Shown piece after piece: positions 1 through 64,000 of a stretch of 64,000 nt of DNA; the first letter of the stretch is position 1; every line of letters begins with the position of its first letter. The translations under genes were made by a program, and so were the position numbers. The notes below the pieces were generated by a model. The model saw only the letters and a list, made by a program, of their open reading frames with translations, was not told where the DNA came from and made no database searches. The stretch comes from Halodesulfovibrio aestuarii DSM 17919 = ATCC 29578. Its GTDB lineage: Bacteria > Desulfobacterota > Desulfovibrionia > Desulfovibrionales > Desulfovibrionaceae. The stretch is from the NCBI RefSeq assembly GCF_000384815.1, contig NZ_ARQF01000021.1, positions 744,001 to 808,000 on the forward strand. Direction: 5' to 3'.

Positions 1-201
1 ACTGCTAATCCCAATGATGAGCTTTTTACTACGGAAAATCAGCTTGCTACTGGAAAAAACATCAAACCGACATCGACACATAATGTTCTAACTAGCCATG
101 CTGAATCGTTACGGGACAACGAAGTGGTTATGTTGATCAAAGGATGCGTGGAGCAATGTCTGATGAATTTTAAAACTTCTTCATATACAAATCAGAGGTA
201 A
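1..201 (+). CDS. 3' end of unknown protein (partial)
   Basis: Frame 1 is open from the first base to a TAA at 199-201 and gives the last 66 residues of a protein whose start lies outside the window. The end is polar, with a short amphipathic stretch (EVVMLIKGCVEQCLMNF) followed by a Ser/Thr/Asn-rich tail. I do not recognise a family. The composition is compatible with the C-terminal end of a cytoplasmic regulator, but nothing here proves it. It could also be a chance open frame, although the following AT-rich gap and the downstream promoter-like region fit a gene ending here. Confidence 0.5.
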   Translation, partial: TANPNDELFTTENQLATGKNIKPTSTHNVLTSHAESLRDNEVVMLIKGCVEQCLMNFKTSSYTNQR

Positions 202-273
202 GCAGGCACTGGGTATAGAACTCTAATATTTACCAAGCCAATAGGTTGTTCTTGTTTGTATTATTTTTTTCAA

Positions 274-294
274 TTTGATTTTATCTTGTATAAT
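274..294 (+). promoter_or_regulatory. possible pstS promoter (-10 TATAAT)
   Basis: A perfect TATAAT lies at 289-294, about 50 bases ahead of the chosen pstS start, in a very T-rich stretch. No convincing -35 is present at the usual spacing, as expected for an activator-dependent promoter, but I could not find a clear Pho box either. Low-confidence call. Confidence 0.3.
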
Positions 295-345
295 TAGATA
301 GTATTATATTTTATTATTATGATTCCTAACAACAAGGATTGCCGG

Positions 346-1176
346 ATGAAAATCAGTCACAAATTTTTTGCACTTCTATTCATAGCAACGTTCTGTTTTT
401 ACACTCCTGCTTACGCCTCTGGTTTGGATGCTTTTGCAAACAAGTCTGGCACAATTGCCATTGCAGGAGGCACAGCGCATATACCTGTTATGAAAGCCGC
501 TGCAAAACGTATTATGATGAAGAACCCTGATATTCGCATTACCATCGCAGGTGGTGGTTCCGGTGTGGGTATCCAGAAAGTCGGCGAAGGGCTCGTCGAT
601 ATTGGTAATGCAGGTCGCGCTACCAGTGAAAAAGAAAAAGCCAAATATAATCTCACCTCCTTTCCATTTGCTATTGATGGTGTAGCCACCGTTCTTTCTG
701 CTCAAAATCCTGTAAATGCGCTTACTACAAAGCAGATTCAGGATGTTTTTGCCGGAAAGATTACAAACTGGAAAGAATTAGGTGGTGCGGATGCCGCTAT
801 CCACATCTACACTCGTGATGAAGCAAGTGGAACCAGAAGCGTTTACTGGAAAAAGTTGCTTAAAAAGGGAAAAATTGTTGATTCCGCAAATGTTGTAGCA
901 TCTAATGGCGCGATGAAAGTAGCTATCGCTCAGGATCCTGACGGAATCGGCTTTATTGGCATCGGTACACTGGATAGTACTGTAAAAGCCCCTACTCTGG
1001 ATGGCGTTAGTGTATCACAGGAAACAGCTAAGAATGGTACATACAAAATCGTTCGTAAGCTCTACATGAATACGAACGGTACACCTTCCGGTATTGTAAA
1101 ATCATTTATTGACTATATTCTTTCAAATGAATGCACGGATATTATCGTTTCCAGTGGATATTTACCATTAGACTAG
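346..1176 (+). CDS. pstS: phosphate ABC transporter substrate-binding protein PstS
   Basis: Periplasmic phosphate-binding protein that delivers phosphate to the PstCA permease. The ATG at 346 is preferred over an in-frame ATG at 319 because AAGGA sits at 334-338 and the protein then begins MKISHKFFALLFIATF, a signal peptide ending near AYA. The mature protein begins with the GTIAIAGGTA strand and continues with the GGGSGVGI loop, the DIGNAGR segment and TRDEASGTRSVYW, all typical of PstS-like (PBP2) proteins. At about 276 residues it is a short-form PstS. It is the first gene of pstSCAB; pstC begins 9 bases downstream. Confidence 0.92.
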   Translation: MKISHKFFALLFIATFCFYTPAYASGLDAFANKSGTIAIAGGTAHIPVMKAAAKRIMMKNPDIRITIAGGGSGVGIQKVGEGLVDIGNAGRATSEKEKAKYNLTSFPFAIDGVATVLSAQNPVNALTTKQIQDVFAGKITNWKELGGADAAIHIYTRDEASGTRSVYWKKLLKKGKIVDSANVVASNGAMKVAIAQDPDGIGFIGIGTLDSTVKAPTLDGVSVSQETAKNGTYKIVRKLYMNTNGTPSGIVKSFIDYILSNECTDIIVSSGYLPLD

Positions 1177-1185
1177 GGACGTGCC

Positions 1186-2052
1186 TTGCATAACGTCAGA
1201 ACAAGTCGTTTAATAACTAGCGTTCTTTTTGTAGCAACCACTGCCTCTTGTATTGCAGTGGTTGCTATTTTCTGTTTCCTTCTCTACTTTTCCTTCCCTC
1301 TTTTTTCATTAACTAAACTACAGCATGTTTTTGCATGGTCATGGCAACCGTTTGAAGGTAATTTCGGCATATTGCCTATGGTTATGGGGAGTCTCCTGTT
1401 GTCGCTATTCGCCTTAGCGTTGAGCTATCCCCTAAGCTTAGGCCTCTGTTGCTATATTCACGGTTCCAGCCATTCTACACTGCGTAAGGCTATGCTGGTA
1501 CTGGTGCAGTTTATGACGAGCATTCCGACGGTCATTTATGGTTTTGTCGCAGTGTTCTTGCTGGTGCCGTTTTTGCGTTCTTTTTTCCAACATGGCACAG
1601 GATTTTCCATACTCGCGGCTGGACTCATTTTGAGTCTGCTCATTTTACCGACTATCGTACTCATTTTGCATAGCCAGTTTTCACAGATTGAACCAAAAAT
1701 TCGTCTGACAGCTAAAGCGTTAGGCATGTCAGAAGCTCAAAAATTTATATACATTGTGTTTCCGAATGCAAAGACAAGTTTACTGACAGCAGCTGTTCTC
1801 GGGTTTGGCCGAGCCGTTGGAGATACTCTTATTCCACTGATGCTTGCAGGGAATGCAGTAAGCCAGCCGGAATCTATTCTGGACTCTATCCGGACTCTAA
1901 CGTCGCACATTGCTCTTGTCGTGGCGACGGATAGTCAGAGTGATGCGTACCTGTCGCTTTTCGCATGTGGTATGGTGCTGTTTTCTTCTACGGTAGCTGT
2001 TAATATCGCGCTTCGATGGATCGCTGGTAAATCTGAGGAAGGAAAGGCATGA
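1186..2052 (+). CDS. pstC: phosphate ABC transporter permease PstC
   Basis: Inner-membrane permease subunit of the phosphate importer. The apparent start is a TTG preceded by AGGGA overlapping the pstS stop region. About six hydrophobic segments are visible, with the inner-membrane EAA-type loop near KALGMSEAQKFIYIVFPNAK and the GFGRAVGDTLIPLMLAGNA segment characteristic of PstC/PstA. The length (288 residues) is normal for this short subtype. The end overlaps pstA by four bases (ATGA), showing translational coupling within the pst operon. Confidence 0.92.
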   Translation: MHNVRTSRLITSVLFVATTASCIAVVAIFCFLLYFSFPLFSLTKLQHVFAWSWQPFEGNFGILPMVMGSLLLSLFALALSYPLSLGLCCYIHGSSHSTLRKAMLVLVQFMTSIPTVIYGFVAVFLLVPFLRSFFQHGTGFSILAAGLILSLLILPTIVLILHSQFSQIEPKIRLTAKALGMSEAQKFIYIVFPNAKTSLLTAAVLGFGRAVGDTLIPLMLAGNAVSQPESILDSIRTLTSHIALVVATDSQSDAYLSLFACGMVLFSSTVAVNIALRWIAGKSEEGKA

Positions 2053-2921
2053 GTAAGGTAAAAGAGCTTCTACTCTGCATAGTTACGTATACAGCTCCCA
2101 TTATGACTGTTGGCGCTATCGTGCTTTTACTGGGATTTTTGTGTATCAAGGGCATCCCTGCACTTTCCTTATCTCTTCTTTTTGGCGATTCCTCTCCTGT
2201 AGATGTACTTTTTCATGGAATGCCTGTGTTTGATGGAATATGGCCGGCATGCGTAGGGACGTTATATCTCGTATTGTTATCATGCAGCATGTCCATTCCT
2301 ATTGGGATAATGACAGGTATCTATCTGGCAGAATTTGCACCGGAAAATTTCAAGCGCCCTGTCACTTTTTTAACAGATTTGCTTGCCGGTATTCCATCAA
2401 TTATTATGGGGCTTTTTGGTTTTGCACTTATCCTGCTTGCGCGGAACACTTTTTTCCCACACGCTGTTACCGGACTTTGGCTTTCAGCCTTATGTATTGC
2501 GGTACTTGTGCTGCCTTATTGTATTAATACTACAGTCATTGCCCTTTCCAGCTTGCCTGAGGAATTAAAGCTGACGGGCCCCTCTTTAGGGTTTAGCCCT
2601 GTACAAAGTACCTTTTACATACGCATTCCGTTAGCCCTGCGCGGCATTATGAGTGGTATTATTTTATCTATAGGTCGAGCGTCAGAAGATACTGCGGTTA
2701 TTTTGCTCACCGGCGTCGTTGCAAATGCTGGGGTACCTCGAAACCTTTTTGATAAATATGAAGCATTGCCGTTTAAAGTGTACTACCTTGCTGCACAATT
2801 TCAGAGTCAGGCAGAGCTTACCCAAGGATTTGGAACAGCGTTAATTTTACTTTTACAAACAACGTGTCTCTTTTTAGTTGCTCACTATTTAAGACGAACA
2901 ATGGAACGAAAATGGTTCTAA
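2049..2921 (+). CDS. pstA: phosphate ABC transporter permease PstA
   Basis: Second permease subunit, the partner of PstC. The protein (290 residues) has the expected multi-span architecture, a GIYLAEFAPEN segment after the second helix and the conserved GRASEDTAVILLTG stretch corresponding to the PstC GRAVGDT motif. The start overlaps the pstC stop and the end overlaps the first codons of pstB, so all three are one transcription unit. Assigned as PstA rather than PstC by order and by the GIYLAEFA signature. Confidence 0.92.
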   Translation: MSKVKELLLCIVTYTAPIMTVGAIVLLLGFLCIKGIPALSLSLLFGDSSPVDVLFHGMPVFDGIWPACVGTLYLVLLSCSMSIPIGIMTGIYLAEFAPENFKRPVTFLTDLLAGIPSIIMGLFGFALILLARNTFFPHAVTGLWLSALCIAVLVLPYCINTTVIALSSLPEELKLTGPSLGFSPVQSTFYIRIPLALRGIMSGIILSIGRASEDTAVILLTGVVANAGVPRNLFDKYEALPFKVYYLAAQFQSQAELTQGFGTALILLLQTTCLFLVAHYLRRTMERKWF

Positions 2922-3685
2922 CAGAAACTTTACCTCCTGCTATCCAAACAGAAGACGTAACCATTTCTTTTAACGGGCTGCCTATTGTTAAAAATCTGTC
3001 CGTTTCATTTCCTAAAAACAAACTCTCAGTTCTTATTGGACGTTCCGGTTCTGGAAAGACAACCTTGTTGCGCAGCTTCAACCGATTGAATGAGTGTCTT
3101 GAAGGAAGCAGCACTACAGGGAGAATCCTTGTTACGTTGAATAATTCTCAGCATGACATTTATTCCGGCACAATTTCTTGTGAGGAACTCCGGCGTCGTG
3201 TGGGTATGGTTTTTCAAACCCCAAACGTTCTGCCAAATTCTATACGGAACAATCTTATTATTCCGTTAAAGCTTGCGCTGCACATTCACGGTAGCGAAGC
3301 TGAAGCCCGTATGGAGCATGCGTTAAAACAAGCAGCTTTGTGGCGGGAGGTAAAAGACAGATTAAACAGACCTGCTACGCATCTTTCTGGAGGACAACAG
3401 CAACGCTTATGTATAGCCCGAGCTCTGGTGTTGCAGCCGGAAATCCTTTTATTAGACGAACCAAGTGCTTCCTTGGATTTTCATGCGACACGAACCATAG
3501 AAGAGTTGCTAGGCTCCCTTTCTTCAGATTACACGACCATTGTTGTTTCCCATAGTCTGGCGCAGGCGCAGCGCCTTGCTGATAGCCTTTATGTACTTTC
3601 TTCTGGTGAATTGGTTCAAACGCTTTCTAAAGAAGAAGTTCGAGATAGTGCTGTTATGCAGCAGACTATAGAAAACATACTGTAA
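2912..3685 (+). CDS. pstB: phosphate ABC transporter ATP-binding protein PstB
   Basis: ATPase that powers the PstCA permease. Walker A is IGRSGSGKTT, the signature motif is LSGGQQQRL and Walker B is ILLLDEPSASLD, followed by the H-loop VVSHS. PstB-type features include FNRLNE just after Walker A. The open frame extends to 2864 inside pstA, but the ATG at 2912, overlapping the end of pstA and preceded by GGAACGAAA, gives the normal N-terminus. No phoU gene follows, although phoU often closes such operons; a two-component system comes next instead. Confidence 0.92.
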   Translation: MVLTETLPPAIQTEDVTISFNGLPIVKNLSVSFPKNKLSVLIGRSGSGKTTLLRSFNRLNECLEGSSTTGRILVTLNNSQHDIYSGTISCEELRRRVGMVFQTPNVLPNSIRNNLIIPLKLALHIHGSEAEARMEHALKQAALWREVKDRLNRPATHLSGGQQQRLCIARALVLQPEILLLDEPSASLDFHATRTIEELLGSLSSDYTTIVVSHSLAQAQRLADSLYVLSSGELVQTLSKEEVRDSAVMQQTIENIL

Positions 3686-3862
3686 ACATTGAGTGTTTCA
3701 CTTCTTTATAGAGTCTAGTGGCTAGTGAACGTTCTATCTGTGAGTATATGTCTTGCGTATTCTAACAACATTGTAATCAAATTTTTTGTGCCATACGGAT
3801 AGGATTCGTGTATAGCCGACAACAGCATCCTTCCCTTTTTGTTTACAAAAAAAACATAGGGA

Positions 3863-3910
3863 AAGCACATATAGTAGCCGACAGGTGTATGTGCTTATCG
3901 TGTATACGAT
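3863..3910. repeat. inverted repeats upstream of the response regulator gene
   Basis: Two dyads lie in the 260-base gap before the response regulator. A perfect 9-base arm pair, AAGCACATA (3863-3871) and TATGTGCTT (3888-3896), has a 16-base loop. It is followed directly by ATCGT-N4-ACGAT (3897-3910). They end about 35 bases before the start codon and could be an operator for autoregulation or an mRNA leader structure. There is no U-tract, so a terminator for pstB is less likely. Confidence 0.4.
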
Positions 3911-3944
3911 GTGTGAATGAAGCTATAAAACAGGGAAATATTGT

Positions 3945-4640
3945 ATGACCAGCAATGCCACTAAACTCCTTTTAGTTGAGGATCAGGAAACAGCAGCTAC
4001 CTATATTGCCAAGGGACTAAGAGAAGAAGGATTTGTTGTAGATGTTGCTTACAACGGTCCTGACGGTTTGCACTACTTACTGACAGAAGAATATTCATTG
4101 GCAATTCTTGATATCATGTTGCCGGGCATTGATGGGTTGACCATTCTTGAAACAGCAAAAAAGGCTGACAGAACCCCTGCTGTACTGTTCCTTACTGCCC
4201 GCGACGGTGTTGAAGATAGAGTGCGCGGATTAGAACTCGGCGCAGATGATTATCTTGTGAAACCATTTGCCTTTGCAGAACTGCTGGCGCGAATCAGGGC
4301 CTTATTACGGCGCTGCTCCCCTATTATTAGCGCTGAGACAGATTTAACCGTAGGCGATTTAACGCTCAACCTCTTAACGCATCAAGCTACAAGAGCTGAC
4401 AAAGTTATTGACCTCACGCCTAAAGAGTTCGCCCTGCTCCAACTTTTTATGCGTCGGAAAGGCGAAGTACTCACCCGCACAGTGCTTGCTGAACAGCTAT
4501 GGGGTATTAATTTTGACTGTGATACGAACGTCGTTGATGTAGCTGTAAGCAGATTACGTATTAAAATAGATGCTGACGCAACGCATAAGCTTATTCATAC
4601 ACAGCGGGGAGTCGGATATGTTCTCAAAGCCGAAGAATAA
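3945..4640 (+). CDS. OmpR-family response regulator (CusR/PhoB-like)
   Basis: DNA-binding response regulator of 231 residues. The receiver has the acidic pair in LLVEDQE, phosphoacceptor Asp about 56 in LDIMLPGIDG, the Thr in FLTARDG and the Lys in DDYLVKPF. The C-terminal half is a winged helix ending with DVAVSRLRIKI and the HTQRGVGYVL wing typical of OmpR/PhoB proteins. AGGGAA precedes the ATG. It overlaps the kinase gene, so they form a pair. The closest named relatives by eye are CusR/CopR-type metal regulators, but its position after pstSCAB leaves a PhoB-like role open. Confidence 0.88.
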   Translation: MTSNATKLLLVEDQETAATYIAKGLREEGFVVDVAYNGPDGLHYLLTEEYSLAILDIMLPGIDGLTILETAKKADRTPAVLFLTARDGVEDRVRGLELGADDYLVKPFAFAELLARIRALLRRCSPIISAETDLTVGDLTLNLLTHQATRADKVIDLTPKEFALLQLFMRRKGEVLTRTVLAEQLWGINFDCDTNVVDVAVSRLRIKIDADATHKLIHTQRGVGYVLKAEE

Positions 4641-6024
4641 ATTTGGCGTATTACGCACATGCTCCTTACAAGCACGTCTCGCTGTGGCATTTGCAGTTAT
4701 AACAACACTTATTGTTTGTGCGACGTCATTTTCGATCTATTCTGGTCTAAAGACTCAGCTTCGAACGGAAGATAAACAGGAATTTATTGAAGCTGCAACG
4801 TTTATCCGTGATGCAGTTGAGACCCTTTCTATTACTACCGATTCTAAAAGCTGGCAGCTTATATGGGAATATGCTGTTAATGCACATGGCCGGTTGGGTG
4901 TACGCGTCTTTTCTACGAATAACGAGCTATATCTCTCCACGCCCAATATGAATATCCCTTCAGAAGTTTTTTCACTTTCAAACCCTCCTAAGTATGGGGT
5001 CTGGACTGATCCTAAGTCTAATATTGAATACCGAACCACTTCTTTTTTAATAAGCACAGCACCGGGACAGACATGGCGGGTTGATGCTTCTTATGACTTG
5101 AGTCCCACAAGTGAATTACTAAGCACGTATCGATGGAATCTTATGATTTTGCTTCTTGCCGGAATCTTGCTTTCCGTTGCCATAAGTTGGTTTGTCAGCG
5201 GGTATGGCCTGCGTCCATTACGGCATGTGACAACATCCATACAAGGAATTTCTTCGGAGCATCTCTCTGAACGCATTGGCGAACAACCTTGGCCTGAAGA
5301 GCTTGCAGGGCTCGCGAAGTCTTTTGATGCCATGCTTGAACGTCTGGAAGAGGCCTTTACGGAACTAAGTCAGTTTTCAGCGGATATCGCCCATGAAATG
5401 CGCACTCCAGTAAATAACATGCTTTCAGCTGCCAGTGTCATGCTTAACAGGAACAGAGATGTTGCAGAGTATAAACAGACTCTTGAGACAATCGAATTAG
5501 AAGCAACACACCTTTCCAGACTTATTGAAAACATGCTTTTTCTTACAAGAACTGAGCATATGCAGGCTCCTTTGAGCATTGAAGAATGCTCAATTCAGGA
5601 AGAATTTCAATTTCAGTATGCCTTATTGGAAGCCCTTGCAGAAGAAAAGCAGGTTGAGCTTAGGTTGCAAGGAGAAGGCGTTGTGACTGCAAACAAAGAC
5701 TTATTGAGACGGGCACTGCTTAACCTAGTAGGAAATGCTTTACGATTTACTCCTACGGGCGGGCTTATACAGCTAGCTTCTGAGCATCTGGATGGCTTTG
5801 TGAAAATTACAGTATCCGATACCGGCTCTGGAATTGAAGCGCACCACCTCCCGCATATTTTTACGCGGTTTTACCGTGCTGACATAGCCCGTGCAGATCG
5901 TTCAAATACGGGGCTTGGTCTTGCCTTTGTGCAGACCATCATGGCAGCGCATGGAGGGAGTGTTTCTGTGGATACAGAGGTTGGGAAAGGGACCACGTTT
6001 ACCCTGCTGTTTCCTGATAACTAA
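4618..6024 (+). CDS. sensor histidine kinase (CusS-like)
   Basis: Membrane kinase of about 468 residues, the partner of the preceding regulator. The chosen start is the ATG at 4618, which overlaps the regulator end. The N-terminus has one helix, a periplasmic sensor of about 130 residues, a second helix near residue 175-195, HAMP, then HisKA with phosphoacceptor His about 259 in FSADIAHEMRTPVNNM. The HATPase domain has an N-box (LLNLVGNALRFTP), DTGSGI and GLGLAFV. The FSADIAHEMRTP motif is characteristic of heavy-metal sensor kinases (CusS/IrlS). The ligand cannot be read from the sequence. Confidence 0.85.
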   Translation: MFSKPKNKFGVLRTCSLQARLAVAFAVITTLIVCATSFSIYSGLKTQLRTEDKQEFIEAATFIRDAVETLSITTDSKSWQLIWEYAVNAHGRLGVRVFSTNNELYLSTPNMNIPSEVFSLSNPPKYGVWTDPKSNIEYRTTSFLISTAPGQTWRVDASYDLSPTSELLSTYRWNLMILLLAGILLSVAISWFVSGYGLRPLRHVTTSIQGISSEHLSERIGEQPWPEELAGLAKSFDAMLERLEEAFTELSQFSADIAHEMRTPVNNMLSAASVMLNRNRDVAEYKQTLETIELEATHLSRLIENMLFLTRTEHMQAPLSIEECSIQEEFQFQYALLEALAEEKQVELRLQGEGVVTANKDLLRRALLNLVGNALRFTPTGGLIQLASEHLDGFVKITVSDTGSGIEAHHLPHIFTRFYRADIARADRSNTGLGLAFVQTIMAAHGGSVSVDTEVGKGTTFTLLFPDN

Positions 6025-6162
6025 CAAGACTGTAACGTTTCTGTTTGAGATTTGTGGAGTGCTTTTTTGTAAGGTGTTTCCATTGCATAAGCTGACTTGT
6101 TGAAAGGACCTTTTAGGTGCGTAACAGCGTCAGCTTTAGTTAAAAAGCTATGGAGAAACGTA

Positions 6163-6534
6163 ATGAAAATAGCCTCCCAACTTTTAATAGTTGCTGTCTT
6201 TTGGGGTCTCAGCATAAGCGTTGTGTCGACTGCTTTTGCCAATGATAATGCTAAGTGGCCAGTAATAAACGGTCAGGTCGTTGCTGTTGATACTGAGCAA
6301 TCTGTCGTTATTGTCAAAAATGATGCGGAACAACAGATGACATTTCAGGTGGTACCGACTTCTGAAATTACAATAAAAAGCAAGGGACTATTGAAATTCA
6401 ATCGTAATGCAACCTTGAAAGATCTTACCGCTGGACAACGGGTTTTAGTAACATACTATGGTTCAGGCGAACTGAAGGTTGCTAGAGACATAAAGAGTTT
6501 TTTCGGCGAAAGGGCCGTGAATACTTCCCCTTAA
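6163..6534 (+). CDS. small secreted protein, DUF5666-like
   Basis: A 123-residue exported protein. The ATG at 6163 is preceded by GGAG and opens a signal peptide (MKIASQLLIVAVFWGLS...) ending near AFA. The mature part is an all-beta-looking domain: a GQVVAVDTEQSVVIVKN strand pair, then a polar stretch and LTAGQRVLVTYYGSGEL. It resembles the DUF5666/OB-like domains of periplasmic proteins. It lies 138 bases after the kinase gene and before a terminator, so it may be the effector or output gene of that two-component system. No catalytic residues are evident. Confidence 0.6.
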   Translation: MKIASQLLIVAVFWGLSISVVSTAFANDNAKWPVINGQVVAVDTEQSVVIVKNDAEQQMTFQVVPTSEITIKSKGLLKFNRNATLKDLTAGQRVLVTYYGSGELKVARDIKSFFGERAVNTSP

Positions 6535-6596
6535 TGGTAGTACTCATGGCTCGAGCAAAGTTAGCATCTCATAGAAAATAAATGGTATTCAAAAAA

Positions 6597-6625
6597 GCCA
6601 GCAGGTATTCCTGCTGGTTTTTTTT
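6597..6625 (+). terminator. Rho-independent terminator
   Basis: CCAGCAGG (6598-6605), loop TATT, CCTGCTGG (6610-6617) and a run of eight T. It closes the unit ending with the small secreted protein. Confidence 0.9.
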
Positions 6626-6792
6626 GCTCCCTCTGCTTGGCTGACAACTTTGTCATGTTTCTGTTTGTTCTTTGATATGTGCCAATCGGTATATGTTCTT
6701 TTTATATGTGCTTATAGCAATAAGCCTGCGTACAATCCTATTGCGATATAACCGTTATGCAGGAACACCATTTTTTTGTTGGATAATCCCGA

Positions 6793-8421
6793 ATGAGTAT
6801 GCAAAAAATCTGTACATTTTTTGAAGAAAAGCTGTGCCATAAGTATGTCCCTTTATTTTTACTTGGACTGCTGATTGTAATTACGACAACTGCGTATTTA
6901 AATCAGCTTGATCCGGAGATAATGGAAGGACGTAACTTTATTACTGCAAGTGAAATTATTAAAACTGGGAACTGGGTTGTGCCAAGCCTTTTTGGAGAGC
7001 TGCGCATTGCTAAACCACCACTACCGACATGGATGACTTCGGCTGTAATGATGTTAGCAGGGACTGATACAAATCTGGTTGTAAACAGAATCCCTTCAGC
7101 TTTTGCCGGATTATTTTTGTCGCTGGCTTTTTTTGGTCTTACAAAATCTTTGACGAGGTCAACACGTATTTCCGTGATAAGCACAGCCGTGCTCGGAACC
7201 AGTTACCTATACATATTTATGGTACGTAGAGGCACGTGGGATATACACGCTATTGCCTATATGACAGCGATGATATGGGCGCTTGATGTGTTGCTCAAAT
7301 CCAAAAAGTTTCGCCCTTGGGTGTGCTTGTCTGCAGGTCTATTCTTTGGTCTATCGTTTCTTAGTAAGGGACCGGTAGCTTTTTATGCCCTTCTGTTACC
7401 ATTTCTTTTTTCAGAAATAGTCGTAAATGGCGCAAAAAAAATGACCAGCCAGTGGAAAAAGCTTCTGTTGGTTGGGGCATTGGGGCTGCTTATCTCCGTC
7501 AGCTGGTACGTTGTTATTATGATAATGCACCCGGAGGCAATGGCCGCAATGTTTTCTAAGGAAACAGCAGCATGGGCTGGGCGACATGTCCGGGGGTGGT
7601 GGTATTATCTGCCGCAGGTTCCTGCAATGCTGGGGCTTTGGGCCATCCCTGCCGCACTTGTCTGTATTCCGCAATATGCGCGTTCGCGTTTACAAGATAC
7701 TATTCCATATAAGCAATTGCTACTTTGGACTGTGGGAATAGTTGTCCTTCTTTCAATTATTCCCGAAAAGAAAGTTCGCTATCTGCTTCCGGTCATTGTT
7801 CCGTTATCTATACTTGTCGGTGGGTATCTGGATTACTGTTTAAAACAAGGATTTTCTTTTTACGGAACGAAACGCGGATTCCAGCTGTATGCTGTCTTAG
7901 GTGTTATAATCCTTCTGGCAATCGTTGGTGTCATGTGGATTGCTGGAGAAATTTCCTCAACGCCTTTTTATACTGATCCATGGCAAGTCTTTGCGGCGTT
8001 ATGCAGCCTACTGCTTGCAGCACTGCTTTGGACTACTGCTATGTACCATAAGCCCCAATTACTTCTCGGATGTTTGTTCAGCACAATGGCACTCTTACTG
8101 GTAACAATTCCGCCGCACATAAAAACCTTAATGCCCAACAGAGGCGCTCTTCCCATTCAGACTATTCGTAGTTTTGTAGGGAATGTTGAAGAGCAGGTGC
8201 ATTCGCTCGCTTCATTAAAATTGCAGACCCAGTGGATCTTAGGCAAGCCGGCAATACGTATTGCAAAAGAGGATCTGATGACCCTTTCGCCGGGGGAACA
8301 TATTGTTATCGCTTCATATCCAACTGATTTTCCTAATAATATTGTGGTAGAAAAAGAGTACCTTGCCAGATATGTTAAGCATAACCCATTGCTTATATAT
8401 CGAGTCAATGTACAGAACTAG
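6793..8421 (+). CDS. membrane glycosyltransferase, GT39/ArnT family
   Basis: Integral-membrane transferase of 542 residues that should use a polyprenyl-phosphate sugar to modify a lipid or protein outside the membrane. After the first helix comes the loop LDPEIMEGRNFITASE followed by GNWVVPSLFGELRIAKPPLPTW, the layout of ArnT/PMT proteins (acidic loop, then KPPL-x-W). About ten hydrophobic helices follow, with a short soluble tail (about 100 residues). The acceptor is not known. By analogy with ArnT it may decorate lipid A, and its place behind a sensor pair is compatible with an envelope-stress role (inference). It is flanked by two terminators and so is probably monocistronic. Confidence 0.8.
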   Translation: MSMQKICTFFEEKLCHKYVPLFLLGLLIVITTTAYLNQLDPEIMEGRNFITASEIIKTGNWVVPSLFGELRIAKPPLPTWMTSAVMMLAGTDTNLVVNRIPSAFAGLFLSLAFFGLTKSLTRSTRISVISTAVLGTSYLYIFMVRRGTWDIHAIAYMTAMIWALDVLLKSKKFRPWVCLSAGLFFGLSFLSKGPVAFYALLLPFLFSEIVVNGAKKMTSQWKKLLLVGALGLLISVSWYVVIMIMHPEAMAAMFSKETAAWAGRHVRGWWYYLPQVPAMLGLWAIPAALVCIPQYARSRLQDTIPYKQLLLWTVGIVVLLSIIPEKKVRYLLPVIVPLSILVGGYLDYCLKQGFSFYGTKRGFQLYAVLGVIILLAIVGVMWIAGEISSTPFYTDPWQVFAALCSLLLAALLWTTAMYHKPQLLLGCLFSTMALLLVTIPPHIKTLMPNRGALPIQTIRSFVGNVEEQVHSLASLKLQTQWILGKPAIRIAKEDLMTLSPGEHIVIASYPTDFPNNIVVEKEYLARYVKHNPLLIYRVNVQN

Positions 8422-8437
8422 TTGGATGAACGTGGTA

Positions 8438-8470
8438 AAGCTCTCACAGCATATTGTGAGAGCTTTTTTT
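8438..8470 (+). terminator. Rho-independent terminator
   Basis: AAGCTCTCACA (8438-8448), loop GCATAT, TGTGAGAGCTT (8455-8465), then a T-run. It lies 17 bases after the glycosyltransferase stop. Confidence 0.92.
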
Positions 8471-8757
8471 ATGTTTTAAGCGCATACAAGCTTGGTGCGC
8501 CCCTTTTTTCCTTCTAGCTTCAAAGACAAAGAAAACACAAATATAATGCAACAAATAGTAACAAAATACTGCACACCTATCGTATCTATCAAGAACAGTG
8601 ACGTGCTTTTTCACCCCACCCAATAGGTATAAAGTGGCTGTTCAGCCTATTTCAGGTTAATATTCACTCTGGTCTATTGTTATTGATGATTGATCTTTCT
8701 TCATGAACCAATTACGAATGCCATTTTCGTCCATTGTAATTGGAACTGGGCGTAACT

Positions 8758-8868
8758 ATGAAGAAAAACCTCTTGGCTCTTCTTTTTGGTTTCTTCACGG
8801 TGAATCCTGCATTTGTATTAAGAGGCTACAATGAATTTGAAATTTTTCTTTGCCACGAAAGCGCGTAA
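8758..8868 (+). CDS. possible 36-residue leader ORF
   Basis: ATG at 8758 opens a 36-codon frame beginning MKKNLLALLFGFFTVNPAF, which looks like a signal peptide, and ends at a TAA (8866-8868) inside the start of the DUF748 gene. The ribosome site is weak (GGGCG). It may be a translated leader, the relic of a lost secreted protein, or chance. The rest of the gap 8471-8757 holds nothing I can name. Confidence 0.22.
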   Translation: MKKNLLALLFGFFTVNPAFVLRGYNEFEIFLCHESA

Positions 8869-11800
8869 AATTACGACAATTACGGTTGGAACCCTGCTTT
8901 CCATTTTTCTTCTATATGTACTTGTGGGATTTCTTGTTATTGCGCCTGTAGCCAAATGGCAGCTGGAAGAACAATTACCGCCATTACTCCAACGTAATGT
9001 TTCTATTGGAAACGTCAGTCTTAATCCACTTACGCTACATGTTGAGTTCAATGATATTGCCATTAAAAAGAAAGATGGAAATGGAGACCTATTTTCTGTT
9101 GCAACATTTGAAGCACAGTTATCGGTAAAATCCGTCCTCGCTCTGGCGCCGATTGTTGAGCATGTCCGAATTGTTAAGCCCAAGATTAACATTACACGGT
9201 ACAAAAATGATAGCCTCTCCATTGATGACATTCTTGAACATCAGGCAAAATTAGCGGAAGAAGCCGTTGAAGAGCCTCATGAAAAAAAGAAAGACGAACG
9301 GATTTTCCCCTTTAAGATTCTAAATCTGATTCTGGAAGACGGCGATATTGTGTTTAATGATGAGAAAGTAAACGCAGTTCAGCATGTTAGCAAACTATCC
9401 CTTGCCGTTCCGCTCACGTCTTCATTTGAAAACGATCTTGAGCAAGCGGTTAAACCAAAGCTATCTATGCTTATTAACGGTACTCCGTTTAATCTTGATG
9501 GCTCAACTTTTCCGTTTTCAAACAGCTACTTAACCAAGTTTTCTTTTGTGGCGGATAATATTTCTCTTGCCAGATATTGGAGATACTTTCCTATAAAATC
9601 TCCTGTTGCTTTGACTTCCGGTACGATGAATGTAGCCATGAATCTTGGCTTCAGTCGTCCTGCTGGTCAGCCATTGAAATTGGATATAGACGGTACTGTG
9701 AAATTTAAAGACCTCGGTTTAACTAAAGAAGATAAAACTGAGGTGCTCGCTATCCCACAGCTTGTGGTGAATCTTAAAGATTTTTCTTTGACCGAAAAAA
9801 AACTCATTTTTCAAAACATTGAGATTGACTCACCGTATGTTGAAGTTCACAGGCAAAAGGACAATTTGATTAACTGGACAACATACTTTGTTCCCAAAAA
9901 TGATAGCACTGTAACGCCAGATACCAAAAACAATGTGGTTTCGGACGTAAAAAAAGAAGCAAAGAAAGCAACTCCAGAGAAGAAGGACACTGCGGAAAAG
10001 AAATCTGTTCAAGACACAGCAAATGCACTTTCTGCAGAGCAAAAAAACAAACGTCCATTTACAATGGTTGTGGAATCGTTCTCGATAAAAAAAGGAAAAG
10101 TTCTTTTTAAAGACAGCACTGTTCCCGGGGAATTTGCAATAACGCTCACTCCAGTCGATATAGCTGTAAAAAACTTGAGTACAGAGCCGGCGAGCTCTGC
10201 TGATGTAATGATTACGGTTGGAGATAAGAAGCTGATTGAAATTGCGGGAGGAGTTGGGATTTCTCCTGTTACAGCTAAGTTAAAAGCAGATATCAACAAG
10301 CTGTCACTTTCTCAATTTATGCCATACCTTGCCGCAGCAACACCTGCCCAAATTAGCAGTGGTGCTCTTAATGCGACTGCTAATATTCAGGTAGCTACCG
10401 GTGCGTCTTCTCAGGTGCAGGTACGTATTGCTAACGGCAACATTCAGTTGCAGAATCTGGCTCTTACCGGAAAAAACTTTAAGAAAGCCCCTATTGCTCT
10501 ACAAACACTTACGGTGGACGGAGCAACGATTGATTTGCAAAAACAGTCTGTGGAGATCGGAAATATCGGATTTATTGGGCCTGATATTACAATAACTAGA
10601 AATAAAGAGGGAATAGATATTATCTCCCTTCTGGTTGCCGAGCCAGTTGCCTCAAAGCCGAAAGCGCCTTTAGCTGCCTCAAAATCATCATCTTCCGCGA
10701 GCCCATGGAAACTGCTCATTCAGGGGGTAGCTGTTAAAAATGGAAAAATTACTCTCCATGACACCGCCCTTAAAAAGACTGTTATAACTAGCTTGAAAGA
10801 CGTTGCCATAACAGCAAGCGACATTACGCTAGATAACAAGCCGTCTGCTTTTTCTGTTTCCACTGGAGTAAACAAAAAAAGTACTATTAGTGCAAAAGGT
10901 ACCTTTGCTCACTCCCCTCTTGCTGTTGATGGTAATATAAATGTTAAAGACGTTAATCTTCCTGATTTTGCAGAGTATGTTAAAGAATATACAGAAGTTG
11001 CCATCACAAAAGGAACCGTCTCTGCCACTGCAAAAGCTAACGTTTCTGTTCCTAAAAATGGTGATCCCAAAATTAATGTAGCAGCGGATATCACCGTCAA
11101 TAACCTCTCAGCTGATGGCAAAACAGCAAAGGAACACCTTGGCTCTGTAAAGCAGATTTCTGTCAAAAAGGCTGCGTTTGATTCCACAAAAAACAGTGCT
11201 GCAATTGAGTCGGTAACGATCGACAGGCCAGAGACTGAAGTCATTTTAGAAAGAAACGGTTCGGTGAACCTTGCTCGTGCAGTTCAAGGGAAGCCTGAAG
11301 GTACAAAAGCTCAACGTGCGTCTAAGCAAAGCAAACGCGCAGCTATTCAAGCTACAACTAAGCCGTTTGGTATCACCATAGGCAACATTACACTTAAAAA
11401 CGGGGCAATTACATTTCAGGATGCCTCTATTACTCCTAAAGTTGTGCTTGATTTTGAAGATATTGCAGCATCATATAAACAATTTAGTTTGTCAGCTTCA
11501 AAACCATCTCCGGTTAATTTCTCTGCGACTCTACAGGGACGGAGGATTTCTGCTTCCGGTACTGTGAGCCCTATGGCCTCCCCGATTGCGCTTAATATGA
11601 CGATGAAACTTGATGATATCGTACTGGATAAATTTAGTCCTTACACGGTAAAGTACATTGCTTATCCAGTTAAAACAGGGTCACTTGATGCTGATGTGAA
11701 ATTGAAAATTTATCAAAATAAGCTCAATGCTGAGAACCAGCTCCTATTCGAAGATTTTACACTTGGAGAACGAAACTCACAGTCTAAGGCACCATCCGTG

Positions 11801-12562
11801 CCTATTAAGCTGGGTCTCTCTCTTATGCGACAACCGAACGGGGATATTCCATTAAATCTGCCTATTACAGGTAATCTGAACGATCCGAACTTCCACATTA
11901 ATCAGATTATTGCAACGACTCTGGTAAACGTAGTTGTGAAGGCTGCTATTTCGCCTTTTACTTTACTGGGGTCACTACTTGGCGATGTTTCTCCTGAACA
12001 GGCCCAGTTTATTACTTTTAAGCCCGGTTCTGCTCAGTTACCTAAGACAGACCTTCAAATGCTCACCAAGCTGGCATCAGTTTTGAAAACTAAACCTACT
12101 ATTACTCTTGAATGTCTTGGATACTACAATACAGATATTGATGTGAAAGGGTTGAAAGATCGTGCTCTTAGCATGGCAGTTAAGCAACAATGGTATGATA
12201 GTCTCTCAAGTGCTACACAAAAAAACATTGATCTGGAGGCAGCAGCTATACCTAAGTATAACTATGAAAAGTACTTGAAAGAAGCCTATGAGAGTTTTCC
12301 TGAACAAAAAGATGACCCTCGCCCTAGTGGATTATTTGGATACGAAGAACAGACGCAGGAACAGATGGAAGAATTTCTTAGAAATTCAGTAGACACCACT
12401 CACGAAGCGCTGCGCAAACTCGCTGTTGACAGAGCTAATGCTGTCCGTGACGTGATCATCAGTAAATATCCGGAGCTTAAAGACCGTGTGAAGGCTATCC
12501 AGGCTGGTTCAAGTAAAAAGGATTCACACGCAACGTCGGTACAGTTAAAACTAAAACAGTAG
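8831..12562 (+). CDS. AsmA-like / DUF748 envelope protein
   Basis: A giant protein of 1243 residues with a single N-terminal anchor helix (about residues 15-40) and a long periplasmic region. It has repeated short segments of the AsmA/YdbH type: PLLQRNVSIGNVSLNPLTLHVEFNDI at the start, recurrent FxIKKGKVLFKD / VKNGKITLHDTAL / LKNGAITFQDAS motifs, and long beta-rich stretches. These are typical of DUF748 and AsmA-like lipid-bridge proteins that span the periplasm. The last 170 residues (FKPGSAQLPKTDLQML... LECLGYY) resemble an OmpA-like segment, which DUF748 proteins carry. Low-complexity Lys/Ala linkers lie near residues 365-400 and 825-840. A role in phospholipid transport to the outer membrane is inferred from the family. 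Confidence 0.8.
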   Translation: MNLKFFFATKARKITTITVGTLLSIFLLYVLVGFLVIAPVAKWQLEEQLPPLLQRNVSIGNVSLNPLTLHVEFNDIAIKKKDGNGDLFSVATFEAQLSVKSVLALAPIVEHVRIVKPKINITRYKNDSLSIDDILEHQAKLAEEAVEEPHEKKKDERIFPFKILNLILEDGDIVFNDEKVNAVQHVSKLSLAVPLTSSFENDLEQAVKPKLSMLINGTPFNLDGSTFPFSNSYLTKFSFVADNISLARYWRYFPIKSPVALTSGTMNVAMNLGFSRPAGQPLKLDIDGTVKFKDLGLTKEDKTEVLAIPQLVVNLKDFSLTEKKLIFQNIEIDSPYVEVHRQKDNLINWTTYFVPKNDSTVTPDTKNNVVSDVKKEAKKATPEKKDTAEKKSVQDTANALSAEQKNKRPFTMVVESFSIKKGKVLFKDSTVPGEFAITLTPVDIAVKNLSTEPASSADVMITVGDKKLIEIAGGVGISPVTAKLKADINKLSLSQFMPYLAAATPAQISSGALNATANIQVATGASSQVQVRIANGNIQLQNLALTGKNFKKAPIALQTLTVDGATIDLQKQSVEIGNIGFIGPDITITRNKEGIDIISLLVAEPVASKPKAPLAASKSSSSASPWKLLIQGVAVKNGKITLHDTALKKTVITSLKDVAITASDITLDNKPSAFSVSTGVNKKSTISAKGTFAHSPLAVDGNINVKDVNLPDFAEYVKEYTEVAITKGTVSATAKANVSVPKNGDPKINVAADITVNNLSADGKTAKEHLGSVKQISVKKAAFDSTKNSAAIESVTIDRPETEVILERNGSVNLARAVQGKPEGTKAQRASKQSKRAAIQATTKPFGITIGNITLKNGAITFQDASITPKVVLDFEDIAASYKQFSLSASKPSPVNFSATLQGRRISASGTVSPMASPIALNMTMKLDDIVLDKFSPYTVKYIAYPVKTGSLDADVKLKIYQNKLNAENQLLFEDFTLGERNSQSKAPSVPIKLGLSLMRQPNGDIPLNLPITGNLNDPNFHINQIIATTLVNVVVKAAISPFTLLGSLLGDVSPEQAQFITFKPGSAQLPKTDLQMLTKLASVLKTKPTITLECLGYYNTDIDVKGLKDRALSMAVKQQWYDSLSSATQKNIDLEAAAIPKYNYEKYLKEAYESFPEQKDDPRPSGLFGYEEQTQEQMEEFLRNSVDTTHEALRKLAVDRANAVRDVIISKYPELKDRVKAIQAGSSKKDSHATSVQLKLKQ

Positions 12563-12596
12563 ATACCGACAATGTCGGTCTGACTTTCTGTTAACA

Positions 12597-12653
12597 AAAG
12601 AACTGCACATATTCACTCTGCTATAACGCAGTAAGAATGTGTGCAGTTCTTTT
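12597..12653 (+). terminator. strong hairpin terminator
   Basis: AAAAGAACTGCACA at 12597-12610 pairs with TGTGCAGTTCTTTT ending near 12653, with a smaller inner hairpin (ACTCTGC...GCAGT). The T-rich arm acts as the U-tract. The stem is symmetrical but only the upstream gene on the plus strand needs it. Confidence 0.8.
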
Positions 12654-12776
12654 GGCTTTGAGCATAAACTAGATAATATCATTCACTAAACAATAAAGGA
12701 CACCTCCTTGCGAACGGGATAATTTTAAAGACAAGATCGTTACGTCTTGCCCTTAATTTACCTTTTAAGGAAGTGT

Positions 12777-14069
12777 ATGAATTTGACAGAAGCTAACAGA
12801 CTAATAGCAACTCTGAAAGAACAACTGGAAATCGAACAAGCTCTCAACAATGTAGCCTTTGAGGCAATAGGGCTATTCGATGAGAACCTGAAGTGCGTTG
12901 CGGCAAATGCTGAGGCTCTTAAAACTATGGGGTATACATTAGAAGAGCTTCCTACTCTTTCTGCTTTTGACTTCCTTGCTGAAGAATCGCTGGCTATTGC
13001 CCGAAAAAATGTTGAGAAAGGATTTGCAGAGCCATATTTTGCAACCTGTAAACGAAAAGATGGCACAACATTTCCTGCCGAAGTTAGAGGCAAGGCAGTA
13101 ACTCTTCATGGCCATAGATATCGTGCCACAGCCATGCGTGATCTCACGTTTACTCGTGCTATTGAAATTGATTTAGCAGACACCATGTATGAACTGGAAC
13201 TTATTTTCAATAACTGCAAAGTTGGCCTCATGCTCTTAAAGGGCGGAAGGTATTTAAAGCGAGCAAACCAAGCTTTTGCAGATATTTTAGGGTATGACTC
13301 TCCCGATGAGATGCTAGGTATCAGCATGAGGCAACTCCATCTCTCTGAAAAAGACTACAATGAATTCGGTGAAACTACGTATACTAGGCTCAAATCCGGT
13401 GAACCATTGAAGGTTGAATATCAGGCACGAAGAAAAGACGGTAATGCAATTTGGTGCCTATTTACAGGGCAGGCTGTAGATAGAAATGCTCCTGCCAATC
13501 TGTACAAAGGTGTTTTGTGGGTTGTTGATGATATTACGAAAAGAAAGGCTAAGGAAGAGTATTTATTGCAGATGGCCACCACGGATGACCTTACAGGAGC
13601 GCTGCATCGAAAAGAGTTTTTCCGTCGAATAAAGTTTCTTACAGATGGAGTAGGTCAGGACGCTCAGAGGTGTTCTGTTTTAATGATTGATTTTGATAAC
13701 TTTAAAAAGATCAATGATACATTCGGGCACGAAGCCGGAGACGCTGTTTTGCGCGATTTTTCCATTCTGTGTAAAGAACATCTTAGAGATAACGACTTGT
13801 TTGCAAGAATCGGTGGAGAAGAATTTGTTGTTTTTTTACCGAAAACAACGAGGTATAAAGCTGTTCAAGTTGCAGAACGGTTGCGCAAAAATTTTGCAGA
13901 GAAGGATACTATCTGTTGTGGTAATATTATCCCCTGTACAATCAGTATTGGAGTTGCCGGAGCGACTTCAAAATACATAGCGACAGAAGAATTACTTCGC
14001 AGTGCTGACTCGCGTTTGTATAAAGCCAAGAATAGCGGACGAAATAGGGTCGTTTTTTTTGATGAATAA
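12777..14069 (+). CDS. PAS-PAS-GGDEF diguanylate cyclase
   Basis: Cytoplasmic c-di-GMP synthase of 430 residues. The ATG at 12777 follows AAGGAAG at 12767-12773; the frame runs 30 bases further upstream. After a short coiled-coil there are two PAS domains (about residues 25-130 and 140-265), then GGDEF. The active-site loop reads ARIGGEEFVVF, so it should be catalytic, and RDND stands exactly five residues before GGEEF, an RxxD inhibitory (I) site for product feedback. No membrane segment is present, so a soluble ligand or cofactor bound by the PAS domains probably controls it. Confidence 0.88.
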   Translation: MNLTEANRLIATLKEQLEIEQALNNVAFEAIGLFDENLKCVAANAEALKTMGYTLEELPTLSAFDFLAEESLAIARKNVEKGFAEPYFATCKRKDGTTFPAEVRGKAVTLHGHRYRATAMRDLTFTRAIEIDLADTMYELELIFNNCKVGLMLLKGGRYLKRANQAFADILGYDSPDEMLGISMRQLHLSEKDYNEFGETTYTRLKSGEPLKVEYQARRKDGNAIWCLFTGQAVDRNAPANLYKGVLWVVDDITKRKAKEEYLLQMATTDDLTGALHRKEFFRRIKFLTDGVGQDAQRCSVLMIDFDNFKKINDTFGHEAGDAVLRDFSILCKEHLRDNDLFARIGGEEFVVFLPKTTRYKAVQVAERLRKNFAEKDTICCGNIIPCTISIGVAGATSKYIATEELLRSADSRLYKAKNSGRNRVVFFDE

Positions 14070-14125
14070 GAAGTAAGATAGATCAAGTGTGGATAGTTTT
14101 AACGAGAACGTTTTTCTACAGTTAA

Positions 14126-14170
14126 TAAAAAAGGGCATTGTTCCAAACTGGATACAATCCCCTTTTTATT
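14126..14170. terminator. terminator between convergent genes
   Basis: AAAAGGGcATTGT and ACAATcCCCTTTT form a stem with a loop of about 12 bases, flanked by A- and T-runs on either side. It can serve both the cyclase (plus) and the Ala/Gly-rich gene (minus). Confidence 0.75.
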
Positions 14171-14207
14171 AGAGCTTAGGTCTTTGGTGTATCATAAAAA
14201 GAAAGGG

Positions 14208-15155
14208 CTATTTCTTACCGCCGCCTTTGCCGCCGCCTTTACCGCCGCCCTTGCCATTTCCACCACCTTTTCCATTTCCGTTGCTGCCGCTTTTACCGCC
14301 GCCTGCACTATTTCCACCGTTCCCACCGCCTTTGCCGGAATTACCGGAACTGGCACCGCGAGCACTGCTTTTAGATTGGCCAAGACCTACAGCTTTGCTT
14401 CCACCAGCCTTGCCGGCTTTTGCACCCGGAGCAGTGGAGTAGCCTTTTTTAACGTTACGGGCTGTCGCAACACTTCTATTTTTTTTCTGTCCACCAAATC
14501 CAGCATTCTTGCTTCTTTTCGTTTTGCCCAGAGCTTTACCGTTGAGAGCTCCTAAAACACTTGGGTGAACTCCAAGCTCGTGTGCAATTTGTCCCCAGCC
14601 CATCTCTGCTTCGCGCATATTTGCTATATCAGCAGTAGTAACAGAGGTCATGGATGCCATTGCGTCATCTGCTTCAGCTTGAGCGGCAGCCAAACTTGCT
14701 TCGGCAGCTGCTACAGCCTCTGCAGCAGCTGCAAGCGCTGCGTCATCTGCTTCAGCCGCGGCCAAGGCTGCTTCAGCTTCTTGAGCCGTTGCTACAGCTG
14801 CTTCGGCTTCGGCAACAGAAGCTAATGCAGCATCCACTTCTGCATCAGGTTGTGCGGCAACAGCCGCAGCTAGCGCATCCGCTTTGGCTGCTTGAGCTGG
14901 ATTCGCAAAAGAAGGAGCTTCGTCAGTACCGGCCTCTGCTGCCGCATCGGCCCCTTCTTCTGTACCAGTATCTGTTGTGGCATCTGTACCTTCTTCTGCA
15001 CCTGCTTCTGTTGCAGTATCTGTACTGGGAGCCGCGTCTGTTTCAACTCCCGTGCTGGTGGTTGCATCGGTTTCTGCAAAAGAAACAGCTGCAAAAGAAC
15101 AAACCATCAGGCAGCATATTATGCCTAAGACTGCATATATCTTATTTACTTTCAT
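14208..15155 (-). CDS. secreted Ala-rich / Gly-Lys-rich low-complexity protein
   Basis: 315 residues. A very strong ribosome site (AGGAGGAGGATTAG) precedes the ATG. It starts with a signal peptide (to about AVSFAE). Next comes an acidic Thr/Glu/Asp-rich spacer, then an Ala-rich helical stretch of about 80 residues with heptad-like AEAEAA repeats. A short ordered motif follows, IANMREAEMGWGQIAHELGV + HPSVLG, and then a basic tail of GNGKGGG / GGGKGGGK repeats encoded by tandem 12-base units at the 3' end (from about 14214). The MGWGQIAHELGVHPS motif recurs in small bacterial proteins of unknown role. It is the last gene of the ECF-sigma operon, 12 bases after the lipoprotein. An extracellular or envelope-associated structural polymer is possible (inference). 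Confidence 0.65.
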   Translation of the reverse strand: MKVNKIYAVLGIICCLMVCSFAAVSFAETDATTSTGVETDAAPSTDTATEAGAEEGTDATTDTGTEEGADAAAEAGTDEAPSFANPAQAAKADALAAAVAAQPDAEVDAALASVAEAEAAVATAQEAEAALAAAEADDAALAAAAEAVAAAEASLAAAQAEADDAMASMTSVTTADIANMREAEMGWGQIAHELGVHPSVLGALNGKALGKTKRSKNAGFGGQKKNRSVATARNVKKGYSTAPGAKAGKAGGSKAVGLGQSKSSARGASSGNSGKGGGNGGNSAGGGKSGSNGNGKGGGNGKGGGKGGGKGGGKK

Positions 15156-15167
15156 CTAATCCTCCTC

Positions 15168-16136
15168 CTAGTTCACTTTTGTAATAAATCGTACAGATTC
15201 AGGCAGCTTCTGTGTTTTATTGCTTGAACCAACAATTTCTGACTGTCCGAACCAGCTAATAGGTAGCTGGTTTCTTTCAACATCAGGAACATAACCAGTT
15301 ATATAATTTTTGATGGCAACAGCTCGTGATTTTGCAAGAGATTTATTCCCTTTTACATAAACAACAACATTGACAGAAAGATTAGGTGCATTTTTGAGCA
15401 TTGCTCCTAACAATTTTAAAGATGCTGTTGTTTCTGTTTTTATTTCTGCTGTTTCTTTTTCAAATTTTACAGTCTCAAAGCTTACTTTTCGCTTACCAAT
15501 ATAAAAATTACGCCAAGAATAATCACCAAGCTTGTTAAGACTGGCAACTGCATTCAAAGCAAGGTGACCATCTGGGTAGTATTTAAGGTATCTTAATAAT
15601 GCCTTATGCTCTCGCTTATAACGCTTCATCCCATGCAAAGCAGAAGCAGTGTTAAATAGCGCTTCAGGGTCATACTCGTCTTTTCGTAATACTATCTGAT
15701 ATTGGTCGTACGCTTTTTGCCACTCTCGTTTATCCAGATAATTGTGCCCAAGATACAAATGAGCATATGTTGAATCGGGATTAAGCTGTAATGCGCGTAG
15801 ATATGCCTTGCGCTCATTTTTATAATCCATGACAGACCAGTAGTTAATTCCAAGCCAGAACTGGTAGTCATCGTCATTAGGTTCAAGTGCTACAGCCTTT
15901 TTTAGGTGCTTAAGCGCTGCTTCCGGCTTATCTTGTGCTAGGAGCATACGTCCAAGGAAGTAATGAGACATTGCGTCATCTGGATTTTCAGCTACAGCTT
16001 GTTCAAAATCTTTTTGACCTTGGCTATATTTTTCCATCCCAAGATAATATTGCCCTTTTACTCCGGTACAGCCGGCCACCATCACAACGAATATTCCAAT
16101 CAAAGCAACTCGGGACACTATGTTAGATATGCTCAT
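15168..16136 (-). CDS. TPR lipoprotein with OmpA-like C-terminus
   Basis: 322 residues. The N-terminus has a lipobox VAGC (Cys about 23), so it should be lipid-anchored. About six tetratricopeptide repeats follow (AMSHYFLGRMLLAQDKPEAA, YQFWLGINYWSVMDYKNE, AYAHLYLGHNYLDK-type units, residues about 30-200). The C-terminal 110 residues (FETVKFEKETAEIKTETTAS ... NKSLAKSRAVAIKNYI) match an OmpA/MotB-like peptidoglycan-binding layout: a beta start, then the SLAKSRAVAIKNYI helix. It is probably an envelope scaffold co-expressed with the ECF operon. The start has only a moderate Shine-Dalgarno sequence. Confidence 0.75.
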   Translation of the reverse strand: MSISNIVSRVALIGIFVVMVAGCTGVKGQYYLGMEKYSQGQKDFEQAVAENPDDAMSHYFLGRMLLAQDKPEAALKHLKKAVALEPNDDDYQFWLGINYWSVMDYKNERKAYLRALQLNPDSTYAHLYLGHNYLDKREWQKAYDQYQIVLRKDEYDPEALFNTASALHGMKRYKREHKALLRYLKYYPDGHLALNAVASLNKLGDYSWRNFYIGKRKVSFETVKFEKETAEIKTETTASLKLLGAMLKNAPNLSVNVVVYVKGNKSLAKSRAVAIKNYITGYVPDVERNQLPISWFGQSEIVGSSNKTQKLPESVRFITKVN

Positions 16137-16193
16137 CTACTACTCTCAAAGTCTTTAACGTTGAACAGATATAAAACATCCAAGACATCTATT

Positions 16194-17024
16194 TTATTTT
16201 TCTTCTGAAACACCTAACAGGCGGGGGCGTAAAGAAAGTTCACGCGCAAACTTATGAGGAGAAGTTCCCTTTTTTACAGCCTGCGTTGCCTTCTCCATAA
16301 AATCATCCGGAGCCACACCACCTCTCGTAACAATTGCAAAAAGTTGCGGAAGTTCTTTCCATCGACTCATTACAGCATCATCTTTCATGACGAGAGTAAT
16401 AAATTCATTCAACTGTGAGGAAGAAACACCAGACTGTTTCAACAGCGAATACAGGCTGAATGCTGCCAGTGCTGTCTTAATCTTTTTGCTGTGATGAGAA
16501 GAAAGAAACGCCTCAGCCTGAGCGTGTGTAGCTCCTTGTGAGAAGGCTTCGTGCATAGTTCGTATCTCTGATTCACTAGGAGTTTTATTTGTATACTGAG
16601 CTAACAGCTGTTTTGAAAACTCCATTTCTTTAAACAGGCTTTTCAATGCCATACAAATACGTTCACCTTGAATCCTTTTGGCACTCCCCTCACGGATTTT
16701 TTCTTCGAAGACAGATGCAGGTAACTTTGAGTTTTTGGCTGCAAGTGCAATATTGAGAATGCAGACAGCACTTTCTCCATCTAATTTTTTATCAAGAACT
16801 TCCTGAGTGACTAAAAGTAATACGTCTTGCTGTATGCCAGCTTCTTTAGCCATTTCAATCCGCTCTGAAAGCCTAGTTTGAACGGAGGCTATAGGGACGT
16901 CGCTCCCGTTTGCTATTATCGGAAAGCACAGCAAGCATATTGTGATGCAAACAATAAATTTTACATCCTTAACTTTTATGACTTCCCTTTCGGCACCTTT
17001 TGGTAACACGGTATTAGAGATCAT
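16194..17024 (-). CDS. unknown secreted helical protein of the ECF operon
   Basis: About 276 residues. The start chosen is the ATG at 17024, overlapping the last codons of the upstream CBM48-like gene and preceded by GGAG; the frame is open further upstream. A hydrophobic stretch near residues 24-42 (KFIVCITICLLCFPIIANG) suggests an export signal. The rest is helical and polar, with repeated motifs such as EFITLVMKDDAVMSRWKELP and GGVAPDDFMEKATQAVKKGT. No enzyme motif is visible and I do not recognise the family. The position suggests a periplasmic partner of the TPR lipoprotein. Confidence 0.6.
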   Translation of the reverse strand: MISNTVLPKGAEREVIKVKDVKFIVCITICLLCFPIIANGSDVPIASVQTRLSERIEMAKEAGIQQDVLLLVTQEVLDKKLDGESAVCILNIALAAKNSKLPASVFEEKIREGSAKRIQGERICMALKSLFKEMEFSKQLLAQYTNKTPSESEIRTMHEAFSQGATHAQAEAFLSSHHSKKIKTALAAFSLYSLLKQSGVSSSQLNEFITLVMKDDAVMSRWKELPQLFAIVTRGGVAPDDFMEKATQAVKKGTSPHKFARELSLRPRLLGVSEEK

Positions 17025-17643
17025 GCAGAACTCCACCGACTTGAAGCAACGCGTTTTTATTTCCGAAGCTGTCGTGAACATAAAAAGCAGCCCTTGGGTC
17101 AGGCAACGGGGCATCACCATTAACGAGAAAAACGTACTCATAGTCCCCAGGGGGAAGCTCGTGTTCAAGTACCCATGCTTCCTTTTCTTCATTATAGCTC
17201 ATTTCAAACCCCTGACTCTGCCATTTATTAAATGAACCGATAACTACTGCGGAAGAAAACTTTCGATCCGGATCTGGCAAGGCAAAAGAAACAGCTTTAA
17301 GCTGTAAAGCTACAGGCGTGGTTTGAACTGCATTAACCAATCTGCCCTGTTTTCTATACGGAGTATCGTACAAAAAGGAGATGCAACAAAAAATCAACGC
17401 GAAGCTGGCTGCAAGCTGTAAAGGGGATATATTTACAGTTATCGGGTTGGAAAATATCGACCAACAATTACGTATTCCTCTAGAAAACCTGTCGAAAGGA
17501 GACAATGTTGTTGGCACTTTATTCGGAAGATTTCCCATAACATTTTCTAGAAAGTTATCCGGAGGTTCTACATCAAGAAAGCCATCTTCATGGAAAAGCT
17601 TACGCAACCGTTCTTCTGTAGTTACAGTTTTATTCTTTTTCAT
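17014..17643 (-). CDS. membrane protein with AMPK/CBM48-like domain, putative anti-sigma partner
   Basis: About 209 residues from the ATG at 17643, which overlaps the end of the sigma-factor gene. The N-terminal 85 residues are charged and cytoplasmic-looking (EERLRKLFHEDGFLDVEPPD). One membrane span (about 90-108) follows. The C-terminal domain of about 90 residues reads VSFALPDPDRKFSSAVVIGS, FNKW, then ELPPGDYEYVFLVNGD. This is the early-set/AMPK glycogen-binding (CBM48) fold pattern. Its place directly behind an ECF sigma gene and its topology make it a candidate anti-sigma factor with an unusual sensor; no ZAS zinc motif is visible. Confidence 0.65.
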   Translation of the reverse strand: MKKNKTVTTEERLRKLFHEDGFLDVEPPDNFLENVMGNLPNKVPTTLSPFDRFSRGIRNCWSIFSNPITVNISPLQLAASFALIFCCISFLYDTPYRKQGRLVNAVQTTPVALQLKAVSFALPDPDRKFSSAVVIGSFNKWQSQGFEMSYNEEKEAWVLEHELPPGDYEYVFLVNGDAPLPDPRAAFYVHDSFGNKNALLQVGGVLHDL

Positions 17644-18199
17644 TTGTCCCCTCCACTCTAGCTGAAACAATCTCTATTCCTCGTTTCAAACGCATTTTAG
17701 CTGCACTTGTTCCAATCCCCAGAGAGTCAGCCACTTCTTGTATTGACAAATCATCACGAAAACGCAGTAACAAGGCTTCACGATAGAGAACCGGAAGCTG
17801 CTGAATAACCTGCATAATGCTGCCATTTAAAACTTGCTCTTCAATCGTTGCATCAAAAGACTCATAATCCGTATCCAGTTCGTCAGTAAAAGAAGATTTC
17901 CGTCCATCCTTGCGCCAGTAATCCCGTAACGTGTTAATTGCGATGGCGTTTATCCAGGACGAAAAGCTTTTTTCAAAAGAAAATTGCGCTAATTTTTCAA
18001 AGGCTTTCAAAAAAACATCTTGGGCCAATTCTGCTGCTACGGCTTGAGAGCGGATAGAACGAGCAAAAATACTATAAATTTTAGCCTGATATTTTTTTAC
18101 CAGAAAAGCATAAGCATTTGTGTCTCCGTTTAGAACAGAGACAACAATATCCCTGTCTGGAATAGTGCATTCCTTCTGGTAATTAGTGTTGTTCATCAC
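17630..18199 (-). CDS. ECF (sigma-70 family) RNA polymerase sigma factor
   Basis: 189 residues, starting at GTG 18199 or the next codon, ATG 18196. Region 2 is AYAFLVKKYQAKIYSIFARS ... DVFLKAFEKLAQF with the SSWINAIAINTLRDYWRK segment. Region 4 is LPVLYREALLLRFRDDLSIQEVADSLG-type with a clear helix-turn-helix (QEVADSLGIGTSAAKMRLKR). It heads a five-gene minus-strand unit whose other products are membrane or secreted, so the regulon looks envelope-directed. A perfect inverted repeat lies 45 bases upstream. Confidence 0.88.
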   Translation of the reverse strand: MMNNTNYQKECTIPDRDIVVSVLNGDTNAYAFLVKKYQAKIYSIFARSIRSQAVAAELAQDVFLKAFEKLAQFSFEKSFSSWINAIAINTLRDYWRKDGRKSSFTDELDTDYESFDATIEEQVLNGSIMQVIQQLPVLYREALLLRFRDDLSIQEVADSLGIGTSAAKMRLKRGIEIVSARVEGTNEKE

Positions 18200-18243
18200 T
18201 GTATACTACGTTCTTGAATAAGGTTTGGTCACAAAAAAAAATA

Positions 18244-18266
18244 TTTCATATGTTTTTCATATGAAA
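18244..18266. promoter_or_regulatory. perfect inverted repeat upstream of ECF operon
   Basis: TTTCATATG (18244-18252), loop TTTTT, CATATGAAA (18258-18266). It is a 9-base perfect dyad about 45 bases before the sigma gene. It has the size and symmetry of a dimer operator; no U-tract fits termination. Confidence 0.45.
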
Positions 18267-18290
18267 ACAGACGATAATGTATCGAAACAA

Positions 18291-18322
18291 AAAAAAGCAG
18301 CAGGTGTCTCTGCCGCTTTTTT
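18291..18322. terminator. hairpin with flanking A/T runs
   Basis: AAAAAAGCaGCAG ... CTGCcGCTTTTTT around GTGTCT. It looks like a Rho-independent terminator and reads so on either strand, but no gene ends right beside it. The remaining gap to 18726 (about 400 bases, AT-rich) holds nothing I can name. Confidence 0.55.
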
Positions 18323-18726
18323 ATCTATTGACCGCTTAGTCTGCCAGCTTTTATTTCTCACTTTTACCTCGTTTCCTCGTCAGTACAAGACGAAAAACAC
18401 AAATATAGTAAGTAATACAATAGATACCTCAGCAAACAATACTCTGTAATAATTGTGTACCACCACCTCAAGAATTTATAAGAATTCTTTACGGAAGTTT
18501 TAGCGTCTGCAACGCGTTCATATCTTGATGAAGATTTTTTATTAAAAACAAATGCAAAATGTTGAAGGCAGATGTTCACTCAGCTGACCTTATTATTTTA
18601 TAAAGTCACAATGAATTCTTGCTGTAGCTACTCAGTTTTATATAGACATCATTATCGAAAAAGCATACATCTCCTTAGCTTTAAAAAATGCCTCTTGTTT
18701 TCATGTAAAAAACCTATAAGAACAAT

Positions 18727-19164
18727 ATGTTAGAAAAAGAAACACTTGGTTGGAAGGAATGGGTTTCTCTTCCGGATTTTGGTATTTCGTGCATTCTCTC
18801 CAAAGTGGATACCGGAGCCAGAACGTCTTCGCTTCATACAATAAATGAAGAAGCATTCATCAAGGACAATTCAGAGTGGGTTCGCTTTACCATTGCACTT
18901 GATTCTCGAGAAAATAGAACGATTACAGCTGAAGCTCCGATATCGGCAAGGCGCATCGTTACAAATTCCGGTGGGCAGACTGAAGAACGATTTGTTATTG
19001 AAACTCAGCTTTGCATTGGTAACTGGCGCAGTTTGGCTGAAGTTACCTTAACCCGCCGTAAGGGTATGAAGTGCCGTATGCTCATTGGCCGCACGGCTAT
19101 GTCTGGAACAGCAATTGTTGATCCAGAACATGCTTTTTTACATCAAACTCCATTATGTGATTAA
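18727..19164 (+). CDS. RimK-associated aspartic protease (ATP-dependent zinc protease family)
   Basis: 145 residues. The motif [13 protein letters not shown] places it in the Pfam Zn_protease/RimB-like family of retropepsin-fold proteins; the Asp of DTGA is the catalytic residue of that fold. The C-terminal IGRTAMSG segment matches the family. The gene lies four bases before rimK, the usual partnership. In characterised cases this family trims the poly-glutamate tails that RimK adds. The length is normal for the family. Confidence 0.85.
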
Positions 19165-19168
19165 ATTA

Positions 19169-20074
19169 ATGAAGATAGCTATCCTTTCCAGAAAGGCTGA
19201 ACTGTACTCCACCAATCGGCTTGTAGAAGCAGCGGAAGTACGTGGCCATGAGGTTGAAGTAATCAACCCGTTACGCTGTTACATGAACATTACTGCTCAT
19301 AATCCTGCGGTATATTACCGGGGTGAAGAGTTGAAAAATATTGACGCAATCATCCCTCGTATTGGCGCTTCCATAACATTTTATGGAACAGCCGTTGTAC
19401 GGCAATTTGAAATGATGGGGGTATATAGCGTAAACGAATCCGTTGCGATTACCCGCTCCAGAGATAAGTTACGCAGCTTGCAGCTCCTTGCAAGAAAAGG
19501 GATCGGGCTTCCGGTCACAGGCTTTGCCAATTCTACTGCTTACACACAGGATCTTATCGATCTGGTCGGAGGAGCACCGCTTGTTGTAAAGCTTCTTGAG
19601 GGTACACAAGGTGTGGGCGTTGTACTGGCAGAAACTCATTCTGCTGCCGAAAGCGTGATTGAAGCTTTTCGGGGGCTTAAAGCTAACTTTATTGTCCAAG
19701 AATATATTAAGGAAGCAAAAGGTAGCGATATCCGGTGCATTGTTGTCGGAGGAAAGGTCGTGGCTTCGATGATGCGCAAAGGGAAGGAAGGAGAATTCCG
19801 TTCTAACCTACACCGAGGTGGTTCTGCTTCTGTTGTTCGTATTACTCCTGAAGAACGCTCTACTGCCGTCAGGGCTGCAAAGATTATGGGACTGGGAGTA
19901 GCCGGCGTAGATTTATTACGTTCAAATCATGGCCCTGTTGTCATGGAAGTCAACTCTTCGCCGGGTTTGGAAGGAGTCGAGGGAGCCACGGGAAAAGATA
20001 TTGCCGGTATAATCATCGATCATATCGCTAAGAACGCCTGCCCAGGAAATACCAGAACAAAAGGCAAAGGTTAG
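19169..20074 (+). CDS. rimK: RimK-family ATP-grasp alpha-L-glutamate ligase
   Basis: ATP-grasp ligase of 301 residues; the E. coli enzyme adds glutamates to the C-terminus of ribosomal protein S6. The start is the ATG at 19169, just after the protease stop. Visible features are the KIAILSRK start, [12 protein letters not shown], the ATP-grasp lysine strand [15 protein letters not shown], the [17 protein letters not shown] glycine/acid segment and the metal-binding end [17 protein letters not shown]. The protein is full length with no missing residues. Together with the preceding protease it forms a modification/trimming pair. Confidence 0.9.
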
Positions 20075-20101
20075 CCTTTTAAAAAATAAATCTGCAAATG
20101 C

Positions 20102-20135
20102 AAAAAGAGGAGCTCTTGGAACTCCTCTTTTTTTG
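20102..20135 (+). terminator. Rho-independent terminator after rimK
   Basis: AAAAGAGGAG and CTCCTCTTTT with a 9-base loop, followed by more T. It lies about 30 bases after the rimK stop. Confidence 0.9.
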
Positions 20136-20186
20136 GGTACTGAACCCATGTGTCTGGATACGTATTGGGCATAACCAACTGTCCGA

Positions 20187-20510
20187 CTAGTAGTCCTTTT
20201 CCCGCATTCTACGCGGCTCTTTGCGGCCGGATGACCAGTCGGCATCAAATTCATCTTGCCACAAGTCGTCTTCAGTTACAGAGGCGGAACGAATAACGAG
20301 ATAATCTAACTGACCGTCTCTACGAATGTAGCCTGAGACATCAAGCCACTCACCAATGTATGAAAGTAAATTTAAACCACTACGATTTTCTTCTACTACA
20401 TATCCATCATTAGTTGTTGTAACTAACATTAAACCTTCAGGCTCGTCGCAATTCTTGATCCAAGGTTGTAATGTTCCGCTTAGTTGAACTGTTTTCTGTT
20501 CACGACTCAT
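20187..20510 (-). CDS. small OB-fold-like protein (paralogue of the 21.2 kb gene)
   Basis: 107 residues from the ATG at 20510 with a GGAG site. No signal peptide. The core reads LSGTLQPWIKN ... GYVVEENRSGLNLLSYIGEW + LDVSGYIRRDGQLDYLVIRS, a five-strand pattern with the VxGxIxxDG turn of OB-fold proteins. It lines up by eye with the protein encoded at 21191-21484 (GVLVP...VIENLSQHANLLE...LLKGFISSDG), so the two are paralogues. An acidic/basic tail (DEFDADWSSGRKEPRRMREK) is added. Function unknown; nucleic-acid or metal binding cannot be told apart. Confidence 0.65.
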   Translation of the reverse strand: MSREQKTVQLSGTLQPWIKNCDEPEGLMLVTTTNDGYVVEENRSGLNLLSYIGEWLDVSGYIRRDGQLDYLVIRSASVTEDDLWQDEFDADWSSGRKEPRRMREKDY

Positions 20511-20855
20511 AACGTTCTCCAAACTTATGATCCTGACAAACAGGGTCCCTGCACCTCCAAACAACATGAAGAGAACTTCAGCTATTAGGCATGGGGCTTT
20601 TGGGATGTTAATTTGTTAGGGTGCCCCGACAAATTGCCGGAGCACCATCCAGTGCGGCACGCTGCTAATGTACATCCACAGCTGATAAAGTGTTGTATGT
20701 TTCAGTATAAATAAGTGTTAGCTCCCGAAGGATATGAGCAATATCGAGTGCTACAGATATTAGTTATTCGACCTACAACTAACTATAAAAGACTCTTTAC
20801 ACGTTGCTTCAAAGATATCTAAAGAGTTTGAGGAAATACATTTAACAGAAGATAG
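20511..20855. other. intergenic gap without recognised content
   Basis: The 345-base gap between two minus-strand genes has no open frame with a credible start and no strong hairpin that I can see. It presumably carries the promoter of the 20187-20510 gene. Confidence 0.4.
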
Positions 20856-21194
20856 TTAGGATCCTTCTTTGCCGTCAGATTCGGTATCTACCTCTGACGG
20901 AAGATCTCCACCTTCATAAACATCTATACTGGTGACTTTGAATGCCGGTTTTTTATTTACGGTGACATAGTCACCGAACACTTCAACCTGCATACCTTCG
21001 AGCGAGATATCCTCAAAATTTAAAAGCAAAAATTCATACTCACCGTCATCGAGATAGAAATTTTGGCCCTTAACAGTGATGCTACCTGCAATGACTGCAT
21101 TCGGTTCAACAACTTCATATTGTTCCGCCCTGCATTCGCCAATTACCAGCAGTGCCATAACTATGCTTAAGCATAGAGAAATCATTTTTCTCAT
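20856..21194 (-). CDS. small secreted OB-fold-like protein
   Basis: 112 residues with a signal peptide (MRKMISLCLSIVMALLVIGE..., cleaved near CRA). The mature part reads AVIAGSITVKGQNFYLDDGE, then LEGMQVEVFGDYVTVNKKPA and KVTSIDVYEG, the strand spacing of a bacterial OB-fold periplasmic protein. An acidic tail (EVDTESDGKEG) ends it. The start overlaps the stop of the upstream gene by four bases (ATGA), so they are co-translated. The role is unknown. Confidence 0.6.
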   Translation of the reverse strand: MRKMISLCLSIVMALLVIGECRAEQYEVVEPNAVIAGSITVKGQNFYLDDGEYEFLLLNFEDISLEGMQVEVFGDYVTVNKKPAFKVTSIDVYEGGDLPSEVDTESDGKEGS

Positions 21195-21484
21195 ATTGTG
21201 TTCCGACTGTTAAAAAAATCTGATTTAACAAAAGGAATTACTTTTTTTACGTTGATAGTCTCTGTTGTCCCATCACTGCTAATAAAACCCTTCAGCAACA
21301 CCGGTTCTCGTAATAACTCCAACAGATTTGCGTGCTGTGAAAGATTTTCAATAACAATTTCACGCTCACCAGCGCAGGCAATTGAAACTTTCAATATATT
21401 AAATTGATCATCCCTTTCGTAAGGAACCAAAACACCAAGAACGTCTTGAAGTGTGCCACATTTTTTTTGTTTCAAGGTATCCAT
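21191..21484 (-). CDS. small OB-fold-like cytoplasmic protein
   Basis: 97 residues, with GAGGTGT before the ATG. The sequence DVLGVLVPYERDD ... REIVIENLSQHANLLELL + LKGFISSDGTTETINVKKV aligns with the neighbouring 20187-20510 product. It has no export signal, while its co-translated downstream partner does, so a cytoplasmic and a periplasmic form of a similar fold are made together. Family not recognised. Confidence 0.6.
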   Translation of the reverse strand: MDTLKQKKCGTLQDVLGVLVPYERDDQFNILKVSIACAGEREIVIENLSQHANLLELLREPVLLKGFISSDGTTETINVKKVIPFVKSDFFNSRNTI

Positions 21485-21575
21485 TTTGACACCTCACTGT
21501 GTTTACTTTGCTAAAGCATAGAAAGTGCCAAAGCGTTAAGTATCTGTTTTTATTTGTTTTCACTTTGTTTGTTTA

Positions 21576-21628
21576 CAAAAAAAAGAACCACCAGTTCTTA
21601 TTTCTAAAACGTGGTGATTCTTTTTTTG
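21576..21628. terminator. hairpin with T/A runs
   Basis: AAAAGAAcCACCA pairs with TGGTGaTTCTTTT across about 20 bases, with A/T runs outside. It lies between the sigma-54 regulator gene (minus, ending at 21736) and the 21484 gene start. Confidence 0.6.
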
Positions 21629-21680
21629 AATGAAGTTATCTTTTTTTATCTAATTAGCTAAGATTAAAGACTAATTGATA

Positions 21681-21737
21681 AATTAAAAAACGGAACTATA
21701 GATTCTTATTGTGTCAAAACAAGAACTTACAGTTCCT
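21681..21737 (-). terminator. terminator of the sigma-54 regulator gene
   Basis: On the minus strand GGAACT ... AAGTTCTTG pairs with CAATAAGAA ... AGTTCC and is followed by GTTTTTTAATTT. The hairpin begins within the stop region of the regulator gene. Confidence 0.65.
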
Positions 21738-23127
21738 ACTTAAAGTCATCTTTTGTTAACTCATGCTTTTGCATTAGCTTATGAATTTGACGTGTTGTAA
21801 TGCCTGCCTGTTTTGCTGCTTTATTAATTTTCCCCTTAGTAGCCTGTAGCAACTCCGAAAGATATATATATTCGAATTGGTTAACAACGTTTTGCCGAGC
21901 TTCACCAAGTGGGACTGATATATCTGCCTGCGTATCAAGTGTAGCACTCGAAAGCGCTGAAATTTCGTTAGGTATGTTTTCCAACCGAATAAACTTGTCA
22001 GTTTCAAGGATGCAAGCACGCTCGATAATATTTTCCAATTCCCGCACGTTTCCCGGCCATGAATAACGTTTAAAGGCAGCCAGGACTTTAGGATGAAGGC
22101 CAACAATATCTTTACCAAGCATATGGTTGCAGTCCTGAATAAAAGTTTTGGCAAAAGAGGCAATATCTTCTTTTCGCTCCCTAAGGGATGGGATGCGGAT
22201 AGGGAATACATTCAATCTATAGTACAAGTCCTTACGAAATGTCCCGAGTTCACACTGCCGCCACAAGTCATCATTAGTCGCCGCGATAATACGTACATCA
22301 ACAAAATGCTCCTTATCGCTTCCCACACGTTGAATGGTACGTTCTTGAAGGACATGGAGAAGCTTTATCTGCATTGAGGGAGTAATTGTTCCGATTTCAT
22401 CCAGAAAAAGCGTCCCTCCTTCAGCCGCACCAAACTTACCGATAGTGTCTTTTAAAGCTCCTGTAAAAGCTCCTCGAGTATGTCCGAACAGTTCACTTTC
22501 GATCAGAGAATCCGGTATAGCTCCGCAATGCAGGCTAACAAACGGTTTATCTCTTCTTGTACTATGAGAATGAATGAGCTTTGCAAGAACACTTTTTCCG
22601 ATACCAGTCTCACCAGTTAAAAGAACCGTTGTTTTGGTTGCAGCCATCTGCCTGACCATGGAAAAAACTTCACGCATCAACGGGCTATTTGTTTTCACAA
22701 GCTGTAGCGCCTTCTCATTCCAGAAATCATCTTGGAGATAGCTCAGCTCATGTTTACGTGCTAGATCACGATCTAACCGCGAAAGTACCAGAGTTACCTC
22801 TGAATGCATAAGCGGGTATGCCAGATAATCCACTGCACCGGCATTAATGCCCTCAATTGCATATCTGATCTCAGTTGAATTGACCAAAATAACAACATCC
22901 GCACTAGAAGCTTCCTTCCATATATAATTCAGCCCCTCAGAAATATCGACTTTGTCCCCGAGCAGTAAGCTGTGGTCAACAAAAAAAACATCTATGTGGC
23001 TGTTTGTTGTGGCACTGACTAACTCACAGGCAGTATTGACTTTGATATCAGGTTGTATCGCAAGGATACTGCGCTTGAGCATTTCACTGGCTTCAACATG
23101 TGGGGTAACAATTTGGTATTGTAACAT
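21736..23127 (-). CDS. sigma-54 activator with degenerate receiver domain
   Basis: 463 residues, NtrC architecture. The receiver-like domain (1-120) keeps an Asp at 51 (FFVDHS) but lacks the N-terminal acidic pair (IVTPHVEA) and has Tyr104 where Lys is invariant (DYLAYPL), so normal phosphorylation is doubtful. The AAA+ domain is intact: Walker A GETGIGKS (172-179), GAFTGA loop (219-224), Walker B GGTLFLDEIG (237-246), arginine finger region FRKDLYYRLNVFPI. The C-terminus has a Fis-type HTH (GKINKAAKQAGITTRQIHKL). AGGAA precedes the ATG. No kinase gene is adjacent; the divergent neighbour is a carboxylate transporter, its likely target. Confidence 0.88.
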   Translation of the reverse strand: MLQYQIVTPHVEASEMLKRSILAIQPDIKVNTACELVSATTNSHIDVFFVDHSLLLGDKVDISEGLNYIWKEASSADVVILVNSTEIRYAIEGINAGAVDYLAYPLMHSEVTLVLSRLDRDLARKHELSYLQDDFWNEKALQLVKTNSPLMREVFSMVRQMAATKTTVLLTGETGIGKSVLAKLIHSHSTRRDKPFVSLHCGAIPDSLIESELFGHTRGAFTGALKDTIGKFGAAEGGTLFLDEIGTITPSMQIKLLHVLQERTIQRVGSDKEHFVDVRIIAATNDDLWRQCELGTFRKDLYYRLNVFPIRIPSLRERKEDIASFAKTFIQDCNHMLGKDIVGLHPKVLAAFKRYSWPGNVRELENIIERACILETDKFIRLENIPNEISALSSATLDTQADISVPLGEARQNVVNQFEYIYLSELLQATKGKINKAAKQAGITTRQIHKLMQKHELTKDDFK

Positions 23128-23162
23128 TGTAAATTCCTATTAATGAAATTTACGAAGTTACA

Positions 23163-23358
23163 TATATCTTGGCAATAAAAAATAGTCTTATTCCCCTCCT
23201 CTCTTTCCTCGTGGTGACCAATTTAGTTTATATATTTAGCTGCCTCAGCCTATAAAAACATTTCCTTTTAGCCACATTGCAATTCGCTACTCAAAAAGAT
23301 GCTTTGAACTAACATTCACTGTTATACCTACGAAAAGTTGTTAATTTGCCAAGATATA
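23163..23358. repeat. separated 13-base inverted repeat in divergent promoter region
   Basis: TATATCTTGGCAA at 23163-23175 and its exact complement TTGCCAAGATATA at 23346-23358 lie 170 bases apart in the gap between the divergent sigma-54 activator and DASS transporter genes. They could be two binding sites of the activator. The rest of the 394-base gap shows no clear -24/-12 element. Confidence 0.5.
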
Positions 23359-23521
23359 CTGGTGAAATATCGATCAAAATATATAATTAGATAAGTACAG
23401 AAGAGGTCTCTACAGAACATGCATCGGTCGTGTGGTGGGACTAATCTATTTCTAACCCATCTCCTCAAAGCTAGATGCAGTATCATAATTGTTCATCTGC
23501 TCGTAACCAATGGAGAGATAA

Positions 23522-24925
23522 ATGCGCGAATATATCCTTAAGCTTTCACCTGTTATTGTTGCCATAGGTATGGCTTTGTTTCCTGCTCCGGAGGGACTAT
23601 CAATTGAAGGCTGGTACTTTCTGAGTATTTTTATTGGCGTTATTGTCGGGCTCATAATTGAGCCGGTCCCTGCGGCACTTGTGGGCTTTGTCGGGGTGTC
23701 GATAGTCGCCACATTAGGCTTGATCGGCAATCCTACCGCCAGTCGAAACTGGGCTCTCTCAGGCTTTTCCAATGGCGTTATATGGCTCGTTTTTTCTGCA
23801 TTTATGTTTGCATTAGGGTATAAAAAGACAGGACTTGGGAGACGTATCAGTTTAGTCCTGATACGGTTCCTAGGTAAAAATACGCTTGGACTTGGTTATG
23901 CAATTGCTTTTTCTGACGCGATACTGGCTCCATTTATGCCTTCAAATACAGCAAGAAGCGCAGGCACAATTTATCCGATTGTGAGTAATATTCCACCGAT
24001 GTTCAACTCTACTCCGGATCATGAACCACGCAAGATAGGTTCGTATTTAACGTGGGTTGGTATTGCCTCAACATGTGTCACCAGCTCTATGTTCTTAACA
24101 GCATTAGCTCCAAACTTACTGGCCATCGATATCATCGCCCAGACAACAAAAGTTCAGATCACCTGGGGACAATGGGCAAAAATAATGATTCCTGCCATGC
24201 TCCCTCTTTTTATCCTCACACCTTGGCTTGCTTATATAATTTACCCTCCAACTCAAAAAAGATCACCGGAGGCCCCTGCCTGGGCTGCAGAAGAACTTAA
24301 TAAACTTGGAGCAATAAGCCGAAAAGAGCTTATGATGCTGGGTTATGCTATATTGGCACTCATTTTATGGATTTTTGGCAAAGAGCTTGGCATAAACAGT
24401 ACCGTCGCAGCTATACTGGTTCTTTCTTTTATGGTTCTGAGCAATATACTCACGTGGGATGACGTCATAAGTAATAAAAGCGCATGGAACGTTCTGGTCT
24501 GGTTCGCAACTCTTGTTGCAATGGCCTCCGGATTAAAGAAAACTGGCGTGCTTCTTTGGATCGGCAAACTTGCTGCAAGTCATCTGCATGGCTTGCCTCC
24601 ATCTTCCGTGGCGTTATTCCTCGTTCTCATGTTTTTCGTCCTTCATTACTTCTTTGCCAGCACTACGGCGCATACAACAGCCCTTATGCCCTTATTTATG
24701 GTAACCGCAGTCTCTCTTTTACCACCTGAAATGCTTCCACGAATTGCCCTTATGCTCGCAGCAAGCCTTGGTCTCATGGGTATTATTACACCATACGCAA
24801 CTGGCCCATCTCCAATTTGGTATGGTTCCGGATTCATTAGTCAAGCTCGCTGGTGGTTTCTAGGCATCATTTTTGGCGGCCTTTATGTCGCTACAATGCT
24901 ATTGCTTACCACCTTGTACGTATAG
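23522..24925 (+). CDS. DASS-family anion:Na+ symporter (dicarboxylate/2-oxoglutarate type)
   Basis: 467 residues with about 12 membrane segments. It has the SLC13/DASS pattern: an early GFSNGVIWLVFSAFMFALGYKKTGLGRRI segment, a first hairpin ILAPFMPSNTARSAGTIYPI with the SNT sodium/carboxylate motif, and a second copy near FFASTTAHTTALMPLF. The best comparison is with the CitT/TtdT/2-oxoglutarate-malate translocators. GGAGAG precedes the ATG. It is probably regulated by the divergent sigma-54 activator. The substrate is likely a di- or tricarboxylate; which one cannot be seen. Confidence 0.85.
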   Translation: MREYILKLSPVIVAIGMALFPAPEGLSIEGWYFLSIFIGVIVGLIIEPVPAALVGFVGVSIVATLGLIGNPTASRNWALSGFSNGVIWLVFSAFMFALGYKKTGLGRRISLVLIRFLGKNTLGLGYAIAFSDAILAPFMPSNTARSAGTIYPIVSNIPPMFNSTPDHEPRKIGSYLTWVGIASTCVTSSMFLTALAPNLLAIDIIAQTTKVQITWGQWAKIMIPAMLPLFILTPWLAYIIYPPTQKRSPEAPAWAAEELNKLGAISRKELMMLGYAILALILWIFGKELGINSTVAAILVLSFMVLSNILTWDDVISNKSAWNVLVWFATLVAMASGLKKTGVLLWIGKLAASHLHGLPPSSVALFLVLMFFVLHYFFASTTAHTTALMPLFMVTAVSLLPPEMLPRIALMLAASLGLMGIITPYATGPSPIWYGSGFISQARWWFLGIIFGGLYVATMLLLTTLYV

Positions 24926-24927
24926 AT

Positions 24928-24975
24928 AGACATAAAAAAGGACTTGCTGATATCAGCAAGTCCTTTTTTATGTCT
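24928..24975. terminator. 48-base perfect palindrome, Rho-independent terminator
   Basis: Every base from 24928 to 24975 pairs around the centre 24951/24952; the core arm is AAAAAAGGACTTGCTGAT. The T-run ends the plus-strand transcript of the transporter. The following gap to 25233 (about 258 bases, AT-rich) holds nothing I can name besides the ribosome site AAAGGA of the next gene. Confidence 0.9.
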
Positions 24976-25233
24976 TGTTCCCAGATGTCGTTTTTTATTA
25001 ATATATTTAGAAGGTTATCTTTTTTTATTAATAACTATAAAAGGTAAGCAAAAAAGCAACAGCTTTCCTCCATAGAGACATAACCAGTCGCTTCTCAGAC
25101 TATTCCAGCAGCAAATAGAAACAAAAAAAGAAATACTAGTATATCTAACATATTATCGTGGAATATACGTAGAGGGATAGTAAGTTGCAACGATATAAGC
25201 CAGCATTAATGAGACTAATGAAAGGATTACCTT

Positions 25234-28200
25234 ATGCGTTTTTTGAAAAAATTCGGCTTGCGAGGAAAAATCTACCTCTCCTTTCTACTCATTGTCTTTA
25301 TTATGCTTGCCTCGATCGCTTTAACCCTACCTCCGATTAAAAAAAGCTTTGAAAAAACCATAAAAAAAGAAATCCAAACGAACACATTGCTTGTTGGAAA
25401 TATGGCAGGAAAACTCCTTAATGAATCTATTAAACAGTATCTTAAAGGAGTCACAGACGCGGATATGCGCATTGTTGAAAAAATTTACAACAAATACAGA
25501 AACAAAGAGTTGACATTAGAACAAGCGCAAAATTTTTCAAAATCTTTTATAAATGCGCAACAAATTGGAGAAGCAGGATTTACGTTTATTATTACTCCCG
25601 AAAACCGAATTACAAAAAGTTTAACAATGCAAATGGAACAATGTGCAAAAGAATTTTCTCCAGCATTTATTAACAAATTGTTAACTCAAAAAGAAGGATA
25701 CCTGCGTTTAGCAAAAAGCAAAGAAAGCTTGTCAAAAGATGATATTGCTTACTTAAGCTATTTTGCGCCATGGAAATGGACTGTATGCGCTATTTCAAAT
25801 CAAATAGGAATACACTCCATTATCGATTTGGCGAATTTTAGAAAAATAATTACAGATGCAGACCTTAGTCCGTCAGCAGGAAGCTATGTTGCAATTTTTG
25901 AATTAGATGGCCGTCTGCTACGTCATCCGTTTCTTACAAATGAAAACACGCTGGACTTACAAGATCCTAAAACAAAAAGATTCTTCCTTCGAGAAGTCGT
26001 TGACTCCATAAAAGCTAAGGGGCTTCAGCATCTACAATCAGGTTGGATTGAATATAATTTTACAATACGCGAAAATCCAGACACGTATGGTGCAAAAACT
26101 CTCTACTACGTGTATCAGCCTGAAAATAAATGGTGCGTTGTTACAGTTATTAATAAAAAGGATCTGCTACGACCATATACTAAGCTCTTTCTCGATTTAA
26201 GAATAGTTGTTGCCGTTATGCTGTTCTCAGTGATTTTACTCGCCTTCCTTTCATCTAATTCTCTGGTTAAACGTATTTTTGCGCTGAAAAATGCCGCTCG
26301 GAAGCTTTCAGAAAACGATTTTGATATTAGCCTTAAAAAGCATGCTAATGATGAGATTGGGGAACTTGAAGAGGCTTTTAGTGACGCCAGTGAAAAAATA
26401 TCATCACTTACGTTAAGCCAGAAAAAACTAAATGAGAATCTTGAAAGGATTGTTGAAGAGCGAACAGATGCTTTGCACCTTGCGTTACAAAAAGCAGAGT
26501 CTGCAACTAAGGCTAAATCAGAATTTCTTGCAAATATGAGTCATGAGATACGCACCCCTATTAATGCCATAACAGGGTTAACGTATCTTATGCAGCAGCA
26601 GGATACTCCCCCAAAGCAAAAACGATACATCACCAAAATTGAAATAGCGACACAGTCTCTTTCAGGAATTATTGATGACATTTTAGACTATTCCAAAATC
26701 GAAGCAGGAAAACTTGATTTGGAAAACACGACATTTTACCTGCACGATGTAATGGAAAAAGTGTCAACGATTGTGGGGATGAAAGCAGCAGATAAGGAAC
26801 TTGATTTCATAGTAAGCTATGAACCGGACGTGCCTATGGCCTATTCAGGAGACCCGCTTCGCCTTGCTCAAATCATAACCAACTTAACGAACAATGCCAT
26901 AAAGTTTACTGAAAAAGGGGAAGTTGGAGTCTATATTACACGAGTGCAAAAAGATCACATACGTTTTGAAGTTAGAGACACAGGAATTGGACTGACAAAG
27001 GAAGAAGCGTCCAGACTTTTTAGGTCTTTTTCTCAAGCAGATACAAGTACGACTCGCAAATATGGCGGAACAGGACTTGGTCTTGCCATTTCAAAACAAC
27101 TTGTCCAACTAATGGGTGGGTATATATGGGTTCAAAGTGAAAAAGATAAAGGCACTTCATTCTTTTTCACTGTAAGACTTAAAGAAATTTCATCCCGAAA
27201 TAATGATCAAACAATGTTTACTAATAAACGAGTTTTGATAGTGGATGACAGTCCTTCCTGGCAGACTTCGCTTACAAATTTACTGTCCGTATATAATTTC
27301 GATATTGAAGTTGTCAGCAGCGGAGAAGAAGCTCTACAAAATATCAAAGAAAATCCACCGTATGATCTTATTTTAATGGACTGGAACATGCCAGGATTGA
27401 ATGGCATTGAAACTACGGAAAAACTTAACGCAACATTGCCGTCGCCTGCGCACCCAATTATTATGATTTCTGGGTATGATGAAGAGTATTACAAAGAAGA
27501 AGCTGCTCGGCATGGAATTACTACATTTTTACACAAACCGGTTAATCCTTCAGAGCTGTACAATATAATCATTTCTTACTTTGGGTCAGAAGTAAAAGAA
27601 GATATTAGCACTAAGGTAAAAAAAGTAAGTTTGAAAGAAGAGCTCGTCACAAGGAAAGGCAGCCACATTCTATTAGTTGAAGACAATAATCTTAATCGAG
27701 AGATCATTAAAGACATACTCGTTCACTCTGGTATCATAATTGACGAAGCTCATGATGGTTTGGAGGCTGTCGAAAAGTTAGCACAGCATCCGGATCGGTA
27801 CGAATTAATTTTTATGGATATTCAGATGCCTGTAATGGACGGATATACTGCTACAGCAAAAATACGAGCTACAGGCTCCAAAATTCCCATTGTAGCTCTT
27901 ACTGCTAACGCGATGGCATCTGATGTAGCGCGATCAAAAGAGGCTGGGATGGATAGTCATCTTAATAAACCGATCGATGTCGAAAAGTTTTTTGCAACAT
28001 TATTACGCTACTTATCTCCGAAAATTGATTTGAAAGAAGACGTATCAGATTATGTTGAGCCACAGGAGCAAGTTACGTTTAAATTTACCGCAATAGATGC
28101 TGAAACCGGTCTAAAATATATGAATGGCAATCTGGCTCTTTATTATAAAATTTTGCGTAACTTCCAATCTAATTACGAAGACGCGCATAATTCTCTCAAA

Positions 28201-28641
28201 AAGCTTCTTACAGAAAACAAAAAAGAAGCAAAAAGGTTACTGCATACTCTTAAAGGGGTAAGTGCAAGTATAGGTGCAAATGATCTTCACTCAGTGACCA
28301 AAAAGTTAGAAGCAAGTTTCGATAGCTCTCTTTTAAGTACCTTTGATCAGGAACTTGGAAAAGTACTCAAAGATATCTCAAACTGTCCGGAGCTTCAGCA
28401 AGAAGAAGTGCCTCATTCAGATCTCCCTTTGCTAGGTGGAAATATTCGTAAAAAATTATGGTTATCACTATATGAAGCTGTAAATAGCAAACGACCTAAA
28501 AATATTAAAAGAGTTTTAACTAAATTCACCCTCTACTCTCTCCAGCACGAAGATGAGCAACGTCTAAAAGAAATCCGGGCACTTTTGGATAAGTATAAGT
28601 ACAATGATGCTCTGAACCTTTTAGGGGAAAGCAATGAATAA
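25234..28641 (+). CDS. hybrid sensor histidine kinase (Cache-HAMP-HisKA-HATPase-REC-REC-Hpt)
   Basis: 1135 residues. A first helix (about 13-32), a large periplasmic Cache-type sensor (two lobes; FTFIITPENRI and GSYVAIFELDGRLLRHPF are PAS-like strands) and a second helix near 320-340 are followed by HAMP. HisKA has His 437 (FLANMSHEIRTPINAI). The HATPase has the N-box (ITNLTNNAIKFTE), DTGIGL and GTGLGLAIS. REC1 (about 667-785) has Asp about 716 (MDWNMPG); REC2 (about 810-925) has Asp about 862 (MDIQMPVMDG). The Hpt domain has His about 1004 (LLHTLKGVSASIG). It is a complete phosphorelay, co-transcribed with the REC-GGDEF gene whose start overlaps its end. Confidence 0.92.
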   Translation: MRFLKKFGLRGKIYLSFLLIVFIMLASIALTLPPIKKSFEKTIKKEIQTNTLLVGNMAGKLLNESIKQYLKGVTDADMRIVEKIYNKYRNKELTLEQAQNFSKSFINAQQIGEAGFTFIITPENRITKSLTMQMEQCAKEFSPAFINKLLTQKEGYLRLAKSKESLSKDDIAYLSYFAPWKWTVCAISNQIGIHSIIDLANFRKIITDADLSPSAGSYVAIFELDGRLLRHPFLTNENTLDLQDPKTKRFFLREVVDSIKAKGLQHLQSGWIEYNFTIRENPDTYGAKTLYYVYQPENKWCVVTVINKKDLLRPYTKLFLDLRIVVAVMLFSVILLAFLSSNSLVKRIFALKNAARKLSENDFDISLKKHANDEIGELEEAFSDASEKISSLTLSQKKLNENLERIVEERTDALHLALQKAESATKAKSEFLANMSHEIRTPINAITGLTYLMQQQDTPPKQKRYITKIEIATQSLSGIIDDILDYSKIEAGKLDLENTTFYLHDVMEKVSTIVGMKAADKELDFIVSYEPDVPMAYSGDPLRLAQIITNLTNNAIKFTEKGEVGVYITRVQKDHIRFEVRDTGIGLTKEEASRLFRSFSQADTSTTRKYGGTGLGLAISKQLVQLMGGYIWVQSEKDKGTSFFFTVRLKEISSRNNDQTMFTNKRVLIVDDSPSWQTSLTNLLSVYNFDIEVVSSGEEALQNIKENPPYDLILMDWNMPGLNGIETTEKLNATLPSPAHPIIMISGYDEEYYKEEAARHGITTFLHKPVNPSELYNIIISYFGSEVKEDISTKVKKVSLKEELVTRKGSHILLVEDNNLNREIIKDILVHSGIIIDEAHDGLEAVEKLAQHPDRYELIFMDIQMPVMDGYTATAKIRATGSKIPIVALTANAMASDVARSKEAGMDSHLNKPIDVEKFFATLLRYLSPKIDLKEDVSDYVEPQEQVTFKFTAIDAETGLKYMNGNLALYYKILRNFQSNYEDAHNSLKKLLTENKKEAKRLLHTLKGVSASIGANDLHSVTKKLEASFDSSLLSTFDQELGKVLKDISNCPELQQEEVPHSDLPLLGGNIRKKLWLSLYEAVNSKRPKNIKRVLTKFTLYSLQHEDEQRLKEIRALLDKYKYNDALNLLGESNE

Positions 28642-29533
28642 CGAGATACAACAATCAACAATTCTTGTTGTCGATGATTCAGAGTCAAACATAGAGATTG
28701 TTCTTGCTATTTTAGACAATTATGATGTCATACCGGCCACATCAGGTAAGGATGCGCTAGAATTGTTAGCCAGTGAGAATGTCGACCTCATTTTGTTGGA
28801 TATTTTAATGCCGGAGATGAGTGGTTTTGAAGTTTGTGAGGCACTTAAAAAATCCGAAGAGACAAAAAACATTCCCGTCATATTTTTAACGGCACAAAAG
28901 GATGAGGACAGCATAGAAGCTGCCTACCTTATTGGAGGTGTTGACTATGTGACAAAGCCCTTTAAACCGGTTGAATTACTTGCCAGAGTAAAGGTACATC
29001 TTGAATTGCAACATCTTATTCAAAAACTAGAATATCTTGCAACGAGAGATGGCTTAACTGGTATTTATAATCGAAGAAAATTTTTTGAATTAGCTGAAAA
29101 AATGTTTAACGAGTATGATGAACAGTTCTACGCAATAATGCTGGATATAGATTTTTTCAAAAAAATTAATGATCAATACGGTCATCATGCTGGTGACATT
29201 GTTTTAAAGAAAACAACTGATATTATTTCAAGCCTGTTACCGCCCGACTCTATATTTGGTCGCATAGGGGGAGAAGAATTTGCTGTTGTTCTAACAGCAA
29301 ATTCAGACAAAGTGGTTATAAACTTGCTGAACAGCATTGTTTCAACATACTCTAAAACAAGTATTGCAATTAACCCGACACAAAAAGTAACGTGTACATT
29401 AAGTTGTGGAATGGCGCCCAAACATCAATTCACTACATCAATTGATGTACTACTCAGGGAGGCAGATGAAGCACTCTACGAAGCAAAACAAACAGGAAGA
29501 AACAAGAGTGTTGTTCGTGATGTAGTAAGGTGA
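28634..29533 (+). CDS. REC-GGDEF response regulator (diguanylate cyclase)
   Basis: 299 residues. The receiver has the DDSES acidic pair, phosphoacceptor in LLDILMPEMSG and Lys in VTKPFKP. A short coiled-coil leads to the GGDEF domain with active-site loop GRIGGEEFAVVL. The I-site position reads PPDS, so product inhibition at that site is absent. It overlaps the hybrid kinase gene by eight bases and is its likely phosphorelay output, converting the sensed signal into c-di-GMP. Confidence 0.9.
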   Translation: MNNEIQQSTILVVDDSESNIEIVLAILDNYDVIPATSGKDALELLASENVDLILLDILMPEMSGFEVCEALKKSEETKNIPVIFLTAQKDEDSIEAAYLIGGVDYVTKPFKPVELLARVKVHLELQHLIQKLEYLATRDGLTGIYNRRKFFELAEKMFNEYDEQFYAIMLDIDFFKKINDQYGHHAGDIVLKKTTDIISSLLPPDSIFGRIGGEEFAVVLTANSDKVVINLLNSIVSTYSKTSIAINPTQKVTCTLSCGMAPKHQFTTSIDVLLREADEALYEAKQTGRNKSVVRDVVR

Positions 29534-29716
29534 CAAGCAAGGTTAATGAACCAGTGTTTTATTCTCGCACACTCTATACATCTTACCATCGGATAGACTT
29601 CTCTGTGCGGTTATGCAGTAAAGGCACCTGAAATTGCACTGTTCAATTGGAATGTTGTGTAAATCTCTCGATGAGTAAAGAGAACTACTTGAATTAATTT
29701 CAAGTGCCTATTACTA
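29534..29716. other. intergenic stretch with a small hairpin
   Basis: ACTTGAA-TTAAT-TTCAAGT at 29687-29705 lies just past the stop of the 55-residue minus-strand gene and may be its terminator, though no U-run follows. Nothing else is recognised in this stretch. Confidence 0.35.
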
Positions 29717-29884
29717 TTATCTTATTTCAATGTTAATTATGACATCGTCCTTGGTTGAAGCTCCTTGTTGTTTTTCATCCATAGCCTTTTGAACTTGCTG
29801 CGCAACATGTTTATTTATAATAACAACCTGCCCGCCATTAATTGTGATGTCTCCTCGCGTTACGCTTAGTCTTTCACTAGACAT
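29717..29884 (-). CDS. 55-residue protein with strong ribosome site
   Basis: The frame starts MSSERLSVTRGDITINGGQV and ends IINIEIR. An unusually good Shine-Dalgarno sequence, GGAGG, stands seven bases before the ATG at 29882-29884, making a real gene likely despite the length. The product is soluble, with beta-type ends (GDITINGGQVVIINK and DDVIINIEI) around a helical Gln/Lys-rich middle (HVAQQVQKAMDEKQQG). I do not recognise the family. It is encoded alone between the c-di-GMP regulator and the PhzF gene. Confidence 0.55.
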   Translation of the reverse strand: MSSERLSVTRGDITINGGQVVIINKHVAQQVQKAMDEKQQGASTKDDVIINIEIR

Positions 29885-30080
29885 AATAACCTCCATTTAC
29901 GTAGTAACTTATCTCTCACACATATGATTCAGAGTGTTTAGTATACCAAATTTTACAGACATAATGCCAATACAGAGGTTAATCTATAACATCATCACGC
30001 TGTAAATCGCCCTCTCCTACTTACAACAAGTGTTGCATCTTAGGATTACATAAAAATAACAAGAGTTAGGGAGATACCAT

Positions 30081-30866
30081 ATGCAATTACCGCTGTTCCA
30101 AGTTGATGCTTTTACAGATAGCGTTTTTGGAGGCAACCCTGCGGCCGTCTGTAAGCTTGAATATTGGCTACCCGATGAAGTTATGCAAAATATAGCGAAA
30201 GAAAACTCTGTTTCTGAAACGGCGTTTTTCATTACTGTAGATGATGGTTTCGAAATCCGATGGTTTACACCGGAACTTGAAATCGACCTATGCGGTCATG
30301 CTACACTTGCAACGGCACATGTTATTGCAAGACACCTTCAGCCTTCTTTAAATTCACTGAAATTTCATTCAAAAAGCGGAATCCTGACGGTTGCTGTTGA
30401 AGAAGATTTGCTGACATTAAATTTTCCGTCCCGAAAACCCATACCCAGTTCCGCTCCTCAAATAATTCTGGATTCATTTAAGGAAAAACCTATAGAAGTA
30501 CTGAAATCTCGGGACTATGTTCTTGTGTTTGACAACGAAGAGACGGTTAAAAACATGGTTCCTAATCAAGAGCTTCTTAATCAAATCAATCTCGACATCG
30601 GCGGTATTGTCGTAACCGCCCGAGGTGATGTGGTAGATTTTGTTTCACGTTTCTTTACGCCTCAGTCCAGCATTTTTGAAGATCCAGTGACCGGTTCTGC
30701 CCATTGTTCATTAATCCCCTACTGGAGCGAAAAGCTTTCAAAAGAAGTGATGCTCGCTTTACAGTTATCACCAAGAGGTGGAACGCTTTTCTGCGAAAAT
30801 CTGGACGAACGGGTTTTGATCTCGGGCAAAGCGGTAACGTATTTAGAGGGGCATATCACAATTTGA
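30081..30866 (+). CDS. PhzF-family isomerase/epimerase-like protein
   Basis: 261 residues. It has the two-lobe PhzF pattern: QVDAFTDSVFGGNPAAVC at the start, the catalytic Glu in ENSVSETAFF, RWFTPELEIDLCGHATLA, and in the second lobe FFTPQSSIFEDPVTGSAHCSL. GGGAGA precedes the ATG. All expected residues are present. The family includes PhzF and diaminopimelate-epimerase-like enzymes; most members have no known substrate. It stands alone with a terminator behind it. Confidence 0.85.
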   Translation: MQLPLFQVDAFTDSVFGGNPAAVCKLEYWLPDEVMQNIAKENSVSETAFFITVDDGFEIRWFTPELEIDLCGHATLATAHVIARHLQPSLNSLKFHSKSGILTVAVEEDLLTLNFPSRKPIPSSAPQIILDSFKEKPIEVLKSRDYVLVFDNEETVKNMVPNQELLNQINLDIGGIVVTARGDVVDFVSRFFTPQSSIFEDPVTGSAHCSLIPYWSEKLSKEVMLALQLSPRGGTLFCENLDERVLISGKAVTYLEGHITI

Positions 30867-30986
30867 TTACCCTCGGCATATAACTTGTCTGACCATGTTA
30901 TCCACGCGGACATTGTTAATGTTGGTTGATATGATTTAGTAGAAGGTTATTTTACGTTTGTTATTTGTAACGTAATTTTAAACAGC

Positions 30987-31018
30987 AAAAAAAGCCCCGG
31001 ATTTTCCGGGGCTTTTTA
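30987..31018. terminator. bidirectional terminator
   Basis: AAAAAGCCCCGG (30989-31000), loop ATTTT, CCGGGGCTTTTT (31006-31017). It sits between the convergent PhzF-like and Hsp20 genes and serves both. Confidence 0.93.
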
Positions 31019-31024
31019 CGTTGC

Positions 31025-31582
31025 CTAATCTTTTTCTATGCTAATCTTTTTGGATTCTGTGATTGCTTCAGCTTTTCGAGGTAGAGTAATCGTAATTACT
31101 CCATTGCTATATTGTGCTTTTATGTTTTCAGCATCAGCATCCTTTGGGACAGTCAATACACGTTGAAATGATCCATAATTTCGTTCCACGCGATAATAAC
31201 CTTCGTCCTCAGATTTTTTTTCCTGCCGCTTCTCACCTTTTAAAATCAAGGAATCCCCTTTTAATTCAATGGAGATATCTTCTTCTGTCATGCCTGGAAG
31301 TTCTGCTGTAATTGTATACTCTTTTTCCGTTCCCGAAATATCAACATCAGGCTTCAAGATCCCTAACTGAGGGAAAGCATGTTTGTGAAAAAAAGGTGTT
31401 TTAAAATCAATACCCTGAAAAGTTTTATCGAAAAGTCTGTCAATTTCATCATGCAAGTTAAGCAAAGGACTACGATCTCGTCGGTGCCATCGACATAAAT
31501 CATGCTGCTTTACTGGCAGGATTTTTTCCTCTTCATCTTCTTTTTTAAGCCAGTTCCAAGGATTTAATTTGGTAGTATCCAT
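31025..31582 (-). CDS. Hsp20 small heat-shock protein
   Basis: 185 residues from the ATG at 31582 with a strong TTGGAGG site. The alpha-crystallin domain (about 78-175) begins LKPDVDISGTEKEYTITAEL, with PGMTEEDISIELKGDSLILK and YGSFQRVLTVPKDAD, ending with the NGVITITLPRK segment and a short C-terminal tail (KKISIEKD) lacking a clear IxI-proline anchor. The basic/acidic N-terminal arm of about 75 residues is longer than in IbpA. It is an ATP-independent holdase chaperone by family. Confidence 0.9.
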   Translation of the reverse strand: MDTTKLNPWNWLKKEDEEEKILPVKQHDLCRWHRRDRSPLLNLHDEIDRLFDKTFQGIDFKTPFFHKHAFPQLGILKPDVDISGTEKEYTITAELPGMTEEDISIELKGDSLILKGEKRQEKKSEDEGYYRVERNYGSFQRVLTVPKDADAENIKAQYSNGVITITLPRKAEAITESKKISIEKD

Positions 31583-31651
31583 AATATCCTCCAAGAACCA
31601 AATGTAACAGATTTCTAAATTGGATTTTTGAATGCAAATTTTGATAGTATG

Positions 31652-31680
31652 AATAATAAGCGGATTCATTTTAGTGTCAA
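31652..31680 (-). promoter_or_regulatory. possible hsp20 promoter
   Basis: On the minus strand TTGACA (31680-31675) stands 17 bases before ATTATT (31657-31652), about 70 bases ahead of the hsp20 start. The -35 is perfect and the -10 poor. No CIRCE element is visible. Confidence 0.35.
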
Positions 31681-31779
31681 TGCTAACTAGATGTATTATA
31701 ACACCTACTCTAGCCAACTATTAATCCTAATAAAATAAACAGGAACATTGTAAAACAATTGTAATAAAATATAATTAGA

Positions 31780-31944
31780 ATGAAAAATAAAATATCCATA
31801 GAGGATATAGATAATACTTTTTATGAAATGTACAGCCCGTGTTACGTACTGTCTCTCTTCCAACAAAGAGGCATCGGCTGGAACAGACCAGTTTTGCAAA
31901 TGAGATTTAAATTACCAGCTATAAAAGAGGAACAATGGAAATAA
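31780..31944 (+). CDS. possible 54-residue protein
   Basis: The frame begins MKNKISIEDIDNTFYEMYSP and ends MRFKLPAIKEEQWK. It has reasonable codon use and amino-acid content (several aromatic and charged residues, one Cys) but a poor ribosome site. It lies in the divergent gap between hsp20 and the next kinase gene. No family recognised; it may be a chance frame. Confidence 0.3.
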   Translation: MKNKISIEDIDNTFYEMYSPCYVLSLFQQRGIGWNRPVLQMRFKLPAIKEEQWK

Positions 31945-32017
31945 TCAACGGATGATCTCAAGCACTATTGGGACAATTTTAGTTAATGCCTTGCTTATAT
32001 CTATCAGGAGATGGCAC

Positions 32018-33898
32018 ATGCGTTTGTCGAGCAAAGTAAACATACTGGTTGTATTGGCTTTCGTCGCCTCAGGCCTGCTTTGTCTTGGCATCCAATGGGT
32101 ATTTATTATGCCGAGTTTTATCTCTTTGGAAAAAGAAACGGCAATCAAGAATGCAGAACGTGTCCTTGAGACTATTAACAATGAGCTTAACCAAGTTGCC
32201 CCATCAGCTTCAGATTGGGCCTTTTGGACAGATACCTACAACTATATGACAGGTAAAAATCAGAACTTTGTTAAAGAAAATCTTGAAGGAACCAGCGTTC
32301 TTGAAGCGTTAAAGGCTAATTACATGGGTTTTTATGATACGGAAGGTAATGCAGCCTGGAATCTCGCTATTGACTTGCCAACCAATGAGTTACTTCATCT
32401 CGGATGGCTTTCAGAAGCAAAGCTCCCACCAGATCATCCGCTACTACAGATTAAGACATTAACGGACGAGGTTCGTGGGATAATCGATACTCCCTATGCC
32501 CCTATGCTGGTAGTAGCCAAGCCTATTTTAACTAACTTGCGTAAGGGACCGATTGCCGGAACTTTTATCTTAGGACGCTTTTTGGATAATTCTACAATCA
32601 GCCACATAAGTAAATTGACCAAGCTTTCCATTATTCCGTCCCTCCCCAAAAAACAACAGATTGTCCCTTCGCATTTGTTACAGATAGGTCACCGGCATAA
32701 AGGAATAACGTATTCAGCGTTGCGGAAAGTTGAAACACAGACTAGTTGGCAAATTTATACTACGTTAGTTGACCTTACTCAAAAACCAGTTTTGGCGTTA
32801 CAAATAGACACGTCCCGAGATATTTCTGATCAAGGTGCAAAGGCTGTAATGCAATCCTTATGGTCATTAGCTGCAACTGGGCTGTTAATGATGTTTGTAT
32901 TTTGGAAGCTGCTCCGAATTACCGTTTTGGAGCCCCTGACAGAATTAACTGAACATGCCAAAAAAATCGGCAAGGCTGGTAACTTGCAGGAGCACATACA
33001 AATCAAACGAGATGATGAAATTGGCTTTTTGAGCAAAACGTTCAACCAAATGGTAGATCACCTTGAAGAAAGCAGACAAAAAGTTGTCGATCAATCATAC
33101 CGATCCGGTGTTGCCGAAATGGCGGGCGGGGTTCTCCATAACATTAGAAATGCCATAACACCCTTGAATGTCAGGCTGTCAACATTGCAACAGAGTCTCC
33201 GGACTGCGCCACTTGAAGAAATTAAACAGGCGTCGGCTGAGTTAGCAAATTCCAATACGTTATCAGAGCGCCGTGCAGACCTACTACAATTCGTAGAGTT
33301 GGCTGCAGAAGAGCTGAGTAAGTTGGTAACAAAAAGTTATGAAGACGTGACACTTTCTATCCAGCAGATAGCTCAAATAGAAGGACTTTTAGCAGACCAA
33401 CGACGACTAACCCGCTCTGAAAGGGTAATAGAGGCTGTCGATATGGTAAAAATTATAAATGATGTTGCGGCTGGATTACGGTCTGTATTCAAAGATGTAA
33501 TGGAAGTTAAAATTACTGACAGTGTGGTTAGTTGTGGTAATGTTGTCGGAGCGCGAGCCGCCTTGCAACAAGTCGTAGCAAACGTGTTAATCAATGCTGC
33601 GGAATCGATTATAGAAGCTGGAGAGCATACTGGTTGCATTACAATTTCAGCAAGTAAAGAAAAGCTTATGGGGAGGGAAATGGTTGATTACCATTTTGAT
33701 GACAACGGAATAGGAGTGGATCCTGAACATCTTGAGCACTTATTTGAACGGGACTTTTCAACAAAGCACAGAGAAGGTTCCGGTTACGGTCTCCATTGGA
33801 GTGCGATTACAATACAGTCTCTTGGTGGCAAAATGTTTGTAGAAAGCGCCGGATTAGGTCACGGAGCATCTATCCGCATACTATTACCGGTTGCCTGA
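32018..33898 (+). CDS. CHASE4-HAMP sensor histidine kinase
   Basis: About 626 residues from the ATG at 32018, preceded by CAGGAGA; the frame is open further upstream. A first helix (about 10-30) is followed by a periplasmic CHASE4-type sensor (SASDWAFWTDTYNYMTGKNQ is the family's typical motif), a second helix near 290-310, HAMP (LEPLTELTEHAKKI) and a kinase core with phosphoacceptor His about 374 in MAGGVLHNIRNAITPLN. The HATPase ends with FERDFSTKHREGSGYGLHWS, a variant G-box. It overlaps or directly precedes the REC-GGDEF-EAL gene, its probable output. Confidence 0.85.
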   Translation: MRLSSKVNILVVLAFVASGLLCLGIQWVFIMPSFISLEKETAIKNAERVLETINNELNQVAPSASDWAFWTDTYNYMTGKNQNFVKENLEGTSVLEALKANYMGFYDTEGNAAWNLAIDLPTNELLHLGWLSEAKLPPDHPLLQIKTLTDEVRGIIDTPYAPMLVVAKPILTNLRKGPIAGTFILGRFLDNSTISHISKLTKLSIIPSLPKKQQIVPSHLLQIGHRHKGITYSALRKVETQTSWQIYTTLVDLTQKPVLALQIDTSRDISDQGAKAVMQSLWSLAATGLLMMFVFWKLLRITVLEPLTELTEHAKKIGKAGNLQEHIQIKRDDEIGFLSKTFNQMVDHLEESRQKVVDQSYRSGVAEMAGGVLHNIRNAITPLNVRLSTLQQSLRTAPLEEIKQASAELANSNTLSERRADLLQFVELAAEELSKLVTKSYEDVTLSIQQIAQIEGLLADQRRLTRSERVIEAVDMVKIINDVAAGLRSVFKDVMEVKITDSVVSCGNVVGARAALQQVVANVLINAAESIIEAGEHTGCITISASKEKLMGREMVDYHFDDNGIGVDPEHLEHLFERDFSTKHREGSGYGLHWSAITIQSLGGKMFVESAGLGHGASIRILLPVA

Positions 33899-33935
33899 AC
33901 AGCGGTACACTTTAACTTCCAAAAAGGAGAACGCT

Positions 33936-35789
33936 GTGGACGCGGCAAACAATCCAGTTAGAATCTTAGTTGCAGATGATGAACGAGCAATTCTTGAATC
34001 TTATCGTATGATCCTTGAAGGAAACACTCAGTACTCCAATGCTGCTATCAATAATCTAAAAAGCAAACTGTTTGGCGACAAACGTGCTTCTGATGGCCGT
34101 TCTGCACCTCCGGAATTTGATGTCTTATACACTATGGGGGCTAACGAAGCAGTACAAGCAATAAAAGAGAGTCTGGAAAATAACAATCGGTTTGCGATGA
34201 TATTTCTTGACATGCGCATGCCTCCAGGACCGGACGGTGCGTGGGCTGCGGCAGAGATTCGCGCCCTTGATCCAGATATTGAAATCGTTATTTCAACTGC
34301 TTATTCGGACGTTGAGCCAGGCGAGCTATCTTTACGAGTCCCGCCTGCGGGAAAGATGTTTTATATCCAAAAGCCATTTCATCCTCACGAAGTGCGTCAG
34401 CTTGCCGTTGCCTTAGGACAAAAATGGCAAGCTGAAAAAAAAATGCTTCAAATGGCTTATTATGATAGTTTAACAGGGCTGCCCAATCGTGCTTATTTTA
34501 TAAACAGAATAAAGCAAGAGATCGTTTTTTCAGAAAAAAATGAACAATCTTTAGCTGTCTTGTTTATCGATCTTGACAACTTTAAACGAGTTAATGACGC
34601 ACTGGGCCATAAAGTTGGCGACGACTTGTTACGTACTGTTGCTAAACGAATTAAACACAGCCTGCGTAGTAGTGATGCAGTTTCAAGATATCTGTTAAGC
34701 GACAATTCCAACATGCAAATAGCCAGGCTTGGAGGGGATGAATTTACGGTGTTACTTACAGACCTCCAGCAGCCGGATGATGCGTTAACCGTGGCGAAGC
34801 GAATTCAAGAAGAACTTTCAAAGCCGATAGAATTAAACGCACATAAGCTCATTGTTACGCCGAGTATTGGAATAAGTCTTTACCCAAACGATGGGGAAGA
34901 TGATGTCGAGTTACTGAAAAGTGCGGATCTGGCTATGTATTTTGCAAAACGTAATGGGCGCAACAATGTTCAGTTTTATGACAAATCTATGAACGAACAA
35001 GCTCTGTTACGCATAAATCTTGAGAATGAACTGCGCCACGCCATTGAACGAAATGAAATGTCGCTTCACTATCAACCACAAGTTAATCTATCTACAGGAG
35101 CTGTGACCGGCCTTGAGGCATTGCTTAGATGGAATAATGTCAGTTTAGGTAATGTTGCCCCATATGATTTTATTCCTATAGCTGAGGAAAGTGGCCTTAT
35201 CGCTCCAATTGGAGAATGGGTACTGCGTACTGCGTGTCAGCAAGCTAAATATTGGCAGGATGCCGGTCTAAATATAACACGCATGGCAGTTAATGTCGCA
35301 GCAATGCAGTTCTCAAGCTCTGATTTCCCAGACACTGTTGCTAGAGTACTTAAGGAAACAAATCTTGAGCCTTCGGTTCTGGAGTTAGAAATTGGTGAGT
35401 CTATTTTGGTGAAAAATGCGAATAGCGCGATTAATACATTTCTCAAGCTCAAAGAACTTGGTGTGAAACTTGCGATTAATGACTTTGGTACCGGATACTC
35501 AATCCTCGTTTATCTGGAACATTTTCCTATTGATCGACTCAAGATTGATAGCACCTTTATTAAGGCGATCACCACCGACATTGATGATATGGCAATAGCA
35601 AGCGCAATTATCGCCATGGGAGATAGCATGAAAGTAGACGTTCTTGCTAAGGGTGTCGAAACAGATGACCAATTGCAACTTTTGAAACACGAAAATTGTA
35701 CAGAAGCACAAGGTTTTTATTTCTATCACCCTATGGATGTAAAAGACACAGAAGAATTTCTGCTGAAACAAGGAAAGGATAATAAATGA
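33936..35789 (+). CDS. REC-GGDEF-EAL response regulator with altered EAL site
   Basis: About 617 residues, started here at GTG 33936 because AAGGAGA lies five bases before it; a TTG at 33891 inside the kinase gene is the alternative. The receiver carries an insertion of about 35 residues after its first helix (NAAINNLKSKLFGDKRASDG); its Asp is in MIFLDMRMPPGPDG and its Lys in IQKPF. The GGDEF loop ARLGGDEFTVLL is intact and lacks an I-site. EAL keeps TGLEALLRW, VNVAAMQF, ELEIGES and LKID, but DDFG has become NDFG (35478) and the catalytic-loop Glu in EGVET is Lys (AKGVET, 35649), so phosphodiesterase activity is doubtful. Confidence 0.87.
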   Translation: MDAANNPVRILVADDERAILESYRMILEGNTQYSNAAINNLKSKLFGDKRASDGRSAPPEFDVLYTMGANEAVQAIKESLENNNRFAMIFLDMRMPPGPDGAWAAAEIRALDPDIEIVISTAYSDVEPGELSLRVPPAGKMFYIQKPFHPHEVRQLAVALGQKWQAEKKMLQMAYYDSLTGLPNRAYFINRIKQEIVFSEKNEQSLAVLFIDLDNFKRVNDALGHKVGDDLLRTVAKRIKHSLRSSDAVSRYLLSDNSNMQIARLGGDEFTVLLTDLQQPDDALTVAKRIQEELSKPIELNAHKLIVTPSIGISLYPNDGEDDVELLKSADLAMYFAKRNGRNNVQFYDKSMNEQALLRINLENELRHAIERNEMSLHYQPQVNLSTGAVTGLEALLRWNNVSLGNVAPYDFIPIAEESGLIAPIGEWVLRTACQQAKYWQDAGLNITRMAVNVAAMQFSSSDFPDTVARVLKETNLEPSVLELEIGESILVKNANSAINTFLKLKELGVKLAINDFGTGYSILVYLEHFPIDRLKIDSTFIKAITTDIDDMAIASAIIAMGDSMKVDVLAKGVETDDQLQLLKHENCTEAQGFYFYHPMDVKDTEEFLLKQGKDNK

Positions 35790-35943
35790 TACCTGCTGGC
35801 CACGCATCACTATTAAACTGTAGCCACATCTTACCCCGACAATAAAAAGCTGGAATTCCTGTTACGCTACAATATCAGATTACTCATTACGATATTACAT
35901 GAAAACCAACGGTTACTCTTATGGCATCGTCTTAAAGTGTAAC

Positions 35944-35988
35944 ATGTCCAGCAATTACATAACGACATAGCGAAACTGGACATTTTTT
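35944..35988 (+). terminator. terminator after the REC-GGDEF-EAL gene
   Basis: ATGTCCAG (35944-35951), a 24-base loop, CTGGACAT (35976-35983) and then T's. A second hairpin, ACAAGCCC (35996-36003) with GGGCTTGT (36015-36022), follows and may serve the convergent hydF transcript. Nothing else is recognised in the 341-base convergent gap. Confidence 0.6.
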
Positions 35989-36130
35989 ATAATAAACAAG
36001 CCCCTGTAAAACAAGGGCTTGTAAGTAAGACTACTAATACATTGATAAGCCATGTAACCTGAACTTGCCGTGCTTGGTTTTTTCCTAAACATGCTCACTT
36101 AATTACGACAGTTCTAGGTCAAAAAGCTTC

Positions 36131-37333
36131 TTACAGTCCGAGAGGTTGCACTACCCTATCCAACACTCCATGAACTTTCGAGATTGCAACTCCGTAGTTG
36201 GTGATTGGAACTTCACGGCGAGTGCATTCACGTATACGGCGCAACATTTCTGTTCTATTGCTCATACAACCGCCACAGTGCACGGCGAGAGCAAAGCATT
36301 CGAGGTCCTCTGGAAAATCGTGACCGGCGTATATGACAAACTCCAGTTCTTTACCAGTGTATTGAGTTATCCATTTCGGGAGCTTTACTCGGCCGATATC
36401 GTCCTCAACAGCATGATGTGAACACGCCTCACACATAAGTACCTTGTCGCCGTCCTTCAAGGAGTCTATGGCACGTGCGCCCTCGACCAGTGTTGGTAAG
36501 TCGCCTTTATAACGTGCAAATAAGGTAGAGAAGGTCGTAAGTGGCACGTTCTTCGGCACATCTGCCACGACTTCTGCGATAGCCTGCGAATCTGTTATTA
36601 CTAACGCGGGGTCGTGTCGCAATGCTCCGAGCGCCTCTGGTAACTCATGTTCTTTAACCACTATTCCTAACGCATCGTTGTCCAACACATCACGCAGTAC
36701 CTGAACCTGCGGTAGAATGATCCTCCCCTTCGGAGCAGCGCGATCAATAGGGACAACGCACAACACGGTCTCCCCATGTGAAATAAGGTCACTGACAAGA
36801 ACAGGGTCTTCCACAAACTCTTTAGGCGCAGTAGCAATTAACGTTTTTTTGACGTCATTTACTCCTTGGCCGGATGCTGTGCAAACTGTCAGATGAGGGA
36901 GTCCGTTGTTCGCACAAAATGCGATATCGTCAGGCTTAGGAGTGGCAATGTCTGCTTTGTTGAACACAACGATAGTCGCGATATTCATCTTTTGCAGTGT
37001 ATTTAAGATTTCGTGTTCTGCATCACCCATACCCTCTTCGCTCACCACAAGAATTGCCGTATCAGTGCGATAAAGCACCCTCTGAGCTGCCTTAATGCGA
37101 AGTTCGCCGAGGGTCCCGGTGTCATCGAGCCCTGCCGTATCGTAGAACGTTACAGGCCCCAATGGTAATAACTCATAGTGCTTTGCAACTGGGTCGGTGG
37201 TTGTGCCGGGGTGATCAGATACTATCGCGATATCTTGTCCGGCAAGCGCATTGATAAGTGAAGATTTTCCGGCATTGCGTCGACCAACAAGAGTAATGAC
37301 CATGCGAATGCCTCTGGGAGCTTTTTCAGACAT
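36131..37333 (-). CDS. hydF: [FeFe] hydrogenase maturation GTPase HydF
   Basis: Scaffold GTPase that assembles the 2Fe subcluster of the H-cluster and delivers it to HydA. The start is the ATG at 37333 (or the one just before at 37336) after AGGAG; the frame is open far upstream inside hydE. The GTPase domain has G1 GRRNAGKSS, the G3 DTAGLDD and G4 FNKAD. The C-terminal FeS domain has CEACSHHAVEDDIGRVKLPKW and the HCGGCMSNR motif that ligates a 4Fe-4S cluster. About 400 residues, normal length. It is the last gene of the hydrogenase locus, 10 bases after hydE. Confidence 0.93.
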   Translation of the reverse strand: MSEKAPRGIRMVITLVGRRNAGKSSLINALAGQDIAIVSDHPGTTTDPVAKHYELLPLGPVTFYDTAGLDDTGTLGELRIKAAQRVLYRTDTAILVVSEEGMGDAEHEILNTLQKMNIATIVVFNKADIATPKPDDIAFCANNGLPHLTVCTASGQGVNDVKKTLIATAPKEFVEDPVLVSDLISHGETVLCVVPIDRAAPKGRIILPQVQVLRDVLDNDALGIVVKEHELPEALGALRHDPALVITDSQAIAEVVADVPKNVPLTTFSTLFARYKGDLPTLVEGARAIDSLKDGDKVLMCEACSHHAVEDDIGRVKLPKWITQYTGKELEFVIYAGHDFPEDLECFALAVHCGGCMSNRTEMLRRIRECTRREVPITNYGVAISKVHGVLDRVVQPLGL

Positions 37334-37343
37334 CATAAATCTC

Positions 37344-38339
37344 CTATGCTGTTTTCCGATATGCGGGTGATGCGCCGCGTGCGGATGATGGTTTATAGCC
37401 TGCGTTACAAAGGCGTTGTTGCAGTCTTTCAATAAGTTCCTGCACCGGTTCCGATGCATTGTTCTTTCCGGGATAAATATTATATCGGGCACGAACAAAC
37501 TCTGGCGTGACGGAGGGCATGACGACGTTTGCACCAGCATGCAACCCCTTTTCTCGGCCATTAACATCCAGCGCATCCAGAGCGCTGGTTGCGGGTATGT
37601 TCGCCTTAGGGTTCATTATTCGTAACAATGCAGTAACACGCAGTGCTTCTTCCATTGATCCTGCAGAATAAGGGGCAAGCGGTGTATCCGGATGCGGGAC
37701 GAACGGCCCTACGGCGATCATATCAAGAGACATATCAGACAACTTCAACAAATCATCAGCAAGCATTTCCTGCGTCATGTATGGTAGACCGGAAATAATG
37801 CCTGATCCTGTTTCAAAGCCAAGTCTGCATAACATGTTTACCCTTCTAAGCCGTTCTTTCATTGTTTGACCGGGGCGCATACGGGCATGCAGAGTTTCAT
37901 CGAACGTTTCCATCTTCAAAAGATACCTATCAGCACCGCAGTCAAGCCAATATCTGTAGGTGTCCTCATCATGATCACCCAACGAGAGGGTGACGGATAC
38001 GTCGCTAAGATTCTTTATCTTTTCAATTATTTTACCGACACGTCGGATATCCAGTTGTTCCTCGCCTGATTGAAGAACGACAGTGCCCATACCTGCTTCT
38101 ATAGCGCAATGCGCTGCGGCAATGATTTCCTCGGTGCTTAATCTGAATCGCTTGAGAGCTACATTCGCGGCACGTAGTCCGCAATACTGACAGTTTTTTC
38201 GGCAATGGGTTGAAAATTCAACCACCCCTCGCTGAAAGACCTCCTGCCCAAAAGTGTCGTTACGGGTACGATAAGCAGTTTCGAACAATGAGCTTGCATC
38301 GGACGCGCGCAACGCGTCTAAGATCTCGTTCTTCTGCAT
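37344..38339 (-). CDS. hydE: [FeFe] hydrogenase radical SAM maturase HydE
   Basis: Radical SAM enzyme of 331 residues that makes part of the H-cluster's dithiolate-bearing iron unit. The start is the ATG at 38339 with AGGAG. The SAM cluster motif is CRKNCQYC in FSTHCRKNCQYCGLR. Other family signatures are VVLQSGEE, KMETFDETLHARMRPG and GLPYMTQEMLADDL. It lies between hydG and hydF in the same direction. Confidence 0.93.
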   Translation of the reverse strand: MQKNEILDALRASDASSLFETAYRTRNDTFGQEVFQRGVVEFSTHCRKNCQYCGLRAANVALKRFRLSTEEIIAAAHCAIEAGMGTVVLQSGEEQLDIRRVGKIIEKIKNLSDVSVTLSLGDHDEDTYRYWLDCGADRYLLKMETFDETLHARMRPGQTMKERLRRVNMLCRLGFETGSGIISGLPYMTQEMLADDLLKLSDMSLDMIAVGPFVPHPDTPLAPYSAGSMEEALRVTALLRIMNPKANIPATSALDALDVNGREKGLHAGANVVMPSVTPEFVRARYNIYPGKNNASEPVQELIERLQQRLCNAGYKPSSARGASPAYRKTA

Positions 38340-38633
38340 AATTAATACTCCTGCATCGCTGAAATTGCGGAACCAGTCTTCACTTTGGCAATGGCACAGA
38401 TGATCGTAAAGTACTGACCATAGCTGTACCAAAAACAACTAGCAAAAGAGTGAATGACTTAGTATCTTATGGGAAGTTATGCGCTGCGTGTTCCATGCAA
38501 AAAACATGTAGATATCCCCTGAGAGGGGTAGAAACTAAAGGAACCGGGTGGATGAACCCGGCCCTCCAGTTTTCTGCGGGTTTACTAATAGATATAAACC
38601 CGGTCTCGGCAGAGATATTTTTGAATAGCGGGA
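38340..38633 (-). other. hydG-hydE intergenic region with three hairpins
   Basis: This 294-base gap inside the maturation operon holds a series of perfect hairpins: CCCCTGAGAGGGG near 38516-38528, CCGGGT-GGATGA-ACCCGG near 38542-38560 and CGGGTTTA-N10-TAAACCCG near 38577-38603. None has a proper U-tract for the operon's strand. They may be processing or stability elements or part of a structured RNA. A plus-strand frame starting at 38450 (MNDLVSYGKLCAACSMQKTC) runs into hydG on the opposite strand and is not called. Confidence 0.5.
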
Positions 38634-40043
38634 CTACAGGTATAAGTCTCGTTCTCCCTCTTCAATGCGATGTAGCCGTGTTTCAACCAAATCACGGCGC
38701 TTTGCAGGGAAGTTATCCACCTCATTTTGAATCAGAGGAATACCGATAGAGCGCGTAGCTTCACCGGCGTAGTCATGCAAGTATTCTTTAAATGTAAACA
38801 GTGAGTTAGGATGGCAGAACTCTTGAATGAAGCCTTTTTTAGCTAACTCCATAAAGTGCTCACCGGTTCTACCCAGACGATAGCATGCAGTGCACCATGA
38901 CGGAATATATCCGTTTTGTACGATTTCCTGAATAACGTCTTCAAGACTACGGTTATCACCTATACAGAACTGCTGGACATCAGGTCGGTCATAGTTCGGG
39001 TCAGTATAAGCTCCAGGATAAGTGCGTGAACCTGCACTTATCTGCGATACACCAAGATCAAGCAACTCACGTCGCATAATCCGGTCTTCTCGAGTACTGA
39101 GGATAAGACCTGTATATGGTACAGAAAGACGTAGTACAGCCACTAAACGTTTGAACTGCATATCTGAGATAGGGTACGGTGGATTGAATGCAATATCAGC
39201 ATTAAGTGCAGGTTCCAAACGTGGGAAAGAAATTGTGTGTGGGCCTACGCCAAAACGTTTTTCCAGTTCCGCAGCATGTGCAAGACAACTGAGGATATCA
39301 AAACGATAGTCGTACAGACCAAGTAATGGTCCCATACCCACATCTTCGATCCCCGCCTCCATAGCTCTATGCAATGCATGCAGGCGCCACAAAAAGTGCT
39401 TTTTATGTCCGGTTGGGTGCAAAGCAGCATATGTTTTTGTATGGTAAGTTTCTTGGAAACACTGATAGGTTCCTATGCCCACGTCACTTAGCTTACGGAA
39501 ACCTTCCACATCCAGCGGTGCACAGTTAATATTCACGCGCCGGATTTCACCGCTTTTTTCAGCGACTGTGTCATACACTGTTTGAACTGTTTCAGCGATC
39601 CAGTCCGCACCAAATTTTGGATGTTCTCCGTAAACAAGTAATAGACGCTTATGCCCCATATCTTCCAGGACTCTAACTTCACGCTGGAGTTCTTCAGGAG
39701 AGAGCGTGCGGCGATCTAATTCCGTGTTATCTGCCTTAAAACCACAATAAGTACAGTTATTCCCACATTCGTTAGTAACATAGAGAGGTGCAAAGAGAAC
39801 TAACCGATTTCCGTAAATGGCCCGCTTAACAGCACGAGCAGTTTCAAATATCATTTCGTTTAATTCTGGGTCCTCCGCTTGTAGCAGGCAAGCGGTTTCC
39901 TCTAAGGTAAGGCCTTTAGCTTCGCGAGCTTTATCCAGAATATCGCGAACACGAGCTGATTCCGGCTGTGTTGTAGTGCGTATAATTTCATGAATAGCAT
40001 TCTCGTCTATAAAATTTTCTAATCCTTCTGTATCTACTAACAT
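38634..40043 (-). CDS. hydG: [FeFe] hydrogenase tyrosine-lyase maturase HydG
   Basis: Radical SAM tyrosine lyase of 469 residues that makes the CO and CN ligands of the H-cluster. GGAGGCGGAT precedes the ATG. It has the CxxxCxxC motif CGNNCTYC in the TIM barrel, the YGEHP loop, YQCFQETYHTKTYAALHPTG, and a C-terminal auxiliary cluster motif CTACYRLGRTGEHFMELAKK ending in FC. Full length. The next minus-strand gene, hydE, starts 294 bases further on. Confidence 0.95.
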   Translation of the reverse strand: MLVDTEGLENFIDENAIHEIIRTTTQPESARVRDILDKAREAKGLTLEETACLLQAEDPELNEMIFETARAVKRAIYGNRLVLFAPLYVTNECGNNCTYCGFKADNTELDRRTLSPEELQREVRVLEDMGHKRLLLVYGEHPKFGADWIAETVQTVYDTVAEKSGEIRRVNINCAPLDVEGFRKLSDVGIGTYQCFQETYHTKTYAALHPTGHKKHFLWRLHALHRAMEAGIEDVGMGPLLGLYDYRFDILSCLAHAAELEKRFGVGPHTISFPRLEPALNADIAFNPPYPISDMQFKRLVAVLRLSVPYTGLILSTREDRIMRRELLDLGVSQISAGSRTYPGAYTDPNYDRPDVQQFCIGDNRSLEDVIQEIVQNGYIPSWCTACYRLGRTGEHFMELAKKGFIQEFCHPNSLFTFKEYLHDYAGEATRSIGIPLIQNEVDNFPAKRRDLVETRLHRIEEGERDLYL

Positions 40044-40057
40044 ATCCGCCTCCGTGG

Positions 40058-40300
40058 CTATACAAGTGAAGATTTAACTTTTACGCTAGAAAGGTTGCCA
40101 AGTTGACCGGTGAATGCACCAACCTCGTTCGTGGTTGCCTCAATGATAAGGGCAATGACACTAAGTCCCCTATCACGACACGGCAGGCCCATGCGGGCAA
40201 GAACGATGTTACTATGTTTGGTTATGATGTCATTCACACTGCCAGCCTCACGCTTTCTATCGCCAACAATGATACTTACAACGCCCATGCGCTTTTCCAT
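40058..40300 (-). CDS. iron-only hydrogenase system regulator (TM1266-like)
   Basis: About 80 residues from the ATG at 40300 (a longer start at 40342 is possible). The sequence MEKRMGVVSIIVGDRKREAG + SVNDIITKHSNIVLARMGLP + EATTNEVGAFTGQLGNLSSV matches the small ACT-domain protein family found next to [FeFe] hydrogenase maturation genes (TM1266). It is proposed to regulate the system; the ligand is unknown. It lies between hydB and hydG in the same direction, 14 bases before hydG. Confidence 0.8.
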   Translation of the reverse strand: MEKRMGVVSIIVGDRKREAGSVNDIITKHSNIVLARMGLPCRDRGLSVIALIIEATTNEVGAFTGQLGNLSSVKVKSSLV

Positions 40301-40390
40301 GATCACATGCTCTCTTGTGTAGAACGTCGAAATTTGATCCATACGGGCAGGTCGGTTACGCGTTGAGTTCATTGCTCTTTTAGCCGACGG

Positions 40391-40439
40391 AAAAAAGGGC
40401 GGCCCTGAGGTTCAGACTATTCCTTCCCGCAGGCTGCCC
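40391..40439 (-). terminator. terminator or attenuator between hydB and the maturation genes
   Basis: On the minus strand GGGCaGCCTG ... CAGGGCcGCCC with a loop of about 22 bases is followed by TTTTTT at 40396-40391. It lies just after the hydB stop and before the regulator gene. Because hydG, hydE and hydF follow in the same direction, it may act as a partial terminator that gives more structural than maturation mRNA. Confidence 0.65.
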
Positions 40440-40456
40440 GTAGGACTACGGTACTA

Positions 40457-40798
40457 TTACAGTGCCAGTTTTACGCCTTTGGCTTTCAAAGCCTTAACGC
40501 CTGCACTTCGATCATTGTAGTGAGTGTGGAGTAAATGATGAGATTTATGCCCGCATGGACCTTCATGTAGAAAGCCATCCTTCGCATAAAGCTTCTTAAT
40601 CATTGGGTTGTCCTGAGACTTGCGGATGGAATAAATCTTGCTGTCTGCATTGTACACGGACTGCTGACGCAAACCGACGAATTCCAAGGTCGCTGCGAAC
40701 GCTTCACGGGTAACGTTAAAACCAAGAACTGAGTACCCGCAGGCGATACCAGCAACCTTGATGAAACCACGTCTGCTCATTAATCCTATTTTTTTCAT
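40457..40798 (-). CDS. hydB: periplasmic [FeFe] hydrogenase small subunit HydB
   Basis: 113 residues. AGGAG precedes the ATG. The N-terminus carries a twin-arginine signal, SRRGFIKVAGIACGYSVLGF, so the small subunit takes the complex to the periplasm through Tat. The mature part has YNADSKIYSIRKSQDNPMIK, GPCGHKSHHLLHTHY and GVKALKAKGVKLAL, matching the Desulfovibrio HydB family (usually about 120 residues). It directly follows hydA with a nine-base gap. Confidence 0.93.
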   Translation of the reverse strand: MKKIGLMSRRGFIKVAGIACGYSVLGFNVTREAFAATLEFVGLRQQSVYNADSKIYSIRKSQDNPMIKKLYAKDGFLHEGPCGHKSHHLLHTHYNDRSAGVKALKAKGVKLAL

Positions 40799-40807
40799 AG
40801 TAATCTC

Positions 40808-42133
40808 CTAGCCTACACGTCGCTGATTGAAGCGGCGGTTGATCTTAGCAACAGTGCTATGGAAAAGCGAAGATTGGAGCATTTCAGGCTCAAGAGGTTG
40901 TCCGCCACCATTTACGCAACCACCGGGACAAGTCATGACTTCGATGAAGTGGTACGGTGATTTACCAGCGCGTACTTCGTCGCAGAGTTTTGCCGCATTT
41001 TGTAGGCCACTTACAACAGCAACCTTCACAGTACCGAAATTAGGTACAGGAATATCAGCTGTCTTGATGCCTTCATGGGCGCGGACTACTTTGATGTCCG
41101 GATTGGCAAGGGTGTTACCGGAAAGCACTTCGTAAGCAAGACGTAGTGCGGCTTCCATAACACCGCCACTGGTGCCGAAGATAGTCGCAGCACCTGTAGA
41201 CATACCAAGAGCAGGATCCGGCTGTTCTTCAGGGAGCGAGGCAAAATCAATACCAGCCTGTTTGATCATCCATGCCAGTTCACGAGTATTGATGGTAGCA
41301 TCAATATCACGGGAGCCACTTGCGTTCATTTCAGGACGGAGTCCCTCAAACTTTTTGGCAACACAAGGCATGATGGACACAGTGTACATCTTTTTGCTCT
41401 TAATGCCGGATTGTTCAGAACCATAGGTCTTAGCTAAAGGACCGAGCATACCAATAGGAGACCTACAGGTGGAAAGGTGAGCATTAAGATCTGGGTAAAA
41501 AGTTTCCGCAAACTTTACCCAGCCCGGGCAACATGAGGTGAATTGCGGCAATGGCTTATCACCTTTCTTAACCCTTTCGAGCAGCTCAGTGCCCTCTTCC
41601 ATGATGGTAACGTCCGCAGTCCATTCGTTATCCCATACAAGGCCAAAGCCCAGACGGCGCAATGCTGCATGCATTTTGCCGCCGACGTACGTGCCTGTAG
41701 GCATACCAAAGCATTCGCCAAGGCCATAACGTACAGCCGGAGCAGGCATGGAAACAACAATGGTATCAGGGTCTTTGAGTTTTTCGAATATCTCACCAAC
41801 ATATGAGACCTGTTCACTGATTGCGCCAAAAGGACAGTTGGCAAGACACTGTCCACAGTTGACACATGCCGCAGGATCTACTACCCCGCGTTCACCATCC
41901 GGATGCATTTCCTGAATGGCTCCGGTAGGACAGTGGGTTTCACATTCGCCACATGCCTGACACTTGTCCTTGTCAACCTGAACAAAGAAGAGTGTGGAAG
42001 GATCAACACCCTGAGGGGCGGCAATTTTGTAGTTTACCCCCTCCATCTCCACATTGCTTCCCGTCGCCGGTAGCTTCAGGTTCGCTAAGTAGGCTGGCTT
42101 GGCAGTAGCCTGCTTTTCTTTTGCTCCAGACAT
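40808..42133 (-). CDS. hydA: periplasmic [FeFe] hydrogenase large subunit HydA
   Basis: Catalytic subunit of about 441 residues that oxidises or makes H2. The start is the ATG at 42133 after AAGGAG; the open frame reaches 42166. Two 4Fe-4S motifs (CQACGECETHCPTGAI and CVNCGQCLANCPFGAI) lead to the H-cluster domain: L1 FTSCCPGWVKF, L2 SIMPCVAKKFEG and L3 EVMTCPGGCVNGGGQP. All active-site cysteines are present. An N-terminal extension of about 50 residues (to GVDPSTLFFVQVDKDKC) is longer than in D. vulgaris. It has no Tat signal of its own; HydB supplies it. Confidence 0.95.
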   Translation of the reverse strand: MSGAKEKQATAKPAYLANLKLPATGSNVEMEGVNYKIAAPQGVDPSTLFFVQVDKDKCQACGECETHCPTGAIQEMHPDGERGVVDPAACVNCGQCLANCPFGAISEQVSYVGEIFEKLKDPDTIVVSMPAPAVRYGLGECFGMPTGTYVGGKMHAALRRLGFGLVWDNEWTADVTIMEEGTELLERVKKGDKPLPQFTSCCPGWVKFAETFYPDLNAHLSTCRSPIGMLGPLAKTYGSEQSGIKSKKMYTVSIMPCVAKKFEGLRPEMNASGSRDIDATINTRELAWMIKQAGIDFASLPEEQPDPALGMSTGAATIFGTSGGVMEAALRLAYEVLSGNTLANPDIKVVRAHEGIKTADIPVPNFGTVKVAVVSGLQNAAKLCDEVRAGKSPYHFIEVMTCPGGCVNGGGQPLEPEMLQSSLFHSTVAKINRRFNQRRVG

Positions 42134-42173
42134 AGACAACTCCTTTACTTTGTTACAATTATCCATTCCGGAA

Positions 42174-42195
42174 TAACAACACTCCGTACGTGTTA
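42174..42195. promoter_or_regulatory. possible operator dyad upstream of hydA
   Basis: TAACA (42174-42178) ... TGTTA (42191-42195), overlapping an inner AACAC-N7-GTGTT, about 45 bases ahead of the hydA start. It is a modest dyad that could bind a redox regulator of Rex or Fnr type, but does not match either consensus well. The remaining gap to 42407 shows AT-rich promoter-like DNA and nothing else that I can name. Confidence 0.3.
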
Positions 42196-42407
42196 CGAAA
42201 ATTAAAAAAATATTACAAGCAGAATAAAAAAATATTTTGCTTGCTACCTATCAATAGTGCTACTCGATTCACACTAACACGAGAGTGGTTCTAACTATCA
42301 AGATATATTGCTTTATTAAGAAAACATAAAAGCACAGAGTAACAGCGCTGTGGTTGAACAGAAATGTGATCGCAGAAGGACTGAAAAACAAACGCAGATA
42401 TTGCAAC

Positions 42408-42438
42408 AAAAAAGGGAGCCAAATGGCTCCCTTTTTTT
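42408..42438 (-). terminator. terminator of mgsA
   Basis: AAAAAAGGGAGCC (42408-42420), AAAT, GGCTCCCTTTTTTT (42425-42438). On the minus strand it lies about 180 bases beyond the mgsA stop; the hydA promoter lies beyond it. Confidence 0.88.
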
Positions 42439-42620
42439 ACTGGTTCTAACATCTTTCAATCATTCATAATAAGAATTATAAGCTGTTAAACGTATTTTAA
42501 ACATTGTGCTGGCGAACCGGACGGTTCGTCAGCACAAAACAATCAGTTGCCGATAACGGATATCGTAAGTAGCGCACAAGAAAAAAGAAGCTGTACGGCA
42601 AGTCTAAGGAGTTCTTTGGT

Positions 42621-43070
42621 TTATTTAATATGTCCGGTTTCAATTATCTCGTATGCACTGCTAAAAAGCGGTGAAGAGATAAGAAAATCCGCAGAGGACC
42701 GGTTACTTGCTGTGGGAATGTTGTAAAGGACAGCCAGACGAAGCAGCGCCTTAACATCGACATCATGAGGCTGAGGTTCCATTGGATCCCAGAAAAAAAT
42801 AAGCACATCTATTTTTCCATCCGCTATTAACCCACCCAGCTGCTGGTCACCTCCAAGCGGGCCGGATTTCATTTTACTTACACCAGAGAACTGCTCCATT
42901 TCTGTGGCACTAGCCTTCTCCTGCAACAATTTCTCAACCATACTTCCTGTTGTCCCTGTCGCGAACAGATGATGATGGATTAATATGTCAAAGTTACAAT
43001 CAACAAACTCCAACATAGTTTTTTTGCAGTTATCATGAGCGACAATAGCAATATTTTTTGTGAGTTCCAT
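42621..43070 (-). CDS. mgsA: methylglyoxal synthase
   Basis: 149 residues. It converts dihydroxyacetone phosphate to methylglyoxal and phosphate. The motifs [60 protein letters not shown] and the [16 protein letters not shown] end are all as in MgsA, including the catalytic Asp in GPLGGDQQ and the phosphate-binding TGTTG. The ribosome site is weak. It stands alone. Confidence 0.95.
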
Positions 43071-43361
43071 GAGCTTTCAATCCTATTAGTTAGTATGATT
43101 GTGAAACAAGTATCTGTTTTGGATGGTAGCATGGGTTGTTTTCGACAACAATATACTATGCGAAGCCTGTTACGTTTTTGTTAACAACCAATGTCAATGC
43201 AGTATAATACTGATTTCTGATTACCTCCATCCACGCTTGCATTATCTTTTCGTACGAATCTTCCTCAGATCAGTGCGCTCTCCATCTATTTTTGATATAG
43301 CTAATTGTGGTGCAAAATTCATAGTTGCTTCATTTTATCGTCTACATGTTGCGAGGACGTC

Positions 43362-45848
43362 ATGACGGAACAACATAAGAGCGTTGATCAAGTTTTCTCA
43401 GAGCTATCATCATCAATGAACGGCCTGACCTCAGAAGAAGTCGAAAAACGGCTGGAAAAATACGGACAAAACGCTTTAATTGAAAAAAAGGCTAACCCGT
43501 TACTTAAACTTTTAGGTTTCTTCTGGGGGCCTATTCCATGGATGATCGAAGTAGCTGCCCTGCTATCCGCAATCGTGGGACGCTGGGCAGACTTTGTAAT
43601 TATTGTAGTGCTGCTACTGTTTAATGCTGCTATCGGATTTTTTGAAGAGCATAAGGCATCCAATGCGCTGGATGCTTTGAAAAGTCAGCTGGCTCTCAAA
43701 GCTCGTGCATTGCGGGACAACACATGGGGAGAAGTTGAAGCAAATAATCTGGTACCCGGCGATATTGTACGCCTACGTCTGGGAGACGTCATTCCAGCAG
43801 ATGTTGTTCTTGTAAATGGAGATTATATCAGCGTAGACCAAGCCGCCCTTACTGGAGAATCCCTGCCCGTCACAAAAGGGGTGGGTGACACAGCATATTC
43901 CGGTTCAGTTGCAAAACAGGGAGAAATGATTGCAGTGGTCTCCGGAACCGGATCCAACACCTTTTTTGGACGCACCGCAAAATTGGTAGAATCTGCAGGT
44001 GCAGTCTCACACTTCCAGAAGGCTGTACTCTCCATAGGTAATTACCTAATCTACCTGACTCTTGCTATGGTGGCCGTACTAATTCTTGTAGGTCTTGATC
44101 GTGGAGAACGCCCTCTTGAGCTTGTTCAATTTGCACTGATTTTAACTGTAGCCGCTATTCCTGTAGCTATGCCAGCAGTTCTTTCAGTAACTATGGCTGT
44201 AGGTGGTCTTGCTCTGTCTAAGATGGACGCCATTGTTTCCCGTCTGGAAGCTATTGAAGAAATGGCCGGAATGAATATTTTATGTTCGGATAAAACAGGC
44301 ACTCTGACTCAGAACAAACTCACACTAGGAGACTCGGTTCTCTTTGGAGCCAAAAACGTCGAAGAGTTACTTCTAATAGGTTCTCTAGCCAGCAAAAGTG
44401 AAGATGGAGATTCTATTGATTTGGCGATCATGGCAAAACTTGAAAATCCAGATGCCCTTCAGCAATTTAACCAACTCAAATTTATCCCGTTTGACCCAGT
44501 CCATAAACGAACAGAAGCCGAAATCAAAGGGCCTGAGGAAACAACATTCAGAGTCACTAAAGGAGCCCCACAGACAATAATCAACTTAAGTGACTTGTCC
44601 GAAGCAGACAGAGCTAAGGCGTTAAAAGACGTGGATGATTTTGCAGCAAAAGGCTTCCGGACATTAGGTGTAGCTCGCTCCAGAAATAACAGTTCGTGGG
44701 AATATCTAGGCACGTTGTCTCTGTTTGATCCTCCTCGAGAGGACTCAATTGAAACTATATCGCAGGCCAATAAACACGGCATCGCAGTAAAGATGGTTAC
44801 CGGAGACAATATAGCTATAGCCCGAGAGACAGCTAAAAAGTTAGGACTTAGTACTAACATAATTGAGGCTGAAGCTTTTTTTGATAAGGACGAGGATATA
44901 CAAAGTCTTAGCTCAGATATTGAACGGCGCATTGAGAAAGCCGACGGATTTGCTCAAGTCTTTCCCGAGCACAAGTACGGTATTGTTAAGGCTTTTCAAG
45001 ATCTAGGGCACCTTACAGCTATGACCGGTGACGGTGTTAATGACGCCCCTGCCTTAAAACAGGCTGACGTGGGGGTTGCCGTCTCTGGAGCCACTGACGC
45101 GGCTCGAGCTGCAGCGGATCTGGTTCTCACGGCACCCGGTCTATCCGTTATCATTCGCGCCGTTGAACATGCGCGTATGATCTTTGAACGCATGAATTCC
45201 TACGCCATCTACCGCATAACCGAAACCATCCGTATTATGCTCTTCGTGGTCATAGCCATTCTGGTATACAACTTCTATCCTATTACAGCCATAATGATCA
45301 TCTTGCTGGCACTACTTAATGACATTCCTATCATGACCATAGCCTACGACAACACATGGCTGGATCCCAAACCTGTGCAATGGGATATGAAGCGTGTCTT
45401 GACCGTATCCACAGTGCTGGGGGTTATCGGAGTAGTAGAAACTTTCGGTCTACTAATTATTGCGAAAACCTGGCTTGGTCTGGACATAGCTCAGATTCAG
45501 TCCTTCATTTTCCTCAAACTTTCCGTGGCCGGACATCTTACCCTCTTTGTAGCTCGTTCCCGCAAACCTTTCTGGTGCAGGCCGTTTCCTGCCCCTTCCA
45601 TGATCTGGTCCGCTCTGGCTACTAAGCTTCTTGCTACTCTCATAGTAGGAATGGGTTGGTTTATGGCTGCTGTTCCTTGGGAATACATCGGCCTTATCTG
45701 GGGCTATTGTATTCTTTGGATATTTATCGAGGATTGGACAAAACTGATCATTTACGACCACTTAAAATTGGAAAGTCCGCGTCACAAATGTTTCCTCAAG
45801 TGTCTGAATAAGTCCGTGCATCATCATACGCACTACGGAGTCAAATAG
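43362..45848 (+). CDS. proton-efflux P-type ATPase (type IIIA)
   Basis: 828 residues from the ATG at 43362 with GAGGA. Layout of plasma-membrane H+-ATPases: N-terminal cation ATPase domain (SSSMNGLTSEEVEKRLEKYG), actuator DQAALTGESLPV, phosphorylation site CSDKTGTLTQNKLT, KGAPQ nucleotide-binding segment, hinge MTGDGVNDAPALKQADVGVA and about ten membrane helices. A His-rich C-terminal end (SVHHHTHYG) is present. By family it pumps protons, though bacterial members are little studied. The fragment MWCKIHSC upstream of the chosen start is unlikely to be translated. Confidence 0.88.
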   Translation: MTEQHKSVDQVFSELSSSMNGLTSEEVEKRLEKYGQNALIEKKANPLLKLLGFFWGPIPWMIEVAALLSAIVGRWADFVIIVVLLLFNAAIGFFEEHKASNALDALKSQLALKARALRDNTWGEVEANNLVPGDIVRLRLGDVIPADVVLVNGDYISVDQAALTGESLPVTKGVGDTAYSGSVAKQGEMIAVVSGTGSNTFFGRTAKLVESAGAVSHFQKAVLSIGNYLIYLTLAMVAVLILVGLDRGERPLELVQFALILTVAAIPVAMPAVLSVTMAVGGLALSKMDAIVSRLEAIEEMAGMNILCSDKTGTLTQNKLTLGDSVLFGAKNVEELLLIGSLASKSEDGDSIDLAIMAKLENPDALQQFNQLKFIPFDPVHKRTEAEIKGPEETTFRVTKGAPQTIINLSDLSEADRAKALKDVDDFAAKGFRTLGVARSRNNSSWEYLGTLSLFDPPREDSIETISQANKHGIAVKMVTGDNIAIARETAKKLGLSTNIIEAEAFFDKDEDIQSLSSDIERRIEKADGFAQVFPEHKYGIVKAFQDLGHLTAMTGDGVNDAPALKQADVGVAVSGATDAARAAADLVLTAPGLSVIIRAVEHARMIFERMNSYAIYRITETIRIMLFVVIAILVYNFYPITAIMIILLALLNDIPIMTIAYDNTWLDPKPVQWDMKRVLTVSTVLGVIGVVETFGLLIIAKTWLGLDIAQIQSFIFLKLSVAGHLTLFVARSRKPFWCRPFPAPSMIWSALATKLLATLIVGMGWFMAAVPWEYIGLIWGYCILWIFIEDWTKLIIYDHLKLESPRHKCFLKCLNKSVHHHTHYGVK

Positions 45849-45962
45849 CCCTTTTTAGATATATATTTTCAAGCATCTTTGCTCGTGGCTGGTCTTATTC
45901 AATCCGGAGATTGTCAACGTATTAGCATAGCTTGTTTTAGCACATTACCAGTTTGACGGCGG

Positions 45963-47663
45963 TTAGCTGGCAGTCTCAAAAAAGGTTGGTTCACACTGGA
46001 CTACTTCTTTATACGAGGCGTATTGGCGGATAGTACCATCACCCGTAATATGGATAATTGATTCAAAATGCTGAAGTAAACTCATATTGTGCACAATCAT
46101 CAGGACGGTTTTTTCTTTAAGGGTAGTATGGAGCAGATCCAGCAATCTGTTTTCAGACTCTGTATCCATGTTGGATGTGGCTTCATCAAACAGGTACCAG
46201 CTGGTATTGCGTAGTAATGCTCGTGCCAGAAGAATTTTTTGACGTTGCCCACCGGACAACTGCTTGCCGTTTTCCCCCACTGAAGATGCCATCTGTAGCT
46301 CTTGTAGCCCACACTCTTTTATTCTCTCAATCAAATTGTTTTCAGAATATGAGACAGACATACAAAGATTATCGAGAACGGATCGATTGAACAAAAAACT
46401 GTCTTGCCCGATAGCAGAAAAAGATGCGCGATATTTTTGCAAGTCATACTCGCTGATATCTTTTCCATTTAGAGTAATTATGCCCTGATTCGGCTTAAAG
46501 AAACGTTCGATCAAAGAAAATACTGTGGATTTACCTGCACCATTTTGTCCGATGATGGCAATTTTCTCACCTTGTCCTACCGTTAAATTCGCATCTTTCA
46601 AAACATACTTATCACCATAGGCAAATGAGACATTCTTGAAAGCCAGCTCACAAAATTCAGGAACGGACTCACTGCCTCCCTGCTCACAATGTTCAGAACT
46701 GTGATCGAGTAAAAGAAAATAGCGCTCTGCGGAAGGGATAATGCCAGAAAGTAAAAATTTAATATTAAGAACGGCAGAAATGGGGTCAAGCACTTGTATG
46801 CTGTAGCTGATAAATGCAAACAAGCTCCCCATAGTAAGAGAATTATCCAAGATAAAATATGCACCTGTCAGCAGTAAAATTGCTTCCAAGCTGTGTATAA
46901 AAAAAACTTCAGAGCATAAATTCATGCTTTGCAGAATGGTTACCTTGCGTTGAGCATTAGCTACAGAAAAAACCTGCTTTGCAGCTTCATCCTGCATCTT
47001 ATTTTGGATACCGAACAAACGGATATCCTTGATGCCATTCAAACTGTCTCCAAACCAATGTCCGAAGGACGTGATAAAATTTAATAGAACGTTAAACTGT
47101 TTTTTTTGTCTGTTGGAAAAGTAATGAACGCACAAGTATTTGACTGGAATAAAAAGAAAAACAAGCATAGCGAGTCGTTGGTCAATTACAAACAATCCGA
47201 CAATTCCGCCACAAAAAGTAAGCAATTGTGTTACCACAAAAAAAACTGAGTTGTCGCAAATCTTATTAAGGTTACCAATGTCCGTAGTTAAATCATTGAG
47301 CATTTCCGCACTGTTTTTCTTTGTGAAATACGCGATATCTACGCGTAAGAAACTATCAAATGCATCTTTAACTAGTTTCTGATGTATTCCGGAGGCGATG
47401 TCCGCCCGCAAAAATTCCTTAAGCATCTCAGCCAGTGAACTGAGTATGATCGTGCCCAACATCATTGCAACAATGATACATACTGTCGTGAAATCTTGTT
47501 TTAGTACGCCGTCATCAATAAGCATTTTGTTCAAAAGCGGATATGCTATGGAAGCTGCGGTAAAAACTACAAGGCACAACAAAATCAACGCCAGTTTTCT
47601 TTTATAAAAAGAAAAAAGTGTAATGATGCGTGAAATAATCTGTTTATTTTGATTGAATGGCAT
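45963..47663 (-). CDS. ABC transporter, fused permease-ATPase (RiPP exporter)
   Basis: 566 residues. Six membrane helices (about residues 15-310) precede an ATPase domain with Walker A IGQNGAGKST, LSGGQRQKILLARALL and Walker B WYLFDEATSNMD. No N-terminal peptidase domain (C39) is present, which fits the separate subtilase gene directly upstream (three bases apart). Last gene of the peptide cluster; it should export the matured Cys-rich peptide. Confidence 0.85.
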   Translation of the reverse strand: MPFNQNKQIISRIITLFSFYKRKLALILLCLVVFTAASIAYPLLNKMLIDDGVLKQDFTTVCIIVAMMLGTIILSSLAEMLKEFLRADIASGIHQKLVKDAFDSFLRVDIAYFTKKNSAEMLNDLTTDIGNLNKICDNSVFFVVTQLLTFCGGIVGLFVIDQRLAMLVFLFIPVKYLCVHYFSNRQKKQFNVLLNFITSFGHWFGDSLNGIKDIRLFGIQNKMQDEAAKQVFSVANAQRKVTILQSMNLCSEVFFIHSLEAILLLTGAYFILDNSLTMGSLFAFISYSIQVLDPISAVLNIKFLLSGIIPSAERYFLLLDHSSEHCEQGGSESVPEFCELAFKNVSFAYGDKYVLKDANLTVGQGEKIAIIGQNGAGKSTVFSLIERFFKPNQGIITLNGKDISEYDLQKYRASFSAIGQDSFLFNRSVLDNLCMSVSYSENNLIERIKECGLQELQMASSVGENGKQLSGGQRQKILLARALLRNTSWYLFDEATSNMDTESENRLLDLLHTTLKEKTVLMIVHNMSLLQHFESIIHITGDGTIRQYASYKEVVQCEPTFFETAS

Positions 47664-47666
47664 TGG

Positions 47667-49223
47667 TCAGCAATCCAGTGTTGATAAAATGGTTTTGTAT
47701 ACCATGCTAATAAAGTTTTTTTCCGTGCAACCAGTGCTACTTGTTGCTGGAATATGATGTGATGATTGCCATTGATGTCGACCTTCGTCCAAGTTGCTAT
47801 TCCAGCATATTGTCGCCCCATCAGTACTGCTGCAATAAATTGCGATATCAGCAAGTTTGTCCATATGGGACGCTGTCTGCTTATCAAACGCACCTTCTAA
47901 AAGCTGGACTCCACAAATATGCACATCTGCTTGTGCAGTTTCTTCCATTGCTCGAAAAAAGGAGTCATCTTGTAGTGTTTCGTACTGAATATAGTAAAAA
48001 CGTTGCAGAGTTCCCGCAGGTACATTGGTCGCTATGCAAGCATGATATCCGTCCGTGGAGAAACTCTGTGCTAATTGTGCGCAAGTTCGCAACAATGTCT
48101 TTGAAGTGTGATCATAGACTATGATGAATGGAGCCTCTAAAGACTGCTGTTTCGGGAGAGGAAAATGCGGCAGACGCTTCTGTGAGCTCCAAAACTTATG
48201 TTGGAAACCTGCAGGGGGAAGTACAGAGAAGCTGTCAACAATCGCGACATGTTTTTCCATACTGCATACGTGGCGTATCATTTTTTGTTTCTCAGCCCGT
48301 GTCATAGTGTCATCAAAAGCCAAAACTATGGTGTCAAACTCACTACACCGTGTTGATGATGCACTATTACGCAATATACCATACTGGTTCAGAGGCACTT
48401 CCATGACCACATGAAAAAAGAAGAACTCTGTTAAGCCGCTCACATCGCCAATAACGAATGCATTAACAATCCAGTCAGGAAAACAAGGCGCATGCCTGAA
48501 CAGTGGCATTTGAATATATGAAGCTAATGCTTCCAGTGTCTGTACAGGATGAAACCTGTACCCTTCATATAACATGGAGCATATACAGGCCGTTACATAC
48601 GGTGCAGCAAAGCTATTCCCTGTGCCTGTTGAAATTCTTTCTAAGGTCTTGCATTGTAATGTATGATTGCCCCGTGCGGAGACCTCAATACCGTTAAAAG
48701 GACGATCGCAGAGTTTTAATTTCTGTTCGTCGGGCAATTCAGCTTCCTGCACACCGATAACATTCGAAAAAGATGCAGGATACGTCATATAGCCGATATT
48801 TGATTGAGCACAGACAACTATGGAACGCTTACTCAGCATGGAAATCAATGGTTGTAAGACATCAGCATCAGCAAAATTAACAGATCCAGCGCAAATTGTG
48901 ACAATGTCAACAGAGTGATTAACGCACCATAAAAGGGCAGCACATAGAGCTTGAATATCGCCCTTTCCATTATGGTTATTGAGAACTTTTAAGCTACTGC
49001 ACCGAAATAAATGGCAATATTTTTTTAAGATTGCCGCACACGTTGTTCCATGCGTCAGTTCTTTTACATCATGAACTGCACGTGGAACAAAGGTGTTTGT
49101 ATCCGACGCAAATTCAAGATCATAACATAACGGTATATCGAAAATACTCCCGTTAATCCCGTCATCAATAAAAACAACATGTGCAGCAGCCATATGTGCT
49201 CCCGCAATGGGAGATATGTTCAT
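47667..49223 (-). CDS. S8-family subtilase of the RiPP cluster
   Basis: 518 residues. The catalytic triad is visible: Asp in VVFIDDGING, His in ELTHGTTCAAILKK and Ser in STGTGNSFAAPYVTA. No signal peptide, so it is cytoplasmic, and it is probably the leader-cleaving protease of the peptide. The C-terminal 250 residues are beta-rich and not recognised (they include VCSMEKHVAIVDSF-like and FSTDGYHACIATNVP stretches). It belongs to the set of proteins that accompany CLI_3235-type precursors in clostridia. Co-directional with neighbours. Confidence 0.82.
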   Translation of the reverse strand: MNISPIAGAHMAAAHVVFIDDGINGSIFDIPLCYDLEFASDTNTFVPRAVHDVKELTHGTTCAAILKKYCHLFRCSSLKVLNNHNGKGDIQALCAALLWCVNHSVDIVTICAGSVNFADADVLQPLISMLSKRSIVVCAQSNIGYMTYPASFSNVIGVQEAELPDEQKLKLCDRPFNGIEVSARGNHTLQCKTLERISTGTGNSFAAPYVTACICSMLYEGYRFHPVQTLEALASYIQMPLFRHAPCFPDWIVNAFVIGDVSGLTEFFFFHVVMEVPLNQYGILRNSASSTRCSEFDTIVLAFDDTMTRAEKQKMIRHVCSMEKHVAIVDSFSVLPPAGFQHKFWSSQKRLPHFPLPKQQSLEAPFIIVYDHTSKTLLRTCAQLAQSFSTDGYHACIATNVPAGTLQRFYYIQYETLQDDSFFRAMEETAQADVHICGVQLLEGAFDKQTASHMDKLADIAIYCSSTDGATICWNSNLDEGRHQWQSSHHIPATSSTGCTEKNFISMVYKTILSTLDC

Positions 49224-49226
49224 GGG

Positions 49227-49487
49227 TTATTCCACTAGCCTATTTCCAATGATTTCAGTCAAACCATCAAGAGTATAGAAGCTAGGATCCTGAACATCTT
49301 TTTCTAAAGAAATAGAGAACTTTTTTTCCACTTCGAAAAAAACATATACCAAATCGCATGCATATATTTTTATGCGCTTCCCAAAAAAATTCTCCTTCCC
49401 TAAGCCTTTTTCAAGTAAATTGATATCAAACTTGTCCACAAAGAGTGCGTTCACAAATGCGCGTATCGTCTGAGTTTGAGCATTCAC
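49227..49487 (-). CDS. acyl-carrier-like protein of peptide maturation cluster
   Basis: 86 residues from GTG 49487, which follows AAAGGAAC; an earlier GTG at 49532 overlaps the upstream gene. Helical, with the ACP-type pattern FFGKRIKIYACDLVYVFFEV + EKKFSISLEKD. The place of the phosphopantetheine serine (DSL in ACPs) reads YAC, so no carrier serine is visible. It fits the acyl-carrier-related family (TIGR04069-like) known from clostridial peptide clusters. A protein-protein scaffold for the maturase is more likely than a true acyl carrier (inference). Confidence 0.7.
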   Translation of the reverse strand: MNAQTQTIRAFVNALFVDKFDINLLEKGLGKENFFGKRIKIYACDLVYVFFEVEKKFSISLEKDVQDPSFYTLDGLTEIIGNRLVE

Positions 49488-49525
49488 GTGAGTGTTCCTT
49501 TCGTTAAAACTGTTGCTAAGAGTGG

Positions 49526-50638
49526 CTAACACACTTCGACCTCAGCATTTGCAGCGAGCTGGTCAATGATCTTCATAAAAAAATGTTCCCGTTTCTGTCG
49601 GATTTCAATGGTGGTAGTCATATCCGTAAAGGGCTTGGAAGAAAGAACCTCAGGTTCAAGCATCAAAAGCGGAAAATGATCATCCTGTTCGTAGCCAGAA
49701 AACGTAGTCGTAATATTATCGAGAAGGAAACCGGAAACATCGATGCTGAATCTGTTCTCTAATAATTGAGTTAAGTTACTAAAATATTCTTTTGGATATT
49801 CATTATAAAGAGTGCAGATAATGGAAGCATCCGGCGAGATTCCCTGCGTCATCTCAAACGCAGTAATACCGAATCTGTTTGTAATTTTGGATGTTGCTGG
49901 GAGTAAACCTCCAGGTACGCCGATGATAATGACGTCAGGAGACTCAGTGACTTCGATATACTTTACGTAGTTACTGAAGAGAAGAATCTTCTCTTCCTCT
50001 GTAAAATCTTTGCTGAACATAAATCCGGGCACAGGGTTTCCTCCAACCAATTCTCCATATCCCCGGGAAGTAACCAGAGACACTTTGTAGCCTTGAGTTG
50101 TAAGAAAATCTTCCAGTGCAAGTTGTGTTTCAAATTTACTAACTTGTTCAATAAGTCCAAAGACCATTATAACAGGAGCATGGATGTCTTGCGCAATAAT
50201 TTCATTACGCAATGCCTGCTTTGCTGTTTGGATGTGCTCAATGTTTTTATTGATATACTGAAATGTTACGCCATATTCAGAACATTTTTGTACAAGCCTA
50301 TCACGTTCGGTTTCTGTCAGGTCAACTGTACAGGCAATGTTTTTCTTTCGTTCTATAGCAAGGTGCATACGTGGAATCAGACATTCATCCTTGCTCACGT
50401 GATTGTCAGATTGTGTGAAGAGAACTGTTTCACATTGTTCTAAGGCTTGTTCAAAATCATTTGTGACTGTCATTCCGAGGGGAGAACCTTTGTCGGCTAC
50501 ACCTGCATCCAGCCCGCACACTCCCCAACCGGAAGGAGAAACCAGCGCGGTAAAATCGAATTGTTTCACTTTGTCTGCATAGCGCAGTATTGGAAGAAAC
50601 TGTCTGTCAAAAGGATATACAAGAGTTTTCTGTGCCAT
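49526..50638 (-). CDS. peptide maturation system protein, TIGR04066-like
   Basis: 370 residues, the start six bases past the maturase stop. The N-terminus has YPFDRQFLPILRYADKVKQF and GWGVCGLDAGVADKGSPLG. In the middle, PVIMVFGLIEQVSKFETQLA and TSRGYGELVGGNPVPGFMFS resemble a P-loop-like fold without a standard Walker A. The C-terminus has EMTQGISPDASIICTLYNEYP. By its position and motifs it fits the TIGR04066 peptide maturation family that accompanies Cys-rich-peptide radical SAM maturases. No known reaction. Confidence 0.72.
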   Translation of the reverse strand: MAQKTLVYPFDRQFLPILRYADKVKQFDFTALVSPSGWGVCGLDAGVADKGSPLGMTVTNDFEQALEQCETVLFTQSDNHVSKDECLIPRMHLAIERKKNIACTVDLTETERDRLVQKCSEYGVTFQYINKNIEHIQTAKQALRNEIIAQDIHAPVIMVFGLIEQVSKFETQLALEDFLTTQGYKVSLVTSRGYGELVGGNPVPGFMFSKDFTEEEKILLFSNYVKYIEVTESPDVIIIGVPGGLLPATSKITNRFGITAFEMTQGISPDASIICTLYNEYPKEYFSNLTQLLENRFSIDVSGFLLDNITTTFSGYEQDDHFPLLMLEPEVLSSKPFTDMTTTIEIRQKREHFFMKIIDQLAANAEVEVC

Positions 50639-50644
50639 GCGCTT

Positions 50645-52084
50645 TTATCCCCATGCCTGTAATGTTGTTTTTTCATTTTCGAAAACATAGCCATGTTCAA
50701 GTAGCGTGCAGTAGTCGCGTAAAATTTCATGGGTTAAATATTTAACGCTGCTACATTCCTCAAGTCTCTTTTGTTTTGACAACGAATCAATATCATCCGC
50801 AACCGCAACACACTGATAGCAATGAATAAATGCCCAACATTTTTTGCATACATCTTCTGTAAGACGAGCAATGTTCAAAATTTTAGAAACTTGCTGCATA
50901 TCAAAACCAGTGTCGATATGCCCGATACACGTGTTCTTTGATGTTTCACTTACCCGTTCACAGGGATAGAGTTCACCATCCACATTCATAAAAAGCTTTG
51001 TCGCTCCGGGAACGCATGGCCCACCCGGATGGCATTTCTCTGGTAACGATGAATAATGTTGACGCACTAAATACATTCGAGTCTGAATTTGTTGAAATTT
51101 TTCAGCCATGATTGCTGAAATGTACTTCCCATCGACCCGTTGTAATTTGTGAAGTAACAGTTTGAATTTATCTATTTCTTCATCAATAAAAAAGCTGTCT
51201 GGAACAATGACTTCATCTTTCTTATACTGCATTGAAACAAGGCTGGCTGTTACTTGTGCGCCTTCGAGTTCCTTGCTGGTTATAAAAAAGTTGTTTGTAC
51301 ACGCTTTACCTAGTGTCGGATCGATAACTGCATTAAAGATAATACGTTTATAAAATTCAGGGAAATGTGTTTTAATATGTTGAAGATTATGCATGATGGC
51401 ATCGAACGTCCCCTTACCGGAGGCCGCAAAAACACGGTTTTTATCGTGTACTTCCTTTGAACCATCAAGACTGATCATAACTGAAAAGGCATTTTCGGAT
51501 AAAAACCTAATATTTTCATCGGTAAAGAGTGTGCCGTTTGTCGTAACGTTAAAGAAAACCTTTTTACCTTCCGCACTTTTTTTTGCGTACGCGACTACCT
51601 TCTTCATTAAATCAAAAGCAAGCAGAGGCTCCCCGCCATAGAAATTGATTGCTACTGTCGGAATATCAACCGAACGCTGCAGAACAAAATCAATGCCTTT
51701 CTTTGCCATTTCAAAGGACATTTTTTTTCCGCTATGTTCCCTACTCTTATAACTTCCTGAGTAGATGCAGTATTTGCATCGCAGATTGCATTGCTGAGTA
51801 ACCTGAAGTGTAATGCCTTCAACTCTTCGGCATAAAATTTCATTTAGAATTTGTTCGTATTGATGTTCAATTTGACAAACAGGGGAAGGATGAAGGTAAC
51901 CTTCTCCGTACAATTTTTTTAAAAAAAGAGTATCGTCATTAGATAACTGCGTTTCTGTTTTTTTATCAAAAAGTGCATGAATATTCTTTGGAACTTTTAT
52001 CACAGCATTTTTGTTGCCGTCGAAGAGGTAGTAATTACGTGGAGTGCAAAAAGGGTGCACTAGAGCTTTCGATAGTTCTTGCAT
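50645..52084 (-). CDS. radical SAM peptide maturase (CcpM-like, SPASM)
   Basis: 479 residues. The SAM cluster motif is CNLRCKYC in QQCNLRCKYCIYSGSYKSR. An N-terminal region of about 80 residues (NYYLFDGNKNAVIKVPKNIH) has the winged-helix look of a RiPP-recognition element. The C-terminal SPASM-type end has Cys-rich clusters CHPGGPCVPG, LYPCERVSE, then EDVCKKCWAFIHCYQC, for auxiliary 4Fe-4S clusters. It resembles the Cys-rich peptide radical SAM maturase (TIGR04068) family. It should install thioether or related links on the precursor's cysteines. It is 109 bases after the precursor gene. Confidence 0.82.
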   Translation of the reverse strand: MQELSKALVHPFCTPRNYYLFDGNKNAVIKVPKNIHALFDKKTETQLSNDDTLFLKKLYGEGYLHPSPVCQIEHQYEQILNEILCRRVEGITLQVTQQCNLRCKYCIYSGSYKSREHSGKKMSFEMAKKGIDFVLQRSVDIPTVAINFYGGEPLLAFDLMKKVVAYAKKSAEGKKVFFNVTTNGTLFTDENIRFLSENAFSVMISLDGSKEVHDKNRVFAASGKGTFDAIMHNLQHIKTHFPEFYKRIIFNAVIDPTLGKACTNNFFITSKELEGAQVTASLVSMQYKKDEVIVPDSFFIDEEIDKFKLLLHKLQRVDGKYISAIMAEKFQQIQTRMYLVRQHYSSLPEKCHPGGPCVPGATKLFMNVDGELYPCERVSETSKNTCIGHIDTGFDMQQVSKILNIARLTEDVCKKCWAFIHCYQCVAVADDIDSLSKQKRLEECSSVKYLTHEILRDYCTLLEHGYVFENEKTTLQAWG

Positions 52085-52140
52085 ATGAATCTGCTCATCT
52101 GTAAATGTTATACGCGTTTAAAAAATAGCCTTTACAATAT

Positions 52141-52178
52141 GAGTATAGCTAAGACGTTATTACACCTTAGCTATACTC
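52141..52178 (-). terminator. hairpin between precursor and maturase genes
   Basis: GAGTATAGCTAAG (52141-52153) pairs exactly with CTTAGCTATACTC (52166-52178) over a 12-base loop. No strong U-tract follows, so a partial terminator or an mRNA-stabilising end is likely. It sits 16 bases beyond the precursor stop. Such hairpins are common behind RiPP precursor genes and allow more precursor than enzyme mRNA. Confidence 0.75.
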
Positions 52179-52193
52179 TGAATGCGTTACATA

Positions 52194-52340
52194 CTAGTGA
52201 ACAGAGTTGCTTCTTTTTATAGAATAAGTAATGCTGTAGCGGGTGTTACGTATGTAACAAGAGCAGTAAGAGCAGTAGCAAGAGCTGAATGCAGAAACTG
52301 TGTTAGTTGTATTTTGGTTTTTTTTAGCAAGTTTTTTCAT
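52194..52340 (-). CDS. Cys-rich RiPP precursor peptide (48 residues)
   Basis: ATG 52340 after AAAAAAGGAAATTACA opens a frame of 48 codons ending TAG. The leader is MKKLAKKNQNTTNTVSAF and the core begins SSCYCSYCSCYIRNTRYSIT. Four cysteines lie in a C-x-C-x2-C-x-C cluster (residues 21-28). MKKLAKKN is the start typical of CLI_3235-type precursors and the cluster downstream encodes the expected maturase, TIGR04066-like protein, ACP-like protein, subtilase and exporter. A basic C-terminal tail of 20 residues (RNTRYSITYSIKRSNSVH) follows the Cys cluster and is less usual. The gene was read directly from the sequence. Confidence 0.8.
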   Translation of the reverse strand: MKKLAKKNQNTTNTVSAFSSCYCSYCSCYIRNTRYSITYSIKRSNSVH

Positions 52341-52371
52341 TGTAATTTCCTTTTTTAGTAGTTTGTGAATC

Positions 52372-52385
52372 AGAAATCGATTTCT
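52372..52385. promoter_or_regulatory. 14-base perfect palindrome in the RiPP operon leader
   Basis: AGAAATCGATTTCT is a perfect palindrome 32 bases ahead of the precursor start and 30 bases downstream of a -10-like TATAAT (52420-52415, minus strand). Its place after the putative start of transcription suggests a repressor operator. No strong -35 is visible. Confidence 0.5.
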
Positions 52386-52548
52386 TCTTACAGGTTTCCC
52401 TATATCGAAATTAGATTATACTCTATTTTTTTATTTATAACAGTATTGCAGCAAAAAAATATATTAGTACTCAGTACATAGTACAAAAAAAGCCCCTACC
52501 ATACGGTAAAAATTGAAAGTTACCATAATGCCCAATTATGAGTTAAAA

Positions 52549-52583
52549 AATAAGCCCCATAGGAACTACCTATGGAGCTTATT
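52549..52583 (-). terminator. terminator of the nifU-like gene
   Basis: AATAAGCcCCATAGG (52549-52563), loop AACTA, CCTATGGaGCTTATT (52569-52583). It lies about 70 bases past the NifU-like stop on the minus strand; A-runs outside give the U-tract. It separates that gene from the RiPP operon promoter. Confidence 0.8.
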
Positions 52584-52652
52584 CTTACTTTTCAGTCAGA
52601 TCGTTTTTGCTTACGTAAATTTCTATTTTCGGCTCCTAGAGCCGGAAGAATC

Positions 52653-53102
52653 TCATTTTTTACGTTTCACGGTTTGTTTATAATAGTCTCCCACGGCCTC
52701 ATGCAAGGCGTTGGCTGCTAACCAAGCGCAATGCTGGTCATCAACAGGCAGACAGTCAGCCCCTCCCAAACCTTCAAGAACAGTCTCTCCCGTGATTGCA
52801 GCAAGGTCGTCACAAGGCTTGCCCACGGCCAGCTCCGCAGCCATGGACCCGCTGATCATGCTGGAACCGCAGCCGTCAGTAGCGAACCCGGCATCACAGA
52901 CTCTGTCGTCGTCAATATACAGGAATATTCGTATAGTCTCACCGCACCCCCCAGTGGATGCGCCCTCATAGTTAGCCTTGGCGGGTTTTCCCCGATGCGG
53001 CGGGTTGCGCCAACGCTCAAACCCCGCCTGCCCAAAGGCCTCAATGGTTTCGTTATTAATTTTACCCTGAAGTTCATTCACAATTTCATCAAAACTGGGC
53101 AC
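52653..53102 (-). CDS. NifU/IscU-like iron-sulfur scaffold protein
   Basis: 149 residues from a GTG start. The pattern STGGCGETIRIFLYIDDDRV, DGCGSSMISGSMAAELAVGK and QHCAWLAANALHEAV gives the three conserved cysteines of the IscU/NifU N-terminal fold with the GCGSS loop. An N-terminal GASTGGCG glycine run follows HRGKPAKANYE. Its family assembles 4Fe-4S or 2Fe-2S clusters for transfer to apo-proteins. It is not part of an isc operon here. Possibly supplies FeS clusters for the nearby hydrogenase and radical SAM enzymes (inference). Confidence 0.85.
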   Translation of the reverse strand: MPSFDEIVNELQGKINNETIEAFGQAGFERWRNPPHRGKPAKANYEGASTGGCGETIRIFLYIDDDRVCDAGFATDGCGSSMISGSMAAELAVGKPCDDLAAITGETVLEGLGGADCLPVDDQHCAWLAANALHEAVGDYYKQTVKRKK

Positions 53103-53268
53103 TTTCTCGTCCGTTTGTTAAAATGTTACACTCTGCCTCAAATTGAGTTCCTTGGCGAACTTTTAACACCCTGAGCTTTATTCTTCAATAACAATTGGTT
53201 ATCAGGTTATAAAGTATACTATGACCGGAGGAAATGTCTGATCCTACAACAAAAATGTCGACACCAAG

Positions 53269-54150
53269 TTAAGCCACAAGGTCATACTGTTCATTGCGAT
53301 ACTTAAAGGTGGCAGGGAAAAGCCAGTCATTACTCGAATGTTGCCGCCTTAGATTATAGTACGCCTCGATATAGTTAAATAGAGCCAATTCGGCTTCATG
53401 CTTGGTTTTAAATCTCCTGTGACGGATCAGCTGATTTTTGATTGTTTGAAAAAAAGACTCTGCTACTGCGTTGTCCCGGAAGTTCCCTTTCCGGCTCATG
53501 CTCTGAATGTAGCCGTGCTTTTTCAAGCACCTGCGGAAATCCTTGCTTGCATACTGTACGCCTCGGTCACTGTGGATCAGAATACCGGAAGAGGGTTTCC
53601 GTCGTGCCACAGTCTTCTTTAAAGCATGGATAACGGAATGCCGTTCTAACGAATCACTAAAATCCCACCCAACTACCATTCGGGAATACAGGTCGATGAG
53701 CACGGTCAGATAATGCCACTTTCGTCCAACCTTGATGTACGTAATATCAGTAACCCAAGCCATATCGGGAGCTGACGTAGTAAAATTGCGATCGAGCAGA
53801 TTAGGAGCAACAGGCTCCGTATATGCAGAATCTGTTGTAGGGATAAATTTCTTCGCATACTTACAGCGTAGTCTCAATGCTCGCATATGCTTGGCAACAC
53901 GAGCCTGACTAACACTCTGGAATAAAGGCTCATCACGCAATTCAGAGGTGAGCATAGGGCTTCCGATCATCCCATTATGTTCGTTGTATATTGCTATGGT
54001 CCGCTTGCGAAGTAGCGCATTTACCTGTTTTCGTTGTGACTCTGGACGCTTACATCACGCATAATATCCGCTCATGGAAATTTGTAGGGTCTGGCACATC
54101 TTCTTCATCGGAAACGTAGAGCGTTTTGACTTGACGAATTTGAATCTCAT
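53269..54150 (-). pseudogene. IS3-family orfB transposase with internal stop
   Basis: From ATG 54150 the frame reads MRFKFVKSKRSTFPMKKMCQ + TLQISMSGYYA, then TGA at 54057-54055, then CKRPESQRKQVNALLRKRT and continues to 53269. The stop replaces the Trp or similar residue that the family has there, so it is a nonsense mutation. The part after it keeps the integrase core: DMAWVTDITYIKVG (first Asp), LIDLYSRMVVGW (near the motif), ILIHSDRGVQYAS (second Asp) and NAVAESFFQTIKNQLI (Glu). A truncated protein of 233 residues could start at the internal ATG 53970. Confidence 0.88.
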
Positions 54151-54458
54151 TTCGATGTTCTGCTGAAGATGCCCAAAGCTTTTTTAAAATATCACGCTCC
54201 ATTTCAGCATCTTGGAGCCGTTTTCGAAGCTCTTTTATCTCTCGTTGCTCTTCTGTTAAAGCCCTCTTTTCCACGATCTGGAAATGCGATTTCTTTGTGT
54301 GCTGTCAGCTCCCTACGCCAACGATAGAGCAGACCCTTAGGAATCTCCAAACTCTCTGCTACACCTGCGACAGTTCGACCTTCTTCATCACAGAGCAGAA
54401 CAGTATTCTTTTTGAACTCAGCATCATATGATCTACGCATTCGGACACTCATCTCCAT
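54147..54458 (-). pseudogene. IS3-family orfA with two compensating frameshifts
   Basis: The HTH start, RRSYDAEFKKNTVLLCDEEG + RTVAGVAESLEIPKGLLYRW, is in one frame. A base too many in a G-run (54262-54264) shifts it, so the leucine-zipper segment (ALTEEQREIKELRKRLQDAE) is read in another frame. A missing A in the run at 54180-54185 restores the first frame for the end KALGIFSRTSK and the TGA overlapping the orfB start. The two changes cancel in length but scramble about 28 residues. Confidence 0.85.
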
Positions 54459-54518
54459 CTCCTCTTTAATTCAGGATAATGGCTTAACTATGTGTCCACA
54501 AGTTTGTAACAGGATCAG

Positions 54519-54995
54519 GCAGTACTCATAACGGCTCATTGTGCCGGCTATCGGCTCAACCTCACTCGTTCAGAACCCTTAGGCTTGTACAAAATAGTTT
54601 CTGAAGCACCTAGTCGCGGGGATTTAGCAAGCTTCTGCTTCTCTCCGGAGAATGAATACAAAGATCTTACAGCTGACCGTAATTACCTTGGCACAAGTCT
54701 ACTTTGCCCTTCCGGCCAGAAGCCTCTTTTAAAGGAAGTTGTTGGCGTGGACGGCGATTCACTCACAGTCAAATTCAGCTCGATGAAGGTGAACGACACC
54801 ATTTTCATACTGACGAGCCGGGCTCACGACAGCAACGGGCGCAAACTGCCACACGAATTACGCTCAGGCACCATTCCTGGAAGCAAAGCACTCCTACTTT
54901 CTACACATCACAAAAACAGTTTTGACAGCAGATATTTTGGACTTGTGGATGTAATGGCGCTCCGCAAAGTCATCCCCGTTTTCACCTTTAACTAA
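54519..54995 (+). pseudogene. 5'-truncated TraF-like conjugative signal peptidase
   Basis: The frame is open from the IS end. It reads ...LITAHCAGYRLNLTRSEPLG + LYKIVSEAPSRGD, then GQKPLLKEVVGVDGDSLTVK and ends MALRKVIPVFTFN. This matches S26 TraF peptidases: SEPLGLY carries the catalytic Ser and PLLKEV the Lys. No ATG, GTG or TTG starts the frame before TTG 54585, which lies past the serine, so the insertion removed the start and first residues. TraF normally matures the pilin in IncP-like conjugation. A shortened product of 136 residues without the serine is the only one possible unless the IS supplies expression. Confidence 0.82.
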
Positions 54996-55007
54996 CAGGA
55001 GTCAATC

Positions 55008-55220
55008 ATGACCATTACCACCAAAGAGTACTTACAAGAAGCCGCGCTACAAGCCGACGCAGACGCAACTGAACTTGCTGAATTCAATGAAGGTGTTCCG
55101 GTTGATCCGGATGTAGCCGACCACATGAGTGCATTTGAAGAAGTCGCTTTGCGTTTCAAGGATCTTGATAAGCCGCTTAATCGCGAGTTGCTGGAAAAAA
55201 CCCTCAAAGAAATGAGGTAA
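55008..55220 (+). CDS. small protein of conjugative module
   Basis: 70 residues, with AGGAG before the ATG. Acidic and helical (YLQEAALQADADATELAEFN and FKDLDKPLNRELLEKTLKEM). It begins 12 bases after the traF-like stop and ends 6 bases before the TraC-like gene, so the three are one transcription unit. I do not recognise the family. Confidence 0.6.
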   Translation: MTITTKEYLQEAALQADADATELAEFNEGVPVDPDVADHMSAFEEVALRFKDLDKPLNRELLEKTLKEMR

Positions 55221-55226
55221 ACACGT

Positions 55227-57338
55227 ATGAAAGCCCAAAGGAAACCATTTCATCAGGAATTTGCAGAACAGATTATCGACGACTTGAAAAACGGCACAGC
55301 GCCTTGGCAAAAGCCGTGGAAGGCAGGCGAATTCCACCCACCGTTCAATCCAATCTCTGGCACCATCTACAGTGGCGTTAACTTCGTATCACTTGCTCGC
55401 GAGGGCATGGATGATCCGCGATTCGTTACCTTCAACCAAGCCAAAAAGGAAGATTGGCGTATCAAAAAAGGTTCTAAGTCCCGACCTGTGGTCTTCTGGC
55501 AGTTTACTAAAGAAGAAAATGTCCTCGATGACAACGGCAAGCCTGTTTTAGGCGACGACGGCAAACCTAAAAAAGAGGAACTCCGACTTGAGCGCCCTAT
55601 TCTGCGCTTTGCCAGCGTATTCCACGCGACACAAGTTGAAGGAATGCCAGAATGGAAGGGACGGGATGTTAGCTGGAATCCACACGAACGCAGTGAAGCG
55701 ATTCTCGAAGGCTCCGGCGCATCTATTACCCACGATCAGCGCGACCGCGCATTCTTTTCTTACACTTGGGATCAAATCAAACTCCCACCTAAAGACAAGT
55801 TCGAAGATCAGAACAAATACTACGCGACCGCGCTCCATGAACTTGGCCATTGGACCGGTCATGAAAAGCGTTGGAACGGCAACGAGCGCACCTTCGGCCC
55901 GAAAGGAACGCAGGAATACGCACGAGAAGAATTGAACGCCGAAATCGGAAGCTGGATGACCGCTATGGAACTCGGCCTCGAGTACGATCGTGGCCAACAC
56001 CTCTCCTACGTAGACAGCTGGATTCAGGCCCTTGAGAAAGATCCATACGAGATTATGCGTGCTTGCCAGACCGCTGAGCGCATCAAAGGCCACATGCTCG
56101 GCTTTGAAAAAGGTATCAAGATGGAAGATCAGAAAGAAGAAAAGATAGCTAAGGAGAGGTCCAAAGGGGAGCGTGAGCACGATCGAACTCCAGCGCAGCC
56201 AGCTATAAATAAAACGTTCCTTGCCGTTCCATTTTCACAAAAAGACGCTGCCAAAAAACTCGGTGCAAAATGGGATGGTCGTAAGAAGAGTTGGTACGCT
56301 CCGGAAGGTGCTGACATGTCCGGCCTGAATCAATGGCTGCCGAAAGAAAACCATCAAGAGAGCAAGCCGCACATGGCTCCAGAGCAAGAGTTTGCTCAAG
56401 CACTGCGTGAGGCTGGCCTGATCGTGGAAGGCTTGCCCATTATGGACGGAAAGCTCCAACGTGTTCGAGTTGAAGGCGGCCGTCAGAACGCCAAGGACGG
56501 CACTTACACTGGCTATTTAGATGGTCGCCCTGCCGGATTTATCGAGAATCATAAAACAGGTTTTCGAACTAACTGGAAGGCTAACGGGCACAAGCTTTCT
56601 CCTGAAGCAATGGCCGAAATTAAAGCAAATGCTGCAATCCGGCATGAAGCTCGCGAGCTGGAACGAAAAGAAGAACAAGATCGTGCTGCTAGACGCGCCT
56701 ATGTTAAATGGAAAAATGCCAAGGGTTGGGCACCGGATGATCAGCAATACCTTCAGAAAAAAGGTGTGAAGAGCCACGGAACCAAGATTGATATGCATGG
56801 AAATTTGCTTATCCCGGGACGCGACTCCGGCGGCCGCATACAAACCATGCAGACCATTACAACGGATGGAAAATTGTTCGAGTCCGGAGCCAAGAAACAA
56901 GGCGCGTTTCACCTCATTTCGCACTATTCAAGCACAAACTTGAAACAGCCAATTCTTATTGCTGAAGGCTACGCAACGGCTGCGAGCATTCATGAGGCAA
57001 CACATAAGCCTGTAGCGGTCGCATTTGATGCTGGAAACCTTGAACCGGTGGCAAAAGAGCTGAAAAAAGTGTTTCCAGATGCTCCGTTTGTTTTTGTTGC
57101 TGACGATGATCACACCCAGAAAAACAATCCTGGCATCACAAAGGCCCACGCAGCAGCACGAGCCGTTGATGGCGCTGTCCTTGAGCCAAAGCTTACTGAG
57201 GCTGAAAAAGCAAAGGGGCTAACGGATTACAACGACATTCATCAAGAGCGCGGACTTGACGCACTCAAAGTTGAACTGAACGTCGGCATTCGCAAAGCGC
57301 TTAGCAAAAAACAAAGCCACGAGCTGGTTCCTCAGTAA
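55227..57338 (+). CDS. TraC-like primase with ArdC and metallopeptidase-like domains
   Basis: 703 residues. N-terminal ArdC/DUF1738 ssDNA-binding domain (about 8-145; FHQEFAEQIIDDLKNGTAPW + QKPW). The metallopeptidase-like polyvalent domain has HELGHWTGH at 204-212 and EELNAEIGSWM. A DUF5710-type piece (AVPFSQKDAAKKLGAKWDGR + KKSWYAPEG) lies about 328-372. The C-terminal half has the Toprim primase core: LIPGRDSGGRIQTMQTI, PILIAEGYATAASIHEATHK and FVFVADDDH. The order matches RP4-TraC-like plasmid primases, which make primers and protect entering ssDNA. Full length. Confidence 0.87.
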   Translation: MKAQRKPFHQEFAEQIIDDLKNGTAPWQKPWKAGEFHPPFNPISGTIYSGVNFVSLAREGMDDPRFVTFNQAKKEDWRIKKGSKSRPVVFWQFTKEENVLDDNGKPVLGDDGKPKKEELRLERPILRFASVFHATQVEGMPEWKGRDVSWNPHERSEAILEGSGASITHDQRDRAFFSYTWDQIKLPPKDKFEDQNKYYATALHELGHWTGHEKRWNGNERTFGPKGTQEYAREELNAEIGSWMTAMELGLEYDRGQHLSYVDSWIQALEKDPYEIMRACQTAERIKGHMLGFEKGIKMEDQKEEKIAKERSKGEREHDRTPAQPAINKTFLAVPFSQKDAAKKLGAKWDGRKKSWYAPEGADMSGLNQWLPKENHQESKPHMAPEQEFAQALREAGLIVEGLPIMDGKLQRVRVEGGRQNAKDGTYTGYLDGRPAGFIENHKTGFRTNWKANGHKLSPEAMAEIKANAAIRHEARELERKEEQDRAARRAYVKWKNAKGWAPDDQQYLQKKGVKSHGTKIDMHGNLLIPGRDSGGRIQTMQTITTDGKLFESGAKKQGAFHLISHYSSTNLKQPILIAEGYATAASIHEATHKPVAVAFDAGNLEPVAKELKKVFPDAPFVFVADDDHTQKNNPGITKAHAAARAVDGAVLEPKLTEAEKAKGLTDYNDIHQERGLDALKVELNVGIRKALSKKQSHELVPQ

Positions 57339-57415
57339 TAAACATGCGTCTCGTCTGCTTAGGCGGGACGCCCTTCCCACCAGCATCTTCCCATCAAATT
57401 TCATAGGACAAACAT

Positions 57416-59512
57416 ATGCGACTATTCATAGCTGAAAAACCGTCTTTAGGCCGCGCTATTGCAGAAGGACTCGGCAATGGCAAAAAGTACGAAGGCTACA
57501 TCACGTGCGGAAACGACACCGTAACTTGGTGCTTTGGACATTTGCTCGAGCTGGCTAATCCAGACCACTACGACCCAGCTTTAAAGAAATGGGATGCTAA
57601 AGCGCTCCCGATCATTCCTGATGAATGGAAGCTCCTCCCCCGTAAGGGCGTTGCAAAACAGCTCAATGCCATCAAAAAACTGTTGAAGAAAGCTGACGTT
57701 GTAGTCAACGCCGGTGATCCGGATCGCGAAGGTCAGCTACTCGTTGATGAAGTGCTTAAACACTTTAATTACTCTGGCGACACGCAGCGCATATGGCTTG
57801 CATCCCTTGATGAAAAATCTGTTGCAACGGCGCTCAGCTCTCTGAAGAACAACAAAGACTATGCCACACTCTCACAAGCAGCACTTGCCCGTTCCAGAGC
57901 CGACTGGCTGACAGGAATCAACGCAACTCGTGCAATGACTTTGCTTGGCCGATCTAAAGGAATGCAAGGCGTGTTGTCTCTTGGCCGAGTGCAAACTCCG
58001 ACGCTAAACTTAATCGTCACACGCGACAGAACGATCGCTAGTTTTAAGCCGCAAAAATACGCAGTCGTGCAAGCTGCGCTGAATCATGAAAAGGGATCTT
58101 TTAAAGCGCAACTCCAGCCCTCAGAAGACATGACAGGCCTAGATGAAGAAGGCCGTCTCATTGATACCGCAAAAGCTGAGGCAATTACAAAAGAGGCGAC
58201 GAACCAGACAGGAACGATTGTTGAAGCTACTTCACAGAAAAAGACCATTCATCCCCCTCTGCCTCATTGCCTATCCTCTCTGCAGAAGGCAGCTTCGGCA
58301 AAGTTCGGCATGTCGGCCAAAGAAGTCTTAGACATCGCGCAGCGTCTCTACGAGAAAAAGCTGACAACTTACCCACGCTCAGATTGCCGTTACCTTCCGG
58401 AAGAACAATTCGACGATGCTACACGCATCCTAAAGGCGCTCTCTTCAACTCCAGTATTTAAAGCAGCAAATCCAGAGTTAAAATCAAAAGCCTGGAACAC
58501 AAAAAAGATCACAGCCCACCACGGCATTATCCCGACTGGACAAACGCCAGCGAACCTTCCTGCAGAAGAAGCAAAGCTGTTCGAGCTGATCAGCACGACC
58601 TACGCCCTCCAGTTCCATCTGCCACGTACATATGAGGCAAAAAAGATTGTTTCCGAGATTGCTGGTTATCTCTGGTCAACAACCGGCCAAACAACACTTG
58701 AGACTGGCTGGATGAAGTTCGACAAGCAACCTGAAGAACAACCGTTGCCGGCCGTGGAAAAAGACGATGCTGTCTCCTGCGTTGAGTCAAAAGTGGAGCT
58801 TAAACAAACAAAGCCCCCTGCAAAATTCACAGAGGGCACACTGATCATGGCGATGGCCAGTATTCACCGTTTCATTGATGACGCTGAAGCAAAAAAAACT
58901 CTGAAAGAAAACGAAGGGATCGGCACCGAAGCCACACGCGCCGGCATCATCGAGACTCTAAAACAGCGTGGCTACATCAAAGCAGATAAGAAAAATCTTG
59001 TTTCGACCGAACTCGGCCAGAACATCATCGCCCTAACTCCGGAACAATTGAAGGACCCGATTACAACAGCGCTATGGGAATCTCGCCTAAGCGCGATCGC
59101 AGCCGGCACTGAACAGTTCGACACATTTATGTCCGATCAAGTGCACTTACTGCCAACCCTCATAACCCCAATCACTGAATCAGCCGGCACTGGCCTACAA
59201 GGTCACTCCTGCCCAGAATGCGGCAAAGCTCTGCGCCGACTTCCTTCAAAAAAGGATAAAGACAAATTCTTCTGGGCCTGCTTCGAACACGACAAACCTG
59301 TCTTTCTTCCAGACGTAAAAAGAAAGCCTGGAACAAAACAGCCAAAGCAACAACTACCTCAAGCCCCCTGCCCCGAAGAAGGCTGCGACAAAATGATGCG
59401 CCGTTTTGAATCAAAGAAACACAAAGGCAAGTTCTTCTGGGTCTGCGAAAACAAAGAGCACCCGCTAAGAAGCGACGATGGGGGAAGACCTGGTATGGAT
59501 TTTAGGAGGTAG
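57416..59512 (+). CDS. topB: DNA topoisomerase III (plasmid/ICE type)
   Basis: 698 residues. Type IA topoisomerase: Toprim start MRLFIAEKPSLGRAIAEGLG with DPDREGQ, the SLGRVQTPTL motif, the active-site Tyr in TTYPRSDCRYLPEEQ and GIGTEATRAGIIETL. Two C-terminal zinc-ribbon-like segments (CPECGKALRRLPSKKDKD and CPEEGCDKMMRRFESK) match the plasmid TopB/TraE type. It directly follows the TraC-like gene, as on IncP-like and ICE backbones. Helps resolve transferred or replicated DNA. Confidence 0.9.
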   Translation: MRLFIAEKPSLGRAIAEGLGNGKKYEGYITCGNDTVTWCFGHLLELANPDHYDPALKKWDAKALPIIPDEWKLLPRKGVAKQLNAIKKLLKKADVVVNAGDPDREGQLLVDEVLKHFNYSGDTQRIWLASLDEKSVATALSSLKNNKDYATLSQAALARSRADWLTGINATRAMTLLGRSKGMQGVLSLGRVQTPTLNLIVTRDRTIASFKPQKYAVVQAALNHEKGSFKAQLQPSEDMTGLDEEGRLIDTAKAEAITKEATNQTGTIVEATSQKKTIHPPLPHCLSSLQKAASAKFGMSAKEVLDIAQRLYEKKLTTYPRSDCRYLPEEQFDDATRILKALSSTPVFKAANPELKSKAWNTKKITAHHGIIPTGQTPANLPAEEAKLFELISTTYALQFHLPRTYEAKKIVSEIAGYLWSTTGQTTLETGWMKFDKQPEEQPLPAVEKDDAVSCVESKVELKQTKPPAKFTEGTLIMAMASIHRFIDDAEAKKTLKENEGIGTEATRAGIIETLKQRGYIKADKKNLVSTELGQNIIALTPEQLKDPITTALWESRLSAIAAGTEQFDTFMSDQVHLLPTLITPITESAGTGLQGHSCPECGKALRRLPSKKDKDKFFWACFEHDKPVFLPDVKRKPGTKQPKQQLPQAPCPEEGCDKMMRRFESKKHKGKFFWVCENKEHPLRSDDGGRPGMDFRR

Positions 59513-59514
59513 TT

Positions 59515-60423
59515 ATGAAAAAGAATGAATATGTCATGGTTGAAGAATGGGATGCCAAAAATCAATCTCTTACCGAAGCATTTCAACAGTATTCACAAGA
59601 AATTGGTTTGATCAACACGAAATACATAATCAGCTCTCATCGAGCCGAAGATAAAAACCATATAGTTATTTATGGAAAATGCGATTCCAAACAGCCAGAA
59701 GGCACAGTCCACCTTTTTCTTTCAACAGCATTTACAGATGACGACGCCCCACCGGTTTTAGCGGATCTAGGGAAAAGTGGAATTGAACATGTTACGCTAA
59801 AAGAAGAAAGTGCAAAGAAATTTCATAGTGACCCGTTAGGGGTGGTGCAGGAACTTCAAAAAAACATAATTTCCCCCATCACGGAAGAATTTATTGCTTT
59901 TTGCAAACCTCTATTTAAAACAGTCTCTTTACGTTACACCAAGGGTGGTACTCACGACCTTCTGTTGTGGTCAAATGACTCAATAGACGAACCCACAGGA
60001 TGCATAACTTTTGAAGAAAGTACACCAGAATGGAATTTTATCTGGTTTGAAGAAGATATTACACCATTAAATCGTGACTTAAATCTTGCTCAGAAAGTCA
60101 TCTTGAATGGCCTAAAAAAGAGAGCACAAAACCGAAAAAAAGTGATTTCTTTTCTCACAAGATGTGCTGCTGAATGCTTTTATGAAGAAAGTCAGGGACA
60201 GTTCCTCGGACATAAGCAAAAATACCCAGATAACGCTTATGTCTTTAAAAATCCCAAAAAAGAAGCAGCAATTTTTTTAAATTTAGCTGTTGGTGTTCTT
60301 AGAAGGCACGGAACCAAGTCAACCATTAGATTTAAAAAAGACCCTAAAGACTTTCGTGAACTACTTAAGAGAGTTGAAGAAATTAATACTGCTGCGGAAA
60401 ATCTTTATAAAAAGCAATGGTAA
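59515..60423 (+). CDS. unknown protein after topoisomerase III
   Basis: 302 residues, with a perfect AGGAGGT site overlapping the topB stop. Soluble; the middle is beta-rich (GTVHLFLSTAFTDDDAPPVL) and the end helical (RTCAAECFYEESQG-like, RRHGTKSTIRFKKDPKDFRE). The coding region is clearly more AT-rich than the neighbouring tra genes, so it may be a later addition. No family recognised. Because it lies just ahead of the defence genes it might be accessory to them, but nothing shows this. Confidence 0.55.
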   Translation: MKKNEYVMVEEWDAKNQSLTEAFQQYSQEIGLINTKYIISSHRAEDKNHIVIYGKCDSKQPEGTVHLFLSTAFTDDDAPPVLADLGKSGIEHVTLKEESAKKFHSDPLGVVQELQKNIISPITEEFIAFCKPLFKTVSLRYTKGGTHDLLLWSNDSIDEPTGCITFEESTPEWNFIWFEEDITPLNRDLNLAQKVILNGLKKRAQNRKKVISFLTRCAAECFYEESQGQFLGHKQKYPDNAYVFKNPKKEAAIFLNLAVGVLRRHGTKSTIRFKKDPKDFRELLKRVEEINTAAENLYKKQW

Positions 60424-60428
60424 CGACT

Positions 60429-60614
60429 ATGAGAATTGAAATGATAGAACTTTCATGCGTTGGATTTCTCATATAGTTTCTCGAAGACCATCCAGATAAT
60501 CATACTATAGAATTAGATGGTTCTGAGTCAGAAGGAGTTACACTAGAGGATCTCTTTTGCCTTGGTGTGGTAATAAAGCGAAAAAACTGTTATTTGCATT
60601 GGATCCATTCATTC
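60429..60614 (+). pseudogene. possible small gene with an in-frame stop
   Basis: From ATG 60429 the frame reads MRIEMIELSCVGFLI, then TAG at 60474-60476, then FLEDHPDNHTIELDGSESEG + VTLEDLFCLGVVIKRKNCYL. The part after the stop has good protein character, so a small gene may have been broken by a nonsense change. It could also be chance. It overlaps the end of the HEPN-like gene on the other strand. Confidence 0.28.
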
Positions 60615-61061
60615 TTAAGAGGCGTTATGGACCACATGATCAACAAGGGATACCGCAAGAGCTCGAATACTTGCGGTATCCATTCGGACATGCCAGTTAG
60701 TCTGTCCAATCGGTCCATCTTTTAGCTCAAACCCTTCAATATCATTTTGAGTCCCGTATGCTTCTATGTTGCAATGTGAAATTGCATTTCTAAACCGACG
60801 AAGAAATTGCCGGAGTGTTGCATTTGAGCCTTCCTCATCTTGCAGTGTATCAAAGGCAATATCTACATTGAAATCTTCTATTGTTCCCGAAGGAGCATGG
60901 CGCCCCTCTTTGATGAAGACAACCATACCAAGGCATGAATTAATGAGCTGAGTTACATTAAAGACACTGTCCTCCCCTCTACCCCTAGCAGCATCAATGA
61001 AAACAAGGTTAGCTTTCGTTCGTAGTGCAAAATCTCGATGAAGTTCGTTATAAAGTCCCAT
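60615..61061 (-). CDS. HEPN-like protein (putative RNase)
   Basis: 148 residues, with GGGAGAATTAG before the ATG. The motif FRNAISHCNIEAYG gives the RxxxxH (RNAISH) catalytic pattern of HEPN ribonucleases of the pEK499_p136-like group, which are often in defence islands. The rest is helical at the start (NELHRDFALRTKANLVFIDA) with a mixed C-terminal half (GFELKDGPIGQTNW). No antitoxin-like partner is visible beside it. It lies next to and in the same direction as the DptH-like gene but 200 bases beyond it. Confidence 0.6.
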   Translation of the reverse strand: MGLYNELHRDFALRTKANLVFIDAARGRGEDSVFNVTQLINSCLGMVVFIKEGRHAPSGTIEDFNVDIAFDTLQDEEGSNATLRQFLRRFRNAISHCNIEAYGTQNDIEGFELKDGPIGQTNWHVRMDTASIRALAVSLVDHVVHNAS

Positions 61062-61213
61062 CTAATTCTCCCGAATCTGCTCGTAAGCATCTCAGTTATA
61101 TCCTTCACATTAGCCAGCAACTTATTAACATCAAAAGATCACTCAAAAAAGGGATAGATTGTTGCTAATATGAATACAAATTAACCAACACCTGTGAACT
61201 TCATTTTTGCTAC

Positions 61214-61256
61214 AAACACAATGTCCCTACCAATATTCGGAAGGGACATTGTGTTT
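61214..61256. terminator. 15-base perfect hairpin after the DptH-like gene
   Basis: AAACACAATGTCCCT (61214-61228) pairs exactly with AGGGACATTGTGTTT (61242-61256). It lies eight bases beyond the stop of the DptH-like gene; the A-rich arm and the following TTTG give a weak U-tract on that strand. Confidence 0.75.
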
Positions 61257-61264
61257 AGTTCAAT

Positions 61265-64000
61265 TTAATCAATTTCAACTAATATAGCTTCTTTCCAATA
61301 CCTTTTGGAATTACTATCTAACCCAACTTTCTCAAATAAAAATTCAATAGCCTGCTGTACGGTATCGGGTGAAGAGCTCAACATATTGAAAATATTTTCA
61401 GTAAAACCTGCTTGAACATCCAATGTTATCAGTGCAGCTGATGAAGGATCTTGGTTTGCATTTTCTAGCAACTCTTCACCATTAATTACCTGCCACACAC
61501 CACTACTTCTTAATCTCCAGAAGGGATATTCAGGATGATGAGCCTTGCGCTCTGGTCCTAATTTCTCCAAGAGCTTGGTTAAAGGAGCTTGAACAGCCTC
61601 AAACGCCATTAAACGCTCTTTACCAGCACGTATACGAAATAAAGTATACAATAGGACAAGGGGTTTATGAATTGCTTTTTCTTCGCCTTTTTTCCAAACA
61701 ACTAAAGAAGATAAAGCTTTTTGGAGCTCTTTTGCGCCCATAAGTTGCCAAAAAGCCTTATCCAACATGTGACGCACGCTTACCCCGCCACCAACGAATA
61801 AGCTCTGATGTTTTTGAAGCGTTGCAACTTGCATTGCCAAGTCAGATTGAATATTCTTTTCTGAAGCACTAAATATCAAGCTTGCATGATTTTTTTCTAC
61901 TTTTGCAATACGATGAATAATCCAGGTCGCCATATATTCAGCATAGTCATTATCTTTTGTCTTGAAATGGGCAAGACTTTGCGTTGACAAAATAGTTCCA
62001 ACACCAAACTCCCGCCCCTCTTTCAAAACTTTACGAAATGACGGAAAATTCTGAGCCATAAAATTATCAGCCTCATCAACTAAAATAACTTTGGTCAATT
62101 GGCGATGTTCTCCTTGAATTTCTGGCTTACCCGCTTTTTGCATTTGAAGATAAAATAAGTCTAAAGTCAGCGCAACAATCAAGCTCTGAATATTACTCGG
62201 GTAATTGATTAGATTTAAAACAGTCACCCCTGAAAGAACTTCATAAAGAGAATTAACTTTTGTCGCATCTCTCTCAAAGATATCAAAAGAATCCAACCGG
62301 TACAGTGCCGCATAAAGCGAGTCCTCTACAGGATTTTCCTCTAAAAAAAGTTTATACACATCGTGTATGGTTGGAGCTGGTGCTGTCAAATCATCCAACA
62401 CACCTGCACGGCGATAAGCTTCCATTATCAAGCGATGTAATTTCATCGTTTGTTTAACCCCAAACCCAAAAACACGTGTGATAGTATCAACAAGTCCTTC
62501 AGCTATCAGCATTGGATCTGCATCGCCATACAGGCTTAATGGATTATAAGGGAGCTTTTTAGGCTTAAGAACGGTTGCATTGGTTGCTGAAGCAAATTCT
62601 TCTCCTACGTAATCAGCTTTGTAATCAAAAATTAAAAATCCAACTTGTTGGCCATTAACATTGCAAGCCCTCTGCTGTACTAACTGGGTAATAAGAGACT
62701 TAGTAAATTGTGTTTTACCCGATCCCATAGTCCCAATAATACCGGTATTGGGATTCAAGAATTTTGATGTATTGGTTGGCTCCCAATAAACTGGTGATGC
62801 TGTTACACTTTCATGGCCACAAAGTACTTTAATGCACTCAAGTTTGTCTATTTTATCAAAAGCTACTGTTTCCTTTGAGCTAGTCTCTGGTTGGTCATCA
62901 TCGATAATAGATGACACCTCATTACTGGCAACATTAACTTCAATACTCATACTGTGCTCATTGCTAACTACCTGCGACGAGGAAAAAAGCTCATCAACAA
63001 CAGATGACTCCGCTTTCTCTAAACTAGTTTCATCCCCTTCTACAGACAGTGCATTCTGCCTCAGCTCTTCTTCTTTGGAAACAGAATTGACATTCTCAGA
63101 AGAAGCTAAATCTAACTTCCCTGGCTCAACTTTCGCACTATCACTTTGAGATGGATGGACCGAATTAAGGTAACTTTGGAGAGACATTGATGCTAAAGAG
63201 CATAACGTGAATTCACTCGGTATGCCAAAATGTTCTACCAAGCTTAATCTTGCCTTTCGCCCAATCAGATCACCATTCACCAAATACTCTAGTGAAGCCA
63301 TTGGGAGCGTTATTTTCAAGACATTACTCTCAACTTGATACATTGGTCCTGAAAGTTTTTTTGAATTAGAGTGGGCTACTACAATTCCTTCAAAAAAATC
63401 ATTCAATTGTTCAAGTTGATAGTCACCTCTAAGCCATTCTTCTCGTTGATCTAAAATTGGCTTGAAGTAATCTTCTTCAAAAATTCCATATAATTGATAA
63501 TTTTCTATTTGCATGAAGACCTGACGTACAAACAGCGCTCGATACAGCTTGTGTGCAAGGATTTCTTTTCCCAACAAATCATCACCCATATATAGTAAAA
63601 GAGAGCGTGCCTGAGTAACAGCTTTGTCATAATTGGGTGGCGCTCCTGTTTTCACTTCAACAGGCAGTAAATACATTTTATTATCTTTAAACCCTACAAA
63701 TAAAATGTCATCTGAAATTGCCCCATTTTTTACGCCATGCAACGCCCTAGCCAAATCTCCTTCTAATATGGACAAACCAATATTCCCTGACACACGAATC
63801 ATTTCGGCAATCGAAATCGGTACCCAAGTAATTGAAGAATCAGAAAGCATAGCAGCAACAAATTTATACGCACCGATAATACCAACACGCTCACGTTGTA
63901 TATTAGGCTTTGCGGTCAACATTCCTAACAACCACGTACCATTAAAGGCATTAAACTGACTAATGTCACCACCATCAATCGTAGCTAGAATATTGGAGAA
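61265..64000 (-). CDS. DptH-like HerA ATPase with nuclease-like and sulfur-binding-like domains (partial)
   Basis: The frame is open to the window edge, so the start lies outside; the visible part is about 911 codons. Near the visible N-terminus, ISDDILFVGFKDNKMYLLPV + EVKTG fits a PD-(D/E)xK nuclease fold. A variable acidic linker follows, then a HerA/FtsK-type ATPase with Walker A GIIGTMGSGKTQ and Walker B VILVDEADNFMAQ. The last about 150 residues (HKPLVLLYTLFRIRAGKERL, then KAHHPEYPFWRLRSSGVWQV) resemble the sulfur-binding domain of ScoMcrA-type enzymes that read phosphorothioated DNA. Hence best called DptH-like: part of a phosphorothioation-dependent restriction system, with partners presumably beyond 64 kb. 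The DptH name is inferred from this combination. Confidence 0.72.
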   Translation of the reverse strand, partial: FSNILATIDGGDISQFNAFNGTWLLGMLTAKPNIQRERVGIIGAYKFVAAMLSDSSITWVPISIAEMIRVSGNIGLSILEGDLARALHGVKNGAISDDILFVGFKDNKMYLLPVEVKTGAPPNYDKAVTQARSLLLYMGDDLLGKEILAHKLYRALFVRQVFMQIENYQLYGIFEEDYFKPILDQREEWLRGDYQLEQLNDFFEGIVVAHSNSKKLSGPMYQVESNVLKITLPMASLEYLVNGDLIGRKARLSLVEHFGIPSEFTLCSLASMSLQSYLNSVHPSQSDSAKVEPGKLDLASSENVNSVSKEEELRQNALSVEGDETSLEKAESSVVDELFSSSQVVSNEHSMSIEVNVASNEVSSIIDDDQPETSSKETVAFDKIDKLECIKVLCGHESVTASPVYWEPTNTSKFLNPNTGIIGTMGSGKTQFTKSLITQLVQQRACNVNGQQVGFLIFDYKADYVGEEFASATNATVLKPKKLPYNPLSLYGDADPMLIAEGLVDTITRVFGFGVKQTMKLHRLIMEAYRRAGVLDDLTAPAPTIHDVYKLFLEENPVEDSLYAALYRLDSFDIFERDATKVNSLYEVLSGVTVLNLINYPSNIQSLIVALTLDLFYLQMQKAGKPEIQGEHRQLTKVILVDEADNFMAQNFPSFRKVLKEGREFGVGTILSTQSLAHFKTKDNDYAEYMATWIIHRIAKVEKNHASLIFSASEKNIQSDLAMQVATLQKHQSLFVGGGVSVRHMLDKAFWQLMGAKELQKALSSLVVWKKGEEKAIHKPLVLLYTLFRIRAGKERLMAFEAVQAPLTKLLEKLGPERKAHHPEYPFWRLRSSGVWQVINGEELLENANQDPSSAALITLDVQAGFTENIFNMLSSSPDTVQQAIEFLFEKVGLDSNSKRYWKEAILVEID

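Follow-up and report, generated by a model that had tools for sequence, protein, structure and literature searches.

A probable complete CcpM-type RiPP gene cluster of the CLI_3235 family in the sulfate reducer Halodesulfovibrio

Does a short run of genes in the marine, Gram-negative sulfate reducer Halodesulfovibrio make up a complete RiPP system of a type associated mainly with clostridia, and, if so, how would its peptide be matured, exported and used? The window analysed here is a stretch of 64,000 nucleotides, in which six minus-strand frames, all co-directional, span 45963-52340. The preliminary description had proposed a six-gene minus-strand cluster with a precursor and a full maturation set, which was confirmed by the frames and by NCBIfam and Pfam matches; its interval of 45963-52420 was borne out for the genes, whereas the extra 80 bases upstream of the precursor hold no visible gene. 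The locus is very probably a complete CcpM-type (CLI_3235 family) RiPP cluster that follows the course proposed below, and it is a further member of an already known system. Its features are as follows.

52194-52340, minus strand: RiPP precursor, 48 aa, CLI_3235 family (TIGR04065, frame conservation, counterparts in four relatives)
52141-52178, minus strand: 17-bp hairpin in the gap between precursor and maturase, a possible attenuator (fold z = -4.76)
50645-52084, minus strand: radical SAM/SPASM maturase CcpM, 479 aa (TIGR04068)
49526-50638, minus strand: TIGR04066 accessory protein, 370 aa (TIGR04066 score, AlphaFold2 model, Foldseek)
49227-49532, minus strand: ACP-like protein, GTG-started frame of 101 aa (TIGR04069 below cut-off, ACP fold, column counts)
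47667-49223, minus strand: subtilase (S8) protease, 518 aa (Pfam Peptidase_S8, D20/H58/S204)
45963-47663, minus strand: ABC exporter, 566 aa, with membrane and ATPase domains (Pfam ABC_membrane, ABC_tran)

The enzymes match the families that had been named for them: CcpM scored 578 bits against TIGR04068 (cut-off 500) and the accessory protein 317 bits against TIGR04066 (cut-off 200), both from NCBIfam, while the ACP-like protein, which occupies the expected operon position, fell below the cut-off of TIGR04069 (53.4 bits, E 2.6e-14, cut-off 70), its sole match at E up to 0.1. The protease matched Pfam Peptidase_S8 with 31.6 bits (cut-off 21.8), and its residues D20, H58 and S204 are intact and invariant in seven sequences; the QhpE subtilase model NF049966 gave 67 bits, under its cut-off of 165, with the S8 family itself matched. 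The subtilase is a probable leader peptidase, and a C39 peptidase domain was not among the Pfam matches of the ABC exporter. The expected arrangement of a Cys-rich core adjoining a subtilase and an ABC exporter is present in the window.

The precursor, MKKLAKKNQNTTNTVSAFSSCYCSYCSCYIRNTRYSITYSIKRSNSVH, has 48 residues, scored 41.1 bits against TIGR04065 (NCBIfam; cut-off 26) and begins at an ATG that is preceded, by eye, by AAAGGAAATTACA. It consists of a leader of the form MKKLxKK...TVSAF, a CxCx2CxC core reading CYCSYCSC and a 20-residue basic tail rich in Tyr and Arg. For core fragments that start at residue 19, 20 or 21 and extend to the C-terminus, the calculated monoisotopic masses without modification are 3543.58, 3456.55 and 3369.52. 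The window contains 308 frames of 30-100 aa that open with ATG, and of these the precursor is the sole carrier of the pattern C.C..C.C and likewise of the start MKKL.K. The equally long precursor of Halodesulfovibrio spirochaetisodalis JC271 (genome G402; loci L010 and L017) shares 14 identical codons with it and shows 12 silent and 22 residue differences; because of this codon comparison (NG86 dN 0.34, dS 2.79, the latter saturated), selection at the protein level seems to act on the frame. An alternative 37-aa frame overlapping the precursor, 52217-52330, was rejected, its G402 counterpart being interrupted by stops. That the precursor frame is kept where the enzymes are kept holds for all five Desulfovibrionaceae clusters found, in each of which it lies directly upstream of the maturase. 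Three of the four precursors from outside the window scored 30.9, 39.3 and 39.2 bits against TIGR04065 (cut-off 26); that of G395 did not reach this model at E 1e-6 and was called from its position, leader and CxCx2CxC block, and its match to our own precursor HMM is not independent since G395 was a seed, alongside the window, L010, L013 and L015 rows.

Across the family, 84 frames reduced to 79 unique precursors, with the L029 precursor included and the L010 copy (the same stretch as L017) and repeats removed. CxCx2CxC occurs in 23/79, the cores being highly variable, and at least 15 residues follow the last Cys in 77/79 (for the 74 that are not from Desulfovibrionaceae, the median is 29). 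The long basic tail had been thought unusual; its length is thus ordinary for the family, but its strong charge is distinctive, at 5/5 in Desulfovibrionaceae against 7/74 elsewhere (Fisher 3.5e-5, a value that ignores kinship, the five forming one clade). Within this set of sequences, the strongly basic tail is a mark of the Desulfovibrionaceae clade. The 74 other precursors have medians of 6 Cys, 64 residues and a tail charge of +1, in contrast to 4, 48 and +4 in the window.

How the precursor might be produced in excess over its maturase is suggested by the gap between the two genes, where a strong hairpin recurs in every one of the five clusters from Desulfovibrionaceae (z between -3.80 and -4.76, the window being the lowest). 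The hairpin at 52141-52178 is a possible attenuator that keeps the precursor transcript in excess; it was absent from the output of the terminator scan. The promoter scan gave no promoter-like site upstream of the precursor on the minus strand (15 sites overall against 19.7 in shuffles).

The relatives of the cluster were collected by alignment, which gave 79 genome loci from the best 80 of 431 matching stretches. These comprise 74 Bacillota by name (nine of them Paenibacillus, and one, L059, that we take to be from Bacillota), two Desulfovibrionaceae and three without a taxon; the earlier view that the type is mainly clostridial is therefore broadly correct but incomplete, given the Paenibacillus and Desulfovibrionaceae loci among these best matches. 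The clostridial CLI_3235/CcpM clusters (TIGR04065/04066/04068/04069) share the whole gene set and the leader MKKLxKK...T(V/I)xA(Y/F). Gene content was surveyed with our own HMMs in 54 of the 79 loci, all outside Desulfovibrionaceae, in which 5 kb of sequence flank the maturase to either side; the 25 left out had a short flank or were L018, the duplicate L054 and L029 (no maturase frame). In these 54 loci, drawn from the best 80 of 431 stretches, TIGR04066 was found in 54, the ACP-like gene in 50, the precursor in 46, the ABC exporter in 40 and the subtilase in 36, so neither of the last two is universal. Locus L014 was at one point taken for a Bacteroidota cluster because of a SusC-like start seen by eye at one end, and this was dropped; its maturase stands among Lachnospiraceae/Eubacterium rows in a quick tree.

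Within the family the maturase is rare (5/288 Desulfovibrionaceae genomes, 3/10 in Halodesulfovibrio), and the five form one clade with support of 100/100 in a tree that left out L010, L054 and all frames of 500 bits or less (L015 being one of these; L029 has no frame over 500 bits). In an even draw of 395 genomes of the phylum it was found solely in the window's own genome, and a search for close relatives with the window maturase as the lone query gave no match in either genome or viral contigs. A bacteriocin system known from clostridia and Paenibacillus is hereby placed in Gram-negative sulfate reducers. A clean empty site was sought in genome G403, where the two flanks are both present, with 79% identity as far as window position 45831 and 90% from 52508; since these flanks lie on different contigs, a single insertion event is not demonstrable.

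Among the described systems, the SacP23 cluster of Paenibacillus polymyxa #23 resembles that of the window in its CLI_3235-type precursor, TIGR04068, TIGR04066 and TIGR04069-type genes, subtilase and ABC transporter, and in the polar tail after the Cys block, but it differs in having seven precursor Cys rather than four, an ABC gene that precedes the maturase, eight genes including a sigma-factor-like and another extra one, and a Gram-positive host (PMC10731318). SacP23 was expressed in B. subtilis, and the purified product, which is active against MRSA and inhibits some Gram-positives, has a blocked N-terminus and an m/z of 3404 (PMC10731318). The statement that the product of this type is unknown accordingly needs amendment: SacP23 is a purified bacteriocin, its structure being unsolved (PMC10731318).

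The maturase carries a CNLRCKYC motif and a Cys-rich C-terminal part in which C357, C375, C413, C416, C422, C425 and C444 are invariant in an alignment of six sequences. Other maturase models scored far below their cut-offs: PapB 206 (340), RumMC 200 (720), SCIFF 147 (425) and DarW 69 (650) bits. The best match among solved structures was 5wgg (6.4e-35), which we take to be the ranthipeptide maturase CteB. In sactipeptides the Cys thioether is made to an alpha carbon, and in ranthipeptides to another carbon. We infer the chemistry, activity and export route of the product as follows. The 48-residue precursor would be made in excess, with the hairpin lying between its gene and that of the maturase; CcpM, by means of a radical SAM cluster and auxiliary Fe-S clusters, would join the four Cys of CxCx2CxC, or some of them, to other residues through thioethers of the sactionine or ranthipeptide type; the ACP-like and DUF1611-like TIGR04066 proteins would help maturation or install a further modification; the subtilase would cut off the leader; and the ABC exporter would carry the peptide, probably a small cationic bacteriocin, across the inner membrane.

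Our literature search found no experiment on the roles of the TIGR04066 and ACP-like proteins of this widespread family and no relevant paper on DgcN or DUF1611. The AlphaFold2 model of the TIGR04066 protein (pLDDT 93.4) gave DUF1611 proteins and DgcN as best Foldseek matches, with 2obn, 2g0t and 7xrj at E 2.9e-11 to 1.7e-10 and TM scores by query of 0.45-0.62, and a DUF1611/DgcN-like fold with a Rossmann-like N-domain and a P-loop domain is predicted from this model. The window protein itself matched none of Pfam DapB_N, DUF1611 and DUF1611_N at E up to 1, whereas among 52 relatives at the same threshold DapB_N was matched by eight (best 6.9e-6), DUF1611 by seven (best 4e-4) and DUF1611_N by two. 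The P-loop is altered: its Lys is retained in 48/52 and followed by Phe in 48/52, unlike the ending GK-R/K-T-T of 2g0t. For SacP23 this protein was suggested to confer immunity on the basis of a supposed ATPase relationship (PMC10731318); such a role is highly improbable, as the gene is present in 54/54 surveyed loci outside Desulfovibrionaceae (from the best 80 of 431 stretches) and the predicted fold is of the DUF1611/DgcN type. That the TIGR04066 protein is an enzyme resembling DUF1611/DgcN, and not an immunity ATPase, is a testable idea.

For the ACP-like protein, the model (pLDDT 86) gave carrier proteins at Foldseek ranks 1-9, with probability 1.00 and E values of only 0.03 or worse, and the family profile (n=55) matched ACPs at 5.6e-9; the predicted structure is that of an ACP fold. 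The phosphopantetheine Ser of ACPs sits in a DSL motif. At the corresponding site, placed by hand six columns before a conserved Leu, the window protein has Lys, and Ser occurs in 0/55; nearby Ser is found two columns before it in 3/55 and two columns after it in 4/55, and Pfam PP-binding is touched by 9/55 members (E up to 0.1). Two columns before the site, G395 reads GDSL and G402 GKSV, and these two proteins may therefore be carriers. The aligned sequences suggest that the serine is mostly missing in the family, and a mostly non-carrier function is again a testable idea. The frame begins with GTG, and the real start may lie further inside.

The relatives differ at the export end. The JC271 cluster (G402) shares the precursor, CcpM (72% identical), TIGR04066, ACP-like protein and ABC exporter with the window, but it and G395, both Halodesulfovibrio, are without a subtilase and have a MacA/MacB-like pair in place; in G402 no subtilase match was found genome-wide at E 1e-5. 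In G456, from another genus, subtilase and pair are both present. Since the two Halodesulfovibrio relatives and 18/54 surveyed loci (from the best 80 of 431 stretches) have no subtilase nearby, the protease is not strictly needed, and the three sister clusters, which differ in subtilase or exporter pair, constitute a natural experiment on leader removal. Darobactin-type clusters are Gram-negative radical SAM RiPP systems with a membrane-fusion and MacB-like exporter pair. In this respect G395, G402 and G456 resemble them and the window copy, without the pair, does not; the darobactin precursor and maturase subfamily presumably differ from those of the window cluster. No outer-membrane export gene was seen among the genes beside the window copy.

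One explanation of these differences is that an acquired copy is now decaying, the Halodesulfovibrio copies having lost parts (the exporter pair in the window, the subtilase in two relatives). The patchy occurrence in the genus, the lower G+C (39.6% against 44% in the flanks), the transposase and conjugation-type genes near the cluster and the presence of both parts in G456 would agree with decay, but all six window genes are open, the precursor is seemingly under protein-level selection, and the pair occurs in 0/54 surveyed loci outside the family (from the best 80 of 431 stretches), so that its absence from the window need not mean loss; we regard decay as distinctly improbable. Also improbable is that Desulfovibrionaceae rebuilt the Bacillota CcpM system for a two-membrane cell by adding the MacA/MacB-like pair (as in G456), with subtilase and pair now alternatives within Halodesulfovibrio, leader removal and export being coupled differently in sister species, the peptides bearing a cationic Tyr/Arg tail, and TIGR04066 acting as a DgcN-like transferase that with its ACP-like partner blocks the peptide N-terminus. 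If true, this block would account for the Edman-resistant SacP23.

As to function, a role other than that of a bacteriocin, such as signalling or metal binding, is possible. SCIFF-derived clostridial ranthipeptides are reported as signals, CcpM matches SCIFF and PapB-type models, far below their cut-offs, and NCBIfam and Pfam matches identify none of the six window genes as conferring immunity. A signal rather than a killing peptide is nevertheless rather unlikely, as SacP23, the sole described product found for such a cluster, inhibits Gram-positive bacteria (PMC10731318), and the wide variation of the precursor cores suits antagonism better than one conserved signal.

All six minus-strand frames between 45963 and 52340 were confirmed in the window sequence where the preliminary description had placed them as one operon, and the precursor (41.1 bits against a curated NCBIfam cut-off of 26), the maturase (578 against 500) and the TIGR04066 protein (317 against 200) score above the cut-offs of their families. 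The proposed family membership of the enzymes thus stands for the maturase and the TIGR04066 protein; the ACP-like protein matches its NCBIfam model at 53.4 bits, below the cut-off of 70. Pfam assigns the protease to the S8 subtilases (31.6 bits against 21.8), and its likeness to QhpE is distant (67 bits against a cut-off of 165). The exporter matches the Pfam models for the membrane and ATPase domains of ABC transporters, and a C39 peptidase domain is absent from its Pfam matches. The window cluster is real and complete, belongs to a known RiPP system of bacteriocin type, and is probably working; its host is an unusual one. In published accounts, TIGR04068, TIGR04066 and TIGR04069 genes are recorded for Roseburia intestinalis and TIGR04065 for Blautia (PMC4573289, PMC7872077), and CcpM is named as a previously annotated group (PMC9062424); the literature matches listed contained no account of the CLI_3235/CcpM system in sulfate reducers. 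The window copy itself is canonical, and the comparison with its sister clusters, together with the re-reading of two accessory proteins, is of greater interest.

At a limit of E 1e-100, the maturase was found in three of ten genomes of the genus, in five of 288 Desulfovibrionaceae genomes and in one of 395 genomes of an even draw from the phylum, namely that of the window itself. In a maximum-likelihood tree of 87 maturases with no outside root, the five Desulfovibrionaceae sequences form one branch (ultrafast bootstrap/SH-aLRT 100/100), and the other 82 rows, with origins taken from an earlier quick tree, are Bacillota, except for a few rows that lack a phylum label or derive from 'phage' records. 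The simplest reading is one entry into the Desulfovibrionaceae with later loss or spread within the family, and we infer that the transfer came from Bacillota because the diversity lies there. The G+C content is 39.6% in the cluster versus 44.0 and 44.2% in its flanks. The clusters seem to sit at different genomic places, since the surroundings of the cluster in G395, a genome of the same genus, share no matching DNA with the window beyond the cluster genes, and since in Halodesulfovibrio spirochaetisodalis JC271 (G402) the NifU-like gene that neighbours the window cluster lies on contig C12 and the cluster on C58.

All five Desulfovibrionaceae clusters start with the precursor, maturase, TIGR04066 and ACP-like genes, which are followed by:

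Window: subtilase, ABC exporter
G609 (Desulfovibrio sp. UBA2564): subtilase, ABC exporter; nearby on the other strand, one gene each of outer-membrane-efflux and membrane-fusion type and a 1032-aa frame
G456 (another genus): subtilase, ABC exporter, MacA-like, MacB-like
G395 and G402: ABC exporter, MacA-like, MacB-like; subtilase absent

The 1032-aa frame is putatively RND-like by its size and place. Whole-genome searches returned a relative of the window subtilase in the window's own genome, G456 and G609; at E 1e-5, G395 and G402 gave no match. The MacB-like protein of G395 has relatives in G402 (42% identical) and G456 (49%), and none in the window genome or G609. The limit here, E 1e-60, is strict enough that more distant paralogues would be missed, and the G609 genome is 84% complete. 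Outside the Desulfovibrionaceae, our own HMMs detected a MacA- or MacB-like gene above 350 bits in none of 54 loci, taken from the best 80 of 431 matches and having 5 kb on both sides (25 of 79 loci were not counted). Among the loci examined, the MacA/MacB-like pair is seen only in Desulfovibrionaceae, where an outer membrane would give it a use. The G402 stretch past the MacB-like gene (L010 1–1823, minus strand) contains a gene of HlyD type (648–1823) and, as recognized by eye, the start of an RND-pump-like frame.

The ACP-like protein has an ACP fold in structure prediction, with carrier proteins at Foldseek ranks 1–9 (modest E-values), and a profile of 55 relatives matches ACPs of the PDB at 5.6e-9. 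The column presumed to hold the phosphopantetheine serine contains Ser in none of the 55, and Ser occurs two columns before it in three and two columns after it in four. A carrier role is unlikely, on sequence grounds, in the window and most relatives; the G395 and G402 proteins may be carriers, because both have a Ser two columns before the presumed site (GDSL and GKSV, respectively).

Structure prediction gives the TIGR04066 protein two domains at high confidence (pLDDT 93.4), and the folds nearest to the model are the DUF1611 proteins 2obn and 2g0t, and 7xrj, titled N-acetyltransferase DgcN. DapB_N is touched by eight of 52 relatives (best 6.9e-6) and DUF1611 by seven (best 4e-4), the window protein matches neither, and the profile of the 52 reaches 2g0t only at E 0.47; the sequences thus lend the predicted DUF1611/DgcN-like fold weak support. 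The P-loop keeps its Lys in 48 of 52 relatives but is altered at the next position, which is Phe in 48 of 52. A supposed ATPase relationship led to the proposal, in PMC10731318, that a TIGR04066-type protein confers immunity; we do not favour this, as the predicted fold is nearest to DUF1611/DgcN and the P-loop Lys is followed by Phe. It is our speculation that the protein blocks the N-terminus of the peptide.

Neither the Cys pattern nor the MKKL.K start of the precursor recurs in any other of the 308 small ATG frames of the window. Compared with the equally long G402 precursor, dN is 0.34 and dS 2.79 (saturated), and 26 of 53 differences fall at third positions. CxCx2CxC is present in 23 of 79 unique precursors; among the five Desulfovibrionaceae peptides that of G456 lacks it, and that of G609 has six Cys. 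The long tail, first taken to set the precursor apart from a simple Cys-end core, is a family trait, since at least 15 residues follow the last Cys in 77 of the 79. A net tail charge of at least +3 is found in 5/5 Desulfovibrionaceae versus 7/74 others (Fisher 3.5e-5, kinship not corrected for). The only product data found for such clusters concern SacP23, a purified Paenibacillus polymyxa bacteriocin whose N-terminus is blocked and whose m/z is 3404 (PMC10731318). Computed for the unmodified SacP23 precursor, every fragment of 3350–3450 Da that begins at residues 9 to 20 and includes the seven Cys ends at residues 41–51 of 60, so the C-terminal part of a SacP23-type tail would be trimmed, provided that no large group is added. 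A strong hairpin lies between the precursor and maturase genes in all five Desulfovibrionaceae clusters (z −3.80 to −4.76), the hairpins being unlike in sequence. Elsewhere, two or three different CLI_3235-type precursors lie near one maturase, for example in L026, L033, L049, L052, L065, L083 and L089.

The surroundings of the window cluster contain:

36131–42166: [FeFe] hydrogenase gene (Fe_hyd_lg_C, 40808–42166) with neighbouring frames that resemble, by eye, the hydrogenase maturases HydE/HydF/HydG
43305–45848, plus strand: cation P-type ATPase adjoining the other side of the cluster
52653–53102, minus strand: NifU_N-domain protein directly upstream of the precursor
53269–54458, minus strand: transposase genes with integrase-core and HTH_Tnp_1 domains, lying upstream of the cluster-adjoining NifU-like gene
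55227–63931: conjugation-type block with an ArdC-type anti-restriction/zincin/Toprim protein, a DNA topoisomerase and a HerA/TrwB-like ATPase

The P-type ATPase was found in two of ten genus genomes at E 1e-100. The NifU_N-domain protein, 88–97% identical in four other genomes of the genus, is possibly an Fe–S scaffold, placed beside a radical SAM system by chance or not. The transposase genes are of IS3 type by our own reading, and the DNA matches of the window to three relatives end at 53237. CcpM-type cluster genes are also present on three records filed as phage, L013, L014 and the human-fecal L015 (2448–4172), the last with a second ACP-like gene, a downstream precursor and an exporter frame in two pieces. 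In the window's genome, two more radical SAM proteins close together (G000:C20:88746–92087) have weak TIGR04068 scores (54 and 49 bits) and are possibly another peptide-modifying pair.
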